The position numbers were made by a program, and so were the translations under genes. From a virus: a DNA stretch of 64,000 bases. The notes beneath the pieces were generated by a model. The model was not told the DNA's origin and searched no databases. It saw only the letters and a program-made list of their open reading frames with translations. Positions 1-64,000 of the stretch are shown here, piece by piece (the first letter of the stretch is position 1; the number at the start of each line of letters is the position of its first letter). The stretch is from positions 116,050 to 180,049 of the IMG/VR virus record IMGVR_UViG_3300022602_000031. One strand, written 5' to 3'.

Positions 1-475
1 CAGTAATGGGCCTATGTCGCCACTTATTGGCCAGACTATAGTAGTCGGGTTTATAAGGTTTACGCAACGGTCTATGCAGTTTGCTACCTTTAGACCAATT
101 ACAAGGTTTACAACAAGTAACAGTATTTTCCCAATTGGTTTTACCGCCAGCCATACGAGGAATAACGTGATCAATAGTTAGGTCGTGATGATCAAATACT
201 TCATTACAATATTGACAGGTGTATAGATCGCGTAAGTATAAGTTACTACGACTAAACTTAACTGCTTTTTTGTAGTTAAAGTATTCTTTGGTTACGCACA
301 CGCTTGGTACAGGTATTTCTAACTTTTCGCTACGTACAACCCAATTGTCGTAGGTTTCAAGAATAGAAACTCGTTCTAAGAAGTATAATTTGATAGCGTG
401 TTGCCAACTAACGACACTTAAAGGAAGTACGCTAATTGGCTCGTAATTTTGATTTAACAGTAATGTGTTTGACAT
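1..475 (-). CDS. HNH endonuclease, partial (runs off left edge)
   Basis: The reading frame opens with ATG at 475 on the minus strand and stays open to the window edge, giving 158 residues without a stop. The C-terminal half holds a Zn-binding HNH domain: a CQYC pair, then LTIDHVIPR with the H of the DH pair, GGKTNWENTV, and a CCKPCN pair. This arrangement is typical of HNH_5-type nucleases that nick or cut DNA. It lies head to head with the terminase with only 15 bp between the start codons. HNH proteins beside terminases often assist packaging or act as homing enzymes; which applies here cannot be decided. Confidence 0.85.
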   Translation of the reverse strand, partial: MSNTLLLNQNYEPISVLPLSVVSWQHAIKLYFLERVSILETYDNWVVRSEKLEIPVPSVCVTKEYFNYKKAVKFSRSNLYLRDLYTCQYCNEVFDHHDLTIDHVIPRMAGGKTNWENTVTCCKPCNWSKGSKLHRPLRKPYKPDYYSLANKWRHRPIT

Positions 476-490
476 TAAATATATTTAACT

Positions 491-2053
491 ATGAGTAAAG
501 AACTAGAAACAGCAATTATTAAGGCACCCTATAAACGGATGTCTTATACCGAAGAACAAATACTAGAAATAGCTAGGTGCGCCGATCCTATAACCGGCCC
601 CCAACATTTTTTAGATCATTATTTCTTTATACAACACCCAACTAAAGGTGCGATTCAATATCACCCTTTTGAGTACCAAGAGCGACTCATTGAATCATAT
701 CACAATTATAGATTCTCTATAAGCCTAATGCCTAGACAAACGGGCAAATCAACTACAGCCGCTGGCTACTTATTATGGTATGCTATGTTTGTTCCTGACA
801 GTACTATTTTAGTGGCCGCACACAAGTATTTAGGCGCACAGGAAATCATGCAACGTGTTCGGTACGCCTACGAAAACTGTCCTGACTTTATTAGAGCAGG
901 TGTAACTAGTTATAACAAAGGATCGTTAGACTTTGAAAACGGAAGTCGTATCGTAAGTCAGACAACAACAGAAAACACAGGTCGTGGTATGTCCATATCA
1001 CTACTATACTGTGACGAGTTTGCGTTCGTTCGACCAACTATTGCTAGTGAATTCTGGACTTCTATTACACCTACACTAGCAACTGGTGGTAAATGTATTA
1101 TTACATCAACACCAAATTCAGACGAAGATCAGTTTGCGCAGATCTGGCGTGGTGCCAACAAGACACTGGATATGAATGGCAACGAAACAGAACTAGGTAT
1201 TAATGGATTTAAAGCATTCCGTAGCCGTTGGGAAGAACATCCAGAGCGTGATGAATTTTGGGCCGCACAGATGCGAGCACAGTTAGGCGAAGAACGTTTC
1301 CGCCGCGAGATGGAATGTGAATTCATTATCTATGATGAAACATTAATCAACCCATTGAAATTAGTTGAGATGGCCGGTATTGACCCAGTAGAACGACAAG
1401 GGCAGGTGCGTTGGTATAAAAAGCCAGCTAAAGATCATACTTACTTTATTGCATTGGATCCAAGTTTGGGCACTGGTGGAGACCCAAGTGCTATACAGGT
1501 ATTTGAAATGCCAGGATGTAAACAGGTAGCTGAATGGTGTGATAATAAAACTCCAGTACAACGTCAGGTACGTATCTTACAAGAAATTTGTAGTTACATA
1601 TCAGATAGTATTGGTACACAAAATAACATTTACTATTCTGTAGAAAACAATACATTAGGCGAAGCCGCATTAGTAGCCATCGCTGAAATTGGTGAAGAAA
1701 ACTACAAGGGTATATTTTTAAGTGAACCAGCACGTACTGGAAATGTACGTAGATACCGTAAAGGGTTTAATACATCACAGAAAGTAAAATTAACTGCCTG
1801 TAGTAAGCTAAAAAGTCTAGTAGAAACTAATCGTATGTTTCTTGCTAGTAAAGCACTAATTAGCGAGTTAAAAACCTTTGTTGCTAGCGGAAACAGCTAT
1901 GCGGCTAAATTGGGCGAGCACGATGACTTGGTTATGTCTACTATTCTTGCTATTAGAATGATGCAAACCCTACAAAATTACGACGCCGCGCTAGACGCTG
2001 AAATTAAGGACGCTAACGAGTTCATTGAGCCTATGCCATTCATAATGATCTGA
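491..2053 (+). CDS. terL: terminase large subunit (T4 gp17-like)
   Basis: DNA-packaging motor ATPase and nuclease, 520 residues. The N-terminal ATPase has Walker A PRQTGKST at residues 81-88, Walker B LLYCDE at 171-176 and the coupling motif TSTPN at 205-209. The RNase H-like nuclease shows the acidic residues D323 (ALDPSLGTGGD), E385 (YSVENNTLG) and D478/D479 (EHDDLVMS). The order and spacing match T4 gp17, although the protein is shorter than T4's roughly 610 residues. It would act at the portal during head filling. The next gene starts 11 bp downstream behind a late-promoter motif. Confidence 0.96.
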   Translation: MSKELETAIIKAPYKRMSYTEEQILEIARCADPITGPQHFLDHYFFIQHPTKGAIQYHPFEYQERLIESYHNYRFSISLMPRQTGKSTTAAGYLLWYAMFVPDSTILVAAHKYLGAQEIMQRVRYAYENCPDFIRAGVTSYNKGSLDFENGSRIVSQTTTENTGRGMSISLLYCDEFAFVRPTIASEFWTSITPTLATGGKCIITSTPNSDEDQFAQIWRGANKTLDMNGNETELGINGFKAFRSRWEEHPERDEFWAAQMRAQLGEERFRREMECEFIIYDETLINPLKLVEMAGIDPVERQGQVRWYKKPAKDHTYFIALDPSLGTGGDPSAIQVFEMPGCKQVAEWCDNKTPVQRQVRILQEICSYISDSIGTQNNIYYSVENNTLGEAALVAIAEIGEENYKGIFLSEPARTGNVRRYRKGFNTSQKVKLTACSKLKSLVETNRMFLASKALISELKTFVASGNSYAAKLGEHDDLVMSTILAIRMMQTLQNYDAALDAEIKDANEFIEPMPFIMI

Positions 2054-2060
2054 TAAATAG
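2052..2060 (+). promoter_or_regulatory. T4-type late promoter (GATAAATAG)
   Basis: GATAAATA differs from the T4 late promoter TATAAATA (read by gp55 sigma) only at the first base. It overlaps the end of terL, and the next ATG is 4 bp past the motif, so a transcript from here would have almost no leader. Confidence 0.5.
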
Positions 2061-2064
2061 TTTT

Positions 2065-3522
2065 ATGTCTAAAGAAATTGAATCTATATCCGCCGCACTA
2101 TTTGATAAAATACGTTCACGCTTTACTAATGTAACGCTGGGCGACGAAAACGCCAAGGCTGAAACAGATCCTGAGAAGGCTCGCTTTTTTAACTTTGTAT
2201 ATACCTCCGAAGACGGTGCTGAATTTGGCAACGTAACTATTAGTCTAATCGATGAAACCAGTTTAAAAGTATACTATGGCACAAATATATCTGGCGAAAT
2301 GGACCGCGAACAACGCAAAACTTGGTATGAATTTTTACGTAATCTAAGACTATTTGCCAAACGCAATTTACTTACATTCGACACACGAGATATTAATAAA
2401 TCAAATCTAGATCTTAACGACGTTAAACAACAGGCTAAATCCGACAATGTTTATTCCACTGATGAAATGCCAGTGACAGAAAGTCGTATTAATTACAGTG
2501 GCTCAAGCCGTCATAGCTATGCTCACGTTGGCGAATGTAAATTAATTATTCGCCATACAGGAGCAGTAGACGAAGATGTGCAAGGCGCCCGCACAAGACA
2601 TATACAAGAAATATTTGTTGAAACACACCGCGGCGAAAGATTCTTATTAAACCACACTAACCTACACGGCGCCGTAGCAATGGCTAACCATTTAAGCGAA
2701 GGTGGCACACCTTATGATGAAATAGCTGAAAGCATTGACAATATGGTTTATGAAATGAACTGTATGCGTCATTTTGTACGTAGCTCAAAGCGTCGCCAAT
2801 TTGAAGATCAAGAAACTGTTGATATGACACAGGCGGCCATTGATCACTATGAAAATTTAAAAAGTCGTTTAAAACATTTACGCAGTAAACGTTATTATGA
2901 TCAGTATGTTAAAGAGTTTACTCCAGCTGAAAATATCGAAGATGGCTTTGACGCTGACGCACTCAAAGAACGTTTTGTTAAAAAGATCTATGACAGTCGT
3001 TTTGATGAAGCATTGCCAATTGTCTATCGTGAATACAAGCGTCGCCAAAATAGTCTAAGCAGTGAACTAGAAGAGTGGGCCGAAGATGTGACAGAGTCTA
3101 CTTGGACTAAGCCAGACAACAAAGAAAAAATTGAAGCACTACGTGAAATATTAAAAACACCATTACTAGTTGGTATCGACGGAATTGATGCTACTGCTAA
3201 AATAGAACCTATCATTGGCAGTGATGAATTAAATGACAAAATTGAAGCATTGGCTGGCCCCGAAGGCCAAGGACCCGACGCCGACGCACGTGGACTAGTT
3301 AAAGAGTGGCTAGTACAAAATATGCCACAACTATTACGTGATTTAGAAGTAGGCGAAAAAAATGTAGCCGACGCCCAAACCAATTGGGCACAACCTGTAA
3401 GCCCACAACAATCAAACGATAACGAATATGGTAGCCAACCAAATCATCCTAATGTCAGTAATATGACCATGGAAGACACTGACAGTTTGGACTTTATTCG
3501 CAGTCTTGCTGGCATTCGCTAA
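2065..3522 (+). CDS. conserved T4-like phage protein, function unknown
   Basis: A 485-residue acidic, soluble protein without a recognised catalytic motif, signal peptide or membrane segment. The first third is beta-rich (residues 40-110), the middle (225-330) is rich in Arg/Lys and helical, and the C-terminus (about 435-470) is a low-complexity Gln/Asn/Pro segment ending in a short helix. It directly follows terL behind a GATAAATA late-promoter motif, so late expression and a role in the virion or packaging are plausible. I recall similar terminase-adjacent proteins in aquatic T4-like phages without known function. Confidence 0.8.
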   Translation: MSKEIESISAALFDKIRSRFTNVTLGDENAKAETDPEKARFFNFVYTSEDGAEFGNVTISLIDETSLKVYYGTNISGEMDREQRKTWYEFLRNLRLFAKRNLLTFDTRDINKSNLDLNDVKQQAKSDNVYSTDEMPVTESRINYSGSSRHSYAHVGECKLIIRHTGAVDEDVQGARTRHIQEIFVETHRGERFLLNHTNLHGAVAMANHLSEGGTPYDEIAESIDNMVYEMNCMRHFVRSSKRRQFEDQETVDMTQAAIDHYENLKSRLKHLRSKRYYDQYVKEFTPAENIEDGFDADALKERFVKKIYDSRFDEALPIVYREYKRRQNSLSSELEEWAEDVTESTWTKPDNKEKIEALREILKTPLLVGIDGIDATAKIEPIIGSDELNDKIEALAGPEGQGPDADARGLVKEWLVQNMPQLLRDLEVGEKNVADAQTNWAQPVSPQQSNDNEYGSQPNHPNVSNMTMEDTDSLDFIRSLAGIR

Positions 3523-3533
3523 TAAGTATATGC

Positions 3534-4547
3534 ATGGAAATAATCAAAGCCACTAATGGCTTTCCTTATGCTTGGAAAGCGGGCCGTGTTGAACGACTTA
3601 TACGCAGTATACTAGAAACCAAAGCCCAAGAACAACTTAATGTCAATCGTGTAATGATTGTCAATCCAACCTGGCTACACGAAACTAATCTAGCCGAAGA
3701 CATCCAAAATACCCGTCCAGATTTTATTATCTGTCATAACTTTGTAGATCCTGCTGTACCAAAAATATTTGAAGCAATACAAAACAGTGGCGTGCCGTAC
3801 ATTATACTAGGTAACAGTGAGCAATATCGTTTAGACTTTTGGGCAATGGTCTGTGACTTTTATTTTCAAGACTATACCGAGCAAGATGTAGAAGTACAGT
3901 CCGGCGCACGTAAATTTATCTGCTTAAATCGTAAACCACACCCACATCGTGTAGCACTAGTCAATCAATTATTACCATTGAAAGATTTGGGCTACATAAG
4001 TTTAGGTACACCGGGTAGCCCTATTACTATCGAAGAAGAATTCAGCGACGATCAAGGCATCCGCGACGAATATCAAAATTTAGGTGTCGAACGTTTTGTA
4101 AGCAATCAAATACGCAATGATATTTTTAGTCTCGGCAGTCTTGAAGTATGGCGTCGTAGTTTCTTATGCTTAGTAACAGAAACAGAATTCAGTAATGCTA
4201 ATCCTGGCAATTTTTTTACCAGCGAAAAAACATTTAAACCTATTATAGGTATGCGACCATTTTTTATATATGGGCAACCACAGTTACGTGCTTATTTAAA
4301 AGCCGAAGGGTTTGACATATTTGAAGATATATTTGATTACAGTATAGTAAACAATTCTGCCGCAGATCCTATGCAACAGCAACAGTACGCACAGGTAGCA
4401 ATAAACGCTATTACACAACTTGGCGACCCAGTGGAATTGTATCGCCGGCATTTTTATCGATTCCAACAAAACAAAGCTAGATTTCATACTTACGTATACA
4501 AACAATGGCAACGACTCAATGAACTTGATCTACGACAATTTATTTGA
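3534..4547 (+). CDS. glycosyltransferase-like protein (FTSEKTFKP family), paralog 1
   Basis: 337 residues. The C-terminal half carries a block with the pattern LVTETEFS, FTSEKTFKPII, RPFFIYGQP, then FDIFEDIFDYS. This block resembles the nucleotide-sugar binding half of exostosin/GT10-like glycosyltransferases seen in large phages. The same block recurs in the proteins at 5283-6239 and 36893-37987, so the phage carries three diverged copies. The preceding FICLNRKPHPHR segment is also typical of this group. The likely role is transfer of a sugar to a phage or host glycan; the substrate is unknown. It follows the previous gene by 11 bp and overlaps the next by 29 bp. Confidence 0.6.
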   Translation: MEIIKATNGFPYAWKAGRVERLIRSILETKAQEQLNVNRVMIVNPTWLHETNLAEDIQNTRPDFIICHNFVDPAVPKIFEAIQNSGVPYIILGNSEQYRLDFWAMVCDFYFQDYTEQDVEVQSGARKFICLNRKPHPHRVALVNQLLPLKDLGYISLGTPGSPITIEEEFSDDQGIRDEYQNLGVERFVSNQIRNDIFSLGSLEVWRRSFLCLVTETEFSNANPGNFFTSEKTFKPIIGMRPFFIYGQPQLRAYLKAEGFDIFEDIFDYSIVNNSAADPMQQQQYAQVAINAITQLGDPVELYRRHFYRFQQNKARFHTYVYKQWQRLNELDLRQFI

Positions 4548-5286
4548 TGTCCCACAGTGGAGTCTTGTTAACAATCCTTTTTATCAGTATGACCGCGGAA
4601 GTCAACATACTCTAATCACTGTTGGTGATTCGTGGACCTGGGGTGATAGTCTGGGTAAAACCAAAGTGCGAAATCAAATCGATGACGAAGCATATAGACT
4701 CAAACACGTGTATGGAAATATTGTCAGCGAACAACTTGGGTATAATTGGGCTAATTTGGCGTTACCTGGTGCTAGTAATGCTAGAGTGCTCAATTGGTTG
4801 TTTCGATATCTCGATAGGCTAATAAACGAAGACGTTACCTGTGTAATAACATTAACAGAATCAGGGCGCCACGAAGAACTTAGATTTGTTGACTACACAC
4901 GTACACAACAGCAAACATTAGAAATCATACTAGATCATACCTACGATCGTATTGCCATAATGCAGGCTAAATTTCCTAGTATTAAATTTATTGTAGCACA
5001 TAACTTTACAGACAGTCGCCCGTCCACAATTCCCATACTTGAAAAATCTTGGCTGGAAGTGTTGTTAAACAAACAGATTCAAAAAGACACGCACATTGTT
5101 GTGTCAGAACACATTGAACAAATGAATTACGATCGGTGGTATGCTGATGTTGCTGAAATTGTAGATAGAGCCAATGATAGAATTGATTTGTTGGACAGTT
5201 GCGATTATTGTAATACTGGTGATACAAGACACCCCAATGAACAAGGCCACAATTTGTGGGCCAACTACTTATTAACACAATTATGA
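4519..5286 (+). CDS. SGNH/GDSL-like hydrolase, copy 1
   Basis: 255 residues from the ATG at 4519; a longer in-frame start exists upstream, but it would overlap the previous gene more deeply. Block I is ITVGDSWTWGDS near residue 33 with the nucleophile Ser in GDSW, block II is LALPGASN, and block V is DTRHPNEQGH with the catalytic Asp and His near the C-terminus. These are the marks of an SGNH esterase or acyl hydrolase. There is no signal peptide, so it acts in the cytoplasm or in the particle. It sits between two glycosyltransferase-like genes, which suggests removal or transfer of acyl groups on sugars. Confidence 0.7.
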   Translation: MNLIYDNLFDVPQWSLVNNPFYQYDRGSQHTLITVGDSWTWGDSLGKTKVRNQIDDEAYRLKHVYGNIVSEQLGYNWANLALPGASNARVLNWLFRYLDRLINEDVTCVITLTESGRHEELRFVDYTRTQQQTLEIILDHTYDRIAIMQAKFPSIKFIVAHNFTDSRPSTIPILEKSWLEVLLNKQIQKDTHIVVSEHIEQMNYDRWYADVAEIVDRANDRIDLLDSCDYCNTGDTRHPNEQGHNLWANYLLTQL

Positions 5287-6239
5287 TCGAACAGGCCGTT
5301 ACCGTCACTGACACAGAGATACTGATACTAGCACAGTTCTTTATACACAAAGACTTTGCGGTAACCAAACGCGACGTGTTACTGGATATACTAGGGCGAC
5401 ACTATCGAGACCAAACGGTACGCATACGATTACTAGACGGGGAAAACAGCAACTTCAGTGGGTTTACAGATTTTCTGTTATGGATTAGTCAAAACCTAAA
5501 CATACCTCGAGAACGTTTTATCATCGAAAGTCACAGACCCGATGAGCCCTTCCCACACTCAAAACTACGTTTGGGAATTTTTATCAGTGTCAATCAATAC
5601 TTGCCAACTATAGTACCCGATCTAGGCCAGGCACGTTTTGTTGGAACTCTATTAGGTAGATACAATATAAATCGAGTTAGATTAGCCTACGAATTAGATT
5701 GTGCTTTCCCCGACGATACATACATAACATTTCAACCAAAGTTAGATTTTGTTGTTAGGGACCTACAGCATTTTGGTAGCTTATATCAAAATGAATTAGC
5801 GTGGCTACACAACAAACAATTTGACATTGATTTACAAAGCCGTCATCATATGGGAATGATAGACTGGCCTGAAAGTTGTCAGGCCTACGGAAATGTATGG
5901 AACCAGTATCAAATTGAAGTTGTATCCGAGACAGACAGCATAAGCGATTATTGGTTTACTGAAAAGACTGCTAACTGTTTGGCAACAGGTAAACCGTTTG
6001 TACTAGTAGCCGGCACGGGTAGCCTACAACGCCTGCGTGATATGGGTTTCCAAACATTTGGGGAAGTTTTAGATGAGTCCTACGATTTAGCCAAACACCC
6101 ATACGAACGCATTAAACGCTTGACAACCAGCCTACAACAGTTGTATACTAGCCCAAGTAAAGCAGATGATTTAAAACAGCTTTACCGTTTGGCTAGCCAA
6201 AATATTGAACATTATCGACAATTTTCAGTTCGGCAATAA
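5283..6239 (+). CDS. glycosyltransferase-like protein (FTEKT family), paralog 2
   Basis: 318 residues. The start is the ATG in the ATGA overlap with the previous stop, which indicates translational coupling. The C-terminal block reads VVSETDSISDYWFTEKTANCLATG, split here only in wording, followed by KPFVLVAGTGSL, MGFQTFGEVLDESYDLA and YERIKRL. It aligns well with the protein at 36893-37987 (FPTEKTYKSL, FRTFGPWIDESYDLADYP) and less closely with 3534-4547. The N-terminal third is divergent. A sugar transferase role is inferred from this family; the acceptor is unknown. Confidence 0.6.
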   Translation: MIEQAVTVTDTEILILAQFFIHKDFAVTKRDVLLDILGRHYRDQTVRIRLLDGENSNFSGFTDFLLWISQNLNIPRERFIIESHRPDEPFPHSKLRLGIFISVNQYLPTIVPDLGQARFVGTLLGRYNINRVRLAYELDCAFPDDTYITFQPKLDFVVRDLQHFGSLYQNELAWLHNKQFDIDLQSRHHMGMIDWPESCQAYGNVWNQYQIEVVSETDSISDYWFTEKTANCLATGKPFVLVAGTGSLQRLRDMGFQTFGEVLDESYDLAKHPYERIKRLTTSLQQLYTSPSKADDLKQLYRLASQNIEHYRQFSVRQ

Positions 6240-6256
6240 AAATTCTAAAAAATTGT

Positions 6257-6286
6257 TTGACAAGCTAAATATTATTGTTATATACT
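6257..6286 (+). promoter_or_regulatory. sigma70-type promoter for gp32
   Basis: TTGACA at 6257-6262, an 18-bp spacer and TATACT at 6281-6286. The leader of about 55 nt ends in an AAAGGA ribosome site 9 bp before the gp32-like start. Confidence 0.75.
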
Positions 6287-6347
6287 TGCAGGGTGCTTGT
6301 ATATATCTAGGCATATTATTAAGACCATCTTATAAAGGAAAAACATT

Positions 6348-7340
6348 ATGGCAATGACATTAGCAGAAATCCGCGCAAAACTTCAAGCAAACGAAAATCG
6401 CGGTCAAGGTAGTAAACAATCAGGTGGCGACAACGCTATCTATCCACACTGGAACATCGCAGAAGGTTCCACAACTCGAGTAAGATTCCTCCCAGACGGT
6501 AACACAAGTAACAGCTTCTTTTGGGCTGAGCGAGCAATGATTAATTTAGAGTTCGCAGGTGTAAAAGGTCAGGTTGACAGCAAACGTGTAACAGTCAAAG
6601 TTCCTTGTATGGAAATGTACGGAGAACAATGTCCAATTTTAGCTGAGGTACGTCCTTGGTTTAAAGATCCAAGTTTAGAAGATATGGGTCGTAAGTATTG
6701 GAAAAAGAAGAGTTATGTATTCCAAGGTTTTGTACGTGAAAACGCACTGACAGATGATACAACTCCAGAGAACCCAATCCGTCGCTTTACTATCAGCCCA
6801 CAGATTTTTAATATCATTAAAGCGGCATTGATGGATCCAGAGATGGAAGAATTGCCAACTGACTACGGTCGTGGCCTAGATTTCCAAATTGTTAAAACAT
6901 CCAAAGGTGGCTATGCTGACTACTCTACAAGTAAGTGGTCACGTAAAGAATCTGCTCTTACAGCAGAAGAACAAGCCGCTATTGATCAATTCGGTCTATT
7001 TAATCTGTCAGACTTCTTACCTAAGAAGCCAACTGAAGCAGACTTAAAAGTATTGGTAGAAATGTTCCACGCTAGTGTCGAAGGCGAGCCATATGACGCC
7101 GAGCGTTGGGGTGCTTACTACAAACCATTTGGTTTAGATGTTGGTAATGCTAGTAAGCCAGCGGCACCAGCGGCCGATGATGCTGACGAAACACCAGCAC
7201 CTGTAGCCAAAGCGGCTCCAGCAGTAGACGAAGATGATACACCAGCTCCTACAGCTCCAGTGGCAGCTCCGGCAGCGGCACCATCCAGTCAACGTGCTGA
7301 AGACATCCTAGCGATGATCCGTAATCGCCAAAAGCAGTAA
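6348..7340 (+). CDS. 32: single-stranded DNA-binding protein (T4 gp32-like)
   Basis: 330 residues. It binds ssDNA cooperatively at the replication fork and in recombination with UvsX and UvsY. The core (about 28-250) follows the cyanophage/T4 gp32 pattern: YPHWNI, TRVRFLPDG, FFWAERAMI, VPCMEMYGEQCP, RRFTISPQIF and DYGRGLDFQI. Only two cysteines (C87, C95) remain of the T4 zinc-site set, so zinc binding may be lost. The tail (about 260-330) is rich in Ala, Pro and acidic residues and ends with a helix, as expected for the protein-interaction tail. It has its own strong promoter, AAAGGA ribosome site and a following stem-loop. Confidence 0.9.
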   Translation: MAMTLAEIRAKLQANENRGQGSKQSGGDNAIYPHWNIAEGSTTRVRFLPDGNTSNSFFWAERAMINLEFAGVKGQVDSKRVTVKVPCMEMYGEQCPILAEVRPWFKDPSLEDMGRKYWKKKSYVFQGFVRENALTDDTTPENPIRRFTISPQIFNIIKAALMDPEMEELPTDYGRGLDFQIVKTSKGGYADYSTSKWSRKESALTAEEQAAIDQFGLFNLSDFLPKKPTEADLKVLVEMFHASVEGEPYDAERWGAYYKPFGLDVGNASKPAAPAADDADETPAPVAKAAPAVDEDDTPAPTAPVAAPAAAPSSQRAEDILAMIRNRQKQ

Positions 7341-7361
7341 TAATATAGCTTGTGTCTAAAA

Positions 7362-7387
7362 TAGTGGGGGAAGACGATCCCCCACTA
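7362..7387 (+). terminator. stem-loop after gp32
   Basis: A perfect 10-bp stem (TAGTGGGGGA / TCCCCCACTA) with a 6-base loop. Only a weak T-rich tail follows (CCTGTTTATG), so it may act as an mRNA-stabilising 3' end or a leaky terminator. Confidence 0.6.
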
Positions 7388-7394
7388 CCTGTTT

Positions 7395-8006
7395 ATGTTA
7401 TCATACATTGACCCGATACTGTTCCCAGACGAGTGCGAGATACTTGAAATATCTCCAATGAACTACGTCTATCCTATTTTTAAAAACGGTAGTAGTGGTC
7501 TTAGAGAAAAAGCTATACGTACACTTACTGCCGACCAGATGCGCAAACTTGGCAACGTAAACATTTATTTGCGTGACCCATTTGAACGTTATGTAAGCGG
7601 AGTACAAACTTACTTACGCTACAATCCACATCTTGATCGCACAACAGCATTGACAATGATTGATCAATACCTGTTCTTAGATCGACACTTTGCTCTACAG
7701 TTCCATTGGATAGTAAACTTACAAAGATTTGCGGATGATCTATGGATGACCTTTTTACCAATGTCGGAGCTCAACGATAACATCAATGAAACTTGGAACA
7801 CTATCAGTAGAGATGAAACATTAATAGAGTATTTCAGCAATAATAAAAAATTACAGTTTTATCTAATGCTAGATAAAATCCTATTAGATTTTATAGGGCA
7901 ACCATCTAAGATGACAATGATACTAGCACACATTAAAGTAGAGTATCCTGAACTATACGCAGAAATAATTCAACGAAGCAGAAACTTATGCGCTGTCCTA
8001 GACTAG
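7395..8006 (+). CDS. sulfotransferase-like protein
   Basis: 203 residues. The N-terminal half has YPIFKNGSSGLREKA near residues 26-40, which resembles the 5'-phosphosulfate binding loop of PAPS sulfotransferases, and NVNIYLRDPFERYVSGVQTYL near 55-75, the 3'-phosphate binding segment (R-x-P-x-R-x-x-S). It is shorter than typical sulfotransferases and resembles small phage versions. The acceptor is unknown; neighbouring radical-SAM genes suggest that it belongs to a tailoring pathway. It overlaps the next gene by 19 bp. Confidence 0.55.
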   Translation: MLSYIDPILFPDECEILEISPMNYVYPIFKNGSSGLREKAIRTLTADQMRKLGNVNIYLRDPFERYVSGVQTYLRYNPHLDRTTALTMIDQYLFLDRHFALQFHWIVNLQRFADDLWMTFLPMSELNDNINETWNTISRDETLIEYFSNNKKLQFYLMLDKILLDFIGQPSKMTMILAHIKVEYPELYAEIIQRSRNLCAVLD

Positions 8007-8872
8007 ATCACTTTGTACGCTTTAATCATAATGGCACAGTTAGTCGCTGTGGGCATATGGTTAATCCTGCACAGTTTGATTCTCTAGCACAAATGGATTC
8101 TAGTGTATGGTTGCGTAAGATTAAAGAACAGTTTGAACAAGACCAATGGCCAAACGAATGCCGTCGTTGCGAAGAAACAGAACGGTTAAATGGTGTTAGT
8201 GTACGTACACACAGTATCGATTTTGACAGCCAACAAACACAGGCAGACTACTTAACAGTTGGTGGTGTACTAGACAATATATGCAACAGCGCCTGTATGA
8301 CTTGCCACGAGGGATTGAGTACAAAGATTGGCAGTCTAAAAAGTAAAACATATACAATAGTAGATAATACCAATCGCTTTTGGGCATTGCCACAAGAACG
8401 TATTGTACACTTAGACCTAAATGGCGGCGAGCCTAGCCATAGTCGAAATTACAAGACAGTTATTAACAACCTACCAGTCACAGTTAAGAGTATTAGATTA
8501 AATACAAATTGTAGCACATTACTAACAGAGCTAGAAGATTTAGTTGCTCGCGGCATTGATGTTACAGTTACAGTAAGCCTAGATGGAATTCAAGAAGTAC
8601 ACGACTTTATACGTTGGCCCATTAAATGGGATAAGTTCTACGCAAATCTTATGGCATATAAGCGTATGCCTGTAAAGTTAAATCTATGGACAACGGTTAG
8701 TGTATTAAATGAACATCAATTACCGGAAATTATCGCCTTTGCACGGTTGCACGGCATTGATCACGAGTACGCATACTTAAAACATCCGGCAGTATTAGAT
8801 GTCAATAATAAAGATCAGGCGTCAATTCAAGCATACATACAAGAACAAAAGAAGTTACGAGGCATAGAATGA
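7988..8872 (+). CDS. radical SAM protein with N-terminal Cys cluster (twitch type), 1 of 3
   Basis: 294 residues. The radical-SAM [4Fe-4S] motif is C99-x3-C103-x2-C106 (CNSACMTC), followed by NGGEP at about 145-149 for SAM binding. The barrel continues with IRLNTNCS and VTVSLDGIQEVHD. An N-terminal set of Cys (C3, C21, C58, C61; RCGHM and ECRRC) looks like a SPASM/twitch auxiliary cluster placed in front of the barrel, as in several phage and metagenomic radical-SAM proteins. It would act in the cytoplasm on an unknown substrate. It is the first of three such genes between gp32 and uvsX. Confidence 0.8.
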   Translation: MRCPRLDHFVRFNHNGTVSRCGHMVNPAQFDSLAQMDSSVWLRKIKEQFEQDQWPNECRRCEETERLNGVSVRTHSIDFDSQQTQADYLTVGGVLDNICNSACMTCHEGLSTKIGSLKSKTYTIVDNTNRFWALPQERIVHLDLNGGEPSHSRNYKTVINNLPVTVKSIRLNTNCSTLLTELEDLVARGIDVTVTVSLDGIQEVHDFIRWPIKWDKFYANLMAYKRMPVKLNLWTTVSVLNEHQLPEIIAFARLHGIDHEYAYLKHPAVLDVNNKDQASIQAYIQEQKKLRGIE

Positions 8873-9360
8873 AAATAGCAATCACCGGACATACATCAGG
8901 TATTGGGCAAGCACTAGCCGAAGCATACCACGGACACGACATTGTTGGCCTAAGTAAACGTGATGGTAATAATATACGCAATACTCCAAAGATTGCTAGT
9001 TTAATAGAACCTTGTGATATGTTTATTAACAATGCTCAAGAAGGATTTGCACAAACAGAATTATTATTTGAAGTAACTCAACGCTGGGCAACTACTAACA
9101 AACAAATTATAGTTATTAGTACAATGATGACTCAGCAACCTATTAGTAGCATAGAAGGAATGGATGAGTATCGACTACAAAAAGTCGCTCTAGAGCAAGC
9201 AGTGCAACAGTTAAGATTCAAATATCCACAAGGTCCTAAAATTACTATTGTGCGCCCCGGCCGTGTTGATAACCCAAAATTATGGGCAAGAACATTAGTT
9301 GGCCTATTTAGAATGGCCGAATCCAATGGCCTGGCTATCCCGGATATATCTCTAAGATGA
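8869..9360 (+). CDS. short-chain dehydrogenase/reductase, short form
   Basis: 163 residues, shorter than the usual 240-260. It has the NAD(P) loop TGHTSGIGQA at residues 7-16, the NNA motif (INNAQEG), an IVIST strand supplying the active-site Ser, and Y-x3-K (DEYRLQKVALE). The C-terminal substrate part is trimmed. It starts in an ATGA overlap with the previous radical-SAM gene and overlaps the next by four bases, so it is part of the same coupled unit and probably reduces or oxidises the same product. Confidence 0.75.
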   Translation: MKIAITGHTSGIGQALAEAYHGHDIVGLSKRDGNNIRNTPKIASLIEPCDMFINNAQEGFAQTELLFEVTQRWATTNKQIIVISTMMTQQPISSIEGMDEYRLQKVALEQAVQQLRFKYPQGPKITIVRPGRVDNPKLWARTLVGLFRMAESNGLAIPDISLR

Positions 9361-10493
9361 CACCAAAAGACGTATTAACCAATCCTTACTTTTGCCCTAT
9401 GCCGTGGACAGGGCTTATGTATAACTTCAACGGTGATGTTAAAAACTGTATACGTAGCAGTGAACCGATTGGTAACATTAAAAGTAGTCCTATAGAATCT
9501 ATCCTGACCAATATGCATAATCAGGATACACAGTTTCGTATGATTCAAGGAACCCCAGGACAAAAATGTTTTCCCTGCTATGAATTAGATCAAGGTCAAC
9601 GTGGATTTAATCATATCAGCGACCGCGTATTTTATATTAAAGAATTAAAGTCTGTGCCAATGGATACATATCGTATGGGGCATCACGATCTACATACCAT
9701 TGATGTACGGTGGACCAATTTATGTAACTTTGCCTGTACCTATTGCGGTCCAAGATTTAGCAGTCGGTGGGCAGAAGAACTTGGAGCAGAACAGTCAGTG
9801 CCTACGGAAGAACAACGTAGTAAATTTAAAGAATATATATTCCGTCACGCACCAACATTGAAACACGTATATATGGCCGGTGGCGAACCTTTATTAATGA
9901 AAGAAAATCTAGAGCTATTAAACCTATTAGATCCTGATGTTAATTTACGCATCAATACAAATCTAAGCAAAGTAGATACTCGTGTATTTGATCGTGTTTG
10001 CGAATTTCGTAATGTACATTGGACTGTTAGTGTGGACTCAATTGAATCGGAATACGAATACATTAGATATGGCGGTCGCTGGACAGACTTTTTAGATAAT
10101 CTAATGACTATCAAAAAACTTGGACACAAGGTTTCGTTTAATATGTTACATTTTATATTAAACTACAACAGCATATTTGGGTGTGTTGATTATTTTAAAG
10201 AACAAGGTTTCCATAATAACAGTTTTATTATCGGACCTTTGTTGACTCCTGAATATCTAAATGTTAGACATTTACCAGACTCAGTATTAGATACAGTCAA
10301 GGCTACGCTCGAAGACCGTATCAATGCTAAACCAGGATTCCTATTAGAAAATAGTTATGTGAATATGCTTAACTATATTAAACAGCCAATGCTAAAAAAC
10401 CTAGCAAACTCGTTTACTCAAATTGGTATTATAGATCAACGTAGAGGATTAGACAGTAGTAAAATCTTTCAGGAGTTATATGGATACCGTTAA
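9357..10493 (+). CDS. radical SAM protein (twitch/SPASM-like), 2 of 3
   Basis: 378 residues. The iron-sulfur motif is C123-x3-C127-x2-C130 (CNFACTYC), with AGGEP at 174-178, INTNLS and WTVSVDSIE further on. The N-terminus resembles a relocated SPASM domain: PYFCPMPWTGLMYNFNGDVKNC (motif positions 11-31) and CFPC at 71-74. It is related in plan to the protein at 7988-8872 but longer. The target is unknown; peptide or glycan tailoring is possible. Translational coupling on both sides (ATGA before, 14-bp overlap after). Confidence 0.8.
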   Translation: MTPKDVLTNPYFCPMPWTGLMYNFNGDVKNCIRSSEPIGNIKSSPIESILTNMHNQDTQFRMIQGTPGQKCFPCYELDQGQRGFNHISDRVFYIKELKSVPMDTYRMGHHDLHTIDVRWTNLCNFACTYCGPRFSSRWAEELGAEQSVPTEEQRSKFKEYIFRHAPTLKHVYMAGGEPLLMKENLELLNLLDPDVNLRINTNLSKVDTRVFDRVCEFRNVHWTVSVDSIESEYEYIRYGGRWTDFLDNLMTIKKLGHKVSFNMLHFILNYNSIFGCVDYFKEQGFHNNSFIIGPLLTPEYLNVRHLPDSVLDTVKATLEDRINAKPGFLLENSYVNMLNYIKQPMLKNLANSFTQIGIIDQRRGLDSSKIFQELYGYR

Positions 10494-11589
10494 CTCTATT
10501 GGGTTTGCTTTAGATCCTGCTAATGTACCTAGCTTTTTGCTTGATTGGGAGTTGACCAAGTTATGTAATTTGGATTGTAGCTATTGTACAGTTGGTATCA
10601 ACGGTGGTCACGATAACACAACCAAGCATCCACCATTGGCAGACTGTTTACAGTCAATTGATTTTATGTATGAGTATGTAGATCAATATATGCTGTATAA
10701 AAAGCCAACTCAGCGTAAAGTAGTATTAAACGTCTACGGAGGGGAAAGTTTATTTCACCCTGACATTGTAGAAATCTTGCGCGAATGCCATAGTAGATAC
10801 GAACACTATAGTGATCGTTGGGATTTGACCATTACCTGCACTACCAATGCTGTAGTAGGCGCAAGGCGTTGGGCAGAGATAGTGCCAATGGTAGACGAAT
10901 TTACTGTAAGTTACCATCCAGAGAATTTACCCAAACAACGTCAACAATATTTGGATAACTTAATGTATCTTCAGGCACAAGGTAAACGATTTAAAGCCAT
11001 TGTTATGATGCATAATCAACCTGAGCTGTTTGCCGATGCCGAATCTGTTGTAGCGTTTTGCCAAGACCACAATATGCGTTATTTGGCTAAACCTTTAGAC
11101 AACACCAGTGAACGTTGGGCCTACACACCAGAACAGTTTGCTCGTATCACTGAACAACCTGTGACATTTGTTAAAAAAGTCAGCAGTATCAATGAAGGCC
11201 GGGCCTGCTGTGGTGGTCGTAGACTTAGCCTAAATGGCGATCTACGAAGTAACGTTGGGTTTGTAGCCCGGCAAGGATTCACTGGTTGGTCGTGTAGTGT
11301 AAATTGGTTCTTTTTATTCGTACGTCAACTTGATGGTGCGGTGTTTACCAATAAAGATTGCCGTATGAGTACGACTGGAAAAGAAGAACCACTGGGAAAT
11401 ATTGCTGAAGCAAAAAAGATTATAAGTAAGCTACAGACCCAATTAGAAACCAACACAATGCCCATTATAAGTTGTAAAAAAGCAATTTGTCGTTGTGGGT
11501 TCTGTGCCCCAAAAGCTGAAAGTGAACAAGACTTTCGAGCGTTAATTAAGAGAAACGTTGTAGTTGACGTTTTTCAAAAAGAGTGTTAA
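10480..11589 (+). CDS. radical SAM protein, 3 of 3
   Basis: 369 residues. The motif is C29-x3-C33-x2-C36 (CNLDCSYC), followed by NVYGGES as the SAM-binding GGE motif, TITCTTNA and EFTVSYHPENL. The C-terminal third carries many Cys (ACCGG, SCSVNW, DCRMST, ISCKKAICRCGFC) that could bind auxiliary clusters. It differs from the two preceding genes in lacking their N-terminal Cys cluster. It ends the 7395-11589 unit; the uvsX promoter overlaps its last codons. Confidence 0.8.
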   Translation: MDTVNSIGFALDPANVPSFLLDWELTKLCNLDCSYCTVGINGGHDNTTKHPPLADCLQSIDFMYEYVDQYMLYKKPTQRKVVLNVYGGESLFHPDIVEILRECHSRYEHYSDRWDLTITCTTNAVVGARRWAEIVPMVDEFTVSYHPENLPKQRQQYLDNLMYLQAQGKRFKAIVMMHNQPELFADAESVVAFCQDHNMRYLAKPLDNTSERWAYTPEQFARITEQPVTFVKKVSSINEGRACCGGRRLSLNGDLRSNVGFVARQGFTGWSCSVNWFFLFVRQLDGAVFTNKDCRMSTTGKEEPLGNIAEAKKIISKLQTQLETNTMPIISCKKAICRCGFCAPKAESEQDFRALIKRNVVVDVFQKEC

Positions 11590-11592
11590 CAT
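11564..11592 (+). promoter_or_regulatory. probable sigma70-type promoter for uvsX
   Basis: TTGACG at 11564-11569, a 17-bp spacer and TAACAT at 11587-11592. The -10 overlaps the stop codon of the preceding radical-SAM gene; an AAGGAAAC ribosome site precedes uvsX. Confidence 0.5.
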
Positions 11593-11624
11593 AGCATTAA
11601 TCAATTATCAACAAGGAAACAATT

Positions 11625-12761
11625 ATGGGCAAACCATTTGACGTATCAAAATTTCGCAAAAGCATCACAAAAAGTATCGACGGTATCTCCGTGGGCTTTA
11701 CTGATCCAACAGATTGGATCTCAACAAATAATTACGCACTTAACTATTTGATCAGTGGCGACTTTAACAAAGGCGTTCCACTAGGTAAAGTTACTGTGTT
11801 TGCTGGCGAATCGGGCGCAGGTAAATCATTTATCTGTAGCGGTAACTTAATCAAGAACGCACAAGAGCAAGGCATTTATGTTATTCTTATTGATACAGAA
11901 AACGCCCTTGACGAGCCTTGGCTCAAAGCACTTGGTGTGGACACAAGTGAAGATAAGCTACTCAAGTTAAACCTAGCTATGATCGATGACGTTGCTAAAC
12001 TTATCAGCGACTTTGTTAAAAACTACAAAGAAATTCCCGAAGATGATCGTCCTAAGGTATTGTTTGTATTAGACAGCTTAGGTATGATGCTTACCCCAAC
12101 AGACGTTAATCAATTTGATGCGGGTGATTTAAAAGGTGATATGGGTCGTAAGCCTAAAGCACTTACAGCACTTGTTCGTAATTGTGTAAATATGTTTGGT
12201 GCTTTAAATATTGGATTAGTATGTACTAACCACACATACGCAAGTCAAGATATGTTTGATCCTGATGACAAGATCTCGGGTGGACAGGGTTTTATCTACG
12301 CTTCCTCTATTGTTGTGGCAATGCGTAAGTTAAAGTTGAAAGAAGATGAAGATGGTAACAAGGTATCAGAAGTAAATGGTATCCGTGCCGCTTGTAAGAT
12401 TATGAAAACACGCTACGCTAAACCGTTTGAATCGGTACAAGTTAAGATCCCTTACGAAACAGGTATGAACCCCTACTCTGGTTTAGTTGATATGTTTGAA
12501 GGCAAGGGCCTACTAGGTAAAGAAGGTAACAGTTTAGTATATACACTAAGCGATGGTACTATTATCAAACAGTTCCGCAAAGCCTGGGAACGAAATGAAA
12601 ACAGTTCCTTGGACCGAGTAATGGCTGACTTCTCTGCTAATCCGCACCATAAAGAAGCAGAAGTACCAGCCGAAACTGTTTCCAACGAACCAGTTGAATC
12701 AATTGCTGTAGTACTAGAGGACAAACCAAAAAAGTCTAAAAAAGAGGAAGTTACAGAATGA
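11625..12761 (+). CDS. uvsX: UvsX recombinase (RecA-like)
   Basis: 378 residues. Strand-exchange ATPase for recombination-dependent replication. Walker A is GESGAGKS at 61-68; the acidic TEN motif follows at 91-93 and Walker B is VLFVLDS with D150. TNHTYASQDMF and SGGQGFIYAS mark the L2 and membrane-distal segments typical of T4 UvsX. The C-terminus (345-378) is a low-complexity acidic and Lys tail. Its partners in the window are gp32 and the UvsY-like protein. Confidence 0.95.
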   Translation: MGKPFDVSKFRKSITKSIDGISVGFTDPTDWISTNNYALNYLISGDFNKGVPLGKVTVFAGESGAGKSFICSGNLIKNAQEQGIYVILIDTENALDEPWLKALGVDTSEDKLLKLNLAMIDDVAKLISDFVKNYKEIPEDDRPKVLFVLDSLGMMLTPTDVNQFDAGDLKGDMGRKPKALTALVRNCVNMFGALNIGLVCTNHTYASQDMFDPDDKISGGQGFIYASSIVVAMRKLKLKEDEDGNKVSEVNGIRAACKIMKTRYAKPFESVQVKIPYETGMNPYSGLVDMFEGKGLLGKEGNSLVYTLSDGTIIKQFRKAWERNENSSLDRVMADFSANPHHKEAEVPAETVSNEPVESIAVVLEDKPKKSKKEEVTE

Positions 12762-12991
12762 CAATCGATGTAGAAGTTCTTAGTGAACTATATACTATTA
12801 TGAAGCAGTACGTTCCTAGTAAGGATCGTCAAGAATGTGCCGATAATCTGATGAGTGTTATGGTTGATATGTTAGGTGATGCCGAACTTCGAGAGTTCGG
12901 TACTACCGACAACACACTAAAACGTGCGCTTAAGGAGTATGCCGCCGATCACGATTCTGATGAAGAAGATGACGAAGACAGCGACTGGTGA
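12758..12991 (+). CDS. small acidic protein after uvsX
   Basis: 77 residues, starting in an ATGA overlap with uvsX. A helical body (1-60) is followed by a very acidic tail (HDSDEEDDEDSDW). No family recognised. Small acidic proteins downstream of uvsX are common in aquatic T4-like phages, and the coupling suggests a recombination accessory role. Confidence 0.75.
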   Translation: MTIDVEVLSELYTIMKQYVPSKDRQECADNLMSVMVDMLGDAELREFGTTDNTLKRALKEYAADHDSDEEDDEDSDW

Positions 12992-13619
12992 TGCTATTTT
13001 AATTGAAAATTTATTCACAGACAAAGAAATAGATTATATTCTTAAATATTTGTCGAATATGGTCCAACCCACGGACGGCCATAAAGCCTTGTACAAAGGA
13101 ATACATCCAAATCATTGGATGTATGGCTGGTTTAATAAACACGTATTTGATAAAATATGCCGGGCACTAGGACGCAAAGATTTAAAATTTACAATGGCAC
13201 AGTATGTAAATGATGAAAAACCGCAGGTATTACACAGCGATTATTACCATACTCATAAACCAGGAATGGCAATGGTAGTACCTATTAGTGTCGAGCACGA
13301 TCATAGTTGCTCAAAATTAGTACATACTATAATTTTTAACGAACAAGATACTGTAGTCGGAGATATGGAATTTTGGGATCGCAGTGAATGGGATCGAGTA
13401 CGTTGCCCTAAAGATAACAATGCGTTACAATATAAAGACCAGTACCTAAGTCATATTGCTGATACGGATTTAGAATGCCTGACTGTTAAAGAAATTATGC
13501 CGTGGCGCCCAGGTAGTGTTGTATGTTGGAATGAAGAATATTTACACGCTAGTGACAATTTTAAAAAGAATAACATTTTATCAAAACAATTTATTGTAAT
13601 ACACAGTCATGTTCTATAA
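12969..13619 (+). CDS. 2OG-Fe(II) oxygenase-like protein
   Basis: 216 residues from the ATG at 12969; two in-frame ATGs further upstream (12924, 12960) lie deeper inside the previous gene. Iron ligands are visible as H-S-D (VLHSDYYHTH) in the middle and a distal His in YLHASDNF, followed by a basic residue for 2-oxoglutarate (ILSKQFIVIHS). PGSVVCW is the strand before the distal His. This is the jelly-roll hydroxylase pattern. The substrate is unknown: nucleotide, DNA, peptide and sugar are all possible. The neighbours are recombination genes. Confidence 0.6.
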   Translation: MTKTATGDAILIENLFTDKEIDYILKYLSNMVQPTDGHKALYKGIHPNHWMYGWFNKHVFDKICRALGRKDLKFTMAQYVNDEKPQVLHSDYYHTHKPGMAMVVPISVEHDHSCSKLVHTIIFNEQDTVVGDMEFWDRSEWDRVRCPKDNNALQYKDQYLSHIADTDLECLTVKEIMPWRPGSVVCWNEEYLHASDNFKKNNILSKQFIVIHSHVL

Positions 13620-14061
13620 TCGAATAGTAGCAGATCTTAGCGTCATTCCTGAATTCATTGACTTTTATGAAGGTGAGATGATGGCAGCCAAGGGCGAAAT
13701 CAAAATACGTGGGCGTGTAGAAAAAGAACTTAGCGACTTGCCGGGTATGACAGAACATCGTTTTAATCAGCTACAGGAAATTGAAGCAGTATTAGAATTT
13801 TTAAATATTCGTCTACGTAAAATACGTCAATCGCATTATAAAAAATATTTAGAAGCATATCAGCGCACACTTACTAGTCGTGATGCTGAAAAATACGCAG
13901 AAGCCGAAGACGAAGTAATTGATATGGAAACAATTATCAATGAAGTAGCATTATTGCGTAATCGTTGGTTAGGCATAATGAAAGGCATAGAAAGTAAAAA
14001 CTTTATGCTTGGCCACGTAGTTCGTCTAAGGACTGCTGGTATGGAGGATATTGTAGTTTGA
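13609..14061 (+). CDS. uvsY: UvsY-like recombination mediator
   Basis: 150 residues. T4 UvsY loads UvsX on gp32-coated ssDNA. The body is strongly helical and basic, with the segment LNIRLRKIRQSHYKKYLEAY, TSRDAEKYAEAEDEVIDMET, LLRNRWLGIMKGIESKNFM and a final RLRTAGMED. This matches my recollection of UvsY from cyanophage-type T4 relatives rather than enteric T4. Position two genes after uvsX supports it. It overlaps the previous gene by 11 bp. Confidence 0.65.
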   Translation: MFYNRIVADLSVIPEFIDFYEGEMMAAKGEIKIRGRVEKELSDLPGMTEHRFNQLQEIEAVLEFLNIRLRKIRQSHYKKYLEAYQRTLTSRDAEKYAEAEDEVIDMETIINEVALLRNRWLGIMKGIESKNFMLGHVVRLRTAGMEDIVV

Positions 14062-14312
14062 CCGATTTTAGACAACGTGCTCACGAGTTGTTGGAAGAAT
14101 ATAATCTATGCCTACGTGCTAAACCTCGGCACGACGCTATCAACGTACAATTAGAAAAAGATGCGGTAGGTAAGTGGGCAGTACTCTTAAACAACCAACT
14201 TGGGTGGGGGACAGACAACGACATAGCAGAAGCCTGCTATCAACTTGAACCAAGACTCACAGATTTAAAAAAGAAATTAATTTTTGAAATATTAAAAAAT
14301 GGCTCCATTTAA
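14058..14312 (+). CDS. small hypothetical protein
   Basis: 84 residues. The start is TTG at 14058, overlapping the stop of the previous gene; a GGAGG ribosome site lies about 10 bp upstream, which supports this unusual start. Helical, with a Trp/Gly-rich middle (KWAVLLNNQLGWGTDND). No family recognised. It overlaps the next gene by 14 bp. Confidence 0.65.
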   Translation: MTDFRQRAHELLEEYNLCLRAKPRHDAINVQLEKDAVGKWAVLLNNQLGWGTDNDIAEACYQLEPRLTDLKKKLIFEILKNGSI

Positions 14313-15054
14313 AAACGCATACGCTAGCCATGACCATAGTTTAGACGTATTAAATTTACTCTACGGATATGATAGTTTTCTTGATAGTCTAACTACTATT
14401 GCCGATATGGGCTGTGGACAAGGACTCGATGCCGGATGGTGGGCAAGTTTAAAAACCAGAGATGATCCACCAGAGCCTCGCAACTATACTGTATATGCTG
14501 TTGATCAAAACGTACAACAAATAGACAGCATCATCAAAGTAGAAAATCCAAAGTTACTACCAATAGAGGCAAACTTTGAAACAGTTACACTACCAACAAA
14601 GGCCGATTTAATTTGGTCACACGATAGTTTTCAGTACACACTCAATCCGATTGAAACACTACGGAATTGGCGTAGGAATATCAACGACAACGGTATGCTG
14701 GTAATTACAGTACCGCAAATGACCTACATATACAATAACAGGCTAACTACAATAACTCAGAACAATCAATACTTTAGTTACAATTTATTAAACTTAATGT
14801 ATATGTTGGCCATTAGCGGATTTGACTGCCGCGATGCTTACTTTTATCGCAAAACCAATAGTCCTTGGTTATATGCGGCAGTATACTGTAGTCACCAAGA
14901 ACCGGTGGTGGGTCACGCAACCTGGCAAGATTTAGCTGATCGCGGACTACTCAACGACAGTCTAATTAACAGCGTAAACAAATACGGGTATGCCAGACTA
15001 GAAGATGTTATGGTTACTTGGTTAGACAAAGACAATTACTTAATTACAAACTAA
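14299..15054 (+). CDS. class I SAM-dependent methyltransferase
   Basis: 251 residues. The SAM-binding motif I is IADMGCGQGLDAGWW near 35-49, acidic motif II is VYAVDQN, and motif IV is DLIWSHDSFQYT, with GMLVITVPQ as the following strand. This is the Rossmann-like methyltransferase fold of small-molecule or sugar methylases. The C-terminal part is unmatched. The stop overlaps the start of the nucleotidyltransferase-cupin gene (TAATG), so the two are likely co-translated in a sugar pathway. Confidence 0.75.
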   Translation: MAPFKNAYASHDHSLDVLNLLYGYDSFLDSLTTIADMGCGQGLDAGWWASLKTRDDPPEPRNYTVYAVDQNVQQIDSIIKVENPKLLPIEANFETVTLPTKADLIWSHDSFQYTLNPIETLRNWRRNINDNGMLVITVPQMTYIYNNRLTTITQNNQYFSYNLLNLMYMLAISGFDCRDAYFYRKTNSPWLYAAVYCSHQEPVVGHATWQDLADRGLLNDSLINSVNKYGYARLEDVMVTWLDKDNYLITN

Positions 15055-15806
15055 TGCGAATAATTATCTGTACCGGCGGCTTTGATCCTATACATTCGGG
15101 TCATATCTCATACTTAAATCATGCTGACCATCTCGGAGACTACCTTGTTGTTGGGCTCAACTCTGATACCTGGCTAGAGCGTAAAAAGGGTCGTGCGTTT
15201 ATGCCTTGGCGTGAGCGTATGGTAGTATTAGATAATTTACATATGGTAGATGAAGTCATTGACTATGACGACAGCGATGGATCCAGCATTGATGCTATTC
15301 GCAAAGTCAAAGAAAAATACCCTAATGATGAAATTGTCTTTGCCAATGGCGGAGATCGTACACAAGATAATATACCAGAAATGGTTGTTGACAATGTAGA
15401 GTTTGTGTTTGGGGTAGGCGGAGACAATAAAGCCAACAGTAGCAGTTGGATCCTTGAGGAGTGGAAAGCACCCAAGACCGAGCGTCCCTGGGGTTATTAT
15501 CGTGTACTTCACGAGGTCGAAGGAACGAAAGTTAAGGAACTAACAGTTGAACCGGGCGAAAGTCTAAGTATGCAACGCCATAAAAACCGTGCTGAGTATT
15601 GGTTAGTCACAGACGGACAAGCAGTAGTAAAATCCACAATGGACAATGGCTACGCTTTACCTGCTAAAATAATTGCCAAACACGACTACTACAAAGTAGG
15701 CATTGGGGAATGGCATCAATTGACCAACCCTTATACAGAACCTTGTAAAATAGTAGAAATACAGTATGGTACTAGCTGTACTGAAGAAGATATACAACGC
15801 CGATAA
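15054..15806 (+). CDS. nucleotidyltransferase-cupin fusion (sugar nucleotide metabolism)
   Basis: 250 residues from the ATG in the TAATG overlap. Residues 1-135 are a cytidylyltransferase-like domain with the HxGH signature HSGH (14-17), GLNSD and RKKGRAFMPW, as in RfaE/TagD-type enzymes. Residues 144-245 are a cupin like the C-terminal isomerase domain of mannose-6-phosphate isomerase type II (ERPWGYYRVLHEVEG, SLSMQRHKNRAEYWLV, EWHQLTNP). The fusion would join activation of a sugar with its isomerisation. I do not know a named family with this exact pairing. Confidence 0.75.
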   Translation: MRIIICTGGFDPIHSGHISYLNHADHLGDYLVVGLNSDTWLERKKGRAFMPWRERMVVLDNLHMVDEVIDYDDSDGSSIDAIRKVKEKYPNDEIVFANGGDRTQDNIPEMVVDNVEFVFGVGGDNKANSSSWILEEWKAPKTERPWGYYRVLHEVEGTKVKELTVEPGESLSMQRHKNRAEYWLVTDGQAVVKSTMDNGYALPAKIIAKHDYYKVGIGEWHQLTNPYTEPCKIVEIQYGTSCTEEDIQRR

Positions 15807-15809
15807 ATA
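15802..15809 (+). promoter_or_regulatory. T4-type late promoter (GATAAATA)
   Basis: GATAAATA overlaps the stop of the preceding gene; the next ATG is 4 bp past the motif, as at 2052 and 63916, so the gene spacing is a recurring theme. Confidence 0.5.
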
Positions 15810-15813
15810 CAAA

Positions 15814-17340
15814 ATGCGTAATTTAATCGACCTATTAGAAACCCCACAACTCGACGAGGAATCTGTGCTTTCTGCCGCCCAAATCAACAAACGTTTTGAT
15901 ATGTTTATTGCCCACGTTCGTGCCGGCAAACCTTTTTATCTAGTTGACGGAACTCCGGTTATTCCAAATCCCGAAGAAGCAGATAGATTTGAACAACTCA
16001 AAGCAGAGGGGAAATTCAACGGTCGCATTGATATTGAAGATACAAATGGTCGTATCTGGAGTACATCGCAATTTTTAAAGACTAGAGATTTCGGCGGACA
16101 AGCTATTCCGCCGGGCCAAGAACCACAGCAGGCAGTAACACAAACACAACCAGGTGTAGCACCTAGTGGTGCTAGCAGTTACTCGGTTGCTAAAAAAGAA
16201 TTTAGTCCAACGGTATTAGGACTGGCCGGAAAAGTTTACAATAAAGATCAATTGTCCGTTGCCGCTCAATCAGCAGTGATTACAAAAACATCAAATCGTC
16301 CAGCACTACAGGCAATCTTATTAGAGTTAATTGAAGTAGCACAAGGAGTTAAAACTAGTTTAAGTCCTGAAAATCTTGCCAATTTTAACTCTGACGCAAA
16401 GAATAAAATCAGTCAAGATTTTGGCGAAGTACTAGCACCTATTATGTTAGCCAAGGGCGAGGAAATGATCGAGTTTCCGGCCGCTGGTAATTTTCCGTTA
16501 GTTGACGTAGTTGTGGGCGCAAACAAATATAGTGTAAAAAGTTTGACTGGCTCGGGCACAAGTTTTTCGAGCATTGTTGAATTGTTAGATAAGTTTGAAA
16601 AAACTATTGCCAGTGACAAAGATCAACAAAAATTATACGATTTAATTAAACATTATAAACCTGGTAAAGACACAGGTAAGAATGTAGACAAAATTATTCG
16701 TGCGGCAGCTCACGTTAGAATTCCTGAGTATACTACCGCAGTACAAGTGTTTGGCCACGAGTTTAATGACTATACTACACTGACAAATTTAGTCAGCGGA
16801 GTCACTGATAACAGTACAAAAAACTACGCTAAAATGTTACGAGCCATCTATCCTATTAGTGTAGCTGGCGATTGGGGCAATCCAGTAGGACTACCTGCTG
16901 ACTCTAACAAGTATGTACCAGAAATTCAAATCCCAACACGCAAAGGCGAAGCTAAACAGGCCGGATATCCAGCATTTAAAAATGACCCAGTTAAAGCCAC
17001 AGCTGACATTTTAACCTATATTGTTGGAACAGGTACTCTCAATTATGTAACACGTGGTGAACAATCTAAAGAATATCAGGCAATGATGACTAAGATTGTT
17101 AGCCAAAGTCCAGCCTGGTTGGGCAAGATTGATATTACTAAAGATGGTGGCTTATCTATAGTAGCCAAACCATTTAGCGAATTAAATTTCAGTTTTCAAT
17201 ACCACGCACCTAGTCATAAGCCGGGCAACAACTTGCCAGGATTTATGGTAATTATGGATAAACCCGGCAAGAAATCCAAAATTAAAGAAGTAGAAGAACG
17301 TGAACGTCGAATACCTGCGTTTAACCGTGAGCGCCGTTGA
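15814..17340 (+). CDS. probable late protein, function unknown
   Basis: 508 residues from the ATG at 15814. Residues 1-90 look like a small adaptor region, 95-130 is a Gln/Pro-rich linker, and 130-490 is a larger domain with FPLVDVVVGANKYSVKSLTGSG in the middle (positions 239-260). That last segment, with V-x-G-x-K-Y-S-V-K, resembles the core of a nuclease-like or DNA-binding fold, but I see no complete active site. The C-terminus is basic (KPGKKSKIKEVEERERR). The late promoter directly upstream suggests a virion or packaging protein. Confidence 0.7.
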   Translation: MRNLIDLLETPQLDEESVLSAAQINKRFDMFIAHVRAGKPFYLVDGTPVIPNPEEADRFEQLKAEGKFNGRIDIEDTNGRIWSTSQFLKTRDFGGQAIPPGQEPQQAVTQTQPGVAPSGASSYSVAKKEFSPTVLGLAGKVYNKDQLSVAAQSAVITKTSNRPALQAILLELIEVAQGVKTSLSPENLANFNSDAKNKISQDFGEVLAPIMLAKGEEMIEFPAAGNFPLVDVVVGANKYSVKSLTGSGTSFSSIVELLDKFEKTIASDKDQQKLYDLIKHYKPGKDTGKNVDKIIRAAAHVRIPEYTTAVQVFGHEFNDYTTLTNLVSGVTDNSTKNYAKMLRAIYPISVAGDWGNPVGLPADSNKYVPEIQIPTRKGEAKQAGYPAFKNDPVKATADILTYIVGTGTLNYVTRGEQSKEYQAMMTKIVSQSPAWLGKIDITKDGGLSIVAKPFSELNFSFQYHAPSHKPGNNLPGFMVIMDKPGKKSKIKEVEERERRIPAFNRERR

Positions 17341-17365
17341 CATATAACTGTCAATTTGTTATAAT
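17337..17365 (+). promoter_or_regulatory. strong sigma70-type promoter, leaderless
   Basis: TTGACA at 17337-17342, a 17-bp spacer and TATAAT at 17360-17365. Only 6 bp separate the -10 from the ATG at 17372, so the expected start site is the A of the start codon. The -35 contains the TGA stop of the upstream gene. Confidence 0.8.
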
Positions 17366-17371
17366 TACCCA

Positions 17372-18283
17372 ATGCTATTAAACAAAGACCTGCTTGAAGC
17401 AGACGCAGATATTGCCAACCTTTCGGTTGACTTACTGCTAACTGATCCGCCCTACAACATCTCCGATGGAGGTGCTAAGCCAGAGTGGATTGATCCAGAA
17501 ACAGGTAAAAATAAAAATACTATACACAGTCAAAAGTTTAGTGAGAGCTTTGAAGAAAATTGGGATAGTGTAACACACGAAGATTTTCTTTTACAATTAG
17601 ATGCCTGGAGTAAGTTTTGGTTTAAAAAACTACGCAAAGGTGGATCGTTTGCTGTTTTTATTAGCGACCGGTATGTTAGTTATTTGTGGAAGGCAATGGA
17701 GTCAGCTGGCTTTGAGCCTAAGCGTATCATTACCTGGAAAAAACCAGCGGCAGTTCCGTTTAATCGACAGGTTAATTTAGTCAGTGGGTGCGAGTATATC
17801 CTATGGGGTATTAAGCCCGGACAACCGAGGACGTTTAACGCCGATGCGGCTCGTGGTACCATTGTTGAACGCTACTGTGCCGCTGATAAGATTTCGAGCA
17901 TTGTCTACAAGTATGCCAAAGACGCAGATAACGAACAAGACCTAGAACAGGTATTTGCTCAGGCATTACAAGAAGCAAAACAGATGTTGGCAGATCGCAA
18001 ACGTGATAAAAATGTTATACAATGTGTTGTACCAAATACAATTACTTACAGTGGTGGCAGTGGCAAAAAAATACACCCAACACAAAAACCTACAGAGATA
18101 CTAGAGTATCTAATAGAGTTATTGAGTAATGAAGGTGATACAGTTTTAGATACATTTGCTGGGTCTGGTAGTACTGGGCTAGCGGCACAGAATCGTAATC
18201 GTAAGTTTATATTAATTGAGCGTGATCGTAAAATGTTTGACACAATGAGCAAACAATTTGAAAATCTCTCAGTGTTTGAGTAA
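17372..18283 (+). CDS. DNA N4/N6 methyltransferase (orphan)
   Basis: 303 residues. Catalytic motif IV is DPPY at 25-28 and SAM-binding motif I is FAGSG at 262-266; the order IV before I marks a beta-class adenine-N6 or cytosine-N4 methylase. HPTQKP precedes motif I, as usual. The middle (about 95-220) is the target-recognition region. No restriction endonuclease is adjacent, so it probably protects phage DNA or marks it for regulation. It has a private strong promoter with no ribosome site, so early leaderless expression is likely. Confidence 0.92.
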   Translation: MLLNKDLLEADADIANLSVDLLLTDPPYNISDGGAKPEWIDPETGKNKNTIHSQKFSESFEENWDSVTHEDFLLQLDAWSKFWFKKLRKGGSFAVFISDRYVSYLWKAMESAGFEPKRIITWKKPAAVPFNRQVNLVSGCEYILWGIKPGQPRTFNADAARGTIVERYCAADKISSIVYKYAKDADNEQDLEQVFAQALQEAKQMLADRKRDKNVIQCVVPNTITYSGGSGKKIHPTQKPTEILEYLIELLSNEGDTVLDTFAGSGSTGLAAQNRNRKFILIERDRKMFDTMSKQFENLSVFE

Positions 18284-18289
18284 AAATAC

Positions 18290-18364
18290 GGGCCTTTAGC
18301 TTAATGGTAAAGCAATCGACTCATAATCGATGGAGTGAAAGTTCAATTCTTTCAAGGCCCACCA
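18290..18364 (+). tRNA. tRNA-CAT (elongator Met or Ile2)
   Basis: GGGCCTT/AAGGCCC acceptor, anticodon loop CTCATAA, encoded CCA. Paired 1-72, so not an initiator. Met or lysidine-modified Ile cannot be separated by eye. Confidence 0.85.
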
Positions 18365-18381
18365 AGTATAAGTAATACAAT

Positions 18382-18466
18382 GCCCCGATGGTGGAATTGG
18401 TAGACACGCTGGTCTTAGAAGCCAGTGTCGTAAGACGTGCGAGTTCAAGTCTCGCTTGGGGCACCA
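18382..18466 (+). tRNA. tRNA-Leu(TAG)
   Basis: Acceptor GCCCCGA with a long variable arm, loop CTTAGAA, encoded CCA. It reads CTA, a codon the phage genes use often. Confidence 0.92.
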
Positions 18467-18482
18467 ATTAAAAGGATCTTCA

Positions 18483-20060
18483 ATGAAGCGCATAGTAATT
18501 GTAGGCGCTGGTGCCGCAGGGTATTTTACCGCGGCCGCAATTAAACGTAATAATCCAAATTTTGATGTTGTAGTGGTCTATGATCCTAATACTCCAATTA
18601 TTGGAGTTGGGGAATCTATAAATTGGACCGCTCCGTTTTTTATGCATACGGTACTAGGATTAACCGATGACCAGTGGGTTAAAAAAGCTCGATCTATATT
18701 TAAAATAGGTACAGTATATCAGGATTGGAATAATACTACAAATCCATTTATTGCCACAGCGTCGTTTAATGCCGACGTAGATATACTTAACACTTACACA
18801 CCGGGCAACATTGCCGAATGTGTTGCTAACTCATTCCTACAACAAACTTATTCTACTACAGATCTTTGGAGACATCTAGTTACCAAAGGACTATTGCCCA
18901 ATGATCCTGACAATTCTTATTTGTCTTATTCTAGTGAAAATTATTGGCTAGTGGATAAAAATAAATTACCTATTAGAAAAGGTCAACTTTGGCCTACACT
19001 TAAAAACACCAGATCAAGATATAGTTATCATATCAATGCTCCAATAGTTGGGCAAGTGGTCCATGACCTAGTCGGCGTCCCAGCTGGAGTACGCACAATT
19101 CCAATGAAACTTAGGAATGTTGTATTAACTAGCACGGGCAACATTGATTATCTATTATTAGATAACGAAGAACAAGTAACCGCTGATTTGTTTATTGACT
19201 GTTCAGGTTTTGCTAAAGTATTGGCCCAGCATCTTCCGTTTGAATTTGACAAGCTAGATGAGTATTTTAATGATACTGCTATAGTTGGGCCACACAGCTA
19301 TCAACAACCATCAGAGCGACGTAGTCATGCTTATATTCGTGCTATGGATTGGGGCTGGCATTTTTCTGTGTCAATGGATACACGTAGTGGCGAAGGCTAT
19401 GTGTTTAACAGTCGCCACGGAAAAAATGTTGATCGGCTAATAGAAGAATATTACACAAAAACTGGCAAGACAGATGTTAATTTTAGAAAAATATCTTGGC
19501 AACCAGGATATCAAAAAAATCTATTTGTTAATAACTGTATAACCATTGGACTAAGTCAGGGGTTTGGTGATGCGTTTGATGCTAATGCTTTTTCAAATAC
19601 CATGGAGCAGATTACTGAAATGGTAAAACTATTAAAAGCCGACCCAGAGTTAGTATTTGAATGGAAAGATCATTTTAATCATTTTGTTAAAGTTCGTAAT
19701 GATGATATAGTATTTCGCATACAGTCGGCATTTCATCTAGCACCTAGAAATAACACTGAGTATTGGCAAGAATTAAAAATTGCCGAAAGTAAATTTAAAA
19801 CTAGAGAAAAATTTCTAAACGCAATTAATGATCCTAATCGTAGATTTCTGCCAAATCTCAAAGACTCATTTTATAACCAAGGCGCTCTTATAACAATGGC
19901 ATCGCATTATGGTATACCCAACGATTTTACTATTGACGTAGATGCCAAAGTTGAAAAACTTGCAGTTGTGTATTTCAATGAACTTAGACAGTATTTTCAA
20001 AATTTAGCCGATACTGGAGTTACATCTGAAAAACTTTATACCTCTTGGTATGCAAAGTAA
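18483..20060 (+). CDS. flavin-dependent tryptophan halogenase-like protein 1
   Basis: 525 residues from the ATG after an AAGGATC ribosome site. FAD loop GAGAAG at 8-13, GVGES at 41-45, and the probable catalytic Lys K74 in SIFKIGTVYQDW. The WxWxIP signature of flavin halogenases appears as WGWHFSV, so the I-P pair is lost; DCSGFAKVL and SQGFGDAFDANAF are the usual later motifs. It would install chlorine or bromine on an indole or similar ring with reduced flavin. It is followed by a methyltransferase and an asparagine-synthetase-like ATPase. Halogenase activity is uncertain because the motif is degenerate. Confidence 0.82.
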   Translation: MKRIVIVGAGAAGYFTAAAIKRNNPNFDVVVVYDPNTPIIGVGESINWTAPFFMHTVLGLTDDQWVKKARSIFKIGTVYQDWNNTTNPFIATASFNADVDILNTYTPGNIAECVANSFLQQTYSTTDLWRHLVTKGLLPNDPDNSYLSYSSENYWLVDKNKLPIRKGQLWPTLKNTRSRYSYHINAPIVGQVVHDLVGVPAGVRTIPMKLRNVVLTSTGNIDYLLLDNEEQVTADLFIDCSGFAKVLAQHLPFEFDKLDEYFNDTAIVGPHSYQQPSERRSHAYIRAMDWGWHFSVSMDTRSGEGYVFNSRHGKNVDRLIEEYYTKTGKTDVNFRKISWQPGYQKNLFVNNCITIGLSQGFGDAFDANAFSNTMEQITEMVKLLKADPELVFEWKDHFNHFVKVRNDDIVFRIQSAFHLAPRNNTEYWQELKIAESKFKTREKFLNAINDPNRRFLPNLKDSFYNQGALITMASHYGIPNDFTIDVDAKVEKLAVVYFNELRQYFQNLADTGVTSEKLYTSWYAK

Positions 20061-20085
20061 ATAACTAATCAACAACAGGAAAATA

Positions 20086-20652
20086 ATGGAACATTTTTAT
20101 CAAAACATTCAAGGTTGGTTTATATATCAACCAATTTATACAGCCGCAGTAGAACTATACCCCGATGGTAGTCACTTTGTAGAAGTTGGTGCCTGGCGTG
20201 GACGTAGTACAGCGTACCTGGCTGTTGAAATCGCTAACAGTGGTAAAAATATTCAATTTGATACTATAGACACCTGGCGCGGTAGTGATGAAGAAGTACA
20301 CCAAACAGATCCTAGTGTAGTTAATGATACACTATATGATGAGTTTTTGTCTAACATAGAACCAGTTAAGCATTTGGTTAATCCTATTCGTGCTACTAGT
20401 TTAGAAGCAGTAGAACAGTATGCTGATGGTAGCTTGGATTTTGTGTTGATTGACGGTAGCCATTATTATAAAGACGTACACGCAGATATCAGTGCTTGGA
20501 TTAAGAAGATCAAATCTGGCGGTATGATTGCCGGCGATGACTACGAATGGTGTGCTGAAGGCGATAAAGGTGTTAAGGGTGCAGTAAACGAACTGCTACC
20601 CGAAGCTGAAATTTATCCAGAAATTGGATGCTGGAGTTATGTCTTACCATAA
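20086..20652 (+). CDS. class I SAM-dependent methyltransferase (type 24)
   Basis: 188 residues. Motif I is FVEVGAWRGRSTAYLA near 26-41; then TIDTW, DFVLIDGSHYYKDVHADI and GGMIAGDDYEW, the pattern of Methyltransf_24 proteins seen in natural-product and glycan clusters. It starts 26 bp after the halogenase and its stop overlaps the next start (TAATG), so the three genes are one unit. Confidence 0.85.
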   Translation: MEHFYQNIQGWFIYQPIYTAAVELYPDGSHFVEVGAWRGRSTAYLAVEIANSGKNIQFDTIDTWRGSDEEVHQTDPSVVNDTLYDEFLSNIEPVKHLVNPIRATSLEAVEQYADGSLDFVLIDGSHYYKDVHADISAWIKKIKSGGMIAGDDYEWCAEGDKGVKGAVNELLPEAEIYPEIGCWSYVLP

Positions 20653-21800
20653 TGGCTGATCATCTTTGCGGATACTACAAGTGCGGACACAAAGAGTTTG
20701 GGTCTAAAGTTGATGCTTTACTATACTCAAAAATAGTAAACAAAAAAGTAGAATGGATATTTCACGACGATGTTTACCAGGCATTTGATTGGTCAACTGA
20801 GCCAGCTGGTAGTATGGATGATTATTATAATCTAAGAGCAAGAGAGTTACGCGAAAAATACGATTATATTATTATCAGTTATAGCGGCGGCGCCGACAGT
20901 GAAAATGTTTTACAAAGTTTTGTACGACAAGGACTACTAGTCGATGAAATCATTACCAACCACCTAACCAAAGCAAATCGTTCAATTGCAGTAGCAGATG
21001 TAAACAATACACACAGTTGGAATTTCGCCTCAGAACACGAATTACAAACAGTTCCACGATTAAAATGGATAAGCGATAATTGTCCCAAAACAAAAATTAC
21101 TCTGCTTGATGTTAGTGATGTAATTATTGATAGTGTAACTGATGATCAAAGTTGGTTCTTGGGTAAAAACGATCATCTTGCTCCCGGACAACTGTTTAGA
21201 AATAATTATTGGTACTTTAACAAGCTACGTCAGGAGTTTGATAAAAATAGATCTGTTGGTATTATAACTGGTGGCGACAAACCTAGAACGTTTATCGAAA
21301 ACGACATACTGTACTTGTATTTTCTTGATAGTGTTGCTAACATTACTACCATCAATGATTTCAACAGCAACAATGATAATATTAAAACAGAACTGTTTTT
21401 TCACGGAGCAACTACTGCTCCAATGATAGCCAAACAGGTACACGTTATTAAACGTTGGCTCGAAGCAAATCCAGACAAACAAGAATATTGGCGCAATATT
21501 ACACCAGAAAAAGTTAGATTGTATCACGAAAGATTTTTGCGCCCGTTACTGTATCCTACTACTTGGGACAACAGTTGGTATCAGGTAGATAAATCTGTCA
21601 GTTGGTGGCATACCGAGTTTGATACATGGTTCAGAACAAATCCTGAATTTGCTCGGCAAAAAGAATTATGGGATAAAGGTATTATGTGGTTAGCAGATAA
21701 GCTAGGCAACCTAGTTGAAACCAAAAACGGAGTCCCGGACACTTTTGTTAAATTTAGAAAAGTTTACCAAATTGGCACAATGAAACCTAACTTAGGTTGA
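20652..21800 (+). CDS. asparagine synthetase-like ATP pyrophosphatase 1
   Basis: 382 residues from the ATG in the TAATG overlap. The PP-loop is IISYSGGADSENVLQSF near 74-90, as in the C-terminal domain of AsnB, lasso-peptide cyclases and tRNA/sugar amidating enzymes. No glutaminase domain is present. It is a clear paralog of the minus-strand protein at 35158-36471 (shared RxRELREKYDY-like lead-in, TxxxDVSD, QVHVIKRWLE). Likely role: adenylate a carboxylate or carbonyl and form an amide. The product is unknown. Its TGA forms part of the next -35 box. Confidence 0.8.
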   Translation: MADHLCGYYKCGHKEFGSKVDALLYSKIVNKKVEWIFHDDVYQAFDWSTEPAGSMDDYYNLRARELREKYDYIIISYSGGADSENVLQSFVRQGLLVDEIITNHLTKANRSIAVADVNNTHSWNFASEHELQTVPRLKWISDNCPKTKITLLDVSDVIIDSVTDDQSWFLGKNDHLAPGQLFRNNYWYFNKLRQEFDKNRSVGIITGGDKPRTFIENDILYLYFLDSVANITTINDFNSNNDNIKTELFFHGATTAPMIAKQVHVIKRWLEANPDKQEYWRNITPEKVRLYHERFLRPLLYPTTWDNSWYQVDKSVSWWHTEFDTWFRTNPEFARQKELWDKGIMWLADKLGNLVETKNGVPDTFVKFRKVYQIGTMKPNLG

Positions 21801-21825
21801 CACAAAAGATAAATAAATGTATAAT
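21797..21825 (+). promoter_or_regulatory. sigma70-type promoter with an embedded late motif
   Basis: TTGACA at 21797-21802, 17-bp spacer, TATAAT at 21820-21825. GATAAATA lies inside the spacer (21808-21815), so the site could serve early and late polymerase. The -35 contains the preceding TGA. Confidence 0.75.
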
Positions 21826-21835
21826 TGATACTATT

Positions 21836-21961
21836 ATGACACTAAGAACTTGTAAACATTCCTTATCACTACAGCCAAATCTAGGCGTGTCAGCCTATTG
21901 GCCTGCGATCGAGATGTTTACAATTAATAGCGATCGTGGATACAGAGAGGGTCTCAATTAG
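21836..21961 (+). CDS. putative 41-residue leader peptide
   Basis: ATG at 21836, about 4 nt after the expected transcription start, and TAG at 21959-21961. The 41-residue product begins MTLRTCKHSLSLQPN; it has no known family. Its last codons and stop lie inside the 5' arm and loop of a hairpin (21948-21955 with 21989-21996) that competes with the terminator at 21993-22019, which is how leader peptides in attenuators are arranged. Translation is not proven. Confidence 0.35.
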   Translation: MTLRTCKHSLSLQPNLGVSAYWPAIEMFTINSDRGYREGLN

Positions 21962-21996
21962 AGTATAGTAATTAACCATATTTTAATCGAGACCCT
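21948..21996 (+). promoter_or_regulatory. possible antiterminator hairpin
   Basis: AGGGTCTC (21948-21955) pairs fully with GAGACCCT (21989-21996). The 3' arm shares CCCT with the terminator stem, so the two hairpins cannot form together. Confidence 0.4.
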
Positions 21997-22019
21997 GGAC
22001 TAAACACCCAGGGTTTTTT
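21993..22019 (+). terminator. intrinsic terminator
   Basis: CCCTGG (21993-21998) pairs with CCAGGG (22008-22013), followed by TTTTTT. It stands upstream of the small gene at 22039. Confidence 0.75.
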
Positions 22020-22038
22020 GTTTATAAAGGAGAGTAAA

Positions 22039-22215
22039 ATGTTGGACCGTAAAACTAGCAAAAAAGAGATGCCGCACTTTATCCTCTCTCAAGATGATAA
22101 AGTAGCATTAATGGAAGCAAAAATGAAACGAGTAGAAGCACAGGTAAAAGCCTTAGCAGAACTAGCGAAAGCACAAGAGTCTGCAAGGGGGTCAAAATAC
22201 TCCCCACGCGGATAA
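22039..22215 (+). CDS. small coiled-coil protein
   Basis: 58 residues, ATG after an AAGGAG ribosome site. Basic N-terminus, then a long charged helix with heptad-like spacing (MEAKMKRVEAQVKALAEL). No family recognised. It lies just downstream of the attenuator-like element and may be its regulated gene. Confidence 0.6.
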   Translation: MLDRKTSKKEMPHFILSQDDKVALMEAKMKRVEAQVKALAELAKAQESARGSKYSPRG

Positions 22216-22304
22216 GTGGCTTGAGGTTGTGTTAAAAACCGGTGCGTTAATACCACGTACTATTTTTGATAAAGTGTAAAGGGAAACGAGGTCCTGCTGT
22301 ACAC

Positions 22305-22312
22305 TATAAATA
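22305..22312 (+). promoter_or_regulatory. T4-type late promoter (TATAAATA)
   Basis: Perfect TATAAATA consensus in a 300-bp stretch without a large gene. It could drive the short frame at 22336 or the RNA at 22419-22505 and the tRNA-Tyr that follows. Confidence 0.55.
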
Positions 22313-22335
22313 ACAGCAAACGGGCGGACAGTAGG

Positions 22336-22431
22336 ATGAAACTGTGGCGAAAACGCAGGAGTATAAATTACTGGGTAGGGTATAACCCTATCATATCCTT
22401 TCATAAGAGAGGGTATTCTAAAGCATATTAG
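22336..22431 (+). CDS. very short frame (31 residues), uncertain
   Basis: ATG 24 bp after a perfect late-promoter motif, with only a weak AGG ribosome site. The basic, aromatic product starts MKLWRKRRSINYW. Its stop lies in the 5' arm of the RNA helix at 22419-22431, so frame and RNA may not both be real. Confidence 0.25.
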   Translation: MKLWRKRRSINYWVGYNPIISFHKRGYSKAY

Positions 22432-22505
22432 ATGACGACTGGCGAGCTCCAATTTGGATGTAACCACCCCACTTGATCCGGGGCAATATATACTAGTGTG
22501 CTTTA
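22419..22505 (+). ncRNA. compact structured RNA candidate (87 nt)
   Basis: A 13-bp helix closes it (22419-22431 with 22493-22505, three G-U pairs). Inside are two small hairpins, TCCA/TGGA and CCCC/GGGG. It ends 6 nt before tRNA-Tyr. I do not recognise the family; I saw no hammerhead core. Confidence 0.4.
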
Positions 22506-22511
22506 CAATAC

Positions 22512-22597
22512 GGAGGTGTAGGAAAATTGGTAACCCCAGTGGACTGTAAATCCGCCGCCTTATGGCACTACTTGTTCGACTCAAGTCACCTCCACCA
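22512..22597 (+). tRNA. tRNA-Tyr(GTA)
   Basis: GGAGGTG/CACCTCC acceptor, loop CTGTAAA, long variable arm, encoded CCA. Confidence 0.92.
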
Positions 22598-22604
22598 GTA
22601 TTTG

Positions 22605-22632
22605 TATAAATAATAGTATCATCGTATAAATA
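22605..22632 (+). promoter_or_regulatory. tandem late promoters for solute-binding protein 1
   Basis: Two perfect TATAAATA motifs at 22605-22612 and 22625-22632. The leader then carries ACAAATCCCAGGAG (22636-22649), also found before the second paralog at 38112-38125. Confidence 0.75.
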
Positions 22633-22657
22633 TATACAAATCCCAGGAGAATTCCAG

Positions 22658-23605
22658 ATGCAAAAAACAAACAAAATCAAGTGGCTTATTGCTCACGAAC
22701 CCGTACATCTTTTCTTACGTACAGCTGAAGCTTTTGCCGCTGATGTCAAAGAAAAAACCAATGGTTTAATCGACATTGAAATTTACACAGCTACAGAATA
22801 TGCTGAAAAATTCAACAATGGCGTAAAAGAAAACCCACTAGCACATATGGAACGTGGCAACTTAGAAATGAGCCAGTTGCATATTAGTCAACTATGGAAA
22901 TACAATGTTCCAGCATTTATGGCGTTAGAAATGCCATTCTTGTTTGAGAGTCATGATCACGCTACTCGTGTTCTTGAAGGTAATATTGGCCAAGATATGT
23001 TGCTAAGTCTTAAAGAAAAATCACCAGCACGTGGGCTAGCATTTACATACTCTGGTGGTTATCGTGTAATGGTTTCAAACGAAGAAGTTAACGAATTAGC
23101 AGACTTCCGTAATATGAGATTCTACACAGGTACAAACCCAATTGGTATGGACACTATTGAAGCTATCGGTGGTCAGCCAGATCCACACGCGATTGACCAC
23201 TTTTGGCAAACTGTACACAAAGAAGGTGACCGTCATGACGCAGTTGATACAACATTGCCACGTATTTTAGCTACTGTTGATAAAACTAATAAGCGTTATA
23301 TCACCGATACTAAACATAGCCTATTCCTAACAAGTATTATTGTTAGTGAAACTTGGTGGGCAAGTTTGGATACAGAAACAAAAGAAACATTGGCCAAAGC
23401 CGCAGTTGACGCCGCACGTTTAGAGCGCAAGTGGTCAATTGATGATTCTGAAGTAGTTGCTCGTGATGCTGTTAAACACGGTCTGAGCTACAAAGAATTG
23501 GACAAATCCGAAATGGACAAGTTCCGTGCTTTAACTGAGCCATTGTACGCCAAATATGATTCCGTGTTTATGCCTGGTTTGATTGGTGGCATTATCCGCA
23601 GTTAA
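22658..23605 (+). CDS. TRAP-type (DctP-like) solute-binding protein without signal peptide, copy 1
   Basis: 315 residues. The body follows DctP: LRTAEAFAADVKEKTNGLIDIEIYTA at the start (positions 18-43), ALEMPFLFESHDHATRVLEG near 89-108, SPARGLAFTYSGGYRVM, DFRNMRFYTGTNPIG, HSLFLTSIIVSETWW and a final helix pair. Normal DctP proteins are exported and bind carboxylates or sugar acids for a membrane permease. Here the first residues (MQKTNKIKWLIAHEP) start directly with the mature fold, with no signal peptide, and no permease gene is present. Tandem late promoters imply late expression, so a virion or lysis-phase role is possible. Confidence 0.85.
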   Translation: MQKTNKIKWLIAHEPVHLFLRTAEAFAADVKEKTNGLIDIEIYTATEYAEKFNNGVKENPLAHMERGNLEMSQLHISQLWKYNVPAFMALEMPFLFESHDHATRVLEGNIGQDMLLSLKEKSPARGLAFTYSGGYRVMVSNEEVNELADFRNMRFYTGTNPIGMDTIEAIGGQPDPHAIDHFWQTVHKEGDRHDAVDTTLPRILATVDKTNKRYITDTKHSLFLTSIIVSETWWASLDTETKETLAKAAVDAARLERKWSIDDSEVVARDAVKHGLSYKELDKSEMDKFRALTEPLYAKYDSVFMPGLIGGIIRS

Positions 23606-23608
23606 TCA

Positions 23609-23637
23609 TTGCAATCCTGTTAGTTTTAAAGTATAAT
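23609..23637 (+). promoter_or_regulatory. sigma70-type promoter for redoxin-like gene 1
   Basis: TTGCAA at 23609-23614, 17-bp spacer, TATAAT at 23632-23637, only 8 bp before the ATG, so nearly leaderless. Confidence 0.5.
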
Positions 23638-23645
23638 CAGATTCT

Positions 23646-24098
23646 ATGAAAGATAATTTTTTAGAATCTGATTCTCTATCCAATAAACGAATCTTAATTT
23701 TTGGTATAACCAGAATTCAAAGTCAACCTACTGTTCGGCAGATACAAGAAATTGATACAGCCTATGGTGAGTTGCGTCAATATGTTAACGAAGTTTATTG
23801 CGTATCTTTTGATGATTTTTTATTATTTGATCAACTTACACCAAGGTTTTCAAAAACAATTAAATTTATTCAGAATGGTCAATTGTTACCCAGAGTTCAA
23901 GAACTATTAAATAAACGTGGGCACAAAGATTTTTTAAAACAGTATTGGCAGTTTGTATGTTGCATTAATAACGGACAGATTGAGTTTTATCAAGAACATC
24001 CGTTTGATAAATTGGATTTAGATCCCGATACAGTTAGAAAAATATATAAACAAGTATCACCAGCAGTGGCATTAGAAAAATTAAAGGAAATAAAATGA
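23646..24098 (+). CDS. peroxiredoxin-5-like protein lacking the peroxidatic Cys, copy 1
   Basis: 150 residues. The fold markers of Prx5/redoxin are visible: LSNKRILIFGI (strand after the LFxNKR motif), YGELRQYVNEVYCVSFDDFLLFDQ, WQFVCCINNGQIEFYQE and AVALEKL. The loop that should hold P-x3-T-x2-C reads TRIQSQPTVRQ, so the catalytic Cys is missing. It follows binding protein 1 by 40 bp and has paralogs after binding proteins 2 and 3. A structural or ligand-binding role is more likely than peroxide reduction. Confidence 0.6.
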   Translation: MKDNFLESDSLSNKRILIFGITRIQSQPTVRQIQEIDTAYGELRQYVNEVYCVSFDDFLLFDQLTPRFSKTIKFIQNGQLLPRVQELLNKRGHKDFLKQYWQFVCCINNGQIEFYQEHPFDKLDLDPDTVRKIYKQVSPAVALEKLKEIK

Positions 24099-24259
24099 CC
24101 GAAGCAGAATTAATAGACTACCTAACACAAAATTTAAAAATTAATAGTTTTAACACCGTTGGTCCATACGACGACACTGATAATTTTACTGTACAATTAG
24201 TATTAAATGATACAGTAATTAGTGAAACAGTACTAAACGTAAACGACGGAAGTAAATAA
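24095..24259 (+). CDS. small hypothetical protein coupled to redoxin-like gene 1
   Basis: 54 residues; the ATG overlaps the preceding stop (ATGA) and AAAGGA lies upstream. Acidic, with a helix (MTEAELIDYLTQNL) then two beta stretches (FTVQLVLNDT, ISETVLNVN). No family recognised. Confidence 0.65.
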   Translation: MTEAELIDYLTQNLKINSFNTVGPYDDTDNFTVQLVLNDTVISETVLNVNDGSK

Positions 24260-24268
24260 GTTTCATTT

Positions 24269-24344
<76 letters not shown>

Positions 24345-24349
24345 GAATT

Positions 24350-24425
24350 GGGGGTGTAGCTCAGCTGGGAGAGCAGTAGCTTTGCAAGCTAAAGGTCGTC
24401 GGTTCGATCCCGACCATCTCCACCA
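24350..24425 (+). tRNA. tRNA-Ala(TGC)
   Basis: Acceptor GGGGGTG/CATCTCC with two G-U pairs, loop TTTGCAA, encoded CCA. Confidence 0.9.
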
Positions 24426-24431
24426 AAACTT

Positions 24432-24505
24432 GGCCCTTTAGTTTAATGGCAGAACAGGAGTCTCCAAAACTCTTGGTGGAGGTTCGATTCCTTCAGGGGT
24501 CGCCA
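24432..24505 (+). tRNA. tRNA-Trp(CCA)
   Basis: Acceptor GGCCCTT/AGGGGTC, loop CTCCAAA, discriminator G, encoded CCA. Confidence 0.9.
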
Positions 24506-24511
24506 AACAAT

Positions 24512-24585
24512 GCGGGTGTCGTAAAATGGTATTACCTTAGCCTTCCAAGCTAAAGTCAGGGGTTCGATTCCCCTCACCCGCTCCA
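24512..24585 (+). tRNA. tRNA-Gly(TCC), copy 1
   Basis: GCGGGTG/CACCCGC acceptor, loop CTTCCAA, encoded CCA. Same core as the copy at 26531. Confidence 0.92.
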
Positions 24586-24587
24586 GG

Positions 24588-24616
24588 TTGACACAAAAGT
24601 CTCAAAATAGTATACT
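24588..24616 (+). promoter_or_regulatory. promoter inside the tRNA array
   Basis: TTGACA (24588-24593), 17-bp spacer, TATACT (24611-24616), starting about 2 nt before tRNA-Asp. It shares GGTTGACACAAAAG with the promoter at 21797. Confidence 0.75.
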
Positions 24617-24624
24617 ACATTATT

Positions 24625-24701
24625 GGAGAAGTAGCTCAGTTGGTTAGAGTGCCTGCCTGTCACGCAGGAAGTCGCGGGTTCGAGTCCCGTCTTTTCCGCC
24701 A
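24625..24701 (+). tRNA. tRNA-Asp(GTC)
   Basis: GGAGAAG/CTTTTCC acceptor, loop CTGTCAC, encoded CCA. Confidence 0.93.
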
Positions 24702-24707
24702 AGTTTC

Positions 24708-24783
24708 GCTCGGTTCGTCTATCGGTCTAGGACACCGCCCTTTCACGGCGGGAAGAGGGGTTCGATTCCCCTACCGAGTACCA
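24708..24783 (+). tRNA. tRNA-Glu(TTC)
   Basis: GCTCGGT/ACCGAGT acceptor, loop CTTTCAC, encoded CCA. Confidence 0.92.
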
Positions 24784-24791
24784 AAATTTAT

Positions 24792-24866
24792 TCCCCGTTA
24801 GCTCAGAGGTAGAGCAGTAGACTGTTAATCTATTGGTCCCTGGTTCGATCCCAGGATGGGGAGCCA
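24792..24866 (+). tRNA. tRNA-Asn(GTT)
   Basis: TCCCCGT/ATGGGGA acceptor, loop CTGTTAA, encoded CCA. Confidence 0.92.
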
Positions 24867-24886
24867 AACAAAGAAAGGAGAAAGCC

Positions 24887-25318
24887 ATGACAGTTTTTAA
24901 GAATTTGATAGGAAAACGCATTAATGGCATTCTCCTAGGTAACGATAATTGGACTGTAGTGTTCCGCACTACAGAAGGCAATTACTTTCGTTACGACACT
25001 GGTAATGATTGTTGTAACACAGTATGGATTAACCATATCACAGGAGTTGATGTAGTAGGCAAAGGCAACAGCTTTGATCTATTACGTGGAGCACTGGTAA
25101 TAGGTGGTGAAGACAAAGAGTGGACCGAGAATCGCCCTGGTGAAGATGGCTGGGAAGTCATACAAGATGGCTTTTATACCTTACACACTGACCGCGGTTA
25201 CATAGACATTGAAGTGCGTAACAGCCACAATGGATACTATGGTGGTACATTTAACGAAACAGACGAAGTAGACCTACAGGACATCGAAGATCTACAAGAA
25301 ATAACAAACGATTTTTAA
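24887..25318 (+). CDS. DUF7448-like phage protein
   Basis: 143 residues from the ATG behind AAGGAG; an upstream in-frame ATG lies inside tRNA-Asn and is rejected. The pattern LIGKRINGILLGNDNWTVVF, GNDCCNTVWINHITG, FYTLHTDRGYIDIEV and NGYYGG matches my memory of the DUF7448 family, small beta-rich phage proteins of unknown function. It opens a three-gene unit with the next two genes, all with strong ribosome sites, between the two tRNA arrays. Confidence 0.7.
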   Translation: MTVFKNLIGKRINGILLGNDNWTVVFRTTEGNYFRYDTGNDCCNTVWINHITGVDVVGKGNSFDLLRGALVIGGEDKEWTENRPGEDGWEVIQDGFYTLHTDRGYIDIEVRNSHNGYYGGTFNETDEVDLQDIEDLQEITNDF

Positions 25319-25332
25319 GAAAGGAGCAAGGT

Positions 25333-25575
25333 ATGGATCGGTACACACCAATGATTGCCAAAGCAGATCTGGTACACGGCGAATACTATCGCGGCCGATG
25401 TCGTAATGCCACTATTGCTCGTTGGAATGCCGAGACACAACGTTTTGTTCATTGGCGTACCAAGTTTAAATTTGAATACACTGAAGAAATTTGTCATCCA
25501 GATGACGAGCAACATTTTGATGTGTTTGTAGTAGAAACTTTATGCAAGCCAGAAAAAGAAATACCATTTGATTAA
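25333..25575 (+). CDS. small hypothetical protein
   Basis: 80 residues, ATG after AAGGAGCAAG. Beta-rich with several aromatic residues (YYRGRCRNATIARWN, FVHWRTKFKFEY) and an acidic C-terminus. It looks like a small SH3-like or barrel protein, but no family is recognised. Confidence 0.7.
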   Translation: MDRYTPMIAKADLVHGEYYRGRCRNATIARWNAETQRFVHWRTKFKFEYTEEICHPDDEQHFDVFVVETLCKPEKEIPFD

Positions 25576-25592
25576 CAAGAAAGGAGGCACGT

Positions 25593-26198
25593 ATGCCAGC
25601 AGTATTTTTAGTAAGCGATACGCACTTTGGTCACGCAGGTGTATGTCGCTTCACACGTAACGATGGTGTTACAAAACTTCGTCCGTGGGATGATCCTGCG
25701 GAAATGGATGAAGCAATGGTTAAAGCGTGGAACGAACGTGTTCGTCCAAATGACAAAGTTTACCATCTTGGTGACGTTGTCATTAACCGTCGGGCTATGA
25801 GCACCCTTGCTCGGCTTAACGGAGATAAAGTTCTTATCCGCGGTAACCACGACATCTTCCGTGATGATGAGTACAGACAGTACTTCCGTGAACTTCGTGC
25901 CTACCACGTTATGAACGGACTTATCTTGTCCCACATTCCTCTACACGAAGCAAGTCTTGGTAGGTTTGGTACGAATATTCACGGACACCTTCACGCTAAC
26001 AGAGTTATGAAAGCAAGAGGAGTTGATGCTCGTACCGGAGAGACATTATACAGTGATGAAGTTGATACAAGATATCACTGTGTCTGTGTTGAACAAACTC
26101 CAGACTTCGCACCGATTCTCTTTGAAGATGTATTAAAGAGGATTACTGAAGAGGGCGGTATTGTTGGCTTCCGTAATGGAAACGGTCCCACAATGTAA
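25593..26198 (+). CDS. calcineurin-like metallophosphoesterase
   Basis: 201 residues, ATG after AAGGAGG. All metal-binding motifs of the family are present: D9-x-H11 (SDTHFGH), GD at 60-61 (HLGDVV), GNHD at 84-87, H114 (SHIPLH) and H130-x-H132-x-H134 (IHGHLH). Similar phage proteins hydrolyse cyclic nucleotides or phosphodiester bonds; the substrate here is unknown. Base composition in the middle is higher in GC and C-rich codons than the neighbours, which may mean recent transfer. Confidence 0.9.
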   Translation: MPAVFLVSDTHFGHAGVCRFTRNDGVTKLRPWDDPAEMDEAMVKAWNERVRPNDKVYHLGDVVINRRAMSTLARLNGDKVLIRGNHDIFRDDEYRQYFRELRAYHVMNGLILSHIPLHEASLGRFGTNIHGHLHANRVMKARGVDARTGETLYSDEVDTRYHCVCVEQTPDFAPILFEDVLKRITEEGGIVGFRNGNGPTM

Positions 26199-26202
26199 TA
26201 AG

Positions 26203-26280
26203 GCAACGGTGGCAGAGCGGCCCAATGCAACGGATTGCAAATCCGTAAGACCGGGGGTTCAAATCCCTCCCGTTGCTCCA
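26203..26280 (+). tRNA. tRNA-Cys(GCA)
   Basis: GCAACGG/CCGTTGC acceptor, loop TTGCAAA, discriminator T, encoded CCA. Relevant for the Cys-rich protein at 27658. Confidence 0.92.
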
Positions 26281-26285
26281 AATAT

Positions 26286-26370
26286 GCGACTGTGGTGAAA
26301 TAGGTAGACACAAGAGACTTAAAATCTCTCGACGCAAGTCGTGCCAGTTCGATTCTGGCCAGTCGCACCA
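26286..26370 (+). tRNA. tRNA-Leu(TAA)
   Basis: GCGACTG/CAGTCGC acceptor, loop CTTAAAA, long variable arm, encoded CCA. Confidence 0.92.
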
Positions 26371-26374
26371 ATTG

Positions 26375-26449
26375 GGAAATATAGCACAGCGGTAGTGCAT
26401 CGCCTTCATACGGCGCAGGTCGGTAGTTCGAATCTACCTATTTCCACCA
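26375..26449 (+). tRNA. tRNA-CAT (Met or Ile2)
   Basis: GGAAATA/TATTTCC acceptor, loop TTCATAC, encoded CCA. Second CAT tRNA; G1-C72 excludes an initiator. Confidence 0.85.
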
Positions 26450-26454
26450 AGTTA

Positions 26455-26529
26455 GCCTGTTTAGCTCAGTGGTAGAGCATTGTGTTGATAACGCAAGGGT
26501 CCGTGGATCGTTCCCACGAACAGGCACCA
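26455..26529 (+). tRNA. tRNA-Ile(GAT)
   Basis: GCCTGTT/AACAGGC acceptor, loop TTGATAA, encoded CCA. Confidence 0.92.
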
Positions 26530-26530
26530 T

Positions 26531-26604
26531 GCGGGAGTCGTAAAATGGTATTACCTTAGCCTTCCAAGCTAAAGTCGAGGGTTCGATTCCCTTCTCCCGC
26601 TCCA
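26531..26604 (+). tRNA. tRNA-Gly(TCC), copy 2
   Basis: GCGGGAG/CTCCCGC acceptor, loop CTTCCAA, encoded CCA. It differs from the copy at 24512 mainly by a compensated acceptor pair. Confidence 0.92.
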
Positions 26605-26610
26605 AGATAT

Positions 26611-26684
26611 ACCTCGTTAGTTTAATGGTAGAACGCCATCCTTACACGGTGGCTGCGGTGGTTCGATTCCATCACGAGGTACCA
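26611..26684 (+). tRNA. tRNA-Val(TAC)
   Basis: ACCTCGT/ACGAGGT acceptor, loop CTTACAC, encoded CCA. Confidence 0.9.
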
Positions 26685-26687
26685 TTT

Positions 26688-26764
26688 CCGCCTTTAGCTC
26701 AACTGGATAGAGTTCTGGTCTTCGAAATCAGCGGTTGTAGGTTCGACTCCTACAGGGCGGGCCA
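26688..26764 (+). tRNA. tRNA-Arg(TCG)
   Basis: CCGCCTT/AGGGCGG acceptor, loop CTTCGAA, discriminator G, encoded CCA. Confidence 0.9.
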
Positions 26765-26770
26765 AACAAT

Positions 26771-26847
26771 GGTGACGTTAGTGTTAGCGGTCAGCACCAC
26801 GGATTGTGATTCCGTTAGCATCGGTTCGAATCCGATACGTTACCCCA
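26771..26847 (+). tRNA. tRNA-His(GTG)
   Basis: Carries the extra G-1 paired with C73 that marks tRNA-His; loop TTGTGAT, encoded CCA. Confidence 0.92.
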
Positions 26848-26849
26848 AT

Positions 26850-26926
26850 ACCCCTGTAGACAAACTGGTAAAGTCACCGCTTTAAGAGGGCGAGATTTGT
26901 AGGTTCGAATCCTACCAGGGGCACCA
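26850..26926 (+). tRNA. atypical tRNA, anticodon unclear (AAG by best fold)
   Basis: T-arm GTAGG-TTCGAAT-CCTAC and a 6-bp acceptor are sound, but A1 faces C72 and the anticodon stem has only four pairs (CGCT/GGCG). The loop TTAAGAG gives AAG. The variable loop is short, which is wrong for a leucine tRNA. It may be decaying. Confidence 0.6.
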
Positions 26927-26931
26927 GTTAT

Positions 26932-27021
26932 GGAAGTGTGGCAGAGTCCGGTTTATTGCACCTGTCTTGAAAACAGACGACTAGAAATGGTCCGTGAGTT
27001 CGAATCTCACCGCTTCCGCCA
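26932..27021 (+). tRNA. tRNA-Ser(TGA)
   Basis: GGAAGTG/CGCTTCC acceptor, loop CTTGAAA, long variable arm, encoded CCA. Confidence 0.9.
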
Positions 27022-27029
27022 TATAAATA
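27022..27029 (+). promoter_or_regulatory. T4-type late promoter (TATAAATA)
   Basis: Perfect consensus directly after tRNA-Ser and 5 bp before the ATG at 27035, again leaving almost no leader. Confidence 0.6.
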
Positions 27030-27034
27030 TCACT

Positions 27035-27619
27035 ATGAATATCAATAAAAATGAGTGGTGGGCAACACCAGTCTGGGAAATCGATTCGGGGTTTGATGAA
27101 TATTTTAACCTAGCATTGGCCGCAGAGCTAGCAGACATCAAACTTGAAAAAGGTTATGATAGATATGATATATGGGATTACAAAACTCCTAGATTATTAG
27201 AACTCAAGGAGTTTATGTTTGACGCACTAGATCAAACAGTACCCGAATACTTTGGAGAATACTATCCGTATAATCCTTGTTTTATAAACGGGTGGGCTAA
27301 CATACAACACCCAGGCGCAGATCTGCCCTTACACGATCATGGTGGTACTGTATTAGTATCAACTTACTATGTAACCTGCGAAGAAAATTCTGGGGATTTA
27401 TTAGTAGTAGATCCCAGAATGGGTGCCAATTGGGAATGGATTGCTGACAACGGATTCCAAGGAGTCAAATATCGAAGAATAACTCCCAAAGCTGGAAAAT
27501 TCATTTTATTTCCGGGCTATGTTATGCATATGGTAGAAACAAACCGTAGCAACAGTACTCGTATCAGTATTGCTACAAACATACATAATGGTAGAATTGA
27601 TAAGATACACACTAGGTAG
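27035..27619 (+). CDS. 2OG-Fe(II) oxygenase-like protein (TIGR02466 type)
   Basis: 194 residues from the ATG after the late promoter; in-frame ATGs further upstream lie inside tRNA-Ser. PLHDHGGTVLVSTYYV holds the first iron ligands, SGDLLVVDPR the next strand, GKFILFPGYVMHMVETNRS the distal His, and NSTRISIATN the Arg that binds 2-oxoglutarate. The same pattern recurs in 29864-30412. It directly precedes the late promoter of the Cys-rich operon, so it may help modify the same product. Confidence 0.72.
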   Translation: MNINKNEWWATPVWEIDSGFDEYFNLALAAELADIKLEKGYDRYDIWDYKTPRLLELKEFMFDALDQTVPEYFGEYYPYNPCFINGWANIQHPGADLPLHDHGGTVLVSTYYVTCEENSGDLLVVDPRMGANWEWIADNGFQGVKYRRITPKAGKFILFPGYVMHMVETNRSNSTRISIATNIHNGRIDKIHTR

Positions 27620-27628
27620 ATATTCTAG

Positions 27629-27636
27629 TATAAATA
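27629..27636 (+). promoter_or_regulatory. T4-type late promoter of the modification operon
   Basis: Perfect TATAAATA, 21 bp before the ATG of the Cys/Asn-rich protein. The following seven genes are tightly packed, so one late transcript can cover 27658-33713. Confidence 0.75.
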
Positions 27637-27657
27637 GTGTATTATAAGAGATAATTT

Positions 27658-28089
27658 ATGACACTACCAAGTTCAGGACAGATATCATTTGGCGACATTG
27701 ACAACGAAATTGGCGCGGCTAACCAATCGTTGAGTATGAGCTGGCTTGATACTGTTACAAAAACTTCCGTTGGTGGTAGTGTTGTTGCTTTAAATGATTT
27801 AAATGATCTATACGGATTGGCCTACTATCAAAATAACGTGTGGAACGCAAATTGTAATAATGATAATGCTTCCAGTCCTCCAAATTGTAACTGTGGCGAT
27901 CATAATTGTAGTAATTGCGTAAATTGTAATGCTATTAATTGTGCCAATGGTGATAGCCAACCATATCTACAACCAAATTGTAACTGCTATCAAACCAATG
28001 GTTTAAATTGTACATTTAATTGTACTACTAATAGCACCACTGTTAATTGTAATTGTAACTGTACTTTCTGTGCCTGCGCTTGCTGGTAA
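27658..28089 (+). CDS. Cys/Asn-rich protein with virion-type N-terminus, putative modified peptide substrate
   Basis: 143 residues. The N-terminus (MTLPSSGQISFGDIDNEIG) matches the start of many phage virion and tail proteins. From residue 65 onward the chain is low complexity with 17 Cys (66, 77, 79, 84, 87, 90, 95, 108, 110, 118, 122, 131, 133, 135, 138, 140, 142). Fourteen of these follow Asn as N-C pairs, and the chain ends in Trp143. No Lys or Arg occurs in this part. The next gene is a SPASM radical-SAM enzyme, the usual maturase for Cys-rich peptides, so this looks like a leader-plus-core substrate displayed on the virion. A metal-binding or disulfide-rich spike is the alternative. Confidence 0.85.
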   Translation: MTLPSSGQISFGDIDNEIGAANQSLSMSWLDTVTKTSVGGSVVALNDLNDLYGLAYYQNNVWNANCNNDNASSPPNCNCGDHNCSNCVNCNAINCANGDSQPYLQPNCNCYQTNGLNCTFNCTTNSTTVNCNCNCTFCACACW

Positions 28090-28104
28090 AAATCTAAGGG
28101 TTCT

Positions 28105-29553
28105 ATGAAATTTGAAATATATGCGGAACGTAACGCTAAAGATACTGCTGTCTTTTATTACGACAATCAAACAAATGTATTAACTAATCAACAAGGCGAA
28201 GAATTCAAATTTCCTGAAATGCCTACGTTTGCTGAACAGCCAACCAAGCCTTTTAGCAAAGAAGATCCTTTGCGTAAAAGCCGAGATGTTAATATGATTA
28301 AAATACAACTTGGTTTAAGTTGTAATTACAGTTGCGATTACTGTAGTCAAAAGTTTGTCGAACGTCCTCCTGAAACTAGTAAGAAAGATATTGACGCCTT
28401 TATGGCCAAGTTGGATGTGCTCAACATCACAGAAGAACGTGGATTACGTGTAGAGTTTTGGGGCGGTGAGCCGTTTGTATATTGGAAAACTCTTAAACCT
28501 CTAGCCGAAGCATTTGCTGAAAGATACAGTCATTGGAAAAAGCGTCCACAGTTTAGTGTAGTTACCAATGGCAGTTTGCTTACACGTGAAATCTGTAGCT
28601 GGTTATACTATATGGGATTTGGTGTAGGTATCAGCCACGATGGTCCTGGACAGGCAGTACGTGGTCCGGATCCTTTTGAAGATCCAGAACGTAAAAAAGT
28701 CATATTAGAATTTTACAAAATCATGGCGCCGCAGAATCGCATTAGTTTTAATGCTATGATGAATCGTAACAATACTAGCCGTCGCGCAATTAAAGAATAT
28801 TTTGTAGAGCTCACTGGAGATCCTAATGTTAAGATCGGCGAAGGTGGATTCATTGATGCGTATGATCAAGACGGTGCTAACAGTAGTTTAAATACCTTAG
28901 ACGAACATTTTGCCTATCGTCGACAAGCATTTAATGATTTGTATACCACAGGTAAGAATTTACATTTTGATACGGTTTATACTAAACTAGATGCTTTTAT
29001 TAGTAGCTTACTAGCACATCGTCCAGCCGAACTAGTTGGACAAAAATGCGGTATGGAAGAACCTGGCACAGTTGCATTAGACTTAAAAGGTAATATTGTT
29101 ACCTGTCAGAATGTCAGCGTAATGGAAACCAGCAAGAACGGCGAAGCTCATTTGGGTGGTAACTTAGACGACTACGACAACGTAGCACTCAAAGGAGTTA
29201 CACATTGGAAATCTCGTACAAATAAAGTAAATTGTGCTGACTGCCCTGTTCTTCATTTGTGTAAGGGTAGTTGTATGTACCTAGATGGTGAGTTTTGGGA
29301 TATCACCTGTAACAATGCCTACTCTGATAATATTCCTTTGTTTGCTATGGTTCTGAATGTAGTTACCAATGGATATATTCCTGTTACTATCAAAGCCGAA
29401 GGCTTACCATTGGAGCGACAAGATATCTGGGGTACAGTATACAAACACGAAGAAACTACAAAGAAAAAAATTATCCCAATTAAAGTAATATCAGAAAAGA
29501 TAGGTACACTGGATGATATCGAAGTGTACGGTAAATCAAGGGTTGAACTATGA
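28105..29553 (+). CDS. radical SAM/SPASM peptide-modifying enzyme
   Basis: 482 residues. The radical-SAM cluster motif is C73-x3-C77-x2-C80 (CNYSCDYC), with WGGEP at 119-123 and VVTNGSLL further on. The SPASM domain has C315, C334, C377-x2-C380-x5-C386-x3-C390 and C402, enough for two auxiliary clusters, as in anSME and sactipeptide or ranthipeptide maturases. The N-terminal 65 residues could hold a peptide-recognition region. It starts 15 bp after the Cys/Asn-rich gene behind AAGGG. The likely role is thioether or other C-H modification of that protein; the reaction itself is inferred. Confidence 0.88.
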   Translation: MKFEIYAERNAKDTAVFYYDNQTNVLTNQQGEEFKFPEMPTFAEQPTKPFSKEDPLRKSRDVNMIKIQLGLSCNYSCDYCSQKFVERPPETSKKDIDAFMAKLDVLNITEERGLRVEFWGGEPFVYWKTLKPLAEAFAERYSHWKKRPQFSVVTNGSLLTREICSWLYYMGFGVGISHDGPGQAVRGPDPFEDPERKKVILEFYKIMAPQNRISFNAMMNRNNTSRRAIKEYFVELTGDPNVKIGEGGFIDAYDQDGANSSLNTLDEHFAYRRQAFNDLYTTGKNLHFDTVYTKLDAFISSLLAHRPAELVGQKCGMEEPGTVALDLKGNIVTCQNVSVMETSKNGEAHLGGNLDDYDNVALKGVTHWKSRTNKVNCADCPVLHLCKGSCMYLDGEFWDITCNNAYSDNIPLFAMVLNVVTNGYIPVTIKAEGLPLERQDIWGTVYKHEETTKKKIIPIKVISEKIGTLDDIEVYGKSRVEL

Positions 29554-29861
29554 CAAACATTAATACACCAGAAATACAGGCACTAGTTGATTACTTAAAA
29601 TCTCATGTTGCTATTATAACAGACATTGATGTAGCGGCAGTAACTGATCCAGAATGGCTAGCCCACGCAAATTGTGATCGAGCTATTACTTTAAACGTCC
29701 ATATGACATTCCAAAGCCCAACACAACCTGGAAGTATTTTCTTTGGAGTCCCGGCCGCATTGTACGATGATCCTGCTATGTATCCGTTAGTTTTACAAAA
29801 CTTATATAACTTAATGAATGCCAAGCCTGGCACTATGAACTACGAAGATTTACGTAACTAA
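29550..29861 (+). CDS. small hypothetical protein in the modification operon
   Basis: 103 residues, starting in an ATGA overlap with the radical-SAM gene. Mixed alpha/beta; ITLNVHMTFQ and SIFFGVPAALYDDPAMYPLVLQ are notable. One Cys only. No family recognised. Coupling suggests a partner of the radical-SAM enzyme, such as a substrate-presenting subunit, but no RRE-type motif is evident. Confidence 0.7.
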   Translation: MTNINTPEIQALVDYLKSHVAIITDIDVAAVTDPEWLAHANCDRAITLNVHMTFQSPTQPGSIFFGVPAALYDDPAMYPLVLQNLYNLMNAKPGTMNYEDLRN

Positions 29862-29863
29862 CA

Positions 29864-30412
29864 ATGAACCTACAACCTTTATTTGCGACACCGCTATGGT
29901 CTACTACCTATGACGATGCCGATGAACTCAATCAAAAATTATTAATCGAAGGTGAATCATATGATTTTATGCAAGATTATTTTGATTTGCCCGGCGAAGG
30001 CATAGCCGAACTTAAAGAACGTATTACCAATGAACTAACTAGTATGGTCAATGAATTAGCATGGCCTATTAGTAGTTTAACTTTTAGCGGTCGGCAAAAT
30101 CCCATAGCCCCGGGCAACAATGACACACCACATCATCATCCAGATCACGAATTAGTCGGTGTGTACTATGTAAAAGTACCTTCAGTCAGTGGAGACATAC
30201 TACTACACGATCCGCGTGGTAGTGTTCCTAAGTTTTGGGAAGATCCAAACGCAGTAACAGAGTCAGAGTACCGTTCAGCAAGACCCTATCATCGCATAGA
30301 ACCTGTACCAGGAATGTTATTATTTTTTCCTGGATATCTAATACACAGCGTAGAATTTAATCGTAGCAATGATCTACGTGTCAGTATAATTCTTAGCATA
30401 AACATAGACTAA
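29864..30412 (+). CDS. 2OG-Fe(II) oxygenase-like protein (TIGR02466 type)
   Basis: 182 residues. First iron ligands in TPHHHPDHELVGVYYV, SGDILLHDPRGS as the following strand, distal His in LLFFPGYLIHSVEFNRS and Arg in NDLRVSIILS. It matches the protein at 27035-27619 motif for motif. It would hydroxylate a residue or small molecule using 2-oxoglutarate. It sits two genes after the radical-SAM enzyme in the same operon. Confidence 0.75.
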   Translation: MNLQPLFATPLWSTTYDDADELNQKLLIEGESYDFMQDYFDLPGEGIAELKERITNELTSMVNELAWPISSLTFSGRQNPIAPGNNDTPHHHPDHELVGVYYVKVPSVSGDILLHDPRGSVPKFWEDPNAVTESEYRSARPYHRIEPVPGMLLFFPGYLIHSVEFNRSNDLRVSIILSINID

Positions 30413-30413
30413 A

Positions 30414-31598
30414 ATGAAATCGATCACAGTAGTGGGTGGCGGTACCGCAGGGTGGCTTACCGCACTATACTCTCTACAGTTATTCCCCAATAGCAAAGTA
30501 ACGGTTATCGCCAGTAGCGAAATTGGAGTACTAGGTGCTGGCGAAGGAACTACTCCGGCATTTAACGAGTTTGTAGAAAATCTAGGCATCGATGTCAATG
30601 ACATTATTAAAAAAGCCGCTGGTACAGTTAAAAGCGGTATTAGATTTACCAACTGGAATGGTCCGGATACTGGTTACTATCATCCGTTTTGGGAAGGCCG
30701 TACAGCTCTACACTTTGATGCTAATTTATTAGCTAAATTTTTACAGGACATTGCCATTGGTAGAGGCATACAACTAATTGATGATGTAATCGTCGGTGTT
30801 GATACCCGCAGTCTAACTCTACAGTCTGGTCAGATACACTCATATGATTTTATATTTGACTGTTCGGGCTTCCGTCGTTTAATTATAGGGCAACACTATA
30901 ACAGTACCTGGAATTCTTATAGTCGGTCATTGCCAGCCAAACGTGCTATGCCTTTCTTTATCCCACACAATGGCAACATACCTGAATATACTGAAAGTAT
31001 AGCAATGAAGTATGGATGGGTATGGCGAATACCTGTACAAGGACGCTATGGTTGTGGTTATGTATTTGACAGCGATTACATCACCGACGCACAGGCCCTG
31101 GCAGAAATACAAGAAAGTTTTGGTCCAGTAACTAGTCCACGTACATTTAACTTTGCGGCTGGAAGTTACAGCCAAACTTGGATCAACAATGCAGTTGCCA
31201 TTGGCCTAAGTGCTGGATTTACTGAACCATTAGAAGCTACTAGTATATGGACTGCTATTACTTCGCTACAACATTTTAAAGATAAAATAGATGGCATAGA
31301 CAGACCTGAGATTAAAGAACTCTACAATCGTGATATAGAAAAACTAAATCAAGATTTCATGACATTTATACACTTTCATTATTTGTCACAGCGCAACGAC
31401 AGTGAGTTTTGGCAAGAATTTGCTACAAAGAATACTACACCAGACTTTATACAACGTATGGGGCGCCGCGCTCCTACACAACAAGAGTTAGATTATCTTT
31501 ATCAGGTTGAAAATCCTGGCGAACTATACAAAATTAAAACATACCCAGTCAACAGTTGGTTAGCAGTTGGCAACGGCATAGGATACTTTAATGGCTAA
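30414..31598 (+). CDS. flavin-dependent tryptophan halogenase-like protein 2
   Basis: 394 residues, shorter than typical 500-residue halogenases because the C-terminal domain is reduced. FAD loop GGGTAGW at 8-14, GAGEGTTP at 41-48, probable catalytic K73 in GTVKSGIRFTNW and an intact WVWRIP motif at 202-207. DCSGFRR and LSAGFTEPLEATSIW are also in place. Unlike copy 1 at 18483, all active-site signatures are preserved. In this operon the C-terminal Trp143, W62 or W29 of the Cys/Asn-rich protein could be its substrate. Confidence 0.87.
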   Translation: MKSITVVGGGTAGWLTALYSLQLFPNSKVTVIASSEIGVLGAGEGTTPAFNEFVENLGIDVNDIIKKAAGTVKSGIRFTNWNGPDTGYYHPFWEGRTALHFDANLLAKFLQDIAIGRGIQLIDDVIVGVDTRSLTLQSGQIHSYDFIFDCSGFRRLIIGQHYNSTWNSYSRSLPAKRAMPFFIPHNGNIPEYTESIAMKYGWVWRIPVQGRYGCGYVFDSDYITDAQALAEIQESFGPVTSPRTFNFAAGSYSQTWINNAVAIGLSAGFTEPLEATSIWTAITSLQHFKDKIDGIDRPEIKELYNRDIEKLNQDFMTFIHFHYLSQRNDSEFWQEFATKNTTPDFIQRMGRRAPTQQELDYLYQVENPGELYKIKTYPVNSWLAVGNGIGYFNG

Positions 31599-33066
31599 CT
31601 GTATTATATTAGCCGGAGGAACCTGGGTACCTGACTACACTAGTAAAATACAACGTGGGCTCGGTCCATATCGTATTGCTACAGCACTAGAAACAGCTGG
31701 ATATACTGTACAGGTTATAGATTTTGTTATACATTTAACCACAGAAGAAATTATACAGGCCATCAGTAAGCATCTAGGTCCCGATACACTATGGGTAGGA
31801 TTTAGTAGCACATTCTTTTGGAATACCAATCAGGTCAATCCCGAGCAGTCTTGGTTAGATAGAATGTACTGGACAGACTACAGTAATGTAAAGCCTATTA
31901 TTGATTATATAAAACAAACAAGCTCAGCTCGGTTAGTCTATGGAGGCGCCAAAACACCTTTTCTAGTAGGCACAGACAAAAATATTGATCATTATGTGGT
32001 TGGCTATGCTGATACAGCCATAGTTGAACTTACTCAATCTATAGAACGCAAGCAACCAGCAGAACTGGTAATAGACAGCACCGTATACCCAGCACCTAAA
32101 ATGGACAGTTTAACTACTTGCTGGCATACAATATTACCTGGCGAAGGGTTGCCAATTGAACTAGCACGTGGTTGTATTTTTAAATGTAAATTTTGTAGTT
32201 ATCCTTTGCTAGGAAAAAAGAAAGGAACCTATCTAATAGACACCAACTTGGTTAGAGATCAATTATTGGCCAACTACGAGCAACACGGAACAACTCGTTA
32301 TTACATTACCGATGATACTTTTAACGATGACAATGACAAAATAGAAGCATTGCATCGTGTGTTTACTGATTTACCTTTTAAAATTCAATTTAGTTGTTAT
32401 CTAAGATTAGACCTACTACATAAACATCCGCATCAGGCTGACCTGTTATCGGATATGGGACTGATAGGTACATACTTTGGTATTGAAAGTCTACTGCCAG
32501 AGAGTGCTAGAGCAATAGGCAAAGGCCTACACCCTAACAAAGTTAAGGATAGACTGTATTGGCTACAAGAACGTTGGCATCAACAGGTTAATGTTGCCGC
32601 AGGATTTATACTAGGACTACCATACGATACAACCGAGTACTTTGATAGTTTAATCAACTGGTGTATGGAAGCTGATAATCCATTACAACATATATCATTT
32701 TATGCGTTGATGTTTTATAACAAACAGATTAACGATGATGCCAGAGAAGATAGGCTACGTCCTTATTATTCTGAGTTTACCTTACACCCAGAAATATACG
32801 GATATGAATTTGACAAAGACAGCATAATGAGCTGGAGCTTACCCAGTCAACATTTGAGTTATGATAAGTGTTTGTCTATTGCGGACTACTACAACGGCCT
32901 GGTTGCGGATCGCAACAAAATTAGCGATTTCCAGCTGATATCGCACTTAAATATAGGTATACCGTTGGCAGATATGTACGAATTAACACAGCAAGAGATT
33001 AACCGCCGTTACGACATTAACCAACTAAATCAACAGCGTTTAATTGACTATAAACAACTATTATGA
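31591..33066 (+). CDS. B12-binding-type radical SAM protein
   Basis: 491 residues. The radical-SAM motif is C195-x3-C199-x2-C202 (CIFKCKFC), preceded by LPIELARG, which is typical for the Elp3/MiaB-type and B12-dependent group. The N-terminal 150 residues form a Rossmann-like domain (IILAGGTWVPD, TLWVGFSSTF, RLVYGGAKTPF) in the position of a cobalamin-binding domain; the classical DxHxxG motif is not obvious. YITDDTF, YFGIESL and AGFILGLPYDT follow. It could methylate unactivated carbons. It overlaps the halogenase by 8 bp. Confidence 0.82.
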   Translation: MANCIILAGGTWVPDYTSKIQRGLGPYRIATALETAGYTVQVIDFVIHLTTEEIIQAISKHLGPDTLWVGFSSTFFWNTNQVNPEQSWLDRMYWTDYSNVKPIIDYIKQTSSARLVYGGAKTPFLVGTDKNIDHYVVGYADTAIVELTQSIERKQPAELVIDSTVYPAPKMDSLTTCWHTILPGEGLPIELARGCIFKCKFCSYPLLGKKKGTYLIDTNLVRDQLLANYEQHGTTRYYITDDTFNDDNDKIEALHRVFTDLPFKIQFSCYLRLDLLHKHPHQADLLSDMGLIGTYFGIESLLPESARAIGKGLHPNKVKDRLYWLQERWHQQVNVAAGFILGLPYDTTEYFDSLINWCMEADNPLQHISFYALMFYNKQINDDAREDRLRPYYSEFTLHPEIYGYEFDKDSIMSWSLPSQHLSYDKCLSIADYYNGLVADRNKISDFQLISHLNIGIPLADMYELTQQEINRRYDINQLNQQRLIDYKQLL

Positions 33067-33713
33067 TTGTTGAAGAAATTTTTGGATCGCCAGTAATTAC
33101 AGTACAATGCCCGGACAGCATTTACCATAATCCCGAGCTGACCAAAAGTGTAGAGCAGATATTGAATTTGCCCACTGTAAAAAATCGTTGGAGATCAGAC
33201 ACCGGGGACAGTCACAAAGGATCGGGGCTGACTACTGTAGGGCAACCATACATTGACCTGGCGTACTTGCCGGGTGCCAAACAGCTAACTGATTGGATTT
33301 CTGAACAGCTACTATTAGTTAAGCCCATAATGGCTCCCGGTAAAACAGGTTCCCACATACACTACAAACGCAGTTGGACTAATAGACTATATCGTGGTAG
33401 TCAAGGTATGTGCCACAATCATACCAGAGCTGATACTTATATACAAGAACGTGGTGATTATAATGAAGAAAATTTTTGTCCCGACGCTGTAGCAATTTTT
33501 TACGTTGATGTACCGGAGGGTAGCAGTCAGTTGGTATTGATCAACAACGGCATTCCAGACTTACCGCATACAGCATTTACAGAAAAACATTTTATGACAC
33601 ACACCGCTGGACAATTAGTTATACACAGTCCACAGGTATGGCACGCGGTTACTGAACATCAAAGTGATAGTCCTCGTAATGTCTACGTGTTTGATGCTGA
33701 TTATGTTAACTAA
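33063..33713 (+). CDS. cupin/2OG-oxygenase-like protein
   Basis: 216 residues, ATGA overlap with the B12-type enzyme. MCHNHTRADTYI and the later VWHAVTEHQSDSPRNVYVFD give the His pair and distal His-Arg of a cupin or 2OG-oxygenase fold; DAVAIFYVDVPEGSSQLVLINNG is the strand pair between them (positions 142-164). The family is less clear than for the other oxygenases here. It closes the operon and converges with an 8-bp overlap on the minus-strand adenylating enzyme. Confidence 0.65.
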   Translation: MIVEEIFGSPVITVQCPDSIYHNPELTKSVEQILNLPTVKNRWRSDTGDSHKGSGLTTVGQPYIDLAYLPGAKQLTDWISEQLLLVKPIMAPGKTGSHIHYKRSWTNRLYRGSQGMCHNHTRADTYIQERGDYNEENFCPDAVAIFYVDVPEGSSQLVLINNGIPDLPHTAFTEKHFMTHTAGQLVIHSPQVWHAVTEHQSDSPRNVYVFDADYVN

Positions 33714-34974
33714 TTATTTTAATTCCGCCGTTGTTGCGTAAACTGTCAACAAATAGTAAGTTAATGTCGCAGTAATTATCCTGTATAAAGTTAGTAACGG
33801 CGTCTTTGTCTTGTGTAAGTGCGTGTAACATAAAATCACCACCTACAATTTCTATTGCGTAGTTTACAATGCCGGTAGAGTTTTCAAACGCCTGTTTAAA
33901 ATCTCGTACACTGATTAAATTACCATTGTAGCGTATTAAGTTATATCGGCGTCCAAAGAACTGTAATTGATTGTTGGTATAACTTCCTCGATCGCTAGTA
34001 GTATACACTATGCCATCTGGTCTAGTAATGACTATAGAGTCTTGATTGTTTGTATGACAATGGTAGGCTACATTAACCCAGTCAAATGGTTTTGCCAGGT
34101 CCTCTGCGGTATGTATGTCCTTAATAGCCAATGGTGGCAAACATTCAGTTAATCCATAGGTATCATACAAATGATCATAGCTACAAGACTGTTGTATATA
34201 GTCTAACAGAGTTGATTTAAATACATCTCCGCCGGTAGTGATCATTCTAAAATGTCGTTGCGGTAACGGAAATAAATCTTTCATAGTATAGAAATACTGT
34301 ATGTGTGTCGCTTGAACTGATTCTTCTGCCCAGGTATTAGTTCCAGCAATACTTAAGGTTGTTGCACTAAACACCGCAGGTAAAATAGCAGTAGTGTGTA
34401 CACCTTGATGACTCATTCCGTGTAAAAATACACAGTAATCTGTAGATTCAAAGAAATATTCTTGTGCTCGCTGTATACTAATTGCTTCTACATAAGCACT
34501 TAGACTTTCCAATTTGGGTCTATCGGTTGTGCCTGATGTATAAGCTGATACTGTTTGTTCTTGTGTAAAATTTATAACAAGATCATCGCACATTGGCCAA
34601 CGACCACTGGCCCAGGCGTGTTCCCAACTGTCGGTTCGGATATAATATTTTGGAATATTAACAAAATGTTGATCGTCTCTAGTGTCGCCAGCAACAAATA
34701 TAGTGCTTAGATTTAGTTCTCGAAAGGTATTGCCATTGAGTTGATTGCCTAAGTTGCCTAAATGATGATAATCACGCCCACTACGGTATAAGGCCAGCAA
34801 TAAAGCGATACAGCTAAAACTAAGACCAGAGTAGGCGATGCCAATTGGAGCAGGATCTTCTATTAAACTTATTTGATGCCGCCAGTAGCTAACAGCCTGC
34901 GCTAAATCCTGGCGAGTGTAACTGACACGATTGTACTTAATAATTAAGTTAGGGCTGACGTTGAGACTGATCAT
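33706..34974 (-). CDS. ANL-type adenylating enzyme (AMP-binding)
   Basis: 422 residues from the ATG at 34974, which has AGGAA about 5 bp upstream; an ATG at 34995 is the alternative. Core motifs of acyl/aryl-CoA ligases and NRPS adenylation domains: A3 YTSGTTDRPK (the usual Gly is Asp), A5 YGLTE, A7 TSDRG and A8 FFGRRYNLIRYNG. The C-terminal subdomain is short and its final NGGIKIIS may stand in for the catalytic Lys motif. It activates a carboxylic acid as an acyl-AMP; no carrier protein was seen. It is downstream of the asparagine-synthetase-like gene. Confidence 0.8.
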   Translation of the reverse strand: MISLNVSPNLIIKYNRVSYTRQDLAQAVSYWRHQISLIEDPAPIGIAYSGLSFSCIALLLALYRSGRDYHHLGNLGNQLNGNTFRELNLSTIFVAGDTRDDQHFVNIPKYYIRTDSWEHAWASGRWPMCDDLVINFTQEQTVSAYTSGTTDRPKLESLSAYVEAISIQRAQEYFFESTDYCVFLHGMSHQGVHTTAILPAVFSATTLSIAGTNTWAEESVQATHIQYFYTMKDLFPLPQRHFRMITTGGDVFKSTLLDYIQQSCSYDHLYDTYGLTECLPPLAIKDIHTAEDLAKPFDWVNVAYHCHTNNQDSIVITRPDGIVYTTSDRGSYTNNQLQFFGRRYNLIRYNGNLISVRDFKQAFENSTGIVNYAIEIVGGDFMLHALTQDKDAVTNFIQDNYCDINLLFVDSLRNNGGIKIIS

Positions 34975-35158
34975 ACCGTTCCTGAGATTGGTCAAGCAAT
35001 TCTTTTACTTTACGTTCGCTATAAGTGGCAAATACGCAAGGTAGTACAGCGTGTATGATACTGGCAATGCCGGCAATAATCAAAACGGTGCCAGCATACA
35101 CAGCAAAACAAAAATGTCCTGTATAGGTATAGTTGCGATCTTTAAGGTGTTTGAACAT
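34949..35158 (-). CDS. small membrane protein (DUF6356-like)
   Basis: 69 residues. HLKDRNYTYTGHFCFAVYAG leads into one hydrophobic segment (about 19-45) with the family-like IIHAVLPCVFATYS, then a charged helix. I recall this pattern from DUF6356, small bacterial inner-membrane proteins of unknown role. Its start overlaps the stop of the previous minus-strand gene (TAATG). It could hold the pathway at the membrane. Confidence 0.7.
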   Translation of the reverse strand: MFKHLKDRNYTYTGHFCFAVYAGTVLIIAGIASIIHAVLPCVFATYSERKVKELLDQSQERYDQSQRQP

Positions 35159-36471
35159 TAATAAATTACCAACTTTCTGTCAATACAATGTATGATTTTA
35201 GTCTGGTCTTGTCGGGCCCGATTCCATACTGCGCCAGCATCCAAAGGGCTGTTAACTTCTATGTCGCTGTCTCCAAGGTAATAAAACGTACTTAAAAACG
35301 TTTTCATATCATATGGCTGTCTGTTGCGACTAGAAATATACTTTTGGTCTAAATTGTTTAGTACATAATCAATGCCGGCTTGCCAGGTAGTGTATAATCT
35401 AGTATCTTTAAAATTTGTAAAAAACCAGGTGTCCATTTCACATTGAAAATTTAATAAGGGTTTAGCTACTTGGAACGTATTGATATCGTAGTCAGGATAA
35501 ATTATGCCACGTACTAACTGTTCATACATTTGTCGATTGCGTATATTGTCATTGGGCCAACGTACAGCGTTTTGAAATTTGTTGTTGGCCGGCTGACTAA
35601 ACCATTGTTTGACTACGTGTGCCTGTTTACATACTAGCTCAGGGAAATCTGGAGTCCAGTAAAACAACTCATTAGTGATATTGGTGTAGTCGCCTACATC
35701 ATTGTTGTTATGACAGGCCAGTTGATCAATAAAGTACAACCAAAATTTGCCGTCTTTTAAACAAATTTTAGGTTTGTCTACTCCGTATATAACACCCACT
35801 TTTGTATAACGTTCAGCCTGTTCTCTATGATCGGCTAATGCTATTGTAGCGTGTTTGTATCCGTGGCCTGGCTGTAGATAATTTCTAGTTTTAAATATCC
35901 AAGATTCGTCCCGGCTGTCTGAGTCGGCTATCATGGCATCTGTGTAGTCATACACGGTAATTTTAATGTTTGGGTAATGAGTACTAATCCAGTTTAGTAA
36001 AGGGCGTGCCGCATATTCCCACTCGCTGAGTGTGTTTTCGCTGCCAGTGTTCCAAGGATCTGCGCTAACATCCTTTTCGCCACGCTTAGGATAACGAAAT
36101 ACTACTTCGTCAATTGGAATATTGTTTAACACAAAACTGTATAGTACTGTAGTACTGTCGGAACCGCCGCTGAGTTCAAGACGCAGGTAATCATATGTAT
36201 CACGTAGTTGTTGTGCTCGCATACGATATAGTTCACGTAATTCAACTTTAGGCTCTTCGTGCCAGTTAAATTTTAAAAATGCTTCGTCGTTGAATCGCCA
36301 TCTAACTGGATCGTTATTTAACTGGTGTGTATTAGCAGGTCCGCAACTGGCCGCAATTAAGGCCTGAACTTTATTGTAGTAAACGTGTTTGCCGAGTTGA
36401 TAATATCCGAGTTTTTGGTTTGGCTCAAATTTAATACCACCTGCAGAGGTGTGTTCAATTTTAATTGACAT
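35158..36471 (-). CDS. asparagine synthetase-like ATP pyrophosphatase 2
   Basis: 437 residues. The PP-loop is LELSGGSDSTTVLYSF near 98-113. No N-terminal glutaminase domain is present. It matches the protein at 20652-21800 over most of its length (YDYLRLELSGG, ITVYDYTDAM, NELFYWTPDFPELVCKQAH against the corresponding stretches). It would adenylate a substrate to form an amide or similar bond, working with the adenylating enzyme downstream. It has a strong minus-strand promoter whose start falls on the ATG. Confidence 0.8.
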   Translation of the reverse strand: MSIKIEHTSAGGIKFEPNQKLGYYQLGKHVYYNKVQALIAASCGPANTHQLNNDPVRWRFNDEAFLKFNWHEEPKVELRELYRMRAQQLRDTYDYLRLELSGGSDSTTVLYSFVLNNIPIDEVVFRYPKRGEKDVSADPWNTGSENTLSEWEYAARPLLNWISTHYPNIKITVYDYTDAMIADSDSRDESWIFKTRNYLQPGHGYKHATIALADHREQAERYTKVGVIYGVDKPKICLKDGKFWLYFIDQLACHNNNDVGDYTNITNELFYWTPDFPELVCKQAHVVKQWFSQPANNKFQNAVRWPNDNIRNRQMYEQLVRGIIYPDYDINTFQVAKPLLNFQCEMDTWFFTNFKDTRLYTTWQAGIDYVLNNLDQKYISSRNRQPYDMKTFLSTFYYLGDSDIEVNSPLDAGAVWNRARQDQTKIIHCIDRKLVIY

Positions 36472-36476
36472 AGTTG

Positions 36477-36506
36477 ATTATAACAGATAAGTAAGTGTTG
36501 ACGCAA
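36477..36506 (-). promoter_or_regulatory. minus-strand sigma70-type promoter, leaderless
   Basis: TTGCGT (36501-36506) and TATAAT (36477-36482) with an 18-bp spacer. Five bp separate the -10 from the ATG at 36471. Its -35 overlaps that of the divergent plus promoter. Confidence 0.65.
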
Positions 36507-36526
36507 GTATTTATTCAGCGTATAAT
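36498..36526 (+). promoter_or_regulatory. plus-strand sigma70-type promoter
   Basis: TTGACG (36498-36503), 17-bp spacer, TATAAT (36521-36526). It drives the structured leader, a 48-residue protein and the initiator-like tRNA. Confidence 0.75.
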
Positions 36527-36536
36527 ACACTGATAG

Positions 36537-36640
36537 AATTGTCCGGCACAGGATCCGCAAGGACTGCAAAGTAGTATAGCTAGGATTTACTAGTGAACTG
36601 GAAAGGAACAGCCAGCTACGGACATCCGGGAGGACAACTC
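36537..36640 (+). ncRNA. structured 5' leader RNA candidate
   Basis: TTGTCC near the 5' end can pair with GGACAA near 36631-36636, and inside are CTGG/CCAG and GGGAG/CTCCC stems. It fills the leader of the 48-residue gene. No known riboswitch class recognised; approximate ends. Confidence 0.35.
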
Positions 36641-36662
36641 CCAACTAATTCAAGGAATGGAT

Positions 36663-36809
36663 ATGAACCAGAAAGACACGCTAGACAAAGCCTACGGTAG
36701 TATCCCGAAAGAAGTTGGATTCAGTATAGAACTGTTTGAATTCATTCCATTCCGTCGTCCTGTACGCTATTTTTGGCTTACCAGGATTGTAAGAAAGTTT
36801 TTTAGATAA
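36663..36809 (+). CDS. small basic protein (48 residues)
   Basis: ATG at 36663 with AAGGA 6 bp upstream; an ATG at 36657 has no spacing. Product begins MNQKDTLDKAYGSIPKEV and ends in a basic aromatic stretch (FRRPVRYFWLTRIVRKFFR), which suggests nucleic-acid or membrane binding. No family recognised. Confidence 0.6.
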   Translation: MNQKDTLDKAYGSIPKEVGFSIELFEFIPFRRPVRYFWLTRIVRKFFR

Positions 36810-36814
36810 TCTAC

Positions 36815-36888
36815 CGCGGAGTATAGAAACGGTATCTTACCAGTCTCATAAGCTGGTGTTGGGGGTTCGATTCCCTCCTCCGCAACCA
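36815..36888 (+). tRNA. initiator-like tRNA-fMet(CAT)
   Basis: Acceptor CGCGGAG/CTCCGCA leaves C1 facing A72, the mark of bacterial initiator tRNA; loop CTCATAA, ACCA end. The anticodon stem lacks the usual three G-C pairs. Confidence 0.8.
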
Positions 36889-36892
36889 AACA

Positions 36893-37987
36893 ATGCTATA
36901 TCTAGTTACCCACCCACTTAAACGTCCAGCAGAAAAACAATTAGATTTACTATTAGGTACGCTGGACTTATTTGGCGTTGACTATCAGCAGGTGCCTATA
37001 GATCAAATACCCGCAGGAAGCACAGTTATTACTGATTGTTTTATAATGGAAACCCCGTCGGGTGATCCCGGGCACGACATAGCACAGCAGATTATCGATG
37101 CCTGTACTGGTAGAGATTGTAAACTAGTGTTTTACTACCCTAGCGAAAGTTATGCTACACTATCAGCTAGTTTTACGCCTACCGCACATTTATGTCTAGA
37201 GCGTAGTATTGAAGCACATTTGATCAAATGCGGTGATTGGGACATTATAGGATTTACTAATCATAATTTGCCTGAATTTTTTGCCTGGGTTATCAGTAGT
37301 GATTTTAATCTAGCCAGGTTAGCCTACACACAGCAGGCAATAGATCACAATCCCAAGACACATCGTTTTTTGTTTTTAAACGGGGAACGTCGCCAAGACC
37401 GAGAATATTTTTTTAATCTCTACAAAGATGCTGGCCTACTAGAGTCTAGTATATGGAGTTATAGATCAGGTAAAAGCAGTGAAGGCTTTGGCCCCAATGA
37501 AGATTGGCCGGATCCTTTTGTACACCCTGACTTCCGTTTCTATGCTTATTATCCTAGTCATTTTTATCGTACTAAGATTAGCATCATCAGCGAAACTACA
37601 CAGATGGAGTTCTTTCCTACAGAAAAAACTTATAAGAGCCTAATGCTTGGACACCCATTTGTATTATACGGTGGTAGAGGCAGTTTAGGTAAGCTACAAC
37701 AACTGGGATTTCGCACATTCGGCCCGTGGATTGATGAAAGCTATGATTTAGCTGACTATCCCTTGGAACGTGCTGATCGTACTATTCCATTACTTGATCA
37801 AATTCCCGAAGATATCATTGAGCTAACACAAGAAGTACGTGATCACAATCGACGACAATTTCACGTTGTAGCCCAAAGCATTTATCCTAAATTATTGAAT
37901 ATATTGCAAGATATTGATCGTAGTGTTATAATCAATGAAAGTTTTACAGTTAATACTAGCATATTAAACAAGTATTTTTTGAATTAA
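36893..37987 (+). CDS. glycosyltransferase-like protein (FTEKT family), paralog 3
   Basis: 364 residues, starting 4 bp after the tRNA with no clear ribosome site. The C-terminal block ISIISETTQMEFFPTEKT, KSLMLGHPFVLYGGRGSL, FRTFGPWIDESYDLADYP is the best match to 5283-6239. FLFLNGERRQDREYFFNL near the middle matches the NRK-type segment of paralog 1. Sugar transfer is inferred; the substrate is unknown. Confidence 0.6.
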   Translation: MLYLVTHPLKRPAEKQLDLLLGTLDLFGVDYQQVPIDQIPAGSTVITDCFIMETPSGDPGHDIAQQIIDACTGRDCKLVFYYPSESYATLSASFTPTAHLCLERSIEAHLIKCGDWDIIGFTNHNLPEFFAWVISSDFNLARLAYTQQAIDHNPKTHRFLFLNGERRQDREYFFNLYKDAGLLESSIWSYRSGKSSEGFGPNEDWPDPFVHPDFRFYAYYPSHFYRTKISIISETTQMEFFPTEKTYKSLMLGHPFVLYGGRGSLGKLQQLGFRTFGPWIDESYDLADYPLERADRTIPLLDQIPEDIIELTQEVRDHNRRQFHVVAQSIYPKLLNILQDIDRSVIINESFTVNTSILNKYFLN

Positions 37988-37990
37988 AAC

Positions 37991-38084
37991 GGAGAGCTGG
38001 CCGAGTGGTCGAAGGCACTTCCCTGCTAAGGAAGCATACGGGCTTAAACCTGTATCGAGGGTTCGAATCCCTCGCTCTCCGCCA
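37991..38084 (+). tRNA. tRNA-Ser(GCT)
   Basis: GGAGAGC/GCTCTCC acceptor, loop CTGCTAA, long variable arm, encoded CCA. Confidence 0.92.
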
Positions 38085-38091
38085 AGTTTGT

Positions 38092-38099
38092 GATAAATA
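38092..38099 (+). promoter_or_regulatory. late promoter for solute-binding protein 2
   Basis: GATAAATA, followed by the shared leader ACAAATCCCAGGAG (38112-38125) and the ATG at 38132. Confidence 0.65.
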
Positions 38100-38131
38100 A
38101 ATACAATAAACACAAATCCCAGGAGTTTTCC

Positions 38132-39097
38132 ATGAATCAAACAAAAACAATACGTTGGGTATTATACCACGAACCGATTGATCTTTTTATTCGCACAGCA
38201 GAAGCATTCAGCAAAGAAATCAATCGTTTAACTGATGGTCGCATCAACGTAGAAATTTACAGCACCAACGAATTTGCTGAAAAATTTAAAAAAGGTGTAA
38301 ACGTAGAGCCAATGGTTTGGATGCAGGCTGGCGATTGCGAAATGAGCCAGGTTCAAATTGGCGAAATTGCTAACTGGCATAGCCCAGATTTTTGGGCATT
38401 AGAACTACCATTTTTATTCCGCGATCATGATCACGCTACTCGAGCACTAGAAGGCCCAATTGGGCAAAGTATGTTAAAGAATTTAGAAAATACCAGCCCA
38501 GCACGTGGATTGGCATTTACTTACTCAGGTGGATATCGTTGTCTAGCAGTCGACCGTGAAATTAATACAGCAGAAGGTCTTAAAGGACTAACAGTTATTA
38601 CTCAAAAAAATCCAATTACAATCGAGACAGCTGAAGCATTTGGTCTAGTTCCGGTGCCGGTTAATGTTAAAGATCATCTTAACAAAGATAGAAATAAACA
38701 CACAAACTTCAACGGTAATAACGCAGTTGAAACAACATTACCGCGCTACGAAGCAGAAGCAAAAACCGAAGCTCATCGTTACATAGCCGATACACGTCAC
38801 AATATGTATTTGACAAGTATTATCATTGCTAAAGAATTTTGGAATGACTTATCTGCTGAAGATCAAGAATTTATTCAACAGGCCGCACTACACAGCAGTC
38901 GTTTAGAGCGTCAATGGTCAGTGGCTGATGCTAATAAAATTTCTGACAGCAAAGAAGAACAAGATAAGTTGGGTGTTACATACAACAATTTTAGCAAAGA
39001 AGAAACTGCTAAATTAAAACAAGCAACAGCACATTTGTATGAAAAATACTCACAATTTTTTACTCCAGATCTAGTAGATGGAATTATTAAATCCTAA
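38132..39097 (+). CDS. TRAP-type (DctP-like) solute-binding protein without signal peptide, copy 2
   Basis: 321 residues from the ATG behind CCCAGGAG; the in-frame ATG at 38090 is upstream of the promoter motif and rejected. It aligns along its whole length with copies 1 and 3: FIRTAEAFSKEINRLTDGRINVEIY, LELPFLFRDHDHATRALEG, LKGLTVITQKNPITIETAEAFG and MYLTSIIIAKEFWNDLSAEDQ are DctP marks (stretches shown are separate motifs). No signal peptide, lipobox or permease. Its end overlaps the next gene by 20 bp. Confidence 0.85.
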   Translation: MNQTKTIRWVLYHEPIDLFIRTAEAFSKEINRLTDGRINVEIYSTNEFAEKFKKGVNVEPMVWMQAGDCEMSQVQIGEIANWHSPDFWALELPFLFRDHDHATRALEGPIGQSMLKNLENTSPARGLAFTYSGGYRCLAVDREINTAEGLKGLTVITQKNPITIETAEAFGLVPVPVNVKDHLNKDRNKHTNFNGNNAVETTLPRYEAEAKTEAHRYIADTRHNMYLTSIIIAKEFWNDLSAEDQEFIQQAALHSSRLERQWSVADANKISDSKEEQDKLGVTYNNFSKEETAKLKQATAHLYEKYSQFFTPDLVDGIIKS

Positions 39098-39722
39098 TAT
39101 CGTTTTTTCAAAATACACAGACAATAAATTAATTGATATAACAGCTCAGGATTTGTTTAGTAATAGACGAATCCTGATTTGCTCTGTGGTCCGCCCTCGC
39201 GAAAATCTAGATCAAAAATATGCTGATTACATTCAAAGTTTGATTCCGTTTTATAAACAACACGGAGTCGATGATGTGTATCTTATTAATTCGTCGGCTG
39301 GTAAATTTGGCCTGGTTAGATTAGAAAAAAATCATCCACAGATTACCAGCCTGTACGATAATAATGCTGACTTTGTTCGAGCATTAGCTACACAGTTGAA
39401 TAAAAAACCCACAGTTGACACTTTGTCCAAATACTGGAGTTATCAGGTTTTAGTTAATAATGGTAAAGTTGAGCAGTTTTACGAACAACCAACTGAAAAT
39501 TATATCAAACATATTATTGATGCCGGATATAAAATTGATCTGGGCAACCATAAGTTTTTTGCTCTAGAAGGAGATCGGGCATTACATCGCCCTTCGTTGC
39601 GGGTAGAAGAACAGCAGTTTGAGCACATAAACATAGAACAAAAACACCTAATCACCGGAGCCATTATGTATTTTAATTTATGGCCAAATAACTTGTTGTA
39701 TAACTATCTAAAGAGTGTATAA
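39078..39722 (+). CDS. peroxiredoxin-5-like protein lacking the peroxidatic Cys, copy 2
   Basis: 214 residues, overlapping binding protein 2. Residues 1-150 repeat the redoxin pattern: DLFSNRRILICSVVRP, YKQHGVDDVYLINSS and WSYQVLVNNGKVEQFYEQP. The active-site loop reads VRPRENLDQKYADY without a Cys. Unlike copies 1 and 3, it carries an extra 60 residues at the C-terminus with RPSLRVEEQQFEHIN and a hydrophobic aromatic end. Function unknown; pairing with the binding protein is conserved. Confidence 0.6.
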   Translation: MELLNPNIVFSKYTDNKLIDITAQDLFSNRRILICSVVRPRENLDQKYADYIQSLIPFYKQHGVDDVYLINSSAGKFGLVRLEKNHPQITSLYDNNADFVRALATQLNKKPTVDTLSKYWSYQVLVNNGKVEQFYEQPTENYIKHIIDAGYKIDLGNHKFFALEGDRALHRPSLRVEEQQFEHINIEQKHLITGAIMYFNLWPNNLLYNYLKSV

Positions 39723-39733
39723 TTAACATTGTA

Positions 39734-39990
39734 TTAATAAGTTTGGACAGACGGTGTGGCGACCATCTGATACTTGTGGTAGTGTGAGTATTGGCAGGCA
39801 GTTGAGCCCCGTGGCATGGAAATGTAATATCGGGTACTCCCGAGGGTATAAGTAATTTTAGAGCCAAGAAAACGTTGCTAGATTCCATGAAAAACACCCG
39901 TGAGGGTTAGCCTTTCGTTGCCGGGTCGCACCCAGCAGGCATTGTGGTCCACAGTCGAAAAGCAGATTTTAGTCTGTCCAAACTTATTAA
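39734..39990 (+). ncRNA. structured non-coding RNA candidate (about 257 nt)
   Basis: A perfect 19-bp helix closes the element: 39734-39752 pairs with 39972-39990. Inside are several hairpins, including ACCC-gtga-GGGT, CGGGT-cgca-CCCAG and TGTG/CCACA. No frame of note covers it. It is not recognisably RNase P, tmRNA or 6S by signature bases. It ends 14 bp before the late promoter of binding protein 3. Confidence 0.65.
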
Positions 39991-40004
39991 ACGGGGTAGC
40001 CCTT

Positions 40005-40012
40005 GATAAATA
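40005..40012 (+). promoter_or_regulatory. late promoter for solute-binding protein 3
   Basis: GATAAATA, then a TTGGAG ribosome site 9 bp before the ATG at 40038. Confidence 0.65.
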
Positions 40013-40037
40013 ATAACATATACTTGGAGTTTCCCAA

Positions 40038-40994
40038 ATGAGTCAAACAAGAAAAATCCGTTGGTTAATCGCACATGAGCCCGTAGATCTGTTCCTACGC
40101 ACAGCCGAAGCATTTCAACAAAAAATCGCCGAATTAACTAACAACGCTTTTGAAGTAGAAATCTTCACAGCCAGCGAATACAAGACAAAATTTAATAGTT
40201 ACGATAAAAAAGCCGGCCCAATGGTTGAATTGGACGAAGGCAACATCGAAATGAGCCAAATGCATATTACTGAACTAGCAGTATGGCATAACCCAGATTT
40301 TTACGCATTAGAAATGCCGTTTATTTTCCGTGATCATGATCACGCTCAACGTGTACTAGAAGGTCAAATTGGCCGTACAATGTTGGATAATTTAGAACAC
40401 GAAAGTCCAGCTAAAGGTCTAGCATTTACTTACTCGGGTGGCTTCCGTTGTGTTGCCAGCGAAGATGAAGTTACCAGCATTGACCAGTTTAAAGGCGCCA
40501 AGTTTGCTACAGCGGTTAATCCAGTTACTATTGATACCATTGAAGCATTAGGTGCAATTCCTGATGTATTCAGTATCAAAGACTTTGCCAAAAAATTAAC
40601 TGAAGAAGGTAATGATGCCCAGGCATTAGAAACTACTATTCCTCGTTACCTAGCACAATTTAAAACATCAAACAAGAAATTCTTGTTGAATACCAAACAC
40701 AGTTTATTCTTAACTACAATTATTGTTGGTAAGAAGTTCTGGAACGAACTAGATGAAACAACACAGGCCAAGTTCCGTGAAGCCTGTTTGTATGCTAGTC
40801 GTTTAGAACGTCAATGGTCAGTTGAAGAAGCAGATGAATTTGCTGATAAATTAGATCACAGCGATATTGGTGTTACATACGCAGAATTAAGCGATGCTGA
40901 AACTACTAAGTTTAAAGAACTTGTTCAACCACTATATGACAAATACCGTGATTTCTTTTATCCCGGTTTAGTTGATGGAATCATTCAAAGCTAA
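40038..40994 (+). CDS. TRAP-type (DctP-like) solute-binding protein without signal peptide, copy 3
   Basis: 318 residues. Opening residues MSQTRKIRWLIAHEPVDLFL parallel copies 1 and 2. DctP marks: ALEMPFIFRDHDHAQRVLEG, AKGLAFTYSGGFRC, FKGAKFATAVNPVTIDTIEA and HSLFLTTIIVGKKFWNEL. The ligand-binding face around TTIPRYLAQF differs among the three, so ligands may differ. No signal peptide. The ending FYPGLVDGIIQS is shared with the other copies and overlaps the next gene. Confidence 0.85.
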   Translation: MSQTRKIRWLIAHEPVDLFLRTAEAFQQKIAELTNNAFEVEIFTASEYKTKFNSYDKKAGPMVELDEGNIEMSQMHITELAVWHNPDFYALEMPFIFRDHDHAQRVLEGQIGRTMLDNLEHESPAKGLAFTYSGGFRCVASEDEVTSIDQFKGAKFATAVNPVTIDTIEALGAIPDVFSIKDFAKKLTEEGNDAQALETTIPRYLAQFKTSNKKFLLNTKHSLFLTTIIVGKKFWNELDETTQAKFREACLYASRLERQWSVEEADEFADKLDHSDIGVTYAELSDAETTKFKELVQPLYDKYRDFFYPGLVDGIIQS

Positions 40995-41517
40995 TTTACT
41001 CCCTGTTAGTTTTAAAACCACAATCAACAACCGAGAGGCAACTCTCGGTTTTGTTGACGTCTTTGCGAATAGACGTATAGTAATTTACAGTCTACCGACG
41101 TTACTGACTAAATTTGCCTGGGATCAATTACGTGCCTATGAAGAAGCTAATCAACAGATTTTAAATTCTGGAGTCGATCAAATTTATTGTATAAACAGTA
41201 ACGCTGAAAGTCGTATGCTGGCATATTACGCATCTAAGTTCAGCCAAACAGTAGTAGCATTACCTGATTTAAACACTACAGTATTACAGGCCATACAACA
41301 AGAATTTAGCATCGATAAAGAATTAAAAGACCTAGCAAGGCTATGGCAATACATTATTATCGTCAACGATGGCGTCCCAGAAAAGTTGTTTAGTAATCCA
41401 CTTAAAAAGAATATGCCATTAAGAATTGCCAAAAGCCGTCTGTATCAATATCATAATCTAGGGCCAGATGTGGTATTAAAATATTTGACCACACAAGAAA
41501 AAATAAGTACAATATAG
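40975..41517 (+). CDS. peroxiredoxin-5-like protein lacking the peroxidatic Cys, copy 3
   Basis: 180 residues from the ATG that overlaps binding protein 3. This copy shows the Prx5 fold most clearly: GFVDVFANRRIVIYSLPTLL, YEEANQQILNSGVDQIYCIN, and WQYIIIVNDGVPEKLFSNP. In the motif P-x3-T-x2-C the sequence reads PTLLTKFA, with Ala in place of Cys, so peroxide reduction by the usual route is not possible. C at IYCINSN is not at the active site. Conserved pairing with the binding protein implies a joint role. Confidence 0.62.
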   Translation: MESFKANLLPVSFKTTINNREATLGFVDVFANRRIVIYSLPTLLTKFAWDQLRAYEEANQQILNSGVDQIYCINSNAESRMLAYYASKFSQTVVALPDLNTTVLQAIQQEFSIDKELKDLARLWQYIIIVNDGVPEKLFSNPLKKNMPLRIAKSRLYQYHNLGPDVVLKYLTTQEKISTI

Positions 41518-41524
41518 TTTTAAT

Positions 41525-41598
41525 GCCCCTTTAGTTAAATGGTATAACGATTGATTTGTAATCATTAATTGGCAGTTCGATTCTGTCAAGGGGCACCA
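41525..41598 (+). tRNA. tRNA-Thr(TGT)
   Basis: GCCCCTT/AAGGGGC acceptor, loop TTTGTAA, encoded CCA; the anticodon stem has one T-T mismatch. Confidence 0.88.
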
Positions 41599-41612
41599 CT
41601 AATAGAGGATAT

Positions 41613-41786
41613 ATGGAAGAAAAGAAAAGTAAGAATCCTTTTATTGCCGCCGCAATGGCCGCAAAAGCCGCGGCAGGTAATCCCAAAGTGCCCGGAGCCA
41701 AAACAACCGCAGTCCAAAATGCCAAATTCGGCGGCCAAGTTCAAACCAATAAACCAGCTAAACGTAGCGCCGGTCGCGGAAGATAA
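41613..41786 (+). CDS. small basic Ala-rich protein
   Basis: 57 residues, ATG after AGAGGATAT. Lys/Ala/Gly-rich (IAAAMAAKAAAGNPK, PAKRSAGRGR), with no acidic residues after position 3. It resembles a histone-tail-like DNA-binding or packaging peptide. No family recognised. Confidence 0.6.
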   Translation: MEEKKSKNPFIAAAMAAKAAAGNPKVPGAKTTAVQNAKFGGQVQTNKPAKRSAGRGR

Positions 41787-41795
41787 CCAAAAACA

Positions 41796-41824
41796 TTGAC
41801 CACTAATACGAATTGTGTTATACT
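41796..41824 (+). promoter_or_regulatory. sigma70-type promoter
   Basis: TTGACC (41796-41801), 17-bp spacer, TATACT (41819-41824), upstream of the small gene at 41855. Confidence 0.7.
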
Positions 41825-41854
41825 GACTACAGTTTAACACTAACCGGAGTTGTC

Positions 41855-42016
41855 ATGTTTGAATCACTAGAAATCCGCAGAGCGGCAAATGGTTTTATTT
41901 TGGTAGTCAATACCGAAGAAGAAGCCCGAGAGTATGTATACGATACCGAACGTAAATTAGTTCGTGTTGTTAAGCAATACTTAGGCGAACGAGTAACAGC
42001 ACAAGAAGCTGAATAA
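41855..42016 (+). CDS. small conserved phage protein
   Basis: 53 residues from the ATG after CCGGAG; an in-frame upstream ATG precedes the promoter -10. MFESLEIRRAANGFILVV, EEEAREYVYDTERKL. I recall similar small proteins in aquatic T4-like phages, without a function. Its stop abuts the stop of the converging minus-strand gene. Confidence 0.65.
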   Translation: MFESLEIRRAANGFILVVNTEEEAREYVYDTERKLVRVVKQYLGERVTAQEAE

Positions 42017-42964
42017 TTACCAAACGAAGTTTTTAGCATAGTAGTCTACTATGTTTTTTAATTCAGTATCAAATACGGCCTTAGGTTCCCAACCTAGGGC
42101 TTTTATTTTGCTGTCATCAATTGCGTAACGCACATCCTGACCTTGACGCTTGATATTTACATCAAGATGCTCATCATACAATCCCTTACACCCACCCAGG
42201 TAGTACATATCAATAATTTTTTTGGCAATAACAATATTTTGTTCTTCGTAGTTGCCTGAGATATTAAAGATATCGTTTTGTACACCAGCTTCGATTAATG
42301 TAATAATAGCTTCGGCTGTATCGCTGGCGTGTAGCCAGGTGCGGCTTGGCAGGCCAGCATCGTGTAAAGGAATAGGTTTACCTAGACTCAAATACTTAAT
42401 CGAGTGCGGTATAAACTTTTCTGTATATTGTCCGATACCATAGTTATTAGTAGGACGTACAATTACATAAGGTACATCAAATGTACGTGCCCAGGCCAGG
42501 ATCAATTGATCAGCGGCAGCCTTGGTGGCTGAATAGGGGTTACTTGGCTTGAGCAGGTCTGTTTCTTTATGAAAACCGCTGACAATATCGCCATATACTT
42601 CGTCTGTGCTAAAGTGTAGCAGAGTTGGTTTGATCTTACTATTTTTAATAAGTTCTAATAAACGCCAAACTCCGTTGATATTACTTTTTAGGAATACTTC
42701 GCTAGAAGCAATACTATTATCTACGTGTGTTTCTGCGGCTGTATTAATAACATAGTCACATTCGTATAAACGTTCAATGTCATTGATGTCAGTTTCTTCA
42801 TAGGCAAAGTTTGAGTAATCAAAAAATTCGGTTAGCAGTTCTTCGTTTGATGCGTAGGTTATTTTATCAATGCCACGAACAAACCAGCCCTTTTCCAAAC
42901 AGGCACGAGTAACGTGACTACCAATTAATCCCAAACAACCTGTTACATATACTACACGCTTCAT
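42017..42964 (-). CDS. NAD-dependent sugar epimerase/dehydratase (RmlB-like)
   Basis: 315 residues from the ATG in the ATGA overlap with the preceding gene. NAD loop TGCLGLIGSH near 8-17, active-site STDEVYG, and Y-x3-K in NPYSATKAAADQ. The DE pair after ST-x is that of dTDP-glucose 4,6-dehydratase-type enzymes. It would make a keto-deoxy sugar for glycan synthesis. Last gene of the minus-strand sugar unit 42017-46099. Confidence 0.85.
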   Translation of the reverse strand: MKRVVYVTGCLGLIGSHVTRACLEKGWFVRGIDKITYASNEELLTEFFDYSNFAYEETDINDIERLYECDYVINTAAETHVDNSIASSEVFLKSNINGVWRLLELIKNSKIKPTLLHFSTDEVYGDIVSGFHKETDLLKPSNPYSATKAAADQLILAWARTFDVPYVIVRPTNNYGIGQYTEKFIPHSIKYLSLGKPIPLHDAGLPSRTWLHASDTAEAIITLIEAGVQNDIFNISGNYEEQNIVIAKKIIDMYYLGGCKGLYDEHLDVNIKRQGQDVRYAIDDSKIKALGWEPKAVFDTELKNIVDYYAKNFVW

Positions 42965-43443
42965 ATAGCTCTCCGCAAATTCATATAGCTGGGCTTGCCG
43001 TTGTTGATCCACTCGCTAAAATTTTTATTTAATTCTTCTAAACTGCCAGGCTTGAATACACGAATGTTTGGCAAAGCACGTAAAACCTTTTCGTCATCGT
43101 GTGCCCAGTGTGTAATACCATCATGGCTATAATCCTTGTCACGCCCGCTACCCAGTAATTTAACTGGAATACGTTCGTAGTCAACATAGTTGCGTAGAAA
43201 CTCAAACGGGCGATATAGTAGGAAACTACTCATACTATAGCATACTGGTATTAGACCTTCCTCTGCCATACCAATACCTACACCAATCATAAGTTGTTCG
43301 GCAGCACCTACATTGTAAAAACGATCTGGGTAAGCGTTGCGTATATTATCTAATATACCAAAGCCTAGGTCGGCAGTAACAACACGTATACGGTCGTTCA
43401 CTGACATTTCATCTAGTAGTAATTGGGCACATTCTTTTCTCAT
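42961..43443 (-). CDS. transketolase-like, C-terminal half (pyrimidine-binding)
   Basis: 160 residues. RVVTADLGFG, FYNVGAAEQLMIGVGIGMAEEG (the conserved Glu that activates the thiamine ring is in AEQ), and SHDGITHWAHDDEKVLRALPNI are marks of the pyrimidine-binding domain. The third transketolase domain is absent. It pairs with the N-terminal half encoded directly upstream with a 4-bp overlap. In glycan clusters such split enzymes make branched or ketose sugars. Confidence 0.85.
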   Translation of the reverse strand: MRKECAQLLLDEMSVNDRIRVVTADLGFGILDNIRNAYPDRFYNVGAAEQLMIGVGIGMAEEGLIPVCYSMSSFLLYRPFEFLRNYVDYERIPVKLLGSGRDKDYSHDGITHWAHDDEKVLRALPNIRVFKPGSLEELNKNFSEWINNGKPSYMNLRRAI

Positions 43444-44078
43444 AGGAATTGTTCGTAGTCTTCTGGTTTAAGTACATAGTAATGAGTTAGCAGGCCTTTG
43501 GCAAATGACCATTCAGGTACCTGACTAACACGCAAATTAATTCTGGGCATAAAGGTTTGTAATCGACAAGCAAGTAGTCCAGCGTCGATCTTATCGTACG
43601 CACCCATACCATTGATATTAGCATACACTTCAAGATTGTTGACCTGATTGTCTGTAATAAAACGTAGGCTTTCCCATATACTGCCTTCGGCAGCCTCGCC
43701 GTCACTGATTAAACAATAAACTTTCTTATTAGGAGTTGCTAATGCGTGTCCGACAGCAATAGGCAAGCCAGATCCCAAACTACCTGTAGAACAGTATAAC
43801 TTATTTTCTAGGTCTTTACCTGGATGGATACCGTGTTTGTGTAACAACATAACCGGATCAATGCCGTATTTTTCTTCTAGCATAACATACAAGGCAAGTC
43901 CGGCGTGTCCGTTACTAAGGATGAATACCTCATCATCCTTTTTAACATTATAAATTTCTTCGATGATAGGCAAAGCACTTAACGTACTACTCAAGTGACT
44001 GAGCCGTTCTTGGTAAGTAATATCAACAATGCGTTTCTGTAATTCTACAGTTTTAGACATATTTAATTTGAATCCCAT
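43440..44078 (-). CDS. transketolase-like, N-terminal half (TPP-binding)
   Basis: 212 residues; the ATG at 44060 is an alternative start. ILSNGHAGLALYVML, GSLGSGLPIAVGHALA and the TPP/Mg motif SDGEAAEGS with NN near the end (DNQVNNLEVY) identify the diphosphate-binding domain. Together with 42961-43443 it gives a two-subunit transketolase, as known for archaeal and split bacterial forms. It is probably a dedicated sugar-pathway enzyme rather than a pentose-phosphate one. Confidence 0.87.
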   Translation of the reverse strand: MGFKLNMSKTVELQKRIVDITYQERLSHLSSTLSALPIIEEIYNVKKDDEVFILSNGHAGLALYVMLEEKYGIDPVMLLHKHGIHPGKDLENKLYCSTGSLGSGLPIAVGHALATPNKKVYCLISDGEAAEGSIWESLRFITDNQVNNLEVYANINGMGAYDKIDAGLLACRLQTFMPRINLRVSQVPEWSFAKGLLTHYYVLKPEDYEQFL

Positions 44079-44079
44079 T

Positions 44080-44640
44080 TTAATCTTTGAATATAACTAA
44101 TAGTCCACGCTGGCAACGTTCATCTTCACGACTGTTGCGATTAAACAAATGATGACGTAGACCGTATTCGCGACAGCGATAGTAGATTTGATTTAAATTT
44201 TGGAACGCATCTGCATCAAACAGGTTAATGTCGTGGTAAATTAGTATTCCGCTATCGTTGAGCAATTCGGTAAAAACGTGCTCAAACCATTGGTCGGCCT
44301 GAAAGTGGTCACCGTCACTCATAATAAAATCAAACTTTTGATCAGTACCAAATACAAATTCTTTTTCGGGACTGTCTATAATAGTAATACGATCGCCATA
44401 CTTTTCTGTAACACCGTCGGGTCGTACACCGCCCCAGTCGTGCCAGTTATCAACTAATGTATAGTCAAACTCTTGTTGGTTAAAGTCCAGGCCGGCTAAT
44501 ATAGCATCAGTACCTTGTCCTCCCCCAATGCCAATTTCTAAAACCATCTTAGGTTTATTTGCTTGTACTAGGGCGGTAAGCATAGCCGCGTGTGCTACGT
44601 CTACTTTAACTACAGGGTCTTGTCCAAATGGTAATGGCAT
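44080..44640 (-). CDS. class I SAM-dependent methyltransferase
   Basis: 186 residues. Motif I is VLEIGIGGGQGTDAIL, followed by YTLVDNWHDWGG, FDFIMSDGDHFQAD and GILIYHDIN. This is the Methyltransf_24-like pattern. Its start overlaps the stop of the epimerase gene. It may O-methylate a sugar made by the neighbouring enzymes. Confidence 0.82.
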   Translation of the reverse strand: MPLPFGQDPVVKVDVAHAAMLTALVQANKPKMVLEIGIGGGQGTDAILAGLDFNQQEFDYTLVDNWHDWGGVRPDGVTEKYGDRITIIDSPEKEFVFGTDQKFDFIMSDGDHFQADQWFEHVFTELLNDSGILIYHDINLFDADAFQNLNQIYYRCREYGLRHHLFNRNSREDERCQRGLLVIFKD

Positions 44641-45461
44641 TATTGTTTTCTCTTAATAAAATCCCGAATACCCTCTTCTAATGAGTATTCAGTCTGAAAC
44701 TTGTATTGCATTTTAGCATATACGGTGTCACAACACCAAATATTGCTTTCATATGCTTTGCTCAAACCCGGCTCGTAAACAACATTGCCGGCACGGCCCG
44801 TGATTGTGCGCCATAGCTCAAGTACTTCTAGATTGCTATACTGTCGACCTGATCCAAAGTTTACAATTTCTCCTTTGGGCCACGGGCTGTTTAATAATAG
44901 CTCAATACCACGTACAAAGTCTTCAATGTAGATAAAGTCGTGATATCCATCACGTAAGGTCATTGGCGCATCGTTAACAAACGCTTCGTATAACTTTGGA
45001 TATAGTCTATGTGGGCGTTCGTTAACACCATAGCCCGAATATATACGAGCAACACAGGTATCTAACCCAAACTGACGGGCATATCCTTGGCACAACAGGG
45101 TAGCCGCACCTTTGGTAGCCTGATACACGTCAACTGGGTTAATAGGGTCTCGTTCGCTACTAGCACGTGGCATAGGGCCGTATTCGGCACTAGACCCTAA
45201 GTTAATAAATCTGGTTGTGGGGTTATAGTTTTTAATACCTTCCAACCAACTGTGTACAATACCAACGTTAGTTTCGTACATTACATTGGCATTGTATATT
45301 TCTCCAGCACAATTAATAACAACATCGGGTTTATGGAAAGCAACAAAGGATACAGGACTAGGACTTAACCTACCCCATTCAATAATTTCGTGTTGTGTAC
45401 CGAAATATTCTTTGAGACTTTTACCGATGAATCCGCTTGTACCGGTTATTACTATTTTCAT
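44640..45461 (-). CDS. NAD-dependent sugar epimerase/reductase
   Basis: 273 residues. NAD loop TGTSGFIGKS at 7-16, NLGSSAEYG supplying the active-site Ser, and Y-x3-K in VYQATKGAA. It resembles GDP-fucose synthase or nucleotide-sugar 4-epimerase/reductases. Exact substrate not visible. ATGA-type overlap with the glycosyltransferase gene upstream. Confidence 0.84.
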   Translation of the reverse strand: MKIVITGTSGFIGKSLKEYFGTQHEIIEWGRLSPSPVSFVAFHKPDVVINCAGEIYNANVMYETNVGIVHSWLEGIKNYNPTTRFINLGSSAEYGPMPRASSERDPINPVDVYQATKGAATLLCQGYARQFGLDTCVARIYSGYGVNERPHRLYPKLYEAFVNDAPMTLRDGYHDFIYIEDFVRGIELLLNSPWPKGEIVNFGSGRQYSNLEVLELWRTITGRAGNVVYEPGLSKAYESNIWCCDTVYAKMQYKFQTEYSLEEGIRDFIKRKQ

Positions 45462-46099
45462 TTAACTAATTGAGTTAACATACGTTCTGCCTGTGCCAAA
45501 CGTAAAGGCTTGTGTAGTCCAGGCCAGTGTACGATCCAATCACCCGATTGCCATTCACCTGAGTTACCCATAATGTCTTTGGTAACATCGCAGTAGTCGT
45601 AGGGTTCTTGGACATAGCTGTTCATATAACGCTGTGGAACGACCTTAACAAAGTCTTTACAGTCATCTAGTGTATCAATGATAACCTGTTGCTCGGCCCA
45701 TTCTACATTTTTATAAGTTTCTTCCAGATCAATGATCATCTGTAAGTATGCGCGACCTACTTCTGTATTACGAGCTAGGAAGTTACCGGAGTTGATGTTT
45801 AGTCGATCAACAGGTACAATAAAATGGTAGTTGTTGTCGATCTTATCCTCGATTGGAATAGTTAAATTTGTAATGGTAGCATCACATTCGGTAAACAAGC
45901 ACCACTGAATGTCAGGGTACTTTTCAAACAGGTCCAATACATAGTGTATTTTGTTAAAGCCCATAATTGGGCTGTACTTAGTTTCTTTAAGTACAAAGAA
46001 TTTATAACCGTGAATATCACAGTATTCTTGTTTGGGTTTATCAGTTAAATCGGCTAGGTCTTGATAGTTATCAGTATTGATGCTTGCGACAGCGTACAT
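45458..46099 (-). CDS. glycosyltransferase (GT34-like)
   Basis: 213 residues. HGYKFFVLKETKY, WCLFTECDATITN with a DxD-like ECDA metal site, LNINSGNFLARNT and SGDWIVHWPGLHK match the galactosyltransferase GMA12/MNN10 pattern in order. First gene of the minus-strand sugar unit; divergent from 46152. Confidence 0.72.
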   Translation of the reverse strand: MYAVASINTDNYQDLADLTDKPKQEYCDIHGYKFFVLKETKYSPIMGFNKIHYVLDLFEKYPDIQWCLFTECDATITNLTIPIEDKIDNNYHFIVPVDRLNINSGNFLARNTEVGRAYLQMIIDLEETYKNVEWAEQQVIIDTLDDCKDFVKVVPQRYMNSYVQEPYDYCDVTKDIMGNSGEWQSGDWIVHWPGLHKPLRLAQAERMLTQLVK

Positions 46100-46115
46100 T
46101 GTGGTCCTTGAAAAA

Positions 46116-46145
46116 TTGACAGTAAGGTATTTATTATGCTTAAAT
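46116..46145 (+). promoter_or_regulatory. possible leaderless promoter
   Basis: TTGACA (46116-46121), 18-bp spacer, weak TTAAAT (46140-46145), then exactly 6 bp to the ATG at 46152. Confidence 0.4.
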
Positions 46146-46151
46146 ACAGCT

Positions 46152-47018
46152 ATGAAAATATATGATTGTTTTACATTCTATCACGAGCTTGACTTACTTG
46201 AACTAAGATTAACAGAATTATACGACGTTGTCGACCACTTTGTGCTCGTAGAGGGCCGCACAACATACACTAGTCGTTGGAAGCCTTACTATTTTGATGA
46301 ACATCGGGCACGTTTCGCAAAATGGATGGATAAAATTATTCACATCAAAGTGGATGATATGCCCGGACACGCAGATGCCTGGGTTAACGACCGTTTCCAA
46401 CGTGACCAAATCTATCGCGGTATTGTGGATGCTGACCCAACTGATTTAATTATGGTCAGTGATTTGGATGAAATTATTCGTCCAGCGGCAGTAGAGCAAA
46501 TGCGTCGTAGCCAGCAGAGTCTATTTGCCCTGCGTATGCCAATTTATAATTTCAAATTTAACTATATGAAAGAAAGTCCAGATCGCTATAACATTTGGGG
46601 TATGGCTGGACATCGTAGTTATTTTGAAGATATCAAGCCCGATGCTTTCCGTCAACTGCGTTTTAACTTTTTCGATCACACATATCAATACAACCAAGAT
46701 GGTATTGAAGTTATTGAACACGGTGGATGGCACTTTGGTTATATGGGCGACAAAGATTGGCTATTGGACAAAGCCAAAAGTTTTGCCCACACCGAAGTTA
46801 ATAAACCAGAATTTCTTGAACAGATTGATCCTGACGCTTCTATTGCGGCAGGTAAAAGTTGGGACCGTAGTAGCGGTGATAAGTATGTAATAGTTGAACT
46901 AGATAGTTATTTCCCACAAACACTAGTCAACAATCGTGAGAAATATCAAAAATTTATTTTGGATAATCCAACAGCAAAAGCACTTGATTTATTGCCGGCT
47001 TATCCGTATAATAGTTAA
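46152..47018 (+). CDS. glycosyltransferase family 17
   Basis: 288 residues from the ATG following the promoter; longer in-frame starts overlap the promoter. IYDCFTFYHELDLLELRL at the start, DHFVLVEGRTTYTS, and the metal-binding DLDE at 104-107 (VSDLDEIIRP) are the marks of GT17 (beta-1,4-N-acetylglucosaminyltransferase type). GWHFGYMGD near the middle is also typical. Likely adds a GlcNAc-like sugar to a phage or host glycan. Confidence 0.88.
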   Translation: MKIYDCFTFYHELDLLELRLTELYDVVDHFVLVEGRTTYTSRWKPYYFDEHRARFAKWMDKIIHIKVDDMPGHADAWVNDRFQRDQIYRGIVDADPTDLIMVSDLDEIIRPAAVEQMRRSQQSLFALRMPIYNFKFNYMKESPDRYNIWGMAGHRSYFEDIKPDAFRQLRFNFFDHTYQYNQDGIEVIEHGGWHFGYMGDKDWLLDKAKSFAHTEVNKPEFLEQIDPDASIAAGKSWDRSSGDKYVIVELDSYFPQTLVNNREKYQKFILDNPTAKALDLLPAYPYNS

Positions 47019-47033
47019 TTCAAATAGGTAACC

Positions 47034-48074
47034 ATGTCAAAAACAGTACTCATAACCGGTGGTGCCGGTTTTATCGCACACCACGCCATAGATAAAATGC
47101 TCAAGGAAACAGACTGGAAGATAGTTTGTTTAGATCGCCTTGACATTAGTGGCAACTTAAATCGCTTACACGATATGCTACAGGATCACGATCCTAAGGA
47201 AGTAAGTCAACGTTTGCGTATCATTTTCCATGATCTTAAAGCTGAACTGAATAGCCAAATTGTACAGGATATTGGTCCTGTAGATATTGTCTTACACTTG
47301 GCCGCAGGGTCGCACGTAGATCGCTCGATTACATATCCTATGGAGTTTGTCCAGGATAATGTAATTGGCACAGTTAATATGTTAGACTATGCTCGCAAGA
47401 ACTTGCCTAACTTAGAACGTTTTGTTTATTTTTCAACAGATGAAATATTTGGTGTTGCTCCTCCTGGTGTTAGCTATAAAGAGTATGATAGATATAACTC
47501 TACAAACCCATACTCCGCAAGCAAGGCCGCCGCGGAAGAATTTTGTGTTGCTTACGAAAATACCTACAAAATGCCCATCATTGTTACACATACAATGAAC
47601 GTATTTGGTGAACGTCAGCATCCAGAGAAGTTTATTCCCGGCACAATTCAAAAGGTACGTGATGGCCAAAAGGTTATCATTCACGCTGATCCAACTCGGA
47701 CAGCGGCAGGCACACGTATGTACATACACGCACGTGATGTAGCAGAAGGCTTGATGTTTATTCTTAATACATTGCCTAACGACTACAAGCATACAGGCGA
47801 TTACGGTTGGGCGCATTGTCCTAAGTTTAACCTCGTGGGCACAGAAGAAATTGATAACCTAACACTAGCACAAATGATTGCGGCAGGTGTAGGTAAAGAG
47901 TTAATCTATGAAATGATTGACTTCCACGGAAGCCGTCCTGGACACGATTTACGCTATGCCTTAGATGGCGGATTGTTAAAATCTTTAGGTTGGGAGCCTA
48001 AGATTAAACTCAGCGAACGTATTAACGAAATGGTTAAATGGACTTTGGAGAACGATAGATGGCTCAGCAAATGA
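47034..48074 (+). CDS. NAD-dependent nucleotide-sugar dehydratase (RmlB-like)
   Basis: 346 residues. NAD loop TGGAGFIAHH at 8-17, LAAGSHVDRSI, active-site FSTDEIFG and Y-x3-K in NPYSASKAAAEE. The DE pair and length fit dTDP/CDP-glucose 4,6-dehydratases. It is a second RmlB-type enzyme next to the divergent one at 42017. Confidence 0.88.
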   Translation: MSKTVLITGGAGFIAHHAIDKMLKETDWKIVCLDRLDISGNLNRLHDMLQDHDPKEVSQRLRIIFHDLKAELNSQIVQDIGPVDIVLHLAAGSHVDRSITYPMEFVQDNVIGTVNMLDYARKNLPNLERFVYFSTDEIFGVAPPGVSYKEYDRYNSTNPYSASKAAAEEFCVAYENTYKMPIIVTHTMNVFGERQHPEKFIPGTIQKVRDGQKVIIHADPTRTAAGTRMYIHARDVAEGLMFILNTLPNDYKHTGDYGWAHCPKFNLVGTEEIDNLTLAQMIAAGVGKELIYEMIDFHGSRPGHDLRYALDGGLLKSLGWEPKIKLSERINEMVKWTLENDRWLSK

Positions 48075-48784
48075 AACACGCATTTATTGTAACATCAGCT
48101 ATTAACAGTAAGTTTGGTGTATATAAACCCGCAGAGCGTTTAGAACAAACTATTGGCACAATTAAAAGTATTAAAAGCAAGATTCCTGATGCTAAGATTT
48201 TTGTTATGGAATGCTGTGGTACACCTATTACCAACGAACAGGCTAATCAACTGATTGGTAGTAGTGATGGATTTATTGACTACAGCACCGATCCTGATGT
48301 ACAGGCTATGTACGATAGCGATAACTGGGACGTTGTAAAAAACGGCACAGAAATCATGTGTTTTGGCCGAGTACTAAATCAATTAAAAGCCGAAGGTAAA
48401 TTTGAAGGTGTTGACCGTATACACAAAATGTCGGGACGTTACATATTAAATGATATGTTTGATCCAATGACTTACGATCAATCAGATGTAGCTGATAAGT
48501 TTGTTATTGGCCCTAAGTTTAAAAGTCAATTCCCTGTAGAAGTAACAACACAGCCTTGGCAGTATATGGCACGATTGTGGTCTTGGCCCAGGTCACGGTT
48601 AGATGAAGCTATCAAAGTCTATGAAGATAGTTTGGTATTCTTTGCTGAACGTTTGGCCGCCGGCGGATATGTAGATATTGAACACGTATTAGCACGTTTC
48701 TTAAATCCCGATCACGTACACGAAATACAAAATCTTGGTGTTGAAGGATGTATAGCACCAAACGGACAACCTATTAAAAACTAA
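48059..48784 (+). CDS. glycan-cluster protein, possibly a transferase
   Basis: 241 residues. The start at 48059 has GGAG 8 bp upstream; the ATG at 48071 overlaps the preceding stop and is an alternative. HKMSGRYILNDMFD and VTTQPWQYMARLWSWPRSR recall WavE-like or related sugar transferases, but no catalytic signature is certain. Context: between a sugar dehydratase and a sugar C-methyltransferase. Confidence 0.5.
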   Translation: MAQQMKHAFIVTSAINSKFGVYKPAERLEQTIGTIKSIKSKIPDAKIFVMECCGTPITNEQANQLIGSSDGFIDYSTDPDVQAMYDSDNWDVVKNGTEIMCFGRVLNQLKAEGKFEGVDRIHKMSGRYILNDMFDPMTYDQSDVADKFVIGPKFKSQFPVEVTTQPWQYMARLWSWPRSRLDEAIKVYEDSLVFFAERLAAGGYVDIEHVLARFLNPDHVHEIQNLGVEGCIAPNGQPIKN

Positions 48785-50004
48785 TGGAAAACTGTACTCC
48801 TATTACCCGGTGTTTGGCCTGCGGCGGAAACAATCTAAACTTAACTTTAGACCTAAACAACCAGCCTCTGGCTAACAATTTTAAACCAGCTGGCGCAGAA
48901 GAAACGGCTTATCCACTGGCAGTAAACCACTGTAATGATTGTGATCATCTACAGTTAACTCACGTAGTTGATCCTAGTATAATTTACACACACTATCTTT
49001 ATGTCAGCGGAACTAGTACAACTTATGTAGAGTATATGGATTGGTATGCTCGCTTTGTCAGAGAACAATTTAGTTACTGGGCCGGTAGTGTGCTAGATAT
49101 TGGCTGTAACGATGGCAGTCAGCTTGACGCATTTAAAAAAGCACAGTTTGTTACCTACGGTGTAGACCCAGCAGAAAATCTATACCCTACTAGTAGTGCC
49201 AAACACAATGTTATCTGCGGATACTGGAACGAAGAAACTGCCAACCGCCTTGGTAGAGATTTTGATGTTATTACAACACAAAATGCCTTTGCTCATATTC
49301 CCGATCCCGTAAGCTATTTAAAATTAGCTGGAGAATATTTAAAAAGTGACGGGCGCATTTTTATCAGTACCAGTCAGGCAGACATGGTTCTCAACGGCGA
49401 GTTTGACACTATCTATCACGAACATATCAGCTACTACAATGCCTACAGTATGAAATGTCTAGCTGAACGTGCTGGCTTATATCTAGTAGATGTAGTTAAA
49501 ACTCCTATACACGGAACAAGTTACATTTTTGTCTTGGCTAAAAAACAAATTAACCAACATCGTGTGGCTAATATTTTAGCCATGGAACAGGCCGCCGGTT
49601 TACATTCAACCGACACTTATACCAATTGGGCATTTGGAGTTAAAGATCTACTAGTTAGATTACGAGATCAAATTGACGAATATCGTGCCTGGGGATATCC
49701 TGTAGTTGGCTATGGAGCCGCAGCCAAAGGTATGACGCTACTCAATGCTTCGGGAATACAGCTTGATTGTGTAGTGGATGATAATCCTCTCAAACAGAAT
49801 TTATACTGCCCGGGTACCAGTATTCCTGTAGTAGGCGCAGATTATATTATGGATATGGATGAAGACCAACCAGCGGTGTTTATTCCCTTAGCCTGGAACT
49901 TTTATAGAGAAATTAAACAACGTATCGCTGTATTACGTAGCCACCCTGGTGATGTGTTCCTGCGATACTTTCCAACAATGAAGAGTGAAAATGCTAACAG
50001 TTGA
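48784..50004 (+). CDS. sugar C-methyltransferase
   Basis: 406 residues. Three domains in order: an N-terminal zinc-binding part with C-x2-C pairs (CLACGG, CNDCDH) and LNNQPLANNF, a SAM domain (VLDIGCNDGSQLDAF, IFISTSQADM), and a C-terminal sugar-binding domain (VVGYGAAAKGMTLLNASG, FIPLAWNF). This is the TylC3/NovU/EvaC layout that methylates C3 of 4-keto-deoxy sugars. It fits the two 4,6-dehydratases nearby. Confidence 0.9.
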   Translation: MENCTPITRCLACGGNNLNLTLDLNNQPLANNFKPAGAEETAYPLAVNHCNDCDHLQLTHVVDPSIIYTHYLYVSGTSTTYVEYMDWYARFVREQFSYWAGSVLDIGCNDGSQLDAFKKAQFVTYGVDPAENLYPTSSAKHNVICGYWNEETANRLGRDFDVITTQNAFAHIPDPVSYLKLAGEYLKSDGRIFISTSQADMVLNGEFDTIYHEHISYYNAYSMKCLAERAGLYLVDVVKTPIHGTSYIFVLAKKQINQHRVANILAMEQAAGLHSTDTYTNWAFGVKDLLVRLRDQIDEYRAWGYPVVGYGAAAKGMTLLNASGIQLDCVVDDNPLKQNLYCPGTSIPVVGADYIMDMDEDQPAVFIPLAWNFYREIKQRIAVLRSHPGDVFLRYFPTMKSENANS

Positions 50005-50881
50005 AACTCCAATTACTATTTTAGTTAAACGACGTGCCGCCTTAGGCGATGTAGTAATGAGCACTGGTGTTGTTCGCGAACTACATAAAATGCATAACGG
50101 TCGTTGTGCTATTACAGTAGAAACAGAATTTCCCTTGGTGTATAAAAACAATCCTTATATTGTTGACCTACGTAATTGGGGTGAATGTAATCCTGCTGAC
50201 TACAACATTGTCTATAACTTAGATGATGCTTACGAATTAAATCCTGCCAATCATTTTGTCAGCAGTATGTTTGGCCGTGTATTTGGTCCTATGCTAGGAA
50301 CTATTAATCAACAGCCAGACCTACACGCAGACGAGCAAGATAAACTAACAGTAGACGCAGACTTACAAGAAATAGGGCCTTTCTTCGCTGTCCATATGCG
50401 TAATTGGCATTGGGCATTAAAGAACATTGATGTAGATATTTGGTGCGACATCTTTGCCAAGGTATTTGAAAAAACCGCCGATTATAAAATTGTCTGTGTT
50501 GGCGGCCCAACAGACATAGCACTAGAACATCCATTGATGGTTGATGCTCGTGCCAAGTATACTCCGCAACAATTAAAGTATCTATTAGATCATGCTCGTT
50601 GCTTTGTTGGCATCGATTCGGGCCCGTTTCAAATTGCCGGCGCAAGTAGCACTCACGTTATTGGACTGTTAACACACAATCCTCCAGAATACATTATGCC
50701 TATACGTCGTATGGATCCAGGTTGGCACACTACAGCTATACAGGCTGATATTGATTGTGTTGGATGTAATGTTAAACAGCCTCGTCCGGTTAGAGGTATT
50801 AATTGTATACACGGAGATTTCCGTTGTAACAAATTATGGGACACCCAACATATCGCTGACGTAATACTAGAACAACTATGA
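49991..50881 (+). CDS. heptosyltransferase-like GT9 protein
   Basis: 296 residues from the ATG at 49991; GTG at 49985 is an alternative. VKRRAALGDVVMSTGVVREL at the N-terminus is the GDV motif of ADP-heptose:LPS heptosyltransferases, and CFVGIDSGPFQIAGASST is the C-terminal nucleotide-binding signature. Late Cys (CVGCNVKQ, CIHGDFRC) may form disulfides or bind metal. Its role is sugar transfer onto a surface or virion glycan. Confidence 0.85.
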   Translation: MLTVETPITILVKRRAALGDVVMSTGVVRELHKMHNGRCAITVETEFPLVYKNNPYIVDLRNWGECNPADYNIVYNLDDAYELNPANHFVSSMFGRVFGPMLGTINQQPDLHADEQDKLTVDADLQEIGPFFAVHMRNWHWALKNIDVDIWCDIFAKVFEKTADYKIVCVGGPTDIALEHPLMVDARAKYTPQQLKYLLDHARCFVGIDSGPFQIAGASSTHVIGLLTHNPPEYIMPIRRMDPGWHTTAIQADIDCVGCNVKQPRPVRGINCIHGDFRCNKLWDTQHIADVILEQL

Positions 50882-51639
50882 AAACATATAAACATTCGGG
50901 TACATTAGGCGACCTAATTTATAGCCTAAGTATTGTAAAGAAAATGGGCGCAGGCCAATTTTCTGTGGCGTTAAACAACATTGAATATTGTGTAAGCCAA
51001 TATGGTTATCGTCCTGACGAAGTAGATCCAGCACACAGAGGACGTTTTACAGAACAAGATTTTGAATGGCTTAAACCGTTATTAGAACGTCAAAATTATA
51101 TTACTGAAGCGGTAACCTGGCGTCAAGGCGAACCCGAGCCAGAAGTAGACTTAGATCGTTTTCGTGGCACACTATTTCGTGGCTTCGAAGGCAATTATGT
51201 AGAAGCATATCATCGTGCGTTTAATATACCATTTAGTATGACTGATTATGATACGCCGTGGTTAGAAGCCGATCCAGTGGTAGTCAAACCTATAGTGGTA
51301 AGTCGTACAGCTCGTTATCTCGATCCTGCGGCCGATGCTAATTGGATTGAAATGGCCAACAAAGGACAAATGGACCAAACAGCTATATTTGTTGGAACTC
51401 CTATTGAGCACGATGCTTTTATAAAATTAACTGGAGTAAAAATTCCTTATGTTCCAGTCAAGGACTTTTTGGAATTAGCCAATATAGTAGCTGGTGCTGA
51501 TATGATCTGTGCTAACCAAAACTTTGTCTATAGTCTAGCTATGGGCTTGGGCAAAGCCGCTGTACTGGAAACTATCAAAATAAAACCCCTACAAAATAAT
51601 GAGTGCTTCTTTCCAAGAACCAATATTCAATATTTTTAA
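50878..51639 (+). CDS. GT-B glycosyltransferase-like protein
   Basis: 253 residues, ATGA overlap. HSGTLGDLIYSLSIVKKMG resembles the N-terminal GT9-type motif, and ANIVAGADMICANQNFVYSLAMGLG the C-terminal donor site. Shorter than GT9 proteins. It ends the glycan island; the groES promoter follows. Confidence 0.65.
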   Translation: MKTYKHSGTLGDLIYSLSIVKKMGAGQFSVALNNIEYCVSQYGYRPDEVDPAHRGRFTEQDFEWLKPLLERQNYITEAVTWRQGEPEPEVDLDRFRGTLFRGFEGNYVEAYHRAFNIPFSMTDYDTPWLEADPVVVKPIVVSRTARYLDPAADANWIEMANKGQMDQTAIFVGTPIEHDAFIKLTGVKIPYVPVKDFLELANIVAGADMICANQNFVYSLAMGLGKAAVLETIKIKPLQNNECFFPRTNIQYF

Positions 51640-51665
51640 GGAATAAATAATTTTGCGGGTAGTTG

Positions 51666-51695
51666 TTGACAATGCCCGTAATCTTGTAGTACAAT
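51666..51695 (+). promoter_or_regulatory. sigma70-type promoter for groES-groEL
   Basis: TTGACA (51666-51671), 18-bp spacer, TACAAT (51690-51695). A 30-nt leader ends in AAGGAG. No CIRCE-type inverted repeat seen. Confidence 0.65.
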
Positions 51696-51731
51696 AAAAA
51701 ATCATTTTAATCATTTAACAAGGAGATCATA

Positions 51732-53650
<1,919 letters not shown>

Positions 53651-53674
53651 TTGTAGTAAATACTTGTAACACGG

Positions 53675-53718
53675 CCCTAACCTCTGCGGATTGATCATCC
53701 AAGCACGTTAGGGTTTTT
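53675..53718 (+). terminator. intrinsic terminator after groEL
   Basis: CCCTAAC (53675-53681) pairs with GTTAGGG (53707-53713), with a nested GGAT/ATCC hairpin, then TTTTTC. Confidence 0.8.
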
Positions 53719-53734
53719 CTTTTGCCCACTTTAT

Positions 53735-53742
53735 CATAAATA
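53735..53742 (+). promoter_or_regulatory. late-promoter-like motif (CATAAATA)
   Basis: One mismatch to TATAAATA. It stands 25 bp before the ATG at 53768, with CGAGGA between. Confidence 0.45.
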
Positions 53743-53767
53743 CAAGTATCCAACGAGGATTTTTAAA

Positions 53768-54154
53768 ATGATATACATTTACGATAATAACGCTAGCGAA
53801 GCAATTGAGCTAGCTGGTGGCGGCGTTACTACACAGTACGAACACATTAAAAACAGCTTCGAAGCTAAAGGCTGGGAAATTGAGCATTTTAACATCGACA
53901 TAAACGAAGATGCTAAAGCTACTGCTGAACACTATAATCTTACAGTATTCCCTGTGCTATTTGAATTAGCCGATAATGAGAACGGAAATTTAGTATTTGA
54001 AAAGTTTGCTGAGGGACTAGATCCTATTTTGTTGCTAGGCGATGATACTGTTAAACGTATAACCGACACCTTGGCTGTTTTAAAAGCAACCGATGAGCCA
54101 GCTAAAAAAGGTGGCCCGGCTGTGATTCCCGAAAACCCACCTAGCATTCAATAA
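53768..54154 (+). CDS. thioredoxin-fold-like protein without CxxC
   Basis: 128 residues. EIEHFNIDINEDAKATAEHYNLTVFPVLFEL matches, over residues 38-68, the stretch of glutaredoxin/thioredoxin folds that ends in the cis-Pro (V-F-P-V), but no Cys occurs at all. The C-terminus is a flexible Pro/Lys tail (EPAKKGGPAVIPENPPS). A scaffold or virion role is possible given the late-type promoter. Confidence 0.55.
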   Translation: MIYIYDNNASEAIELAGGGVTTQYEHIKNSFEAKGWEIEHFNIDINEDAKATAEHYNLTVFPVLFELADNENGNLVFEKFAEGLDPILLLGDDTVKRITDTLAVLKATDEPAKKGGPAVIPENPPSIQ

Positions 54155-54170
54155 GTTAGTGTACACTAAC
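54155..54170. repeat. perfect 16-bp palindrome
   Basis: GTTAGTGTACACTAAC is identical on both strands and starts immediately after a stop codon. It may be a protein-binding site or part of the 3' end structure. Confidence 0.6.
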
Positions 54171-54177
54171 ATACGGA

Positions 54178-54199
54178 AACCCGCTTAGGCGGGTTTTTT
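54178..54199 (+). terminator. intrinsic terminator
   Basis: AACCCGC-ttag-GCGGGTT stem-loop followed by a T tract. Directly upstream of the next promoter. Confidence 0.88.
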
Positions 54200-54200
54200 A

Positions 54201-54229
54201 TTGACCGTTAATTCCCAATATGTTATAGT
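54201..54229 (+). promoter_or_regulatory. sigma70-type promoter, leaderless
   Basis: TTGACC (54201-54206), 17-bp spacer, TATAGT (54224-54229), 6 bp to the ATG at 54236. Confidence 0.75.
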
Positions 54230-54235
54230 TACACT

Positions 54236-54700
54236 ATGAAATATTTTGCGTATGGTATGAATACCAACAAAAAACAAATGGCAATCCGTTGCCCCAATGC
54301 CCAAAGTTTGGGTCCGGCTAAGTTGCCTGACCACGAATTCCGTTTTAGCATCCACGCTGATGTTATTGCCAACCCTGAATTTGATACCGACGGTGTACTG
54401 TGGGAAATCACAGACGAGTGTGAACGTGCTTTAGATGCTCTAGAAGGATTCCCTAATTATTATCTGAAGAAAATGGTTCGTGTATTATACGATGGCGATT
54501 ATGTAGACGCTATGGTATATTATATGACTGGTGATTTACCTGACGATTATCCTAGCGATGGATATTTAGATATGCTATTTGAAGGATACGCAGAACACGG
54601 AGTTGACGACGATCAAATATACGATAGTTTATATCATATAGATAATCTCAGAAAAAGAGAATTAGACGCAAAAGCCCATTATTTTCAATATTACAATTAA
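54236..54700 (+). CDS. gamma-glutamylcyclotransferase-like protein
   Basis: 154 residues. YFAYGMNTNKKQM at the start is the substrate loop (YGxN), GVLWEITDE the next strand and ALDALEGFPNYYLK carries the catalytic Glu of the GGCT/AIG2 fold. Members cyclise gamma-glutamyl amines or act on related amides. The C-terminus is an extra acidic helix. Expressed from a private leaderless promoter; substrate unknown. Confidence 0.75.
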   Translation: MKYFAYGMNTNKKQMAIRCPNAQSLGPAKLPDHEFRFSIHADVIANPEFDTDGVLWEITDECERALDALEGFPNYYLKKMVRVLYDGDYVDAMVYYMTGDLPDDYPSDGYLDMLFEGYAEHGVDDDQIYDSLYHIDNLRKRELDAKAHYFQYYN

Positions 54701-54708
54701 GGATTATT

Positions 54709-54909
54709 ATGAAACTCAAGAATATGATTATTGACGAATATGAAACAGCATTTCCTTTTGAGCAAGAATATAATATGTGGATTGAGGGTATGGAACAGGA
54801 TTATCGGGACGAATGTGAATATCGCGCTAAGTTAGCGATTACTAACCGAACTGTGTTGTATTTTCACAACACCGAAGAATACAGCCCTTACGCTACAGTA
54901 AACAGCTGA
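54709..54909 (+). CDS. small hypothetical protein
   Basis: 66 residues, ATG after AAGGATT, 8 bp behind the previous gene. Acidic, Tyr-rich helix (FPFEQEYNMWIEGMEQDYRD). No family recognised. Confidence 0.65.
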   Translation: MKLKNMIIDEYETAFPFEQEYNMWIEGMEQDYRDECEYRAKLAITNRTVLYFHNTEEYSPYATVNS

Positions 54910-54915
54910 TTTTGG

Positions 54916-54944
54916 TTGACCCAAAAATACCATAATGCTATAAT
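54916..54944 (+). promoter_or_regulatory. sigma70-type promoter, leaderless
   Basis: TTGACC (54916-54921), 17-bp spacer, TATAAT (54939-54944), 6 bp to the ATG at 54951. Confidence 0.82.
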
Positions 54945-54950
54945 TATGGT

Positions 54951-55265
54951 ATGGTAAAAAGAAAACGTCGTCAAGATACTAAACACGCCGTATATTGTAT
55001 CACAAATACAGTAACTGGCGAGCAATACATTGGTATTACCGTTTGTGGTAATCAAATCAGCCGAGCTTTAAAAGTTCGTATTCAAAAGCACGTTCGACGT
55101 GCCCTAACTGAAGAAAAAGTGTGGGCTTTATGCCACAGTATTCGCGAGTACGGGGCTGATGCTCACGTTTACGGATTGTTGGAAGTTGTACGTGGGCGCA
55201 AACCCGCTCACGCCCGTGAACGCGAACTAATTCGCCAGTATAATCCAGCATTAAACAGCCATTAA
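54951..55265 (+). CDS. GIY-YIG endonuclease-like protein
   Basis: 104 residues. KHAVYCITNTVTGEQYIGIT gives the two core strands (A-V-Y for GIY, then YIG), followed by a basic helix with RIQKHVRRAL and a Glu-containing RERELIRQYNPALN, which ends in the usual LN. The minimal domain only; no DNA-binding extension. It could be a homing-type or host-DNA nicking enzyme. Confidence 0.8.
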   Translation: MVKRKRRQDTKHAVYCITNTVTGEQYIGITVCGNQISRALKVRIQKHVRRALTEEKVWALCHSIREYGADAHVYGLLEVVRGRKPAHARERELIRQYNPALNSH

Positions 55266-55270
55266 AATGG

Positions 55271-55299
55271 TTGACCCGAAATGCCCAAAATGCTATACT
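55271..55299 (+). promoter_or_regulatory. sigma70-type promoter (repeat copy A)
   Basis: TTGACC (55271-55276), 17-bp spacer, TATACT (55294-55299). The first 27 bases are identical to the promoter at 55684. Confidence 0.8.
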
Positions 55300-55328
55300 A
55301 ACAGTATTGTAAATAAGACGGAGCAGAT

Positions 55329-55667
55329 ATGAGCCAGAATCATTTAGCAGATTTATCAGTTGAAGAATTACAAGGCTATTTAAGTGATTTCCACAAAGAC
55401 TTTTTTGGCTTTCGTCCTCGCTATGCTACACCCGAGCAATGGCGCGATCGTGAGTATTTAGAAGCCAGTATCAATGCTATCCACAATCAAATGGATCGTA
55501 TGAAAGAGACATTTGCTGGTCGTGAAGAACTCCGTGCTAACGGTTGGGTAGTAGAGGAGACTGATCCTGAGTTTGCTGAACAAGCTCGTTGGTTACAACA
55601 AGAGCGTGATCGCAAATACGCCGAAATGTTGGCCGAGTTAGATGCTGAATATTACGGTGTGGCATAA
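55329..55667 (+). CDS. hypothetical helical protein
   Basis: 112 residues, ATG after GACGGAG. Almost entirely helical and charged (SVEELQGYLSDFHKDFFGF, ARWLQQERDRKYAEML), suggesting a coiled coil. No family recognised. It has its own promoter, identical over 27 bases to the next one. Confidence 0.7.
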   Translation: MSQNHLADLSVEELQGYLSDFHKDFFGFRPRYATPEQWRDREYLEASINAIHNQMDRMKETFAGREELRANGWVVEETDPEFAEQARWLQQERDRKYAEMLAELDAEYYGVA

Positions 55668-55683
55668 AAACAACATCGGGCAC

Positions 55684-55712
55684 TTGACCCGAAATGCCCA
55701 AAATGCTATAAT
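55684..55712 (+). promoter_or_regulatory. sigma70-type promoter (repeat copy B)
   Basis: TTGACC (55684-55689), 17-bp spacer, TATAAT (55707-55712); AAGGAG precedes the next ATG. Confidence 0.82.
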
Positions 55713-55746
55713 CATTGTATTAAGTTAATAAAAGAAGGAGCTAAGT

Positions 55747-56793
55747 ATGTCAAATTTATCTTTTGTTCGTGTTAAGTCTGGCGCATATCGCACTACAGAT
55801 GTGAGCGGTCAGGTATTCCAATTGGTTGAGCAGTTTAAGCAAACCGCCAAAGGTAACTATGTTACTGTTAAGAATGGTGGAAAATTTCCTGGCTTTCCCG
55901 AAGACATTCGTGTTAAAATAGACGCTATGAGCGATTACGAATTTGTGTCAGAACAAGAGTTTGTTGAACAAGGTAATACACCTGTCAAAGAAACTCTAGC
56001 AGTAGAAGCCTCTGGCGAATCTGACGAAGAAGTAATTGAGCGTATTCGTCAGCGTTTTGAAATCTTGGACGAGATGGCTACTGCCGCTACTAACGGTGAC
56101 ATCCGTGCTATGATTGTATCCGGCCCTCCTGGTGTTGGTAAGAGCTTTGGTGTTGAGCGCATTGTTGAGAAAGCCTGCTTGTTTGATCAGATCTCAGGCA
56201 AGCGTCTACGTGCCGAGGTTGTTAAAGGTTCTGCGTCAGCTCTAGGTTTGTATACTACACTTTACAAATATTCCGATAGTAATTGCGTTCTAGTGTTCGA
56301 CGACTGTGACTCAATCCTTGTTGACGATGTTGCTTTGAACTTGCTTAAAGGTGCTTTGGACTCAGGTAAGAAACGTAAGATTAGTTGGTTGAGTGATTCT
56401 AATATGTTGCGTCGCGAAGGCGTTCCAGATTCGTTTAACTTCAATGGTAGTGTAATCTTTATTACCAACCTTAAGTTTGATCAGATGAAATCGCAGAAAT
56501 TGCGTGATCACTTAGATGCTTTACAGTCACGTTGTCACTATTTGGATTTGACATTGGATACAATGCGTGATAAAGTGTTGCGTATCAAGCAAATTGCCAA
56601 AGATGGCGAATTATTTGCCGAGTATGATTTTGATCAGGTTACACAAGACGAGATCATCGGGTTCTTGGAAGAAAACAAGAACAAGTTCCGTGAAATGAGC
56701 TTGCGTATGGCAATTAAGGTAGCAGACTTGCGTAAGAGCTTCCCGCTCAAGTGGAAGGCTATGGCTCAGGTTACTTGTATGAAGACTGCCTAA
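55747..56793 (+). CDS. AAA+ ATPase
   Basis: 348 residues. Walker A GPPGVGKS at 126-133, Walker B VLVFDDCD at 181-188, sensor-1 FITNLKFD and an Arg-rich C-terminal part. The first 90 residues are a separate small domain without a known match. It resembles ATPases found in large phages rather than the gp44 clamp loader. Possible roles are a remodeller of replication or packaging complexes. GC-richer codons with TTG/CGT differ slightly from its neighbours. Confidence 0.85.
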   Translation: MSNLSFVRVKSGAYRTTDVSGQVFQLVEQFKQTAKGNYVTVKNGGKFPGFPEDIRVKIDAMSDYEFVSEQEFVEQGNTPVKETLAVEASGESDEEVIERIRQRFEILDEMATAATNGDIRAMIVSGPPGVGKSFGVERIVEKACLFDQISGKRLRAEVVKGSASALGLYTTLYKYSDSNCVLVFDDCDSILVDDVALNLLKGALDSGKKRKISWLSDSNMLRREGVPDSFNFNGSVIFITNLKFDQMKSQKLRDHLDALQSRCHYLDLTLDTMRDKVLRIKQIAKDGELFAEYDFDQVTQDEIIGFLEENKNKFREMSLRMAIKVADLRKSFPLKWKAMAQVTCMKTA

Positions 56794-56835
56794 GAAATTT
56801 TTGGGCCGGTGTAAACTAGCCTAAATAACAGTATA

Positions 56836-56918
56836 CTGTAATTCATTTTAGCTCCTGAATTACAGCCGGTATGAGAAGACCGGTTTGGCCCCGAGTAGAA
56901 ATATTCGGGGATTTTTTT
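56836..56918 (+). ncRNA. three-hairpin RNA element ending in a terminator
   Basis: Perfect 10-bp stem CTGTAATTCA/TGAATTACAG (56836-56865), then CCGGT/ACCGG (56866-56883), then a CCCCGA/TCGGGG terminator (56889-56910) with a T tract. It could be the 3' end of the AAA gene transcript or a small RNA. Confidence 0.6.
56889..56918 (+). terminator. intrinsic terminator after the AAA gene
   Basis: CCCCGA (56889-56894) pairs with TCGGGG (56905-56910), followed by ATTTTTTT. The T tract runs into the next -35 box. Confidence 0.85.
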
Positions 56919-56945
56919 GACTTTAGTTTTTAAAGATTGTATACT
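56917..56945 (+). promoter_or_regulatory. sigma70-type promoter, leaderless
   Basis: TTGACT (56917-56922), 17-bp spacer, TATACT (56940-56945), 6 bp to the ATG at 56952. Confidence 0.78.
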
Positions 56946-56951
56946 AGCGGT

Positions 56952-58145
56952 ATGCCTAATACACTTATTACATATACTCACGTTGAAGATTATATTGAGC
57001 TTATTGCTGGCTTTCGTGATGTCAGCGGTAAAAGCAGATACAGTATTTTTCAAATACCCGAAAGTCCCTTAAACCTAGCACGGTATGATGTTAAGGTATT
57101 AGAAAGTTTTGGCACACAAAGTAAAGACGGTGTAGCATTTACCGACCGCCAGGCCAAGTTGGCCACAGACTTAGTTATCAAATACGAACGTCAGCTGGCC
57201 AAGCTAGGTGTCAGTGTTGCTCCGGTTAAAGAAAATCCTGTATTCAGAATCCCTTTGCGTCAAATTGATCGTACTAGTCGCATATGGGCAGACAATAACA
57301 ATATCTACATTCGCTTTCCTTACAATATGGAAACAATTGACGCAGTACGTACCGAGTCCAAACAGAGTCTAGGAAAAATTGAGTGGACCCCAGCTGATAA
57401 ATTATGGCGAGCTGATTTAACAGAATACAATTTAAATTGGGCCTATGCTTTTGCTCAGGCAAATAAATTTGAAATAGATTCTACAGTTACTAGTCTAATG
57501 AATCAAATCTTAGAAGTAGAAAAACAATCCTACGCAATTGAACTTAAGGCAGGCGCAGAAACTCTTAGTATTACTAATGCTATGCCTAGCTTAATTGAGT
57601 ACATCGACACACACTTACAGGGATTTGCCGCCGACAATTTATTAAAATTAGTTGACTATGCTCCTATACTTGGCTACACCTGTGACCGTGTGATAGAAGA
57701 AGTAGTAATCGAAGCATATGGTCCTAGGTTTTGGAGTCTGTGTGCTAACAAAGAATTAAAAGTAGATATGACTAGCAATTATAAAGATCAAATTGCTGAA
57801 CTGGTAAACTATGCTACCGCTACTCAACGTTGGCCCATATATGTATATGAACCTGATATGAGTGATCGGTTGGCTATGTTGTTTATCAGACATTTTAAAA
57901 ATGATGAAATCGTGGACCTGGATAAAAACCCAGATGGCATTACTGCCAATACTCGTTTGGTACATACAAGAAAGATACCAAAAACTAAAATAAATAGCAT
58001 ACCACTGTTGGTTAGTAGTGCCGGTATGTTATTTGGTGGTGATCGTCAAGTGTGGATTCAGACTGCCGATAAGGTTGTATATTTTAGTAAAGAAGTATAC
58101 AATAAGACAAACAAAAAAGGTAAAGACGTTTGCTTGCTCAATTAA
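56952..58145 (+). CDS. protein upstream of uvsW, HARP-like segment
   Basis: 397 residues from the ATG fixed by the leaderless promoter. Residues about 110-170 (RIWADNNNIYIRFPYNMETI, LGKIEWTPADKLWRADL) resemble the HARP domain of SMARCAL1-type annealing helicases. The rest is unmatched. Overlapping directly with the uvsW helicase gene, it may be its DNA-binding partner. T4 has no such gene at this place. Confidence 0.6.
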   Translation: MPNTLITYTHVEDYIELIAGFRDVSGKSRYSIFQIPESPLNLARYDVKVLESFGTQSKDGVAFTDRQAKLATDLVIKYERQLAKLGVSVAPVKENPVFRIPLRQIDRTSRIWADNNNIYIRFPYNMETIDAVRTESKQSLGKIEWTPADKLWRADLTEYNLNWAYAFAQANKFEIDSTVTSLMNQILEVEKQSYAIELKAGAETLSITNAMPSLIEYIDTHLQGFAADNLLKLVDYAPILGYTCDRVIEEVVIEAYGPRFWSLCANKELKVDMTSNYKDQIAELVNYATATQRWPIYVYEPDMSDRLAMLFIRHFKNDEIVDLDKNPDGITANTRLVHTRKIPKTKINSIPLLVSSAGMLFGGDRQVWIQTADKVVYFSKEVYNKTNKKGKDVCLLN

Positions 58146-59587
58146 TAATTCGTGACGAAGTCAATGTAAAAATTGAAGGCCTTGAACTTGGTACCAGAAA
58201 AAAACTAGTAGATCGTTACAAATACGAAATACCCGGAGCACGTTATACACCAGCAGTTAGGTTAGGACGTTGGGACGGTAAGGTTGCTTTCTGTACACTA
58301 GGCGGTGCCACATATATCAATTTATTAGATGATATTATTCCTTTCCTAGACAGCGAAGGCTACGACGTTAGGGTAGAAGATCTACGAGAGTATCGTACTA
58401 CATTTGACTTTAAGGAATTCCACGAGGATACATTTGCTGATCGAGTGTGGCCTAAAGGACATCCACAGGCCGGACAACCGATCAAGTTCCGTGATTACCA
58501 GGTTGAGATTATCAATAACTTTTTAAGTAATCCGCAGAGTATACAGGAAATTGCTACTGGGGCTGGTAAGACTATTATGACAGCGGCCCTAAGCTGTAGT
58601 ATAGAACCATACGGTCGTAGTATTGTAATTGTGCCTAACAAAAGTCTAGTAACACAGACCGAAGACGACTATCGTAATTTAGGTCTAGACGTAGGTGTGT
58701 ACTTTGGCGACCGTAAAGAATTTGGCCATACACATACTATTTGTACCTGGCAAAGTCTAAACATTTTAATGAAGAACACACAAAGTGGTGATGCTGGTAT
58801 TACTATAGGTGAGTTTATTGAAGGTGTTGTATTAGTTATGGTTGACGAAGTACATATGGCCAAAGCCGACGCACTAAAGACTTTGCTAACCGGAGCATTT
58901 GGTCACGTGCCTATTCGATGGGGCCTGACAGGAACTATACCCAAAGAAGACTATGCTCGTGTTAGTATTTTAGTCAGTCTAGGGCCAGTAGTAGGAAAAT
59001 TAGCCGCTAGCGAACTTCAAGAAGCAGGGCACTTAGCTAACTGTCACGTAAATATAGTACAGTTAGCAGATTACGTAGAATACAAAGAATATCAAACAGA
59101 ATTAAAATATCTAGTCGAAACAGAAGGACGACTAGATTACATATCTAACTTAATTAATCAAATCAAGGACACAGGCAATACACTGGTTTTAGTTGATCGT
59201 ATTGCCACTGGAAAACTATTAAAAGAACGTTTAGGCGAAGACTCAGTATTTGTAAGCGGGTCCACTAAGGCCAAGGACAGGAAAGAAGAATATGACGAAG
59301 TTGCTATCAGTGATGGTAAGATTATTATTGCTACCTATGGTATTGCTAGTGTGGGCATTAATATCCCTAGGATTTTTAATCTTGTGCTTGTTGAGCCTGG
59401 CAAATCCTTCGTTAGAGTTATCCAAAGTATTGGACGTGGCATCCGCAAAGCAGAAGATAAGGACTTCGTCCAAATCTGGGACATCACGTCGACCTGTAAG
59501 TTCGCAAAACGTCATTTAACTAAGCGCAAGGCTTTTTATAAAGAAGCCAACTACCCATTTACATTAGAAAAGGCCGAATGGCAATGA
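58130..59587 (+). CDS. uvsW: UvsW helicase
   Basis: 485 residues, starting at TTG 58130 inside the previous gene; no ATG lies near the correct N-terminus. SF2 motifs: GAGKT at 144-148, DEVH at 239-242, LTGTIPK as motif III and QSIGRGIRK as motif VI. The N-terminal 90 residues match T4 UvsW's DNA-binding domain (PAVRLGRWDGKV). It unwinds R-loops and Holliday junctions and switches replication from origin to recombination mode. Confidence 0.94.
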   Translation: MLAQLIIRDEVNVKIEGLELGTRKKLVDRYKYEIPGARYTPAVRLGRWDGKVAFCTLGGATYINLLDDIIPFLDSEGYDVRVEDLREYRTTFDFKEFHEDTFADRVWPKGHPQAGQPIKFRDYQVEIINNFLSNPQSIQEIATGAGKTIMTAALSCSIEPYGRSIVIVPNKSLVTQTEDDYRNLGLDVGVYFGDRKEFGHTHTICTWQSLNILMKNTQSGDAGITIGEFIEGVVLVMVDEVHMAKADALKTLLTGAFGHVPIRWGLTGTIPKEDYARVSILVSLGPVVGKLAASELQEAGHLANCHVNIVQLADYVEYKEYQTELKYLVETEGRLDYISNLINQIKDTGNTLVLVDRIATGKLLKERLGEDSVFVSGSTKAKDRKEEYDEVAISDGKIIIATYGIASVGINIPRIFNLVLVEPGKSFVRVIQSIGRGIRKAEDKDFVQIWDITSTCKFAKRHLTKRKAFYKEANYPFTLEKAEWQ

Positions 59588-60084
59588 GAATATTAACCTT
59601 AGACAACACAGCATATCCAATGGATCAAATCCCGGATGAAATAGATGAAGTACGCTTCTGTGTACTAGATAATAGTGATCCCAAAGAACCTGATTACTTT
59701 TATATTCCCTTGATCTTCTTAGAAAGTTTTAATAGCCCAGCATTGGTATTAAAGATTGGCCCACATACTGTACGTATGCCAGTAGACTGGCAACTACTAA
59801 TCGGCGAGCCCGACTTTGGCGACTTAGAAGTAGTGCCATTGACTAGTATTAATGATCGTGGCTTTAATGTTTTTACATTTAATCCTTTGACAAGTTTTAA
59901 ACCTGAATTCTTTCCCGTAGAGATTGTAGACATATATCAAGATGTTAAATGGTATTTTCCTAAGTTAAAACCAGGACAACTATTAGCAATACCCCTTACA
60001 GAAGGCAACAAGCCAGTGTGCGCTTATTTTATCAAAGACATTAGTCGCCAAAGTGAGGTTATAGATTATAGCAAGGTCTGGTAA
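59578..60084 (+). CDS. conserved T4-like phage protein
   Basis: 168 residues; start 59578 has AAGG at fitting distance, while the ATG at 59584 overlaps the previous stop (ATGA). Beta-rich: EVRFCVLDNSDPKEPDYFYIP, PHTVRMPVDWQLLIGEP, EVVPLTSINDRGFNVFTFN. I recall close relatives beside uvsW in cyanophage-type T4 relatives, without function. Confidence 0.75.
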   Translation: MAMRILTLDNTAYPMDQIPDEIDEVRFCVLDNSDPKEPDYFYIPLIFLESFNSPALVLKIGPHTVRMPVDWQLLIGEPDFGDLEVVPLTSINDRGFNVFTFNPLTSFKPEFFPVEIVDIYQDVKWYFPKLKPGQLLAIPLTEGNKPVCAYFIKDISRQSEVIDYSKVW

Positions 60085-60359
60085 TGGGACAATATAAGCC
60101 AGGCGCTACATACGTACACGAGTCACCCGACGGTGGCAAGACTATCTATGCTAGAGAAGTAGGCACAACAGATCGTCGCTTAGTCGGCTACAGTCCGGAT
60201 ATGATAGACCATCTTAAGCGTATCGATATTGAAACACGATGGATGGAAATACTTAAACTAGCAGAACATACACCAGCACTACAAGAAGCCGTTGATCGTG
60301 TAATGGTTATATACGAACTTAGCAAAACACAAGAGCACGTTATTTGGCATCCAGTATGA
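60084..60359 (+). CDS. small conserved phage protein
   Basis: 91 residues, TAATG overlap. N-terminal beta hairpin (ATYVHESPDGGKTIYARE) and a C-terminal helix (WMEILKLAEHTPALQEAVDRV). Seen in similar positions in aquatic T4-like phages; no function known to me. Confidence 0.72.
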   Translation: MGQYKPGATYVHESPDGGKTIYAREVGTTDRRLVGYSPDMIDHLKRIDIETRWMEILKLAEHTPALQEAVDRVMVIYELSKTQEHVIWHPV

Positions 60360-61171
60360 AACAGTTATTTGTCTGCGGCGATAGTTGGTTTACAACAGAC
60401 CCTAAAAATCCAACACAAAGTTTTAGCGGGCAACTAGCCCAACAGTATAATTTAAAATTGACTAGTTTTGCTCGTATGGGCTGTAGCAACTTTGCTATTG
60501 CCTTACAAATAGATCAGGCTATTAAACACGCTAAGAATTTTCACGCACCTTACTACACAAATTGTATTTTAATAGGTCCTACTACCCCAGATCGTATCGA
60601 ATTGCCTATAATAGATGACAGCATTTGGGCCAAGACCCGTGAGTTTTTTAATTGGCGCGGATGGTTTGACTATCAACCCGGGGTGTATATTCGACGTCGC
60701 GGGCTGGCCAACATCAAATACAGTAGAAATGACCTAAGCAGTCAACACGAATTTCTTAAAGATCCAACTATCATATCCGAAAGTCTGAACAATTTGGCCT
60801 TTGATGAATCAGGCGCACAAGAAGCCTACGGACTTGACGAGGACCGCAAAGATGCGTTAAAATCGTATATGGTAAACCTCTATGATACCTACATTAAACG
60901 TCAATACGATAGTTGGATCATCAGCGATGCCATAAGACGTGTACAGGCCGCAGGTATACCATTCTTGGTTTATACTGCCGCACTCTACGATGGTGACTAT
61001 ATAGATGATGTGTCTTGGGTACCACGTGAAAACTTAATCTTGCCCGAAGAATTTAATTACTATAAACTGCCACCTTCAGGAGCAAGTATGAGCCACCTAG
61101 ACACAACCGAATCACAAATAGCAACCGACTATATTGCTACAAGAATGAAAACACTAGGATTTATACAATGA
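60356..61171 (+). CDS. SGNH-like hydrolase, copy 2
   Basis: 271 residues from the ATG in the ATGA overlap. Block I LFVCGDSWFTT, block II FARMGCSNFAIALQID and C-terminal SHLDTTESQIATDY with a His that may complete the triad. It shares only these blocks with 4519-5286. It lies among replication genes, which is unexpected for an esterase. It may be a cargo gene inserted in the core operon. Confidence 0.6.
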   Translation: MKQLFVCGDSWFTTDPKNPTQSFSGQLAQQYNLKLTSFARMGCSNFAIALQIDQAIKHAKNFHAPYYTNCILIGPTTPDRIELPIIDDSIWAKTREFFNWRGWFDYQPGVYIRRRGLANIKYSRNDLSSQHEFLKDPTIISESLNNLAFDESGAQEAYGLDEDRKDALKSYMVNLYDTYIKRQYDSWIISDAIRRVQAAGIPFLVYTAALYDGDYIDDVSWVPRENLILPEEFNYYKLPPSGASMSHLDTTESQIATDYIATRMKTLGFIQ

Positions 61172-61635
61172 GCGACCCGTTAAGCATCGGCAACGAAATG
61201 ACACAGTTTGATCGTAAAAATAGAAACTTTTACGATAGTTTAACTGATGACGAAAAGAAAAAGTTTAGTCCTTACATTATGATTCGTTGGGGTAGTCTAG
61301 TTGGCGGTAATGCCGACCTACAGGCCTACTATGTAATGAGTTGTAATGAAAACTTAAATAAACACTTCTTTGACATTAATACTACACAACATAAAAAGCT
61401 ACAGTGGCTATTGGCCACAACAGTAAGTCCAGGTATGGGTACACACCGACATCAATGGCTAGCCCTGCCTAAGAAAGGCCCTACTGATAAGAGCGGTAAG
61501 TTTTTACGTCGACTGTTCCCTACACTCAAAGATGACGATATAGCATTACTGTCTAGTTTAAATACCAAAGACGATCTTAAACAATTGGCCTTGGCACACG
61601 GAATGACAGAAAAGGAAATTAAAGAATTACTATGA
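61168..61635 (+). CDS. clamp loader small subunit-like (gp62)
   Basis: 155 residues, ATGA overlap. YIMIRWGSLVGGNADLQAYY, NENLNKHFF, KLQWLLATTVSPGMG and LNTKDDLKQLALAHGM follow the order of gp62-type proteins (pattern: NRWLS, LQANEMN, KLQYDFLLN). The match is by memory and weak; no gp44 partner is adjacent in the window. Confidence 0.45.
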   Translation: MSDPLSIGNEMTQFDRKNRNFYDSLTDDEKKKFSPYIMIRWGSLVGGNADLQAYYVMSCNENLNKHFFDINTTQHKKLQWLLATTVSPGMGTHRHQWLALPKKGPTDKSGKFLRRLFPTLKDDDIALLSSLNTKDDLKQLALAHGMTEKEIKELL

Positions 61636-62291
61636 ACGTCTTGTTAAATGGTTGTAGCTTTATGGATAACACCCATTACCGAGATCACTTTAAACAGTTA
61701 CTTGGTGCTACAGCAGTCGTTAACATTGCCAAGCCCGGCAGTAGTAATCGTAGAATCATACGTACAACAGTAGAGTATCTAGAGAATCGCACAGTAGATT
61801 TAGTTGTACTGGGATTGACTTTTTACGATCGACAAGAAAGTCCACTTAAGCCTGAACAAGTTGATCCTTGGGTTAGTTATAATAGTCAAGGTATGCAGGC
61901 GCAGTTTGCCAGTGCCGATGACTTTGGCAGTACAGCAGAACATAAGTTAGTCGACGATTATGTTAAGTCGCGCTATAAGTTTGATATAAATCATCACTAC
62001 TTAGAACAGCTATACTTAGATTTGCGTATGCTGACCGCATATCTAAGAGAAAAGAAAATAAAGTTTTGTGTGTTTAACACCTGCGATCGGCACCATCACG
62101 AGGTTGACCTTGGTCCAGAATTTATACCATTTACATTCATTGGCAACGAGTTTTTGGAAAAAAATAACTGTAAGCCATTTGAAAATGATATTGATTTGCC
62201 CGCAAACGCTAGACACTACTATGGTGAAGATGTTATACTATTAGTCGCACACATCGTAGAATACATTCAACGGACCAACCAAATTGAGTAA
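61632..62291 (+). CDS. SGNH-like hydrolase, copy 3
   Basis: 219 residues, ATGA overlap. Block I is LLNGCSFMDN and block II IAKPGSSNRRIIRT, with LVVLGLTFYDRQE as the next block. The C-terminal DxxH is replaced by RHYYGED, so activity is uncertain. Third member of the family in the window. Confidence 0.55.
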   Translation: MNVLLNGCSFMDNTHYRDHFKQLLGATAVVNIAKPGSSNRRIIRTTVEYLENRTVDLVVLGLTFYDRQESPLKPEQVDPWVSYNSQGMQAQFASADDFGSTAEHKLVDDYVKSRYKFDINHHYLEQLYLDLRMLTAYLREKKIKFCVFNTCDRHHHEVDLGPEFIPFTFIGNEFLEKNNCKPFENDIDLPANARHYYGEDVILLVAHIVEYIQRTNQIE

Positions 62292-62973
62292 CACATTTAA
62301 ATGTCGTTATTGTGACAAAGCATTTGCCAAGGAATCAACTTTGGCAGTTCATCTTTGCGAACCCAAGCGACGTTGGCAACAAGAACGAGAAGTGGGAGTA
62401 CAATTAGGCCTTAAGGCCTATTTGAGATTTTATGAAGTAACACAAGGTAGCGCCAGGCTAAAAACCTATGAAGATTTTGTTAGCAGTCCTTATTATAACG
62501 CTTTCGTCAAATATGGAAGATACTGTCAATCAATACGGTGTGTTAATTTTACTAATTTTCTTGATTGGCTACTGCGTAACAACAAAAAAATAGATCATTG
62601 GTGCAAGGATTCGATGTACACTGAATGGATACACGAATACCTACGCAAAGAAGCAGTACAAGACGCCCTGGAGAGGGCTTTAAAGGAAATGCAAACGTAT
62701 GCTGACGATCATCCAGAGCTTAGAAATGGTTTTACAGATTATTTTAAATACGGTAATAGTAACCGTGTTTGCTATCATATCAGTACTGGTAGGATTAGTC
62801 CTTGGATTGTGTATAACTGTGATTCGGGTGTGGAGTTTCTTGACGGACTTACTGAAGAACAAATCCAAATAATATTGCCCTGGATCGATCCTGATTTTTG
62901 GCAACGCAAGTTCAAAGACTATCTTGCCGATACTGAGTGGGTTAAGGATATATTAGAGAAAGCAGGCCTATGA
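62284..62973 (+). CDS. C2H2 zinc-finger phage protein
   Basis: 229 residues starting at TTG 62284. FKCRYCDKAFAKESTLAVHLC forms, at residues 5-25, a C-x2-C-x12-H-x-C finger; basic KRRW follows. The rest is helical and ends in IDPDFWQRKFKDYL. I recall similar finger proteins in this region of aquatic T4-like phages. DNA or RNA binding in replication is likely. Confidence 0.7.
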   Translation: MSNTFKCRYCDKAFAKESTLAVHLCEPKRRWQQEREVGVQLGLKAYLRFYEVTQGSARLKTYEDFVSSPYYNAFVKYGRYCQSIRCVNFTNFLDWLLRNNKKIDHWCKDSMYTEWIHEYLRKEAVQDALERALKEMQTYADDHPELRNGFTDYFKYGNSNRVCYHISTGRISPWIVYNCDSGVEFLDGLTEEQIQIILPWIDPDFWQRKFKDYLADTEWVKDILEKAGL

Positions 62974-63560
62974 AGTTTAAGTCAGACATTGACATCGACT
63001 TTGGTGATCGCACACAGGCCTTACGTTTGCTTGATGGGATACCTGCCAGCATACTACGTGATGAGCGACTAGTTCCGCACAATACTGGCGTGTACTTTAC
63101 TGATATTCCGGTGGATCCTTTTACTGGTCGTGCTAGTTTAGACTATGAAACAGCAGAAGCACGTGGCTATGCTAAATTAGATTTTTTAAATGTATCATTA
63201 TATACGCAGATAAAGAATGAAAAACATTTAACAGACCTAATAGCACAAGAACCCGATTGGGCCAGTTTATACGATCGTGATTTCTGCGGCCAACTTATAC
63301 ACATTGGCAATCATTACGATACTCTTATTAAGATGCCTGAAGCAGTCAACAGTATTCCTAGGATGGCCATGTTCTTGGCTATTATTCGTCCAGCCAAGCG
63401 ACATTTAATTGGGTTACCCTGGAAAGATGTTGCCGCTACTATCTGGGACAAAAACGAAGAAGGCTATCAGTTTAAGAAAAGTCACGCAGTTGCTTACGCA
63501 CACCTGGTGGCTGTTAATATGAATCTACTGTCCAGCAACCTTGCGGACAAGAGTAATTGA
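62970..63560 (+). CDS. DnaE-fragment-like phage protein
   Basis: 196 residues, ATGA overlap. DIDIDFGDR, GYAKLDFLNVS and FKKSHAVAYAHLVAVNM resemble separate motifs of bacterial DNA polymerase III alpha (PDFDIDF, KFDFLGL, FNKSHAAAYA), joined in a protein about one sixth of its length. The catalytic Asp set seems partly kept (DIDIDF). It may be a regulator or remnant rather than a polymerase. Confidence 0.6.
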   Translation: MKFKSDIDIDFGDRTQALRLLDGIPASILRDERLVPHNTGVYFTDIPVDPFTGRASLDYETAEARGYAKLDFLNVSLYTQIKNEKHLTDLIAQEPDWASLYDRDFCGQLIHIGNHYDTLIKMPEAVNSIPRMAMFLAIIRPAKRHLIGLPWKDVAATIWDKNEEGYQFKKSHAVAYAHLVAVNMNLLSSNLADKSN

Positions 63561-63905
63561 CTTACGTTTGCTACGTTTAGTAGCCATTTCTTTTAGGCTC
63601 ACGTAAGGGCCCATTTTAATTTCTACGTCTTTTGAGTTCATTGTACGTAGGCAATGTTTAAAAACAAACCAATCATTCTTTAAGAATACATTGATTGGTA
63701 TCAATCTGTTACTTTCCCACCACCAGGTTTCCCCTAGTTCTAAGAATATACGTTTGAGTGCTTCTTCTTTAAGTGCTCCAAAGTCATAAAGTGTAGTTAT
63801 AACTTCGTCGGAATTTTGTATGATTCCTATGTAATCATTACCACCGTAGGTAATGTAACTAATAAATGGGTATTCGCTGAGTAAGTTCTTGTAGTGGTCT
63901 TCCAC
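63525..63905 (-). CDS. conserved hypothetical protein
   Basis: 126 residues on the minus strand, overlapping the previous gene's end by 36 bp. YPFISYITYGGNDYIGIIQN, LGETWWWESNRLIPINVFL and a basic tail (KRSKRKSITLVRKVAG). Similar proteins occur in aquatic T4-like phages; role unknown. Confidence 0.7.
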   Translation of the reverse strand: MEDHYKNLLSEYPFISYITYGGNDYIGIIQNSDEVITTLYDFGALKEEALKRIFLELGETWWWESNRLIPINVFLKNDWFVFKHCLRTMNSKDVEIKMGPYVSLKEMATKRSKRKSITLVRKVAGQ

Positions 63906-63915
63906 GGTGTCCTTC

Positions 63916-63923
63916 GATAAATA
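63916..63923 (+). promoter_or_regulatory. T4-type late promoter (GATAAATA)
   Basis: GATAAATATA 7 bp before the ATG of the last gene, divergent from the minus-strand gene. Confidence 0.65.
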
Positions 63924-63929
63924 TATAAA

Positions 63930-64000
63930 ATGATTACTGTCAAAGCATATTTATATCCGAACATAGCCGAGGTCCAAATAATGGACCCAGCCATCTTTAC
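63930..64000 (+). CDS. late (probable virion) protein, partial
   Basis: Open from the ATG at 63930 to the window edge, 23 complete codons: MITVKAYLYPNIAEVQIM and DPAIF. The late promoter directly upstream suggests a structural protein. Identity not recognisable from this length. Confidence 0.6.
   Translation, partial: MITVKAYLYPNIAEVQIMDPAIF

Follow-up and report, generated by a model that had tools for sequence, protein, structure and literature searches.

A radical-SAM/SPASM enzyme encoded beside Asn-Cys-rich proteins of phages: a candidate system for the chemical maturation of tail-fibre tips

The locus analysed here raises the question of what a phage might modify with a gene set that joins a short Cys-rich protein to a radical-SAM/SPASM enzyme, several 2OG-Fe(II) oxygenases, a halogenase and a B12-binding radical-SAM enzyme. 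The window, i.e. the whole stretch of 64,000 nucleotides that was analysed, encodes a terminase, an ssDNA-binding protein, a UvsX-like recombinase and a helicase, which are T4-type core genes, and the source phage is T4-like. A preliminary description of this DNA had read the operon as a RiPP-type modification system acting on a virion protein, and the positions of all genes that it named were confirmed in our analysis of the window. The relevant features are the following.

27022..27029, + strand: TATAAATA, late-promoter-like motif 5' of the first 2OG-Fe oxygenase (motif scan)
27035..27619, + strand: 2OG-Fe(II) oxygenase A, PF13759, phrog_81 (profile matches; probable start)
27629..27636, + strand: TATAAATA, late-promoter-like motif 5' of the Cys-rich protein (motif scan)
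27658..28089, + strand: 143-aa Cys-rich substrate protein, putative tail-fibre tip (homologues adjoin the radical-SAM gene)
27658..27846, + strand: N-terminal part of the substrate, beginning MTLPSSGQISFGDIDNEIG (weak likeness to a tail-fibre protein)
27850..28086, + strand: Asn-Cys repeat region of 79 aa with 17 Cys and 14 NC pairs (predicted disordered)
28069..28086, + strand: C-terminal CACACW motif, last residue Trp, proposed halogenase target
28105..29553, + strand: radical-SAM/SPASM maturase, phrog_1802
29550..29861, + strand: 103-aa protein, non-conserved, overlapping the maturase stop codon
29864..30412, + strand: 2OG-Fe(II) oxygenase B, PF13759, phrog_81
30414..31598, + strand: flavin-dependent halogenase family (Trp_halogenase), with catalytic Lys and Glu motifs
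31591..33066, + strand: B12-binding radical-SAM enzyme, putative C-methyltransferase or other
33063..33713, + strand: third 2OG-Fe(II) oxygenase, earlier named 'cupin-like'

Since oxygenase A is kept 5' of related precursors, the set begins one gene earlier than had been noted; the listed start of this gene at 26930 overlaps a tRNA-Ser (26932-27021), so that the true start is probably at 27035. A single late promoter had been proposed for the operon, and TATAAATA indeed occurs at 27629, but a second copy lies at 27022 and the window contains no excess of the motif (6 observed versus 8.5 expected); it was therefore dropped as strong evidence, and one late promoter is plausible only. The last gene product, formerly called a cupin-like oxygenase, had to be reassigned to the 2OG-Fe family (phrog_81, with PF13759 just below its cut-off). 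The B12-type radical-SAM enzyme retained its name, with Radical_SAM above the cut-off and B12-binding significant though below it. A homologue search with the 103-aa gene yielded none detectable, and a different, fast-evolving gene of ~215 aa stands at its position in related Trp-type loci, which rules out the 103-aa protein as a conserved partner.

The composition of the 143-aa protein was as first described: 17 Cys and 14 NC pairs fall within the C-terminal 79 residues, while Cys makes up 1.3% of the residues in window ORFs of at least 150 aa. When the tail residues were shuffled, a mean of 4.5 NC pairs was obtained and 14 were reached in 0 of 20,000 shuffles; these shuffles, together with the homologues, rule out chance as the origin of the Cys-richness. 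The N-terminal part resembles a structural domain and, used as a consensus query, showed weak similarity to a Vibrio phage tail fibre (E=6e-3); the window precursor itself had no PHROG tail match. Neither a recognisable RRE nor a cleavable leader was apparent, and structure prediction of the substrate gave a mean pLDDT of 44 and no usable model.

The neighbouring enzyme carries the CxxxCxxC motif at residue 73 and the full seven-Cys SPASM pattern, in agreement with its earlier designation as a SPASM radical-SAM protein; both are invariant across its relatives, and the SPASM model TIGR04085 scored 34 bits against a cut-off of 27. The best PDB matches of its AlphaFold model (pLDDT 90) were CteB, anSME and ChlB, CteB being the single best fold match, and TigE was also a near structural neighbour. 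Judged from sequence and model, the enzyme has a predicted three-cluster SPASM architecture and the fold of protein-modifying radical-SAM enzymes, which makes Cys crosslinks likely; the chemistry itself is not readable from the sequence, because the near structural neighbours include a crosslinking enzyme (CteB), one that oxidises Cys (anSME) and one that forms cyclopropylglycine (TigE). The assignment to sactipeptide or ranthipeptide pathways that had been suggested found no backing in curated models. The best curated maturase model, PapB, reached only 76.7 bits (cut-off 340), the window operon lacks a leader peptide and export or protease genes, and since all NCBIfam equivalog models remained far below their cut-offs, membership in a known curated RiPP family was dismissed. 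Ranthipeptide/SCIFF maturases (CteB, PapB) and sactisynthases (SkfB) likewise combine radical-SAM and SPASM domains with two auxiliary clusters, and likewise have a short Cys-rich partner encoded next door, but the system in the window differs from them in its putative tail-fibre substrate without apparent leader, RRE or export genes and in being phage-borne.

Co-occurrence of precursor and maturase, a check proposed in the preliminary description, was found whichever of the two served as the starting point, in phages and prophages that are very divergent. In nearly all of 42 close relatives the Cys-rich protein is encoded close up- or downstream of the enzyme. Searches of IMG/VR and GTDB provided 143 non-redundant radical-SAM clusters, 95 of them with intact flanks, and in 91 of these 95 loci the same strand also encoded a Cys-repeat ORF. 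Loci in which a radical-SAM homologue lacks a Cys-rich neighbour, named in advance as the refuting result, are thus rare (4/95). In the converse scan, in which NCNCNCxC ORFs were found by DNA pattern alone and counted only with at least 3.5 kb downstream, a radical-SAM gene lay on the same strand near 37 of 38 genuine tail ORFs. The enzyme likewise accompanied all genuine CACACW precursors (18/18), and the radical-SAM gene was present in 0 of 54 background contigs. Adjacency by coincidence is ruled out by these forward and converse scans. The opposite-strand control was uninformative (Cys-repeat ORFs in 30/95 loci, a count apparently inflated by the antisense of the repeat itself), and the figure of 91/95 therefore rests on the converse scan and on domain homology. 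A short version is also present in Achromobacter phage JWF and in phage 2-1, both of them cultured. Moreover, a 2OG oxygenase was found near the radical-SAM gene in 70 of the 95 intact loci compared to 1 of the 54 background contigs. The earlier reading of the operon is partly supported: its core, a maturase of the radical-SAM type reserved for a Cys-rich structural protein of the phage, stood up to the co-occurrence check.

In the wider family the Asn-Cys repeat usually forms the C-terminus of diverse tail-fibre proteins or directly precedes an S74 or Hint-type domain, and this position, at the end or just before a self-cleaving domain, makes it appear to be the mature fibre tip. The S74 chaperone (PF13884) follows the repeat directly in L011 and L121, with Ser and Lys at the spacing of the catalytic dyad, and a Hint-type domain does so in JWF, L185, L244 and L281. 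As first translated, proteins of the CSKIIC-fused class have the repeat in their interior. PHROG tail-fibre matches were obtained for the NC-tail proteins L182, L319, L314 and L301 and for L011, a homologue of the window substrate, and in JWF and 2-1 the NC-tail gene lies within the tail module. By homology and tail-module position it is well supported that the NC-tail family at large consists of tail-fibre proteins, and indirectly supported that the window protein is a putative member. No account was found of known S74 or Hint tail fibres that contain an Asn-Cys repeat or are accompanied by a radical-SAM gene.

The halogenase had been reported to have intact motifs, and GxGxxG, WxWxIP and the aligned catalytic Lys and Glu are all in place (PF04820, 305 bits versus a cut-off of 21). 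A halogenase gene is present wherever the repeat ends in Trp (23/23) and otherwise absent (0/85), which, together with the pairing of fibre protein and radical-SAM enzyme, suggests that these viruses chemically rebuild their own particle tips, and in relatives ending CFW/SDDTLK an S74 cleavage at the slash would restore a C-terminal Trp. As independent evidence the match is weak, since about two changes on the tree suffice to produce it; for a phylogenetically independent test there were too few independent pairs. The flavin enzyme SrpI halogenates the C-terminal Trp of a ribosomal peptide (PMC10286304). In comparison with RiPP Trp halogenases such as SrpI and ChlH, substrate class and genomic context differ here and the activity is predicted. 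A close analogy to the combination of enzymes is found in the maturation of quinohemoprotein amine dehydrogenase, where the SPASM enzyme QhpD crosslinks Cys in a protein subunit and the halogenase-like flavoprotein QhpG then modifies its Trp (PMC7876137). Both window enzymes match these proteins weakly in profile searches. However, the QhpD/QhpG product is a cofactor of a bacterial enzyme rather than the putative fibre tail of a phage, in which Cys are far more numerous, and QhpG is an oxygenase and not a halogenase.

We consider it probable that the operon represents a widespread phage system in elaborate form, the phrog_1802 enzyme modifying the Asn-Cys tip of a tail fibre and oxygenases, halogenase and B12 enzyme tailoring it. 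The radical-SAM/SPASM enzyme would install several Cys crosslinks in the fibre tail, by analogy with CteB/PapB/QhpD-type enzymes most likely thioethers within the NC repeats, and would thereby stiffen the disordered tail to a rigid tip, held by covalent bonds, for host contact. The 2OG-Fe oxygenases may hydroxylate residues of the same tail, and in the Trp-ended variant represented by the window the halogenase would halogenate (or oxygenate) the terminal Trp while the B12 radical-SAM enzyme may add a further C-modification. A broader version, in which trimeric fibre tips are covalently re-engineered by the radical-SAM enzymes of a general, so far undescribed phage system, with several Cys crosslinks in each chain, possibly between chains, and a halogenated terminal Trp in some T4-like phages, has in our view an even chance of being correct.

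The tailoring enzymes might instead have other substrates, e.g. in the metabolism of the host or of DNA, and be no more than neighbours of the pair. Cyanophages commonly carry halogenases and 2OG oxygenases as auxiliary genes, and many have a halogenase without the radical-SAM/Cys-repeat system; VirX1 of cyanophage Syn10 and the HTVC008M halogenase, members of the same enzyme family in T4-like aquatic phages, are annotated with neither a radical-SAM gene nor a Cys tail next to them. Few independent events, moreover, underlie the co-distribution with Trp. Yet that match is perfect, the operon halogenases form a separate clade, next to the HTVC008M enzyme, and the gene set is conserved in divergent contigs, so that we regard this explanation as rather unlikely. 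Likewise unlikely, if a little more so, is a different chemistry on the same substrate, without thioethers: Cys oxidation to formylglycine or other Cys/Asn C-H chemistry, epimerisation or desaturation. The presence of anSME structures among the top fold and profile matches, the GenBank name 'anaerobic sulfatase-maturating enzyme' of the JWF protein and the proximity of TigE, a non-thioether enzyme, are in line with it. However, anSMEcpe, which shares the radical-SAM/SPASM protein-modifying fold, acts on a single CxPxR site, a motif absent from the 143-aa sequence, and has no need of dense Cys repeats, and the best fold match and best family model are CteB and PapB.

The tip of T4 gp37 binds iron via HxH, of which CxCxC would be the Cys analogue. 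The tail could accordingly be a metal-binding or disulfide needle tip of a trimeric fibre, with the radical-SAM enzyme modifying another target or only a neighbouring residue. An alternating xCxCxC would place Cys on one strand face in a trimer, and in a cyanophage fibre the CSKIIC-like domain is preceded by polyPro-polyArg instead of the Cys segment, which may therefore have a structural role; if Cys alone were enough, the near-obligate pairing with a radical-SAM enzyme would be difficult to account for, and we find this reading improbable. A free secreted RiPP made during infection (a bacteriocin, metallophore or superinfection factor) with no part in the virion appears more improbable still. 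The short precursor, the stacked tailoring enzymes and a C-terminal Trp halogenation with precedent in SrpI resemble RiPP clusters, and one distant relative, L230, adjoins ABC-transporter/HlyD-like genes, but a profile search revealed neither protease nor transporter genes in the window operon, and relatives have the Cys tail as part of tail-fibre proteins and joined to S74 and Hint domains.

Maturation by radical-SAM enzymes has been documented in small natural products and in a handful of bacterial enzymes, and none was found for virus particles: a search of the literature on phages combined with radical SAM and tail fibres or RiPPs revealed nothing relevant and no published description, and the radical-SAM enzyme goes unmentioned in papers on relatives of JWF. 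The pair is near-obligate across dozens of phages and prophages that diverge from one another, some of them in culture, and would supply one group of viral halogenases with a candidate class of natural substrates; its radical-SAM enzymes would make up a large new family that modifies proteins and whose targets are easy to recognise. If the proposed modification of fibre tips is true, phages would display enzymatically made, non-ribosomal chemistry on the surface that contacts the host, and their tail fibres would bear chemistry that is invisible to sequence and structure prediction and that would bear on host recognition and phage stability.

The window spans bases 116050-180049 of a 180,049-base IMG/VR virus record, carries 23 tRNA genes and, given its T4-type large terminase, ssDNA-binding protein, UvsX-like recombinase and helicase, derives from a T4-like phage. 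Our analysis recovered the operon recognized in a preliminary description, the genes of which mostly overlap or lie a few bases apart, and an upstream oxygenase was added to the set because such a gene is kept upstream of related precursors:

about 27035-27619, first 2OG-Fe oxygenase
27658-28089, Cys-rich protein of 143 residues
28105-29553, radical-SAM/SPASM enzyme
downstream to 33713, in this order: 103-residue protein, 2OG-Fe oxygenase, flavin halogenase, B12 radical-SAM enzyme, another 2OG-Fe oxygenase

As had been described, the 17 Cys and 14 Asn-Cys pairs of the 143-residue protein all fall within its final 79 residues, the halogenase motifs are intact and the B12 radical-SAM gene is present downstream. 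The enzyme encoded directly after the Cys-rich protein has a CxxxCxxC motif and a full SPASM signature; no homologues were found for the 103-residue protein. The radical-SAM/SPASM enzyme matches PHROG family 1802 (E=4e-59), and its confident AlphaFold model (pLDDT 90) is structurally closest to CteB, anSME, ChlB, TigE, SuiB and SkfB, all of them protein- or peptide-modifying radical-SAM enzymes. Sequence profiles agree with these matches, and the enzyme belongs to this fold class. Elsewhere in the window, the replication region encodes a third, weakly matching radical-SAM protein (10480-11589), phrog_31178, a family of unknown function, has three members (22658-23605, 38090-39097 and 40038-40994), and on the minus strand, convergent with the operon, an AMP-binding adenylation-type ligase adjoins a 437-residue protein with a marginal QueC match, with a small ORF between them (33706-36471).

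The enzyme and the Cys-repeat protein are paired in both directions. Queries with the enzyme yielded 42 loci in viral contigs (by profile 568 relatives, 80 retained) and 79 in bacterial genomes, including Limnohabitans, Polynucleobacter, Paraburkholderia, Rhodobacterales and Magnetospirillum, which gave 143 clusters after removal of near-duplicates, 95 of them with at least 3.5 kb on each side. The co-occurrence check proposed in the preliminary description was borne out, with a same-strand Cys-repeat ORF within 6 kb at 91 of these 95 loci. A typical precursor was present at locus L129, and none was found near the enzyme at L008, L233 and L255. The corresponding opposite-strand control (30/95) was uninformative, apparently since the repeat, when read in antisense, looks Cys-rich too. 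Conversely, when DNA was scanned without the enzyme as query, all 18 genuine precursors ending in CACACW, the Trp-ended C-terminus of the window protein, adjoined the enzyme. Among the matches listed for NCNCNCxC, 37 of 38 tail ORFs of at least 60 residues with at least 3.5 kb downstream had a same-strand enzyme, and the single exception was unlike a real tail; the enzyme was found in none of 54 unrelated contigs (515 kb). Among outlying relatives, radical-SAM genes stand in tandem in Parasutterella and Duodenibacillus (L254 and L255), those of L254 next to short proteins in which YC..YC and NCTTVNC motifs recur, possibly a distant branch of the system, and a distant enzyme relative in a Sulfuritalea MAG (L230) has neighbors resembling an ABC transporter and HlyD, not phage genes.

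The family of repeat proteins belongs to a tail-fiber context. In most prophages the repeat is limited to the last 10-20 residues of longer proteins (ending, for example, in NCNCNCRC or NCNCNCDCCC before the stop), several of which match PHROG tail-fiber families. Achromobacter phages JWF and 2-1, both cultured, have the repeat in a fiber-like tail-module protein, directly before a Hint domain and two genes ahead of the enzyme. Proteins of the window's subfamily carry the repeat as a conserved domain of about 75 residues, preceded by a short N-terminal part with a weak match to a Vibrio phage tail fiber. The window protein itself would be located in the virion. At four related loci (L010-L012 and L121) the window-type domain is followed, exactly after CFW, by an S74 intramolecular chaperone with Ser and Lys five residues apart, the spacing of the catalytic dyad of phage endosialidases and MYRF, in which the released part begins with the dyad Ser (PMC3742443). 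If S74 were cut at this Ser, the protein would end in Trp, like that of the window. These three architectures, with a bare stop, S74 or Hint after the repeat, suggest that it forms the C-terminal tip of the mature protein; in a fourth, it is fused to a CSKIIC domain. In Synechococcus phage SynMITS9220M01 (L259, 4669-6519) a CSKIIC-like C-terminal domain is preceded by a Gly-rich stretch, about 33 prolines and 8 arginines, in the position occupied by the Asn-Cys repeat in related phages, and at L322 (6543-7123) and L337 (5156-6016) two neighboring genes, each with a terminal Asn-Cys repeat, precede one radical-SAM gene.

Across 108 non-redundant loci, a halogenase was present wherever the Cys tail contained Trp (23 loci) and absent wherever it did not (85), without exception; since two changes on the radical-SAM tree suffice to explain this match, its weight as independent evidence is limited. 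The halogenases of the operons fall into a single clade, neighboring that of pelagiphage HTVC008M, and 2OG-Fe oxygenases lie near 70 of 95 loci compared with 1 of 54 background contigs. A very different second gene of the Trp-halogenase family (phrog_2928, 18456-20060) is found in the window without a Cys-rich neighbor. SrpI is an established case of a C-terminal Trp being halogenated in a ribosomal peptide (PMC10286304), and modification of the same subunit by a SPASM enzyme and a halogenase-like flavoprotein is established in quinohemoprotein amine dehydrogenase (PMC7876137).

On the best reading, the repeat would be the substrate of the radical-SAM enzyme, which would turn it, presumably through thioether chemistry, into a crosslinked, rigid fiber tip with a probable role in host contact; the predicted disorder of the tail is as expected for a segment gaining order through modification. 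In the window phage, the tailoring enzymes would further oxidize this tip, halogenate its terminal Trp and perhaps methylate it. The radical-SAM enzyme falls within no curated family, and a search of open-access papers turned up no account of phage structural proteins matured by radical-SAM enzymes. The system is best placed within radical-SAM protein maturation, already known in kind, and there is a substantial chance that it represents a new class of virion modification.
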